A stretch of 22,088 bases of DNA from a virus. The position numbers and the translations under genes are program-made. Shown in pieces: positions 1 through 22,088 of the stretch (within the stretch, counting starts at the first letter, position 1; the number at the start of each line of letters is the position of its first letter). The stretch is from positions 1-22,088 of the IMG/VR virus record IMGVR_UViG_3300030110_003914, one strand, 5' to 3'. The notes beneath the pieces were generated by a model. That model worked only from the letters and a program-made list of their open reading frames with translations, ran no database searches and was not told where the DNA came from.

Positions 1-14
1 GCATAGGTGATAAT

Positions 15-329
15 ATGGTTGAACACGGAATAGAAGAAGAAGAAACACCAAGCAATGTTACGGTGCATTACAAAGTTGGCCCCGGCCATGAACTATACAA
101 TCCTGATAGTGCCAAAGAGATTGCTTGGGAAGAGTTGAGAAGACTTAGGGCTAGGCATTTGAAGAAAGTAGATATTTATCAAGGAGTTATCTTCTACAAC
201 TCATTGACTACAACAAGGCAGAATCAATTGACTAAGTATCGGCAAGATCTGTTGAATCTGCCGAATGAATACGATGATCCGAAAGAAGCAATGGCTAACT
301 TTCCGAAAATGCCAACGTGGATGAACTAG
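15..329 (+). CDS. Small tail assembly chaperone / fibre-assembly-like protein (104 aa)
   Basis: Small acidic-N-terminal protein of 104 aa. The C-terminal half (about residues 40-104) has the pattern of phage tail assembly chaperone / tail-fibre assembly domains (Phage_tail_APC-like): an Arg-rich helix, then RQNQLTKYRQDLLNLP, then a proline/aromatic end with FPKMPTWM. In that family the typical core is YRqaLrdlP followed by WP..P, and this match is the basis of the call. The role would be an assembly chaperone rather than a virion part. The start is supported by AGGTGA at 5-10, 4 nt before the ATG. It is the first gene of the tail block, and a stop codon just upstream (4-6 or 8-10) may end a preceding gene. 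The family assignment is by eye and could be wrong; that the gene is real is much surer. Confidence 0.75.
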   Translation: MVEHGIEEEETPSNVTVHYKVGPGHELYNPDSAKEIAWEELRRLRARHLKKVDIYQGVIFYNSLTTTRQNQLTKYRQDLLNLPNEYDDPKEAMANFPKMPTWMN

Positions 330-378
330 GGTGTTAGGGCTGACAACTTTAAGAACCACTTGTGTCTGAGGGATGACA

Positions 379-639
379 ATGACTGATGAGCCACAACAGA
401 ACACCATCTCACTAGAGGATGCAGTAAGACTACTACAAGTGGACAATGCTGACAAGGTAGGATACCTGAACATCCTGCAAAACTTCGTTGCAGGTGTCGA
501 GTCTTCTTTGACTTCACTAAGGCGAGACATCGCTCAATTCAACGCAGGAATCTCGGCTAGAAACAATCCTAATGCAGACGTTATAACGCCAGAGGAGTCT
601 GAAGAAGCCTCTGACGACTCTGAAGACTCCGATGAATAG
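379..639 (+). CDS. Hypothetical small acidic-tailed protein (86 aa)
   Basis: I do not recognise this protein. The first about 65 residues look helical and amphipathic (SLEDAVRLLQVDNADKVGYL, then NFVAGVESSLTSLRRDIAQF), and the last about 17 residues are almost all Glu, Asp and Ser (from TPEESEE to EDSDE). Two in-frame ATGs exist, at 373 and 379. The GAGGG at 368-372 touches the first but sits 6 nt before the second, so 379 is the better start; the 373 form would add Met-Thr. It lies directly before the tail tube gene, separated by 43 nt. A head-tail joining, tail terminator or assembly-helper role would fit the position, but nothing in the sequence identifies one. Confidence 0.7.
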   Translation: MTDEPQQNTISLEDAVRLLQVDNADKVGYLNILQNFVAGVESSLTSLRRDIAQFNAGISARNNPNADVITPEESEEASDDSEDSDE

Positions 640-682
640 AACTGCTTAAGGACAATTGGCCTTCTAGTTCGGCTCGATACCA
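640..682 (+). promoter_or_regulatory. Gap upstream of tail tube gene with imperfect dyad; weak promoter candidate
   Basis: This 43-nt gap is one of only three gaps of about 40 nt in the window. It has an imperfect 16-nt dyad at 648-663 (AAGGACAATTGGCCTT, one mismatched pair) and a CTTAAGGA element (645-652). That element recurs at 2851-2859, before the next gene after the tube. The tube ATG at 683 has no recognisable Shine-Dalgarno site, unlike most genes here, so translation may rely on coupling or on a separate short-leader transcript. CTTAAG is only a partial match to the archaeal box A consensus, so this is a weak candidate. Confidence 0.2.
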
Positions 683-2854
683 ATGGCAAATGCGTTATTC
701 AAGGGTGACTTGGCTGAAGTCTCCTTCGGCAAAGAAACAGGACTACGCTGTGATGGGGCGACTTGGACACTTACGTCCACTTCTGGCAGTACGAGTACCA
801 TAACTGTGGGAACGGGTGCATACTGGCACACGGGTTCAGGTACGGATGTGGAATTACCAGACAATGTTCTGGTTGGCTGTGTCCTTAGAATAGAGGGAGG
901 AAGCAACTTCTCGGCAGATGATTTTGGAACTACTAGGAGAACATACTACATCACGGCTAATGATACGACAAACGGGACTATCAAAGTCCAACCTGCTCTC
1001 GCTACGAGTGCATCACAAGCAGCAGGTTCCTCAGACAACCTGACGATCGACACATACAGATGCCCGACGTTCGATGCGGGGATGACTGATGCTGCTCAGA
1101 AAGTAAAGTCAGATCAGTTCATCGGTCTGCTTGAGGGATTCGCACTACCAGAACCTGTAATTGATGTTCGGAAGCAGCACGTTATCGGCATGGGCAGGGA
1201 TGTCAACGTGATAACGAGCGGGAGAGAGACTCTCGATGGAGGGAGTATGACTCTAAACGCTCACAGTCTGCGATGGTTGAAGTATGCTCTGGGGGGACAT
1301 ACTGCAAAGGGTCAGGGTGAACTAGCCACTAAGACTAGCACATCCAACACCGTTAGTGCGAAGCCATTCAACATCGTTGATGCTGTCAGCGCGGCTACAT
1401 ACAAGGCAGAGAAGGTTTCCAATGGGAACGACGTGGACATAGCGTCGTCAGCAACTAGCGGGACTGTTTTCTCCGGCCTCGACAGCCTTAGCGGAATTGC
1501 TACCGGGGACAACGTGCTGATAGGTGCGAAGTCCACTTCGACATCAAGTGATGACACGGTGCTTGTGACGGATTCCAAGAACATCTTCGTATCGACTAAC
1601 GCAAGCGGAGGAGTCCTCAAGGTTGTTAGCGCAGGGGCAATCAAGTATGCATCCTATGCAGCAATCTCATCTCACACGATCCAGACGATTGCAGACATAG
1701 ACTCAGGAGCGGCTACTGCGGCTCTGGCGGCGGACAAGACAATCTTCCTACTTCCTCCTCTGGGCGCGGCTTGTTCGATAGGAGACACTAGGCTGAATGT
1801 CGGTGCTACCCTTAGAGCATTGTTCTCGGTAGGGGATTATGTGCAGATAATCGACTCTGAGACACATCAGATACCCGGACAGGATGATGTGCTTCCAACC
1901 GTGTTCAAACACGAGATAAGGAGAATCGTTGCTACGGGTGGAGATTACATTCATGTCGAGGAGCCATTCACATTTGCCCATGCGGTCAATAAGTGTGGAA
2001 TCGACAGGGTAGTCTATTCATCAGACAATGCAAGAGGTAGCCCAAATATCAATGCGACCACAAAGGAATTGCAGAATGGGGTTGAACACACCTACTTCGG
2101 CCATAGCACTCTCCCCTCCTTCATGATTGAGCAATCATACCGTAATAGCGATGCCACTCCCGGTGGAGAACAACTGCTACGCTTGTATAGCGGGTGCAAA
2201 ATGGCAGAAGCAACCCTGTCGGCTAACACAGAGGGAGAGTTGAAACTAGAGGCGTCCTATCAGGCTGCTAGGCACTACACCGATACAGCAGGAACATTCA
2301 CACCTCACAGAATGTTTGAGAATACTGCTAATACTACTGCAAACAGAAAAGTTAGCGGGATAGCCACTAACGGAGAAAAACCATATCTCTTCCAAGACAT
2401 CAGCATCGAGGCATTCGGTCGTCCAGTCTTGAGGGCAACAGAATTCAGCGTATCCGTTACCAACAGCACCGAGCCAAGATGGTTCATTAGAGGATACGAG
2501 GGTGCATCAGCCTCTACTGATCAGGTTCAACACGGAGGAACACAGACTCCTTTGGACATTACAGAGGCAAAGAGAGAATACACCTTCACATTCAAGGCTC
2601 TTGTCGAGGATAACAGATTCTGGGAAGAGATGAGGCAGAGGAAGCACCATACCAATACCAATGACATAACATTCACTCTGACAAAGCCCGGAAGCGGCAC
2701 TACGAGGGAGAATGCAACTATTACCATAGAGGATTACACCATCACCAAAGCGGATCATCAACTACCAGATGACAAAGGCCCGATATTCGCTGATGTCGAA
2801 TTGGTTGTCAGACATATGAAAGTTACAGAAAACAACCCATATTACATTGCTTAA
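683..2854 (+). CDS. Major tail tube protein, oversized, with probable inserted domain(s) (723 aa)
   Basis: Predicted major tail tube subunit, which would polymerise into the tail tube around the tape measure. The C-terminal third looks like the Phage_tube_2 style of tube protein: a beta-barrel-like strand set around 381-434 (SVGDYVQIIDSETH ... GDYIHVEEPFTFAHAV), a core STLPSFMIEQSYRN near 475-489, then ISIEAFGRPVLRATEFSVSV at about 572-592. A final strand/helix segment with AKREYTFTFKALVEDNRFW lies near 625-645. The first about 110 residues begin MANALFKGDLAEVSFGKE and are also beta-rich. Residues about 205-380 are Ser/Thr/Ala/Gly-rich and look like an insertion or surface domain. Typical tube proteins are about 150-350 aa, so 723 aa is large. 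Position (before the chaperone frameshift pair and tape measure) supports the role. A major capsid or fibre role is less likely from order and motifs. Confidence 0.72.
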   Translation: MANALFKGDLAEVSFGKETGLRCDGATWTLTSTSGSTSTITVGTGAYWHTGSGTDVELPDNVLVGCVLRIEGGSNFSADDFGTTRRTYYITANDTTNGTIKVQPALATSASQAAGSSDNLTIDTYRCPTFDAGMTDAAQKVKSDQFIGLLEGFALPEPVIDVRKQHVIGMGRDVNVITSGRETLDGGSMTLNAHSLRWLKYALGGHTAKGQGELATKTSTSNTVSAKPFNIVDAVSAATYKAEKVSNGNDVDIASSATSGTVFSGLDSLSGIATGDNVLIGAKSTSTSSDDTVLVTDSKNIFVSTNASGGVLKVVSAGAIKYASYAAISSHTIQTIADIDSGAATAALAADKTIFLLPPLGAACSIGDTRLNVGATLRALFSVGDYVQIIDSETHQIPGQDDVLPTVFKHEIRRIVATGGDYIHVEEPFTFAHAVNKCGIDRVVYSSDNARGSPNINATTKELQNGVEHTYFGHSTLPSFMIEQSYRNSDATPGGEQLLRLYSGCKMAEATLSANTEGELKLEASYQAARHYTDTAGTFTPHRMFENTANTTANRKVSGIATNGEKPYLFQDISIEAFGRPVLRATEFSVSVTNSTEPRWFIRGYEGASASTDQVQHGGTQTPLDITEAKREYTFTFKALVEDNRFWEEMRQRKHHTNTNDITFTLTKPGSGTTRENATITIEDYTITKADHQLPDDKGPIFADVELVVRHMKVTENNPYYIA

Positions 2855-2892
2855 GGAAATCTTGAATAACCATTGACAGGAACGGTATAACG
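2855..2892 (+). promoter_or_regulatory. Intergenic gap after tail tube gene; weak regulatory candidate
   Basis: 38-nt gap between the tube and SAP-domain genes. The tube stop codon lies inside TGCTTAAGGA (2849-2858), the same decamer that appears at 643-652 after the preceding gene. AGGAA at 2878-2882 is the only Shine-Dalgarno-like sequence and is rather far (about 10 nt) from the ATG at 2893. I see no clear hairpin terminator. Low confidence. Confidence 0.15.
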
Positions 2893-3315
2893 ATGAGGTT
2901 GAGTGGATTCGTCACCGTAAATGGCTCAAAAGAGAGAATTGACTGGACAATTGATGGTAATTCTATCAATGAAGGCCCCGGTCTAAGCGCACATGGAATC
3001 ACCGTTGAGGGTGCTATCGTGGTCGCAGAACCAGATGTAGTGGAATACACAGATGGGTACGAGGACATGACAGTCACCGATCTCAAGGTGCAATGCACCC
3101 AAAGGGAGTTGCCAATCTATGGAAACAAGCAACAGTTGATTGATAGATTGAGGGGGTGGGATGCCAACAACGACCCAATTAGCGAGGTAGCAGTTGCTCC
3201 TCCTGTTGAAGAAGTGCCAGAGGAAGTGCCAGAAAATGAAGGGTTTGTAGCAGACCCGGAAACCGGAGGATGGGTCGCAGAAGGAGATGAATTGGATGGC
3301 GTTGAAGGCGAGTGA
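2893..3315 (+). CDS. Small acidic protein with SAP-type putative DNA-binding motif (140 aa)
   Basis: The central part (about residues 59-94) reads MTVTDLKVQCTQRELPIYGN then KQQLIDRLRGWD. This matches the SAP helix-extended-loop-helix pattern: a leucine-containing first helix, a Leu-Pro/Gly turn, Lys, then LIDRL in the second helix. SAP and the related HeH/LEM or Rho-N-like motifs bind nucleic acid and also occur in phage structural-region proteins. The N-terminus (1-50) is beta-like and the C-terminus (100-140) is acidic, with a Val-Pro-Glu-rich linker (EEVPEEVPENEG) and a WVAEGDELDGVEGE end. It sits between the tube and the chaperone gene and overlaps the latter by 20 nt. Possible roles are contact with DNA at the head-tail interface, binding nucleic acid during assembly, or a non-DNA protein contact. 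None is proven by the sequence. Confidence 0.7.
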   Translation: MRLSGFVTVNGSKERIDWTIDGNSINEGPGLSAHGITVEGAIVVAEPDVVEYTDGYEDMTVTDLKVQCTQRELPIYGNKQQLIDRLRGWDANNDPISEVAVAPPVEEVPEEVPENEGFVADPETGGWVAEGDELDGVEGE

Positions 3316-3655
3316 TTTTCTCGCGGGTAAGACCGCAGAGAGACATGAAGTCGAAACACCCGTGGGGAATCTCATAGTCTATGTCAAGCCAATGACATGG
3401 ATACAGCAGCAAGAAGCAATATCCAAGTTCGTTGATTTCGTCATAGAAGGCGACGACATGAGGCCGAGAATTGACTTTGGTGGCTATTGGCAGTATGTTC
3501 TACGGAATTGTGTCTCGGACACCGAACCGAAAATCTCCAAAAAAGAATTGATGCACTTGAGTCCAGAAGTCGGTGCGGCCATTGTTGATGTTCTACCCGG
3601 TATAGACTCCTTAGTGGCATCTATGACTGGCGGTGAGCCAAGCCCTTTGGAATAA
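3296..3655 (+). CDS. Tail assembly chaperone, short form (lambda gpG-like, 119 aa)
   Basis: Small soluble protein in the lambda G position: after the tube and immediately before the tape measure. It starts MALKASDFLAGKTAERHEVE, continues with a compact beta/helix part (TPVGNLIVYVKPMTWIQQQE) and ends GGEPSPLE. The ATG at 3296 is chosen because GGAGATGA at 3283-3290 lies 5 nt before it; the ATG at 3287 lies inside that site. The gene overlaps the end of the SAP-domain gene. The last codons contain the slippery heptamer CCCTTTG (3643-3649), four bases before the stop at 3653-3655, so most ribosomes should make this short form and some should shift into the next frame. Sequence similarity to known chaperones is weak; order plus the frameshift signal carry the call. 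Confidence 0.75.
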   Translation: MALKASDFLAGKTAERHEVETPVGNLIVYVKPMTWIQQQEAISKFVDFVIEGDDMRPRIDFGGYWQYVLRNCVSDTEPKISKKELMHLSPEVGAAIVDVLPGIDSLVASMTGGEPSPLE

Positions 3656-3695
3656 CCCACTCGGATCTTCGTTCATACATTACTTCGGGTGGGGT
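3643..3695 (+). promoter_or_regulatory. Programmed -1 ribosomal frameshift signal (CCCTTTG + stem-loop)
   Basis: The zero frame reads AGC CCT TTG GAA TAA, so C CCT TTG (3643-3649) is a canonical X XXY YYZ heptamer in register. After a 5-nt spacer (3650-3654) a stem can form. A3655-C3658 pair with G3692-T3695, and A3659-G3663 pair with C3686-T3690 (one T-G wobble), with a single bulged G3691. Two more inner pairs (G3664-T3685, A3665-T3684) are possible, giving up to 11 pairs around an 18-nt loop. The -1 frame is open from 3637 through 4017. Heptamer, spacing and structure together are the classical arrangement for tail chaperone genes. Pairing was worked out by hand; no folding energy was computed. 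Confidence 0.82.
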
Positions 3696-4017
3696 AATCA
3701 ACCCATTCACTCCAAAGCAACAAGCCGTGCTGTCATTCCATACGATGACCTTCGTCCTCGGTTCCCATTTCAACTGCCCTCCACACTCATGGGATGACCA
3801 ACCGATTGATCGAGTTTATCTCGATTATCTGCTTGTTCGGGTAAATCAGGAACAACAGACAGAGGAGATGAAGAAAGCAAGAGACAAAGCCGACCGTTAT
3901 AACGCGAGTGGAAACCAAAATAAGGGGATGCCTATACGGACAACAAGTGATAGTGCCAACCTTGACGATTTCTTTGAGAGATTCAACAAACAATTAGAGG
4001 AACAGGACGGCAATTAA
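3649..4017 (+). CDS. T region of tail assembly chaperone, made as G-T fusion by -1 frameshift
   Basis: Second reading frame, expected to be expressed as a fusion: 118 residues of the short chaperone followed by 122 residues from this frame, about 240 aa in all. It continues GITHSDLRSYITSGGVINPF, TPKQQAVLSF and HFNCPPHSWDDQPIDRVYLD. It ends in a charged helical stretch (EQQTEEMKKARDKADRY) and a tail with LDDFFERFNKQLEEQ. The frame has no ATG near its 5' end; the first usable starts are GTG 3727 and ATG 3745, neither with a Shine-Dalgarno site. The protein-like sequence also extends upstream of both, to the slippery site. In lambda, the T part of gpGT recruits tube subunits while the G part binds the tape measure. 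An independently started gene from 3727 is the weaker alternative. Confidence 0.78.
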   Translation, partial: GITHSDLRSYITSGGVINPFTPKQQAVLSFHTMTFVLGSHFNCPPHSWDDQPIDRVYLDYLLVRVNQEQQTEEMKKARDKADRYNASGNQNKGMPIRTTSDSANLDDFFERFNKQLEEQDGN

Positions 4018-4019
4018 TC

Positions 4020-5417
4020 ATGGGAGATAGCATAGTCGAAACGGAGAGGCAATTATTTGCTCTCGGCAAGTCTATGAAAGGCAATATTCCTGTCACTACC
4101 AAGAGTATTGCAGTAAATCTGACTCTTAACAAGGTTCTAGGGCCATTCTACAAATTGTATCGAAACCTGTCAGCCGCCGTCACCACTCTAGGGGGTGTCA
4201 TGAAGGCTGCATTGAATCCAATCAAGGCTGTTGGCTTGATATTCGGTGGGATGAGGGATAACATCTTCTTCCTGATCGGGATAATTGCCCTCGCAGCAGC
4301 GGGTTTCGTGGCCCTAGCGGGTGAGTTCGGGGGTGTGACTGGACTCGCTGATGGGTTCAAGGAGTCGTTGTTATCGTTGGGTATAACGTCGGATTCCATC
4401 AAAGAATCCTTCGATCTGTTTGTCGAGGGGCTGAAGATAGGCTTCGATGCTCTCGTCATGGCTTGGGGCGCAATTATCTCCAATATGTCCGAAACGGGAT
4501 TCATCGACTCTCTGATGACTGCCTTTGGAGGTCTAGGCACAGGCGTAAGCGCAATCTTTGCCTCCGTGAACGAGGCCTTTGCAATCCTCGGTATCGAAGG
4601 AGGCAACCTCGGTGAGACACTCACGAACATAATCAATGGGGTGTTCGCATTCCTCACGGCAAGTGGTTTCATTGAATACTTCAACGAGTTGATTGTGACT
4701 TTCGGAATGTTAGCCGAGACTGCGGGCATAGTCATAGGAGCAATCATAGTGCTGATTGCCAAAATCGTGAAGGAAGCAACCACATCGGGAACTATGTTGA
4801 ATACAATCGTGAAAGGCATTGGCACGGTCATTGGTGGCGTAATGAACGTCGTCTTTGGCATAGTAACCTTCGTTCTAAAAGCAATTCAATTTCAATTCGG
4901 GTTAATGCAAGCATTTGCCACGGGAGGCTTTAGTGGAGTAGCGGACTTCATAGGAGAAAAGTTTGGTCATATATATGACTCTGCTGTCGCTTTCAAGGAT
5001 GGAGTTGTCAAGGCCCTTGGTGGGATGTGGGACTTCTTGATGACTCCAATCGACTACATCCTAGAAAAGATTGATGAGTTGAAGAATATAGATTTGGGCA
5101 GTTTGGTTCCTGACATGGGAGATATAACAGGTGGTTTGGCTAGTCTGAACCCATTTGCATCAGGTGGTATTGCCTCTGGCCCTCAGTCGGGCTATCCGGT
5201 AGCACTACACGGAACAGAGGCTGTCGTCCCCCTACCAGATGGTAGGACGATACCCGTCACGATGCAAGGTGGCGGAGGTGGGGGTGACTTCACCGCCAAC
5301 ATCACCGTCAACGGCGGAGGATCGGATGCTAGTGCCATAGCGAAAGCCGTGGGTCAAGAGGTTCAGAGGGCATTCCGCTCCAGATCTAGGTCTGGTGGCT
5401 ATGGGAGGGGTGTCTGA
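4020..5417 (+). CDS. Tail tape measure protein (465 aa)
   Basis: Tape measure proteins set tail length, guide tube polymerisation and act in DNA delivery. This one has an N-terminal region with conserved-looking IAVNLTLNKVLGPFYKLYRN, then long helical, hydrophobic stretches at about 82-100 (NIFFLIGIIALAAAGFVALA), 236-250 and 267-288. Its C-terminus is the usual Gly-rich tail: FASGGIASGPQSGYPVALHG followed by TEAVVPLPDGRTIPV, then Gly-runs and an Arg/Ser-rich end. The GYPVALHGTEAVVPLP pattern is typical of the family. At 465 aa it is short; by the usual relation of about 0.15 nm per residue the tail would be no longer than about 70 nm. It starts 2 nt after the chaperone stop with only a distant AGGACGG, so it is probably translated by coupling. 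Its stop overlaps the next ATG by one base. Confidence 0.85.
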   Translation: MGDSIVETERQLFALGKSMKGNIPVTTKSIAVNLTLNKVLGPFYKLYRNLSAAVTTLGGVMKAALNPIKAVGLIFGGMRDNIFFLIGIIALAAAGFVALAGEFGGVTGLADGFKESLLSLGITSDSIKESFDLFVEGLKIGFDALVMAWGAIISNMSETGFIDSLMTAFGGLGTGVSAIFASVNEAFAILGIEGGNLGETLTNIINGVFAFLTASGFIEYFNELIVTFGMLAETAGIVIGAIIVLIAKIVKEATTSGTMLNTIVKGIGTVIGGVMNVVFGIVTFVLKAIQFQFGLMQAFATGGFSGVADFIGEKFGHIYDSAVAFKDGVVKALGGMWDFLMTPIDYILEKIDELKNIDLGSLVPDMGDITGGLASLNPFASGGIASGPQSGYPVALHGTEAVVPLPDGRTIPVTMQGGGGGGDFTANITVNGGGSDASAIAKAVGQEVQRAFRSRSRSGGYGRGV

Positions 5418-6646
5418 TGCCAAGGATACAGATGATTCACCGAGATAGCAGCGTCACCGAGTTGGACGCAGACAACGTGGGTTTCGACTTTACCAGAATG
5501 GTCACTAACTTTCCCATTGCCGTGATAAACACTCGCCTTGGCCTTGACTTGAACCAGACCTCGATAGGCATCACAGTCGATGGTATATTCACAGATGATG
5601 TCGAGGCGACCGGCGGCAATGGTGCGTCCATGACGATAGACACGTCACTCAATGGAAGCCAGTCGCTGGCTTCTACATGGTATGAGTTGTTCGCCAGTTG
5701 GAATGCCGTCAAGGCTGAGTTGGATGGTGTCAAGATAAGATTCCAGACAACGGGACAGATAAATGCGGGTCTGGGAGAGGATACCACTCTTGAATTGAAG
5801 AACGCTAGTGGTTCTTCGACTGTGGCGACCAATAGCATCGTCGTCATTGACATCTCTTCAACCACCACATCTGACAGTTTGGCTGACACTATTGTAAGCG
5901 GTATAAATGGGGCTTCAATTAAAATTAATACTGCTACGGTAGCGTGTTCTTCCGTCTTAACCGTCAGTCAGTCATCTGGACAGCATCAGACACTCTCCAT
6001 GGATGTCCAAAGCGGCTCAGGTTTCGACGGGGAGAAGATTACCATCAAGAATACCGTCGTCGGTTCCAATGGAGATCACATTACGACAGTATCCAAGGAC
6101 GATGCGGGTGCTACATGGACTAACCAGTTCCTTGTCACCAATATGACGGGGGGTTCTTCTAATCAGAAGAAAACCATGGAAGACAAGGTTCAGGATTTAC
6201 TGAATCTATCCAACATGAGTGCAGGTGGAGCATTGGTTTCGCCTAACGCTATTGCTGGTTCGGTCATAGACATACCAGATGGTGTTTCTTCTGTCGATGC
6301 TTCTCGCTTCTTGCGAATAGATGGCATGAAAACCGTGCAGAAATACGTCGTAGGGCTTAGGATACCATATGAGTCATTAGCGTCTTCAAATTCTGGTAAC
6401 AAGGTCTTGAGGCAATACCTCATACCATCAGGAGTAGGTACGAACTTTTCAGCAGTAGATAACGACAAAGCCTTCGATCCGACTACAACGGTGAACAATG
6501 AGATTATCAGGCCCAACCCCTATCTTGAGCAAGGAGTGGCAATACCCGTTGTTTTGAGAAAATTCAATCCATCTTACAACGCTGGTGATGGTTATTGGAC
6601 TTATCAAATGGTATTTGAAGCGTGTGAGCAACTGGTGGGAATATGA
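5417..6646 (+). CDS. Tail-tip / baseplate protein, Dit position (409 aa)
   Basis: First gene after the tape measure, where siphoviruses usually place the distal tail protein. The start overlaps the tape measure stop (TGATG, 5415-5419) and has GGAGGGGTG at 5404-5412, 4 nt before the ATG. Residues about 20-62 (including NFPIAVINTRLGLDLNQTSI and GITVDGIFTDD) and the C-terminal part from about 283 (SVIDIPDGVSSVDASRFLRI ... RPNPYLEQGVAIPVVLRKF) may form one tip domain. They flank a Ser/Thr-rich beta segment at about 105-250. That segment has the style of small repeated domains in marine viral structural proteins (SLADTIVSGINGASIKI followed by VLTVSQSSGQHQ). No membrane segment or enzyme motif is visible. 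Family membership was not recognised; the role comes from position and beta-rich composition. Confidence 0.6.
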   Translation: MPRIQMIHRDSSVTELDADNVGFDFTRMVTNFPIAVINTRLGLDLNQTSIGITVDGIFTDDVEATGGNGASMTIDTSLNGSQSLASTWYELFASWNAVKAELDGVKIRFQTTGQINAGLGEDTTLELKNASGSSTVATNSIVVIDISSTTTSDSLADTIVSGINGASIKINTATVACSSVLTVSQSSGQHQTLSMDVQSGSGFDGEKITIKNTVVGSNGDHITTVSKDDAGATWTNQFLVTNMTGGSSNQKKTMEDKVQDLLNLSNMSAGGALVSPNAIAGSVIDIPDGVSSVDASRFLRIDGMKTVQKYVVGLRIPYESLASSNSGNKVLRQYLIPSGVGTNFSAVDNDKAFDPTTTVNNEIIRPNPYLEQGVAIPVVLRKFNPSYNAGDGYWTYQMVFEACEQLVGI

Positions 6647-6647
6647 C

Positions 6648-9600
6648 ATGGGTGTTGTAAGATTCCATGGCAAGGCCCTTCGTTTCAATGGGTTCACAGA
6701 TGGGCTAGTAGTTCCCACGGGCAAATATCGAGAATCTGGTGTCGATTTAAGGGCAAATGAGTTTGCGGCCACCATCAAGGCTACCAAGAGCCACGCGACC
6801 AAGATAGGAAGGATGCATAGAGACTCAAAATCTCACCCTCTCAACTCATTACGAGGCTCATTCACCATTGATGCGTTTTTCGTCCCAGACTATGGAGGAG
6901 TCATAGTCCACAAGCCCGATGCATTCACTCTGAAATATGGAAAACCACATTCAGAGGGTAAAATTGTCTTTGAGGTTCATACTGAAGACAGACCCTATGT
7001 CACCTCGACCTCATTCAACGCACCTGTCAAGACGAATAGCAACTCTGGGGTGTATTCCTCATCATCCAATGCACACAGGCCACAGGACATGACTCTAGGC
7101 GCACAGGGCCTAGTCCTAGTGACGGCGCAATACACCCAGAAGGAGATACGGGTCTTCGTCAATGGAGATATAGTCGCTGAGATGAATCTGGGTGGCGACG
7201 GCGGCATCATGAAAGAGACATCCTCAGACCTATTCATCGGTGGACAGGGCGGGGAGTTCCGTGGCCTGATAGAGAGCGTGAGGATTTGTCAGGGCATCCA
7301 CCCCCCCTCCCTATCACCCCTCACCAAGACAGACAACACCTTCGGACTCTGGACTTTTGACGACGAACAGGACGTACCAGAAATCTATTTCTTCGACCAT
7401 GCTCGTTCTGGTTCCCCCCAACAAGGCAGAGATGGCCCAGACACTCACGATGGTCTGCTAGACATACCCATGGTTGGTATTGGCTATGATTTCAATACAA
7501 CACATTTCAAGATTAGAGATTACCCTGCGAATCCGGGGGGTGCAACTGATAGGTACACCGCTCTTGAGAAACTGGCAGCCTTGACACAGGGGATAGAACT
7601 AGAGGAAGTAAAAGATCAGTCTTGGTATTCATCCACATTAGACTTGACTGACCAAACGTACTTTACAGGAGTCAATCAGACCGTTCTGAACGCAGTAATC
7701 AATCATTCTTGTACGAATCCAAATACAGGAGTCATAACCCCTCCAGATTCTCAGAAAGTTAGATTTGGAGATAACTCAGTCCTAGCCACATCATCTACTT
7801 CTACTCTAAACCCATCCATAAACAGGGTAGAAAGAGTCCGTATAACAGGGCTTGACTTTGCTAACAATAGGATAAACTGCACCTCTGTGATTTTAGCGAA
7901 CGATGCTGCAAACGGGACGATAGACAACTTTCCCGAAACACAGGGGCATCTTTTTGCCCATACAAACAACACTCCAGTATGGTTCACACTAGGGTCTGCT
8001 GACTTACTCATTGATCCGGGCAATAATGAAACAAGTGGCTCGGTCAGCAACCAGAGAAAGAGAAGAAAGGATACATTTACTCTGGCTCAATTCGTTCAAG
8101 GACAGCGATTTACCGATATGTCTGGCTATTCCAATGATGCTTACTTTGTTTCTTTGAAAAGCAGAAGCACAGCCTCGACAGACGCAAACACGTTGTATGA
8201 GCCAAGCACCACATATCCAGCCATGGGTGCTGCTACCGCATATTCTATGTTTGAAGGGGACTTCTTTCTTCGGATGCTTCCACCGCCCGATCAACAAGTG
8301 GTAAAACAAACCGTTCAAGGGATAGCAAACACCTTCAAGTATGTCTCTGATGAAGTTTCTACACAATCATTGGTTAGTGAGAACCAGAGAGTCAGAGTTA
8401 CTGAAACTGTGTATCATGGGGAAATCTCCAAGGTAATCAACAAAGCCAAGACCGTCGCTGGTACTGATTCGGCAAGTAGCAGTAACAATACATTCAATCG
8501 GATAGTTGTGGAAAGTGGAATTGGTTATTATGACAACAGCCTCAGTCAAAATCTCTATGCCTCAACAAGAGATGAAATTGTCGCTATTGCGATTTCAGAT
8601 CCAAAACCATTCATGTTGAAGGGCCTTGATACTGAGCATACTGCTTCTTTCTCCAATGGCGTACCAACAAATGATGCATATGTAAGACACCTTACGCCAG
8701 AAAAGAAGACCAGAGTCGCTTCAATAGAGTCACCTACCGTATTAGTCTCAGCAGGAGGGCCAAAGCAGATACTCATTCACTATGATGCCATTGATTTGAC
8801 AGGAGAGGTGGTTGGTGGAACAAGTCTAGCGAGTGGAGATGTTAGTGCAAAGTTCCGGGCCGATCATGCAACGGGCAATGCGGCCTATCTGGTCGTGCGT
8901 AAGACCATCCCCTGTGGTAGTGCCGTCTTTGGTGGTCGAACAGTCTCAGATTGGCTTAGACGGCCCTATTCAGGCAACAATACAAGCCTCACTAACATCC
9001 TCTTGACTGTCACGGCTCCCGGTGGACTCGTTAGCCTACCCACATCTACCTTCAATGACAAGCCGGCTTCCCATATCTTGTCTTCCAACCCCACAGGCGA
9101 CATAACTCCCTCTCCATTCATCAACATCGAGGATACGGTCTATGGGGTTGGGACAGAAGTCCAAGGATATGGTCGTCCCAAGGCAGTTGCATCAATAAAC
9201 ACCCCTGATGATACGAGCAACTCTGATTATCATGTTTTCTACATCAATTCGGCTAGTTTGAATAATCACAAAGATCACACTTCCTCTAAACTGACACCCT
9301 CTACATTGAGGAGAAGTAATCTAGCAGGGTTTGACGTTATTGACAATGAATTGACTGGCAATGAGAATCTGGTTCTCGTTCATCCTGCCAATAGGACACG
9401 AAACTCCATGCTTGAAGATGTTTCAACAGCATCAAACTCTCCTCTGGACACCTCATTAGCAACCTTGGAGAAGACCTTGATGAGGGGAAGGATAGAGGAG
9501 ATTACACCAACCGCAGGTCAAGAAGGAGAGTCAAAGACAGTCATTAATGGTCGTTCGGTTTTGATGGACATACTAGACCATCGTTCACAGAGGGATTTCA

Positions 9601-12600
9601 ATCTAGGGCAAGGCTCTCCCGTGAAGGAGATAGGGGATTTGGGGACGCCCACCGTTTCAATGACTCTTGGAGGTCTGGGACAAGGTGGCGTGGACATACA
9701 GCCAGTATATACTGAGCATCCATTCCTACCCGGTTGGAAAGACAAGATAGTAGGTTCGGGAAATGCATCGGTTCGTAATGACAAGCAGACATCCACATAC
9801 TATGCATCCACAAGGGCCGTGACTGAATTACCATTGTTCCCTTCTATGTTTTTCGATGTGGCATCACTCATCTCTGCTGATAACGATGCGAGAACCCCTT
9901 TGCCCGCAGACAAGAATTTCAAGATGACTGTGGATTGTACCATGGCTACAAACAGACCAGAGATGAGGGATAACGAATCTAGGTTCGCTGTTGATTGGGG
10001 ACAGAGAAGTCCTATTTCTTCTTTTGAGGTGACAGATCAACTAGAGGCATGGGCAGAAGGAAACGGGCGATGGTTAATTAGATGTCAACGCCCATCTGTC
10101 CAAGCAGTAGTGACCTCGTACAATAGTGGCACACTCAATGTGGACGATGCCTCTGCCTTTTTGGACTCGACAGGAGAAAGAGGGCTTCAAGCAAACTGTG
10201 CAGCCAATTTCTTCGTGACCATTGGAGAGGGGGTCTTGAACGACGGTTATGGAATCATGGCAAGAGCCGCGTATAACAACGGCACATCCCTCACTATAAC
10301 AACGTCCCAGACATGGAATCCTCTGAATACAACAAACAACGAAAGCAGCAATCTCGGCAACATAGATGCAGGTATGACTGTCACCCTCGGAGGCTACATA
10401 ATCCTAGATGGTGCTACCTCTGTTTCTAACGACACCCAAGACTACATCATCTCCATCGAAGACATATCAAACTTCACAGCGCGTACCCCTAACCTTCTGG
10501 CCGATGAGATTGGCACGGCGGTGAGGACGGTAATTGGGCTGAATGCAAATGCCGTCCATGCAGACCCCAATAACTCATCTCGCTACTTCATCCTAGACGG
10601 CCCTAACATGGAAGCCTTTGAGTGGGATCCGAACGAGGACAACGAATCGGCAAATGACAGGCAATCCCTGCACCCTGTTATCTGTCAAACGAGTTACCTG
10701 TCATTGAAAGGCAAGAAATCAGATGGAACCGCATTGGAATATGTGCGTCCGCTTGAGATTGATTTCAACAACGTCGCTAATGTCAAGCCAGATTTCAATC
10801 TCTGCGTTGAGGAGGTCGTTAGGAGAATCAACATGGCAGGTCATCCCCAAGCAAAGAACAGCGCAGGAGCGAGTGCATTCAACCCACCCGCCATCTTCCC
10901 CACGTCCGCATCCAACAACGACACAGGCACACATATGGGATACGTCCGAGCATTCATTGGCACAGAGGTTGAAAGCAGAGATGGAGAAGCGGGTATTTCC
11001 ATCGTGATACACAGCACGGTTCCGGGGGCATCTGGTCGAAACTTCAATGTGCGACTTAGCAATAAAACACCGTACACCTACAAACCATCTCAAGTAGTAG
11101 GTTATGGGGGGCTTCTATCGAGCAATAGCAGGTTGTACCAACCAAACCTGATACCATCACCTATGCCAATAGGTGCAGATGGTGAGACTTTTGTGCCTAT
11201 TTCGATATTCAGAGGCGCACCCTCTGGTTCGACCTTGGACTCTACTAATGCCCTTCGTTCATACAATGGATTAGGTAGTTCATTCAAAGTGACTACTGTT
11301 GCCGCTCCTGCTCAAGAGACTCTTGAAGGGGTGGCATCGACAGTAGAGTCAAGTGGTGTTCTATTCAATGAGTCGAACATAAGTGGCAATGCACAGACAA
11401 CATTAACTGTTGATACTGTCGATGCAACGACTAAGTTTAGAGCAGGAGATACGTTATTTGACGATACAGGTGCATCAATAGGAACTATCAGCGCGGTGAC
11501 AGCGACGCTCATAACACTCACAGCCAACAATTCTGTTGCTGTTAATAACAATGAAAATCTAATGAGATCTATACCTATGACTGACCCACGGCCTACGGAA
11601 CTCGTTAGTCAGACGAGTGTCTCTCATCTCGCTATTAGTACGAGTGTCGAAGACTACCTCAAGAGATTGACCAGAGCAACCGGCTCATTGGGCAAGGGCA
11701 TCTTGCGTGTCGGCACTCTCATTGCCGACTTTGAATTTATTGATCAGCAGAAAGTAGTGGCAGGTAATAACGGAAGCGTCATGACAAATTGCTTTTTCAT
11801 TCGTAACATCACTCCTCGTGATACTATGATTGATTTCTTAGAGGCGTTCTTTGATAGTGATGGAGCATCCATCGGTGGTATAGAGGTCGAGTTGATTTAT
11901 CCAAGGACTGATGCAGAGGGAATTGTGTATTTCGGAGGAGGTCACACAGGAGTCACATTTGACATAAGCGATGGGACGGCTAACGATTACAGCGACGACT
12001 ATCCTCACCATTACTCCAAAGGCCCTACTGGTTTCGCAGGACATCAGAACCTGCATGAGGTCAGTACGGCATCTGCGGTCTTGGACTTCACTAATATCAC
12101 GAACAATGACACAATCAATGACAACACCATGCAAGGGGTTCACCATAGGCTTGGAACGGATGGGGTGAATCTCCAGAGATGCCTTCTCTATGCTAGGCTC
12201 AATGATGGCACTATCACAGATGGGACTTACAACCAGAGTCCAGTCATAACCGAGGCATTGTATGGTTCAAAACTCCGATTGACTAGGGGGTATGGAATAT
12301 TGACTCCCGATGGCAATTACTCTTCTGGAACGAGCATGGATGTTACAATGACCGGCTCAACTGATATTTCTGACATAACAATTGGTAGTGGTAGCAACCT
12401 AAGTGGTGCAAGGAGTGTGGTTCACAATGACGATGCATTCACATTTACTGGTCAAACAGCAACAGGAGGGGCAGATGCAACCCTTAGTGGTGTCGTTGGA
12501 GCATCAGCAGTTAATGATGGCGTTGAGATGACATTTACCAGAGGGAGTACCGATGTCGCAACGATGACTTCCCTGAATGGCCCTGCTTATTCCGTCGATA

Positions 12601-13490
12601 CTACATCAAAGGGGTACAAATTCAGAGGGGGCCAAAGCATTGCGACTCACCATTGGACTGGTTCCGCGACTAACCTTGAGTATGGGCCGATGTCCGATTT
12701 CGACATAACACAGGACTGGTCAATCAGCGCGTGGTTCAAACCGAGCGACACTTCATTCGCCAATAACAATGAGATTTGCTCTGGCCCTATAATTACGGGC
12801 AGGGATAAGAACGACAGGAATTGGGGGCTTTATCTATTCGGCAGTAGGATTTCCAATTCCGATCAGACCATCTCATTCGCCATGGCATACCACGATGGAT
12901 CAAATCACAAGATAGCAAGGAACAAGGTAGCCGATGGGGGAATCAAAATAACCGACAACGCATGGACTAACATCATAGTGACCAAGAGTGGGACTACCAT
13001 CTCAATGAGAGCGGGAAACTCGGAGCGTCTTAGAGGATACAATTACAGCCTTAGTGCTAATCAAGATACTACTAGCATGATTAATTTGGGTTTGGGTACG
13101 TTCGGCTCAGGCAATGCTAGAAGCCTAGAGACAACCACGGCCAATCACAACAACACGGCTACCTTCCCTCAATTTCAAGGAGGGGTTGTGAAAACAGGAA
13201 TGTGCTTCATCGGCGTTTCGACCATCAAGAATCTTGAGACTGTCCATTCCTCTGGCGATCCAGATGCCCTCTTCACGATACACTACACCGATGTCACGGG
13301 TTCGACACAGGGCAACCACGCAGGGGTTTGTGGCACATTGGATAGTCATGAGTCATACGCGGGTGGCGGGCTTGCCGCGACGGAGAACGTGTATTTCTGG
13401 AACGGTTCGCTATCGGAGATAGGCGTCTTCAACTATGCCCTTTCTGAGAGCGAGTGCGAGGAGATATACGCGGCAAGGGGGGTGTGGTGA
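6648..13490 (+). CDS. Giant tail-tip/fibre protein with N- and C-terminal LamG-like domains (about 2,280 aa)
   Basis: Start ATG 6648 is chosen over the in-frame 6585: GGTGGGA (6634-6640) lies 7 nt upstream, it follows the previous stop by one base, and the protein opens MGVVRFHGKALRFNGF. Residues about 65-245 form a LamG/concanavalin-like domain (SLRGSFTIDAFFVPD, EIRVFVNGDIVAEMNLGG, FGLWTFDDEQD). A second lies at about 1985-2280 (DWSISAWFKPSD, DNAWTNIIVTKSGTTISM, GSLSEIGVFNYALSESE). About 942-988 resembles the beta domain of tail hub proteins (GRIEEITPTAGQEGESKTVI, NGRSVLMDILDHRS). Around 1160 and 1585-1640 are small beta motifs (TLNVDDASAFLDSTG; FRAGDTLFDDTGASIGTIS). LamG domains commonly bind glycans or proteins, so host attachment is likely. 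No signal peptide, membrane span or enzyme motif is seen. It ends in TGATG with the next gene. Confidence 0.75.
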   Translation: MGVVRFHGKALRFNGFTDGLVVPTGKYRESGVDLRANEFAATIKATKSHATKIGRMHRDSKSHPLNSLRGSFTIDAFFVPDYGGVIVHKPDAFTLKYGKPHSEGKIVFEVHTEDRPYVTSTSFNAPVKTNSNSGVYSSSSNAHRPQDMTLGAQGLVLVTAQYTQKEIRVFVNGDIVAEMNLGGDGGIMKETSSDLFIGGQGGEFRGLIESVRICQGIHPPSLSPLTKTDNTFGLWTFDDEQDVPEIYFFDHARSGSPQQGRDGPDTHDGLLDIPMVGIGYDFNTTHFKIRDYPANPGGATDRYTALEKLAALTQGIELEEVKDQSWYSSTLDLTDQTYFTGVNQTVLNAVINHSCTNPNTGVITPPDSQKVRFGDNSVLATSSTSTLNPSINRVERVRITGLDFANNRINCTSVILANDAANGTIDNFPETQGHLFAHTNNTPVWFTLGSADLLIDPGNNETSGSVSNQRKRRKDTFTLAQFVQGQRFTDMSGYSNDAYFVSLKSRSTASTDANTLYEPSTTYPAMGAATAYSMFEGDFFLRMLPPPDQQVVKQTVQGIANTFKYVSDEVSTQSLVSENQRVRVTETVYHGEISKVINKAKTVAGTDSASSSNNTFNRIVVESGIGYYDNSLSQNLYASTRDEIVAIAISDPKPFMLKGLDTEHTASFSNGVPTNDAYVRHLTPEKKTRVASIESPTVLVSAGGPKQILIHYDAIDLTGEVVGGTSLASGDVSAKFRADHATGNAAYLVVRKTIPCGSAVFGGRTVSDWLRRPYSGNNTSLTNILLTVTAPGGLVSLPTSTFNDKPASHILSSNPTGDITPSPFINIEDTVYGVGTEVQGYGRPKAVASINTPDDTSNSDYHVFYINSASLNNHKDHTSSKLTPSTLRRSNLAGFDVIDNELTGNENLVLVHPANRTRNSMLEDVSTASNSPLDTSLATLEKTLMRGRIEEITPTAGQEGESKTVINGRSVLMDILDHRSQRDFNLGQGSPVKEIGDLGTPTVSMTLGGLGQGGVDIQPVYTEHPFLPGWKDKIVGSGNASVRNDKQTSTYYASTRAVTELPLFPSMFFDVASLISADNDARTPLPADKNFKMTVDCTMATNRPEMRDNESRFAVDWGQRSPISSFEVTDQLEAWAEGNGRWLIRCQRPSVQAVVTSYNSGTLNVDDASAFLDSTGERGLQANCAANFFVTIGEGVLNDGYGIMARAAYNNGTSLTITTSQTWNPLNTTNNESSNLGNIDAGMTVTLGGYIILDGATSVSNDTQDYIISIEDISNFTARTPNLLADEIGTAVRTVIGLNANAVHADPNNSSRYFILDGPNMEAFEWDPNEDNESANDRQSLHPVICQTSYLSLKGKKSDGTALEYVRPLEIDFNNVANVKPDFNLCVEEVVRRINMAGHPQAKNSAGASAFNPPAIFPTSASNNDTGTHMGYVRAFIGTEVESRDGEAGISIVIHSTVPGASGRNFNVRLSNKTPYTYKPSQVVGYGGLLSSNSRLYQPNLIPSPMPIGADGETFVPISIFRGAPSGSTLDSTNALRSYNGLGSSFKVTTVAAPAQETLEGVASTVESSGVLFNESNISGNAQTTLTVDTVDATTKFRAGDTLFDDTGASIGTISAVTATLITLTANNSVAVNNNENLMRSIPMTDPRPTELVSQTSVSHLAISTSVEDYLKRLTRATGSLGKGILRVGTLIADFEFIDQQKVVAGNNGSVMTNCFFIRNITPRDTMIDFLEAFFDSDGASIGGIEVELIYPRTDAEGIVYFGGGHTGVTFDISDGTANDYSDDYPHHYSKGPTGFAGHQNLHEVSTASAVLDFTNITNNDTINDNTMQGVHHRLGTDGVNLQRCLLYARLNDGTITDGTYNQSPVITEALYGSKLRLTRGYGILTPDGNYSSGTSMDVTMTGSTDISDITIGSGSNLSGARSVVHNDDAFTFTGQTATGGADATLSGVVGASAVNDGVEMTFTRGSTDVATMTSLNGPAYSVDTTSKGYKFRGGQSIATHHWTGSATNLEYGPMSDFDITQDWSISAWFKPSDTSFANNNEICSGPIITGRDKNDRNWGLYLFGSRISNSDQTISFAMAYHDGSNHKIARNKVADGGIKITDNAWTNIIVTKSGTTISMRAGNSERLRGYNYSLSANQDTTSMINLGLGTFGSGNARSLETTTANHNNTATFPQFQGGVVKTGMCFIGVSTIKNLETVHSSGDPDALFTIHYTDVTGSTQGNHAGVCGTLDSHESYAGGGLAATENVYFWNGSLSEIGVFNYALSESECEEIYAARGVW

Positions 13491-16400
13491 TGACGGTGAA
13501 CCAGAAGCAACTCTATCCCGCCAAGGTCGTCCCCATGGCATCTGCTAGTGGATACCCCGCAAGCGGCTTCTTCGCCATGCACATCACCTACCCCGATACG
13601 GAGTATGATGATGCCGTGACCGATTGGGAGTACGGCACGAACACCAACGACCAATGGAAGCAGGGACTCACAGTCATCGTCCGCACCCCCATCGCCACCG
13701 CCTCCGCCCCTGCGGAGGACACAAACGTAATCGTAGTGGATCTGAAGCAAGCCGCTACTGATGATACGAACAGCAAGACCTACAATCTAGGGACGGAGGA
13801 GGCCACTAGACTCATAGCAGCCAAGATAAACAGCCGCAGGGTCAAGCAGCAGGGAGAACACAGCCAGACTCGTTACCTGAGAGCGAGATACGTCAGGATG
13901 TCAGGTAAGCCCTCCATAACGGGAGATGCTACACTAGCCAAGTCTAACACCGTTCTCCGTGTCAAACTGAATGGTGGTTATCGCAACGGTTTCCCCTCAG
14001 ATATGCCACAAAGCGGCACACTCACCTACAACGATGGCGATCACACCAATCTCTCGATAACCTATACGGGAGTGTCTGCTTTCAGGAGAGGGGGAGAATA
14101 CTACAACGGTAGCCCCAAGGATCAAAGGACATATGTCGATTTTACAGTATCAGGTGGAAACCTCTCATCACAAATAACTCAAGTCTCGACTTCTGGCCCT
14201 GAAGTAATAACGTCAGCAACAGTATCAATACCCGGAGAACCCGCAAAGCACACAATGGTTCTGACTTGGGAAAACATCACACCGAACGCTGCTGGAGGCT
14301 ATTGGGCAACAGCGAACGGAGGCCCCATAATCCACGGTCTAGGTCAGGCCGTGCCTACTTGGTATCTAGCCGCGAAGCCCATGGACGGAGGCAACATGGG
14401 GCTACCGGCCCTCAATTACGATTCCAGAGGCTCAACCGCCTCGGCCCACAGTACGGGACACGGGTATGTCAGATTCAGCATAGAGGGACTGAACTCGTGC
14501 AACCTCCCCGACATACCCCCACCCGACTACACAGTCACCGAGCCATCCCTATACCATATTACGAAAGTCGAAACCGATACTACGGGATCTAACAATATCA
14601 AACTAGCAAATATGGAATATGGGACGGACTTCCCTGCCTCTTCAGGAGATATGTTCCACCTAAAGAGCGGATATAGGGCGACCGCCACGAGCAATTCCAA
14701 CAATATGCTCTCGGTTTCTCAGGATAATCTGACGAATATCACATATGGGACAGCGTTTGAGGCCAAGGGAATTGATGGTGATGGCTCTAAGAACGTACCC
14801 CGTCCTATATTCTCAGCCAAGTCCACCAATACCTCACGAGTGACGGGATTGCAGATTAGCAATGAGGAACGAGTCTTTGAGGATATAGAAACCGTTGACG
14901 ACGCGGGCAACAAACTGACTCTTACTGGTGGTTCTCCATTAGGAGTGATAATTCGGGACTATTCCGTCCAGAACACCAGAACAGACCCGATAACAGGGGA
15001 AGAGGTCACGGGGCCATCCACCACAGACGGCAAATTGACCCCGAATATGCAGATTCAACTGCCAGACCCCTCAGAGATACCCGGAGAGGTGTTCGTTAGG
15101 AGCGGCCACGACCGTGTTCAGGCGTGGTCTAACATGACATGGGGGTTGGGGGGGCTGACGGCCCCAGACCCTCGCAAACCGGGCGTAGCAGAGGCATCTG
15201 GTGGTGCGTCGCAGTTCGACACCCACGACAGGATGCTAATCTTCCACGTTCAGAGGCTCCTGCATCCCGATATGGCGACCAAACAGGGTCTGACCCCCCA
15301 CACCACCGCCGGAGCCGTTCCAAGCGGCTCAACACGCTTATTCGCAGCGCATAGGATAACCGATCACGCAGAGAGAGGTTCTCTCTTGACTCAAACAGAC
15401 CAAACCAGCGTAGCAGGGACTTTCACCACCTACACCGGCTATTCCTACCCCCACCACCGCGTCCGCTTCGCCCGCCAAGGTCACTCCTTCGTGACTCCAA
15501 TGACCCATAGAGGCACTCCTGCTGCTATGAGGAGGCAACTACACAGAAGCCACGGCTCGGCCTACACTCTACTCTTTGAGGCAGAATCTGAGCATAGGCA
15601 TCATGGATTCGGTTCGGCCAAAGACTCAAACTCAACCACCATCTTTGAGTTAGACAGCCTAGACACCAAGAACACTAGCAACTACAAAGCAAACGGTTCA
15701 TTCGCTTCTGATGGCCTTCCTTTGACAGAGGTTAGTGGTTTCAGGCTACCAGACATCAAGCAATCGGCTCATTCCGGTGTGACTCCAAGGACAGATTACG
15801 ACTATCTGGTGGCTCCGGGCCAAGAGCATACGACCACGAAGGGAGCAGGACACCTAATCAGGCGAGCCGCGCCGAGTCAAGACGCTACTTCGACCACCAC
15901 TTCAGGCCCAACTAGGCTCACTTTTGCCTCTGCTTTGTCCGGTGGGAGCCGCTATAACACGTCTAGTGAAATTATACTCAACGGGTTTTTGCTAGGAGAC
16001 TACACTCTCTCCGCAGGACGCCCAATTGCCCCTGTTATTGACGCTGGATCGAGTGAATATTTCTCCTTGGGGTTAGAGGAAGGCGTCTTAGTCCCTCGTT
16101 CTGGAACAGAACTCGCAACAGTCCCCCCTCTCCTGTGTCACGACCCAGAATACCTCAACATGGCGGCACGAACGGCCAACCCTGCCAACGATAACGCCGG
16201 TATAAACACCGATTTTGGTGATTTTGCACTACTTGACAAGAGTAACACCGGGACAGGGTGTGTTCCAGACGCATTCCTATGCCATTGGCTTGCCGAATAC
16301 AGCCATCCAGCACTCTTCGGAACCAGTCGAGAACACTACATGACCTTCAGATACAGGGAGGCAGGGATGCCTCGCTCCCTCAACTACCCTCCTACGAGGA

Positions 16401-19400
16401 GTCTCTACCTCCGCAACCACTCCAACCCCACCACTACTGCACAGGCAGAGGATGCTCTGCCCTTTGAGAGGCTATATGTCATACAATGGTTGCAGAACTT
16501 CGGATACAATGCATTGAACGCTTCGGGGCATAAGGATGTGACCGGATTGCGCTCTGCTAACGCTGTCCTCATGGGACATACTACACATAGGGAAGCACAG
16601 GGTACTCTGAGACTCACAAAGGAGTATGATCGTGTGCGCTATACTCGTGGAGAGGGTATAGGTGATGGGATACAGCCGGAGAAAACATCTGCTACCATAT
16701 CATATGATACTGATTCCGATACTATATCTTTCACAGAATATGAGGTGGTTGTCGATAATATGGTCGCATATGATTACAGTAGGAGACTACCTGTGAGGGC
16801 ATGGGGTTTCAGAACTGGTTCAGATGCTCTAAATATGCTATCAGGTGATCCCACAGAATCTGTGACAAATCTCCAACCACTATTCAACAGCGCACGTTTC
16901 GATGGTGGTGTCCACGATTCGATGAATAAAATCCCCAACGCAACCACGCACGGTTCTTCTTGGGTGTTCCCCTCTGACTACAATGGGGCAGAGAGGACTA
17001 TGCCTATCGGTGTAGTGACAACATCTCACACCGCAGAGTCCACTCCATTCTCAAGCGTAATCAGAAGAAGCAACACGAAACCCTTAGCCTCTGAACAGCC
17101 GATTGGGATTGGTTTGACCCTTGGTATCGAGTCCGCCGGTCTGGTCAAACCTACTTCTCTCCCCGCCGGAGTTTGGCAACCAAAGACCGATCCGAATAAG
17201 GGTACAAACGAGCCATTGAAAGCCATTCCAATGAACAAAGGCTCCGATCCTTTCATTGATTTGACACAATACACAGGCTCCAACACCTATGCTCAATCTA
17301 CATCACCCTCTGCTGTTAGTTCTACTCAATACGGTGTAAGCGGAGGTTTCCATCACTTGAGAGGCAACGCCTTACACACGAATCCGTCTGCTATTGACCA
17401 TTCTAACACATCCAACGTCCATTATCCGACCACCGGATGGGGGATTGGAACGCACACTAACGCTACAATCAACTCTATCCTAGCCATACCCCTCTCAGAG
17501 ATAAGCGACCACAGACAAGTGCAATCACGCACAGAACCACGTTTAGGATTCGTTATACAGACCGAAAACGAACGACAGGACAACCAGAACATAGAGTATC
17601 TGATAACATCGACAAAGGCTGCATCCCTACATAGCGATTTAATTGTAGGTCAGCATTTCCCCGTCTTACCCTCATGGGTTTCAAACTCCAAACTTACTAC
17701 ACATAACATGACCGTAAATGCTGGAAGCCCAATCAGTCAGACAATTAATGACCCTTATGCATTACCCAAATGGAGTCCTGATACTAAGGATGACAAGGGC
17801 GATGGAGGAGCAGCGGTCACAGCCCTATCTATTTCTAACGCAGGATCAGGCTATGCATTCCCAAGCGGGACACTAGGCTTCTCAGGCGGCGGCGGAGGGA
17901 CAGGTTTCTCAGGGACATACACCACTTCTACGACAGTTGCAGATGGAAATCCAGCAAGCGGCGTAGGACAATATAGCGGAGGCAATACGCAGACGTTCAC
18001 AGGGGTCACGATTTCAGGAGGTGGTGGATCAGGCGCGGCGGCATCATACGTCTTGTCTAACGATGGCAAGCCAATCAGCAACACTATCTCAATTGGCGAT
18101 GGAGGGTCGGGTTTTGACTCAAGCACAGTCAGCCTTACGATAGGCTCACCAAATGCGAGTCACAATTCAACTCAGGCCACCGCTACTGCAACGATTGGAT
18201 TCGGCGTGTCAATCGCTAACGCAAGTGCCGAGGAACATGAGATAGATCTAACCGGAACAAACGTGAATACTCTGACTTTGGATGGCAACCACTCAACTGT
18301 GTCAGGTTTGGGGGCGTTTGAACTTTCGACAAATTTGTTCGTCAATGAGAACATAAGCGGATGGCCTTCATCGGGAACGCTATACCTGCAAGACGGCACT
18401 TCTACTTGTGTTGTCAATTACTCTAGCAAGAATACAACCGGAAGCGTAGGAGCGCACTTCTTTGTGGTGAGTTCTTCCAGTCATATCCGTGCTTTCACAT
18501 TCTCAAGTGGTGCAACCGTCTTCGATTTGAATCCAAATTCACAAGCGAAAAATACCAGCACCCTTGTCATGACAGTCAGTCAGACTAGCCCTGCCGCACA
18601 GACACCTGCGACCGTCAAGATAGGTTATGAAAGATTGGATGGCAAATACTACATTCGTTCAGGAGCGAATGGCTACAACATAACCAATGTAGGTGTAGGG
18701 TTCACATCAGGAGGGACAAAAACAGTATCGTTGAAGTTAAACGGTGAAACAAATTATGCTCTTGGTGGTCCGCTTACCTTTGCTTCTGCATCAGGTGTCA
18801 TAGCAGACATAAGTGCGGCGACAACCAATGGCACGATAATATCAATCACAGTCAATAATCAAGGAGATGGATACACCTCCGCACCATCTGTCTCTGCTTC
18901 AGGAGGGTCAGGAGAATCGCTGACGGCCTCGTTAGCAAGCCATACTGCCACGAGGACACTAACAGACATCAACGTCACCAATGGTGGGTCGGGCTACACA
19001 TCCGTGCCAACTATGACCGTGCCTACCACGCATCTGACGGGTTCGGCAAATGCGGTGACGGCAGTATTGGGTTCGACAGGGCCGTTGGTATCGGTGAGCA
19101 TAAGCGCAGGTGGTTCGGGCTACACCACCGCACCGACCGTAACGATGAGTGGTAGTGGATCGAGTGGAGTGGTGTTGGCAACAGTCGCTTTACCCAACAA
19201 CCCACCAGTCCTCACAACACCAGACAGCCATGGCATGGACTATTGGGCGGTGCGAGGGTGCGGGGATCTTCCACCGTGGGGTGGGACGTACATCTTGAGG
19301 AAGACGTATCTGAATCGCACAGAGGAAGGGACTCTGACTACTGACATATACGGGACAGACGGGAATGCTACTACATCCAACCAGCGACGCAAGTCCATTG

Positions 19401-21619
19401 ACTACTTCGTTCGACCTGTGAGGCCACTCAAACTGTTTGGCTTCGCATCGACTCTCCAACAGGATGGTTGGTTGATGGGTGCTAGGTCATCGTATGGTGA
19501 TGCTGACCTTGAGTATCAGGCTTTCACCAGAGACAATAGATACGGGGTCTTTGAGGCAGACATGGAGAAGACACTTGGCTCATTGGATTTGATTAGTACG
19601 GCAGAGGGTGTGTTTGAGATGACATGGCCCGATGCTAACGAGCATGATACCGTGTTCCACCTGCTGCCTAGCGCATCCATGCTCCAATTCTTCAAGTCGG
19701 ATGCGGTTCGCAAGACTGTCGATGGACAATTCAACCCAGAGATAGAAGCACGATACTCGCAGACGACACACCCCGGTGGGGGTGAGAGCCTCAACCAATC
19801 AGAGACTCGCTACAACGCAGTAGGAACAGGCATTAGCGGGGACTTCGTTAAGCAGACGACCCCTGATGCCGTGACTCACACTCACATGGATTCCTCGATG
19901 AGGATATACCCTCAGTTCAAAGTAACGAAACACGCTGGTTCCAACAACAACGTGTTCCTTGAGGATGCATCCATGCTACCTTCTGCTGGAACCCTCTTCA
20001 TAGTCGGCAAGGGTAAGGTGGTATATACGGGCAAGACGAAGAATAAACTCACAGGGATAACCAATAGCACAGGAGTTTCTGATTTGACGGGACAGATACT
20101 CAGATACACCACTCTCACTAGCCCATCGGCACTCTCTGACATCAGACCCCTCACCATACCTCATCTGGTATCGCCCACATACATAGACAACACAATCACA
20201 CTAGCAAAGCAAGCCTCTGCCATATGGAATAGATTCGATGTCACCAACAGCGCGGTCAAGCAGACCACACTAGGATACAGGGGGCTGTTAGAGTACGATC
20301 CAACTGACTTCATGATGATTAACCAACGACCGATAGTCATCGACAATGGTAAGACCTCTGCCCTCATATCCACATCCTCCCCCTCGATAACAGCAATCAG
20401 GTTCGACGGCAAGGAAATATCTGACTCCTACTTCCCACCATATCTCTTCGACTCCCAGAACACACCACTCAGGATAGCGGGAGTGGAGAAGGACGAGTTA
20501 TCCACATTCCTGCTGTTCAGGAACATAGACGCCGACAGCCTGACTGACTTCGGTATGACACAAGGCCCCGTGCTGATGGGACAGACTGGTTACATCGGTG
20601 TGAGGACTAGCGATGCCGCTCTCATGCTACTGAACGACTCCGGTTCGGATCTAGCGGGCTTCAACGTGACGCCGACGAGTGCCTTGCTAGGCAAGGACAG
20701 GGAGGTGTCCTCCACCCTCGACGCCCACCCCTCCCTCCGCTTAGTCTCCGACCACTCAGCGATATTCACCGCTCGTAAGACGAGGGGCCTGAACGTCATG
20801 GAGATAATCAGAAACCTGACACAGATAGACGGCAAGCAACTAATCAATGAGAAGGATGGCTCAATGATTTACTCTTCTAACACGTTCATCAATAGAGGCA
20901 TGACCTTCGGTGTCGGTAGTGCAATCAACAGCGTGTCTGCCAGCAAGATGTACGACTCTCCTAACGAGATAGTAATCGTCGGTGATGAACTCGCTCGGAA
21001 CGAGAAGGTGTTCGTAGTCGTCAAGGACTTGGAACGCATGAAGAACGAGGCCAGCAAGGGTGCTTCTAGCAACTTAGTCAGGACATTGAGGCAAGAGATA
21101 CCCGGACTCAAGACCAACAACGAAGCACTCAAACTAGCCAAATCAATACTAGCAAGGGCAGAGAACGGTGCGCCACTCATCCATATCAAGGGCGCAATCA
21201 AAGCATCCATGATACAACCCGGAGAAATTGTCAACATTAATCTCCCCAACCATGGCCTCCGTGGAGAATACATGGTGTTTGAGGCTACTCACGACTATAC
21301 GAATCTCAAGAGTGACTTCATTATCGCTCAGTATGACAAAGGCATAGAAGGAATCCTCTCTGACTTACAGGCTGTATCAGGAAACTCAGCACCGCTTGAT
21401 GAACTAGCGGGCAAGGTGGTGGAAGTAGCAGAGGTATCCCTATCTACCAACATCAATGTCGTAGCCGTCCACAAGGTATTTGTGAGGTCTGTGAACAATA
21501 CAGGATTCGTTATAGGGGCGAAACACACTAATGGGATGGGGAAAATCGGAGTTCGTGACGGGAACAAGCGGGCGCGAGCCATCGGCAGCAGCAAGGGTTT
21601 GTATGTGGAGGTGAAGTGA
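13490..21619 (+). CDS. Giant baseplate hub / tail-tip protein with GSGYT repeats (about 2,709 aa)
   Basis: Start ATG 13490 overlaps the previous stop (TGATG) and has AAGGGGGGTG at 13475-13484, 5 nt upstream; the GTG at 13454 is less likely. The N-terminal half (MTVNQKQLYPAKVVPMASAS onward) is beta-rich, with a His-rich stretch at about 643-710. About 1449-1890 contains five Gly-rich GSGY-type repeats. The C-terminal part from about 1970 looks like a phage hub (gp27 / late-control-D style): NVMEIIRNLTQIDGKQLINE (about 2438), PNEIVIVGDELARNEKVFVV (about 2493), a helix with NNEALKLAKSILARA, then GAIKASMIQPGEIVNINLPN and LRGEYMVFEATHDYTNLKSD. The hub would sit at the tube end. The repeat and beta parts may face outward or brace the tip. 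No lysozyme or peptidase motif was seen. Confidence 0.75.
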   Translation: MTVNQKQLYPAKVVPMASASGYPASGFFAMHITYPDTEYDDAVTDWEYGTNTNDQWKQGLTVIVRTPIATASAPAEDTNVIVVDLKQAATDDTNSKTYNLGTEEATRLIAAKINSRRVKQQGEHSQTRYLRARYVRMSGKPSITGDATLAKSNTVLRVKLNGGYRNGFPSDMPQSGTLTYNDGDHTNLSITYTGVSAFRRGGEYYNGSPKDQRTYVDFTVSGGNLSSQITQVSTSGPEVITSATVSIPGEPAKHTMVLTWENITPNAAGGYWATANGGPIIHGLGQAVPTWYLAAKPMDGGNMGLPALNYDSRGSTASAHSTGHGYVRFSIEGLNSCNLPDIPPPDYTVTEPSLYHITKVETDTTGSNNIKLANMEYGTDFPASSGDMFHLKSGYRATATSNSNNMLSVSQDNLTNITYGTAFEAKGIDGDGSKNVPRPIFSAKSTNTSRVTGLQISNEERVFEDIETVDDAGNKLTLTGGSPLGVIIRDYSVQNTRTDPITGEEVTGPSTTDGKLTPNMQIQLPDPSEIPGEVFVRSGHDRVQAWSNMTWGLGGLTAPDPRKPGVAEASGGASQFDTHDRMLIFHVQRLLHPDMATKQGLTPHTTAGAVPSGSTRLFAAHRITDHAERGSLLTQTDQTSVAGTFTTYTGYSYPHHRVRFARQGHSFVTPMTHRGTPAAMRRQLHRSHGSAYTLLFEAESEHRHHGFGSAKDSNSTTIFELDSLDTKNTSNYKANGSFASDGLPLTEVSGFRLPDIKQSAHSGVTPRTDYDYLVAPGQEHTTTKGAGHLIRRAAPSQDATSTTTSGPTRLTFASALSGGSRYNTSSEIILNGFLLGDYTLSAGRPIAPVIDAGSSEYFSLGLEEGVLVPRSGTELATVPPLLCHDPEYLNMAARTANPANDNAGINTDFGDFALLDKSNTGTGCVPDAFLCHWLAEYSHPALFGTSREHYMTFRYREAGMPRSLNYPPTRSLYLRNHSNPTTTAQAEDALPFERLYVIQWLQNFGYNALNASGHKDVTGLRSANAVLMGHTTHREAQGTLRLTKEYDRVRYTRGEGIGDGIQPEKTSATISYDTDSDTISFTEYEVVVDNMVAYDYSRRLPVRAWGFRTGSDALNMLSGDPTESVTNLQPLFNSARFDGGVHDSMNKIPNATTHGSSWVFPSDYNGAERTMPIGVVTTSHTAESTPFSSVIRRSNTKPLASEQPIGIGLTLGIESAGLVKPTSLPAGVWQPKTDPNKGTNEPLKAIPMNKGSDPFIDLTQYTGSNTYAQSTSPSAVSSTQYGVSGGFHHLRGNALHTNPSAIDHSNTSNVHYPTTGWGIGTHTNATINSILAIPLSEISDHRQVQSRTEPRLGFVIQTENERQDNQNIEYLITSTKAASLHSDLIVGQHFPVLPSWVSNSKLTTHNMTVNAGSPISQTINDPYALPKWSPDTKDDKGDGGAAVTALSISNAGSGYAFPSGTLGFSGGGGGTGFSGTYTTSTTVADGNPASGVGQYSGGNTQTFTGVTISGGGGSGAAASYVLSNDGKPISNTISIGDGGSGFDSSTVSLTIGSPNASHNSTQATATATIGFGVSIANASAEEHEIDLTGTNVNTLTLDGNHSTVSGLGAFELSTNLFVNENISGWPSSGTLYLQDGTSTCVVNYSSKNTTGSVGAHFFVVSSSSHIRAFTFSSGATVFDLNPNSQAKNTSTLVMTVSQTSPAAQTPATVKIGYERLDGKYYIRSGANGYNITNVGVGFTSGGTKTVSLKLNGETNYALGGPLTFASASGVIADISAATTNGTIISITVNNQGDGYTSAPSVSASGGSGESLTASLASHTATRTLTDINVTNGGSGYTSVPTMTVPTTHLTGSANAVTAVLGSTGPLVSVSISAGGSGYTTAPTVTMSGSGSSGVVLATVALPNNPPVLTTPDSHGMDYWAVRGCGDLPPWGGTYILRKTYLNRTEEGTLTTDIYGTDGNATTSNQRRKSIDYFVRPVRPLKLFGFASTLQQDGWLMGARSSYGDADLEYQAFTRDNRYGVFEADMEKTLGSLDLISTAEGVFEMTWPDANEHDTVFHLLPSASMLQFFKSDAVRKTVDGQFNPEIEARYSQTTHPGGGESLNQSETRYNAVGTGISGDFVKQTTPDAVTHTHMDSSMRIYPQFKVTKHAGSNNNVFLEDASMLPSAGTLFIVGKGKVVYTGKTKNKLTGITNSTGVSDLTGQILRYTTLTSPSALSDIRPLTIPHLVSPTYIDNTITLAKQASAIWNRFDVTNSAVKQTTLGYRGLLEYDPTDFMMINQRPIVIDNGKTSALISTSSPSITAIRFDGKEISDSYFPPYLFDSQNTPLRIAGVEKDELSTFLLFRNIDADSLTDFGMTQGPVLMGQTGYIGVRTSDAALMLLNDSGSDLAGFNVTPTSALLGKDREVSSTLDAHPSLRLVSDHSAIFTARKTRGLNVMEIIRNLTQIDGKQLINEKDGSMIYSSNTFINRGMTFGVGSAINSVSASKMYDSPNEIVIVGDELARNEKVFVVVKDLERMKNEASKGASSNLVRTLRQEIPGLKTNNEALKLAKSILARAENGAPLIHIKGAIKASMIQPGEIVNINLPNHGLRGEYMVFEATHDYTNLKSDFIIAQYDKGIEGILSDLQAVSGNSAPLDELAGKVVEVAEVSLSTNINVVAVHKVFVRSVNNTGFVIGAKHTNGMGKIGVRDGNKRARAIGSSKGLYVEVK
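17836..19170 (+). repeat. Gly-rich GSGYT repeat region inside the giant hub gene
   Basis: Five diverged copies of a short motif are visible in the protein: NAGSGYAFPSGTLGFSGGGG (near 17836), GDGGSGFDSSTVSLT (near 18096), NQGDGYTSAPSVSASGGSG (near 18856), NGGSGYTSVPTMTV (near 18979) and AGGSGYTTAPTVTMSGSGS (near 19107). The last two are also close at DNA level (18981-19001 and 19109-19129, about 128 nt apart), which suggests recent duplication. Similar GGSGYTsaPtVt repeats are common in marine viral and bacterial surface proteins. Between copies 2 and 3 is a non-repeat beta segment. Confidence 0.7.
21607..21614 (+). promoter_or_regulatory. Consensus Shine-Dalgarno site GGAGGTGA
   Basis: Eight-base match to the full complement of a 16S 3' end reading UCACCUCC, 4 nt before the ATG at 21619. 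It decides that start and suggests strong translation of this small gene relative to its neighbours. Related sites precede the starts at 15, 3296, 5417, 6648 and 13490. Confidence 0.75.
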
Positions 21620-22086
21620 TGGTGTTTGAACAGGCTTGGGCTATTGTCAAGGATGTGGATTTCAGAATACCAAGACCTGTTGATCCCCCTGCTAAATACA
21701 CGGAACCAAATGCGGTCTTGGCATTTGCTGGTTCAAAGATTCCTATGACTCACACGCATGAACGATCAGTAGGACTTCCCACAAGCGCAGAGCAATTTGA
21801 AGTGGGAGACTTCGGAGAACATATGCACGAGGGTGAAGAAATAAAAGAGGAACTAACTGGTCATCAAGGTATTGAAAGAGTCATAGATGAGGTGGAAAGG
21901 GCGAGTCTAGTAAGAGCATTGATGGAAGCAGGGATTGTTGGCGTGGAGGAAATCGAAACTGCTTTGGATGAAGCATTATTCGCAGACAGGAGATGGCCAT
22001 TTCATGCCAAACATTTTCCTCAATCAAAAAAATTGGATAGCGGAAAGGGATTCATGACGACACAAATTGGTGGAGGTAATTTGTAA
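21619..22086 (+). CDS. Hypothetical protein downstream of hub (155 aa)
   Basis: I do not recognise this protein. The start ATG at 21619 overlaps the hub stop (TGATG) and has the best ribosome binding site in the window, GGAGGTGA at 21607-21614, 4 nt upstream; a GTG at 21616 would add one residue. It opens MVFEQAWAIVKDVDFRIPRP and is acidic in the middle. It has two H-x-H motifs (MTHTHERS near residue 45 and GEHMHEGEE near residue 69). Residues about 85-125 look helical and acidic (GIERVIDEVERASLVRALME, then VEEIETALDEALF). The C-terminus is Gly/Lys-rich. Coupling to the hub gene suggests a tail-tip or late-operon role, such as a small tip component or assembly helper. The His pairs could bind metal, but spacing alone does not show it. 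Confidence 0.72.
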   Translation: MVFEQAWAIVKDVDFRIPRPVDPPAKYTEPNAVLAFAGSKIPMTHTHERSVGLPTSAEQFEVGDFGEHMHEGEEIKEELTGHQGIERVIDEVERASLVRALMEAGIVGVEEIETALDEALFADRRWPFHAKHFPQSKKLDSGKGFMTTQIGGGNL

Positions 22087-22088
22087 TG
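22086..22088 (+). CDS. Start codon of the next gene (truncated by window edge)
   Basis: The stop of the preceding gene overlaps an ATG (TAATG, 22084-22088), with GGTGGAGG at 22070-22077 placed 8 nt upstream as a Shine-Dalgarno site. This repeats the one-base overlap seen at 5417, 13490 and 21619. Only the first codon is in the window, so nothing can be said about the product. Confidence 0.5.

Follow-up and report, generated by a model that had tools for sequence, protein, structure and literature searches.

How is the second of two overlapping reading frames expressed in the tail gene cluster of an uncultured virus? The window, by which we mean the whole stretch of DNA analyzed here, is a 22-kb fragment of 22,088 bases (IMG/VR virus record IMGVR_UViG_3300030110_003914) in which a 0-frame open reading frame (ORF), G (positions 3296 to 3655, plus strand), is overlapped at its 3′ end by a −1 frame, T. 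Several scenarios could account for this layout. Ribosomes may slip backward by one base at a dedicated signal; T may be a separate gene with its own initiation; the frames may be joined by slippage of the RNA polymerase; or the split may reflect an error or a decayed gene. On the evidence of sequence comparisons, we put at roughly 95% the probability that a programmed −1 ribosomal frameshift lets a single message yield two tail assembly chaperones in a marine archaeal tailed virus of magrovirus-like type. The earlier note on this DNA had proposed a complete −1 frameshift signal for a tail chaperone G/GT pair, and the tests of the heptamer, the frame, the stem, and G described below support that proposal.

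G probably starts at ATG 3296 (119 amino acids, beginning with MALK, which is conserved in relatives) rather than at ATG 3287 (122 amino acids), and its 3′ end reads AGC CCT TTG GAA TAA. The slippery heptamer C CCT TTG, of the X XXY YYZ type, lies in the G register at 3643 to 3649 on the plus strand, where the earlier note had placed it at the end of the upstream frame. It ends three bases before the 0-frame stop (TAA, 3653 to 3655, plus strand), which is one codon past the heptamer. Upstream, the T frame is shut by a TGA at 3634 to 3636 (plus strand), 6 nt ahead of the heptamer; the frame is open from 3637 through 4017, and its earliest ATG, GTG, or TTG is the GTG at 3727, in line with the claim that this frame reads as plausible protein ahead of any good start. 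Read only after the shift, the T domain would span 3649 to 4017 on the plus strand (122 amino acids; first codon GGA at 3649 to 3651), giving a predicted fusion of about 240 amino acids with the junction ...SPL-GITHSD.... This single sequence is not decisive, because 0.63 chance occurrences of CCCTTTGG are expected in the window and the 71-nt fold of the site has a z score of only −0.9, ordinary for its composition. A second copy of CCCTTTGG, on the minus strand at 3099 to 3106, runs antisense to an ORF and was taken as chance. The window gave no matches in Rfam or tRNA scans.

Relatives were gathered with a G profile and with peptide patterns taken well away from the heptamer, so that the search was not biased toward loci carrying the signal. 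The G-only search recovered 69 loci, and in all 69 an X XXY YYZ heptamer stands exactly 10 nt ahead of the stop codon of G, together with a −1 frame that stays open past that stop. Conservation in relatives, which had been suggested as a check on the signal, is therefore present in every relative found. The heptamer is CCCTTTG in 68 loci and CCCTTTA in the most divergent one (L182). These G/T relatives were found solely among uncultured virus contigs. Removal of sequences at least 95% identical over positions −150 to +240 left a non-redundant set of 51, among which G amino acid identity ranges from 31 to 96%.

We counted changes in this set on a G+T tree with a length of 14.7 substitutions per site. 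The heptamer opens with a C that occupies the wobble position of a variable codon (AGC, GGC, GAC, GCC, TCC, AAC, CGC, and ACC); the two codon bases ahead of it underwent at least 20 changes, and the C itself none. Other G wobble positions in the last 46 codons underwent a mean of 21.4 changes (minimum, 16), and C occupies the wobble position for the same amino acids elsewhere in G in only 15 to 42% of cases. Within CCCTTTGG, bases 1 to 6 and 8 show no change and base 7 shows one. An invariant first C would be expected of tandem slippage, because the Pro-tRNA would have to re-pair with CCC. Coding in T alone does not demand the first codon of the heptamer, since T begins at GGA after the shift. 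The G stop is likewise at an identical position in all 51 sequences (TAA in 44, TGA in 5, and TAG in 2), and the one-codon distance between heptamer and stop is rigid despite the use of three stop codons.

Is the product of this overlap a tail assembly chaperone? Judged by profile and by predicted fold, G belongs with this family. Of 13 aligned G homologues, 6 match phrog_25860 (“tail assembly chaperone”), with a best E value of 4e-4. In BFVD, the structure predicted for G by AlphaFold2 (pLDDT, 86.6) matches by fold a tail assembly chaperone from Haloarcula hispanica tailed virus 2 (E value, 1.8e-5) and a tail chaperone from a Bacillus phage (E value, 5e-4); searches of the PDB with G, by sequence and by fold, gave no match. 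The T model (pLDDT, 81.8) is all-helical and without a significant fold match, and T has no recognizable family. Pfam returned nothing above the cut-off for either protein, and a search of a collection of 50,697 phage records gave no homologues of G or T; of two scans of genome contigs with T, the first gave none and the second gave two stretches in bacterial contigs that were short and spurious. A real −1 overlap serving some role other than tail-length G/GT chaperoning would be compatible with a T of no recognizable family and with the empty PDB search for G. Yet the phrog_25860 matches, the fold matches to tail assembly chaperones (one of them from an archaeal virus), the adjoining tape measure gene, and synteny with the halovirus HCTV-5 leave such a role improbable.

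The neighboring genes fit a tail module. The tape measure protein (4020 to 5417, plus strand; 465 amino acids) matches PHROG tape measure families with E values of 1e-8 to 1e-5, so the pair does adjoin the tape measure gene in the lambda-like manner that had been described. Upstream on the plus strand are a tail tube protein (Phage_tube_2, Pfam PF18906; 683 to 2854; E value, 1e-9) and, between it and G, a SAP-domain protein (Pfam PF02037; 2893 to 3315; E value, 1.5e-9). SAP domains usually bind nucleic acid, and the 3′ end of this gene overlaps the start of G. A partial ORF at 3 to 329 has a weak Phage_tail_APC/tail fiber assembly match, which is unusual so far upstream in a tail module. Past the tail genes lie two giant ORFs, at 6585 to 13490 (2301 amino acids, with a Laminin_G_3 lectin-like domain near the C terminus) and at 13454 to 21619 (2721 amino acids, no Pfam match); both are candidates for host-binding or tail-tip proteins. 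One relative, L196 (IMGVR_UViG_3300030095_002421), has G and T 100% identical to those of the window and a tape measure protein only 77% identical, and the tape measure protein of another, L195, is 92% identical to that of the window. The comparison of the window with L196 looks like a modular exchange with its boundary just past T.

If frameshifting is the route into T, the frame should be coding before any start codon. Between the G stop and the usual starts, T-frame changes at codon positions 1, 2, and 3 number 846, 565, and 1,653, an excess at third positions and thus a codon-like periodicity of the kind proposed as a check on the −1 frame. The T protein is conserved among 50 aligned relatives; L182 is weakly alike, with 16% identity. 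No ATG, GTG, or TTG occurs in the T frame between the upstream stop and the heptamer in any of the 51 sequences, nor is there a conserved position for an ATG or GTG downstream, so the check for an own start of the second frame also favors the shift. The T-frame stop ahead of the heptamer directly adjoins CCC in five relatives (L025, L170, L173, L176, and L182), and in these T can therefore be entered only within CCCTTTRNNN, a stretch of about 10 nt.

These observations bear directly on the idea that T is a separate gene, started independently or through reinitiation after termination at the stop of G, with the heptamer being incidental. A GTG or TTG does overlap the G stop in 2 of the 51 relatives, and in several an ATG or GTG lies 24 to 48 nt into T. 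However, the overlapping codon is ATA, TTA, GTA, or CTA in 46 of 51, none of them a normal start, and CTG in 3; the ATG and GTG positions are unconserved and lie past conserved T residues; and neither the invariant heptamer nor the constraint on the wobble base at its first position would be explained. We therefore consider a separate T gene very improbable. The T codon over the G stop is always NTA or NTG, with ATA in 34 of 51.

Downstream of the heptamer, the RNA of the window is predicted to fold into a stem with its 5′ arm at 3656 to 3665 and its 3′ arm at 3684 to 3693 (plus strand; z score of −3.2 for a 46-nt window). Folding of 3640 to 3710 gives a minimum-energy structure of −16 kcal/mol in which a 10-bp helix, free of bulges and including two G-U pairs, lies 6 nt (GAAUAA) from the heptamer. 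The earlier note was thus right about a stem, which it had drawn with 9 to 11 bp, a bulge, and a 5-nt spacer; the bulge and the spacer length did not hold. In a first set of 34 relatives, 46-nt windows starting 6 nt after the heptamer have a mean z score of −3.08, and the values at 64 other positions over 650 nt of the same sequences range from −1.05 to +0.48. As far as sequence comparison goes, the signal is beyond chance, given its identical position in every relative found and this sharp folding minimum.

Across all 51 non-redundant relatives, the mean z score weakens to −2.04 because there is little structure in L182 and in the clade L145-L178. Folding supports the stem in the window and in most clades; in L145-L178 and L182 it is weak or undetectable, and the stem is therefore not a universal part of the signal. 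The clade L145-L178 keeps the heptamer, and a short CGAGGA/TCCTCG hairpin within its T codons may replace the stem. The position of the 5′ arm is fixed, and the distance to the 3′ arm differs between clades; an attempt to fit every relative to one column-by-column stem model was abandoned, as the 3′ arm falls at different columns in each clade. In 15 relatives sharing one stem register, 84% of cells pair, versus at most 65% when the arms are slid, a percentage favored by the choice of this subset after the folds had been viewed. The compensatory changes that had been called for are present in this register-matched subset, to which the covariation count is restricted: 4 of 8 stem pairs show two-sided changes, a number reached in 0 of 500 shuffles.

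A Shine-Dalgarno (SD)-like element, GGCGGTGA, at 3629 to 3636 (plus strand) is a candidate upstream stimulator of the shift. GGTG is found at −11 in 28 of the 51 relatives, and an SD sub-match of at least 5 nt occurs in 28 of 51, versus about 10% of background windows. Such an element perhaps stimulates the shift, although its conservation is confounded with that of a Gly-Gly-(Glu) peptide encoded by the same bases.

A −1 fusion would likewise be produced by transcriptional slippage. Known sites of transcriptional slippage are long homopolymer runs. CCCTTT offers runs of only three, and neither the selection on codon register, with the heptamer in G phase and the stop one codon on, nor the maintenance of an RNA stem at ribosomal spacing agrees with this explanation, which we regard as scarcely credible. 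Any single metagenomic contig could hold a sequencing or assembly error, or a gene decayed and split by a frameshift mutation, but two contigs from other metagenomes share both frames and the heptamer, and many metagenomes contribute to the 51 non-redundant sequences in which the same layout recurs, which excludes the sequencing error that the earlier note had raised against its own reading and makes error or decay the least probable explanation of all.

Programmed ribosomal frameshifting would proceed as follows. Most ribosomes would pass C CCU UUG and end at the UAA one codon on, releasing G. A minority would pause at the stem starting 6 nt downstream, perhaps assisted by the upstream SD-like GGCGGUGA, and slip back by one base, with the Pro-tRNA moving from CCU to CCC and the Leu-tRNA from UUG to UUU. 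Reading would resume at GGA in the −1 frame, yielding a G-T fusion (...S-P-L-G-I-T...). By analogy with lambda, G would form a coat on the tape measure protein, and tail tube subunits would be recruited by the T domain; given such roles, the efficiency of the shift would set the ratio of G to GT. Lambda-type slippery sites end in G. It counts against this mechanism, however, that with G in the Z position UUG in the A site would leave a wobble mismatch after the slip, and Z has been given as “any base but G” (PMC8211752). The heptamer and the stop may also act together: CCCUUUGGNN-stop could be a fixed module in which the stop one codon past the heptamer is stimulatory, with shifting coupled to slow archaeal termination and substituting for the stem in the stem-less clade. 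We hold this extension to be doubtful.

Which hosts do these viruses infect? In a tblastn search of the 50,697 phage records, the tail tube protein matched only Druskaviridae (HCTV-5 and HVTV-1/2). A homologue of the HCTV-5 major capsid protein (MCP) is encoded in the records of 12 of 17 relatives (33 to 37% identity); no MCP gene was recognized in the 22-kb window, and the five closest records had no MCP match. A Cpn60/TCP1 chaperonin is encoded in 11 of 17 relatives, and all three that were examined scored as thermosomes of archaeal type; when compared with the phage collection, the thermosome found only distant chaperonins. A PolB exonuclease domain (1 of 17) and the PCNA C-domain (0 of 17) are uninformative as host markers. 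Taken at the level of these homologies, the tail tube, MCP, and thermosome evidence provides good support for archaeal hosts for the group, in keeping with the earlier suggestion of a possibly archaeal virus. Magrovirales, whose hosts are Poseidoniales, have genomes of about 90 to 110 kb that encode a family B polymerase along with replication genes of archaeal type. The records of our relatives reach 108 kb, and no named magroviruses with these tail proteins were found in the phage collection. Most likely, the hosts are Poseidoniales and the viruses are magrovirus-like.

The lambda G/GT heptamer is G GGA AAG. The same heptamer, verified in register, serves the G/GT pair of HCTV-5 (Halovirus, Druskaviridae; genes 128/129), which is annotated as a joined −1 frameshift. 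HCTV-5 is an archaeal tailed virus and has the order tail tube, G/GT, tape measure; its tail tube and major capsid proteins are homologous to those of the window's virus group, and a profile comparison of its G with that of the group gives 84% probability over 108 columns. In contrast to the window, HCTV-5 has G GGA AAG instead of C CCU UUG, 27 nt rather than 3 nt from heptamer to G stop, and tail tube and G genes with no SAP gene in between. The arrangement in phage lambda (Xu, Hendrix and Duda) is the same: a −1 X XXY YYZ site close to where G ends, with the tail tube gene on one side and the tape measure gene on the other, and a GT fusion (PMC5009743). Lambda differs in its bacterial host, and we found no sequence match to it. 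The Hardycor1 halovirus also has archaeal tail chaperones before the tape measure gene with a predicted −1 frameshift (HrrHc1_110/115), but at G GGA AAT and as a single genome prediction (PMC7911831). Outside tail genes, a heptamer and stem with a −1 shift were demonstrated experimentally on the archaeal ribosome for fucA1 of Saccharolobus solfataricus, a cellular gene with A AAA AAT and an unrelated protein (PMC8211752). The CP/RdRp site of Giardiavirus (CCCUUUA) shares the C CCU UUA heptamer type and a proposed −1 shift; however, this is a eukaryotic double-stranded RNA virus, and the mechanism has since been questioned (PMC8230311).

Tail chaperone frameshifting had already been reported in HVTV-1, HCTV-1/2/5, and Hardycor1 (PMC5009743, PMC8211752, PMC7911831); therefore, the phenomenon itself is not new. 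A 2021 review counted one demonstrated archaeal −1 frameshift and a handful of predicted virus cases (PMC8211752). We did not find CCCUUUG/CCCTTTG in tail genes, or frameshifting in magroviruses, in the literature searched, an absence that is not proof. The locus is thus a new and very well supported case of the known lambda/HCTV-5 G-GT type, set apart by its heptamer and by the unusual rigidity of its geometry.

For gene annotation, the finding corrects a call that would otherwise leave T about 80 nt too short, or an orphan, across the whole group. It also provides a deep comparative case, with 51 non-redundant viral sequences from what appear to be marine archaeal viruses, an invariant site, and a covarying stem. 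The natural variants within this set (UUG versus UUA, stem versus no stem, and three stop codons) may serve to probe the requirements of the archaeal ribosome for a −1 shift.
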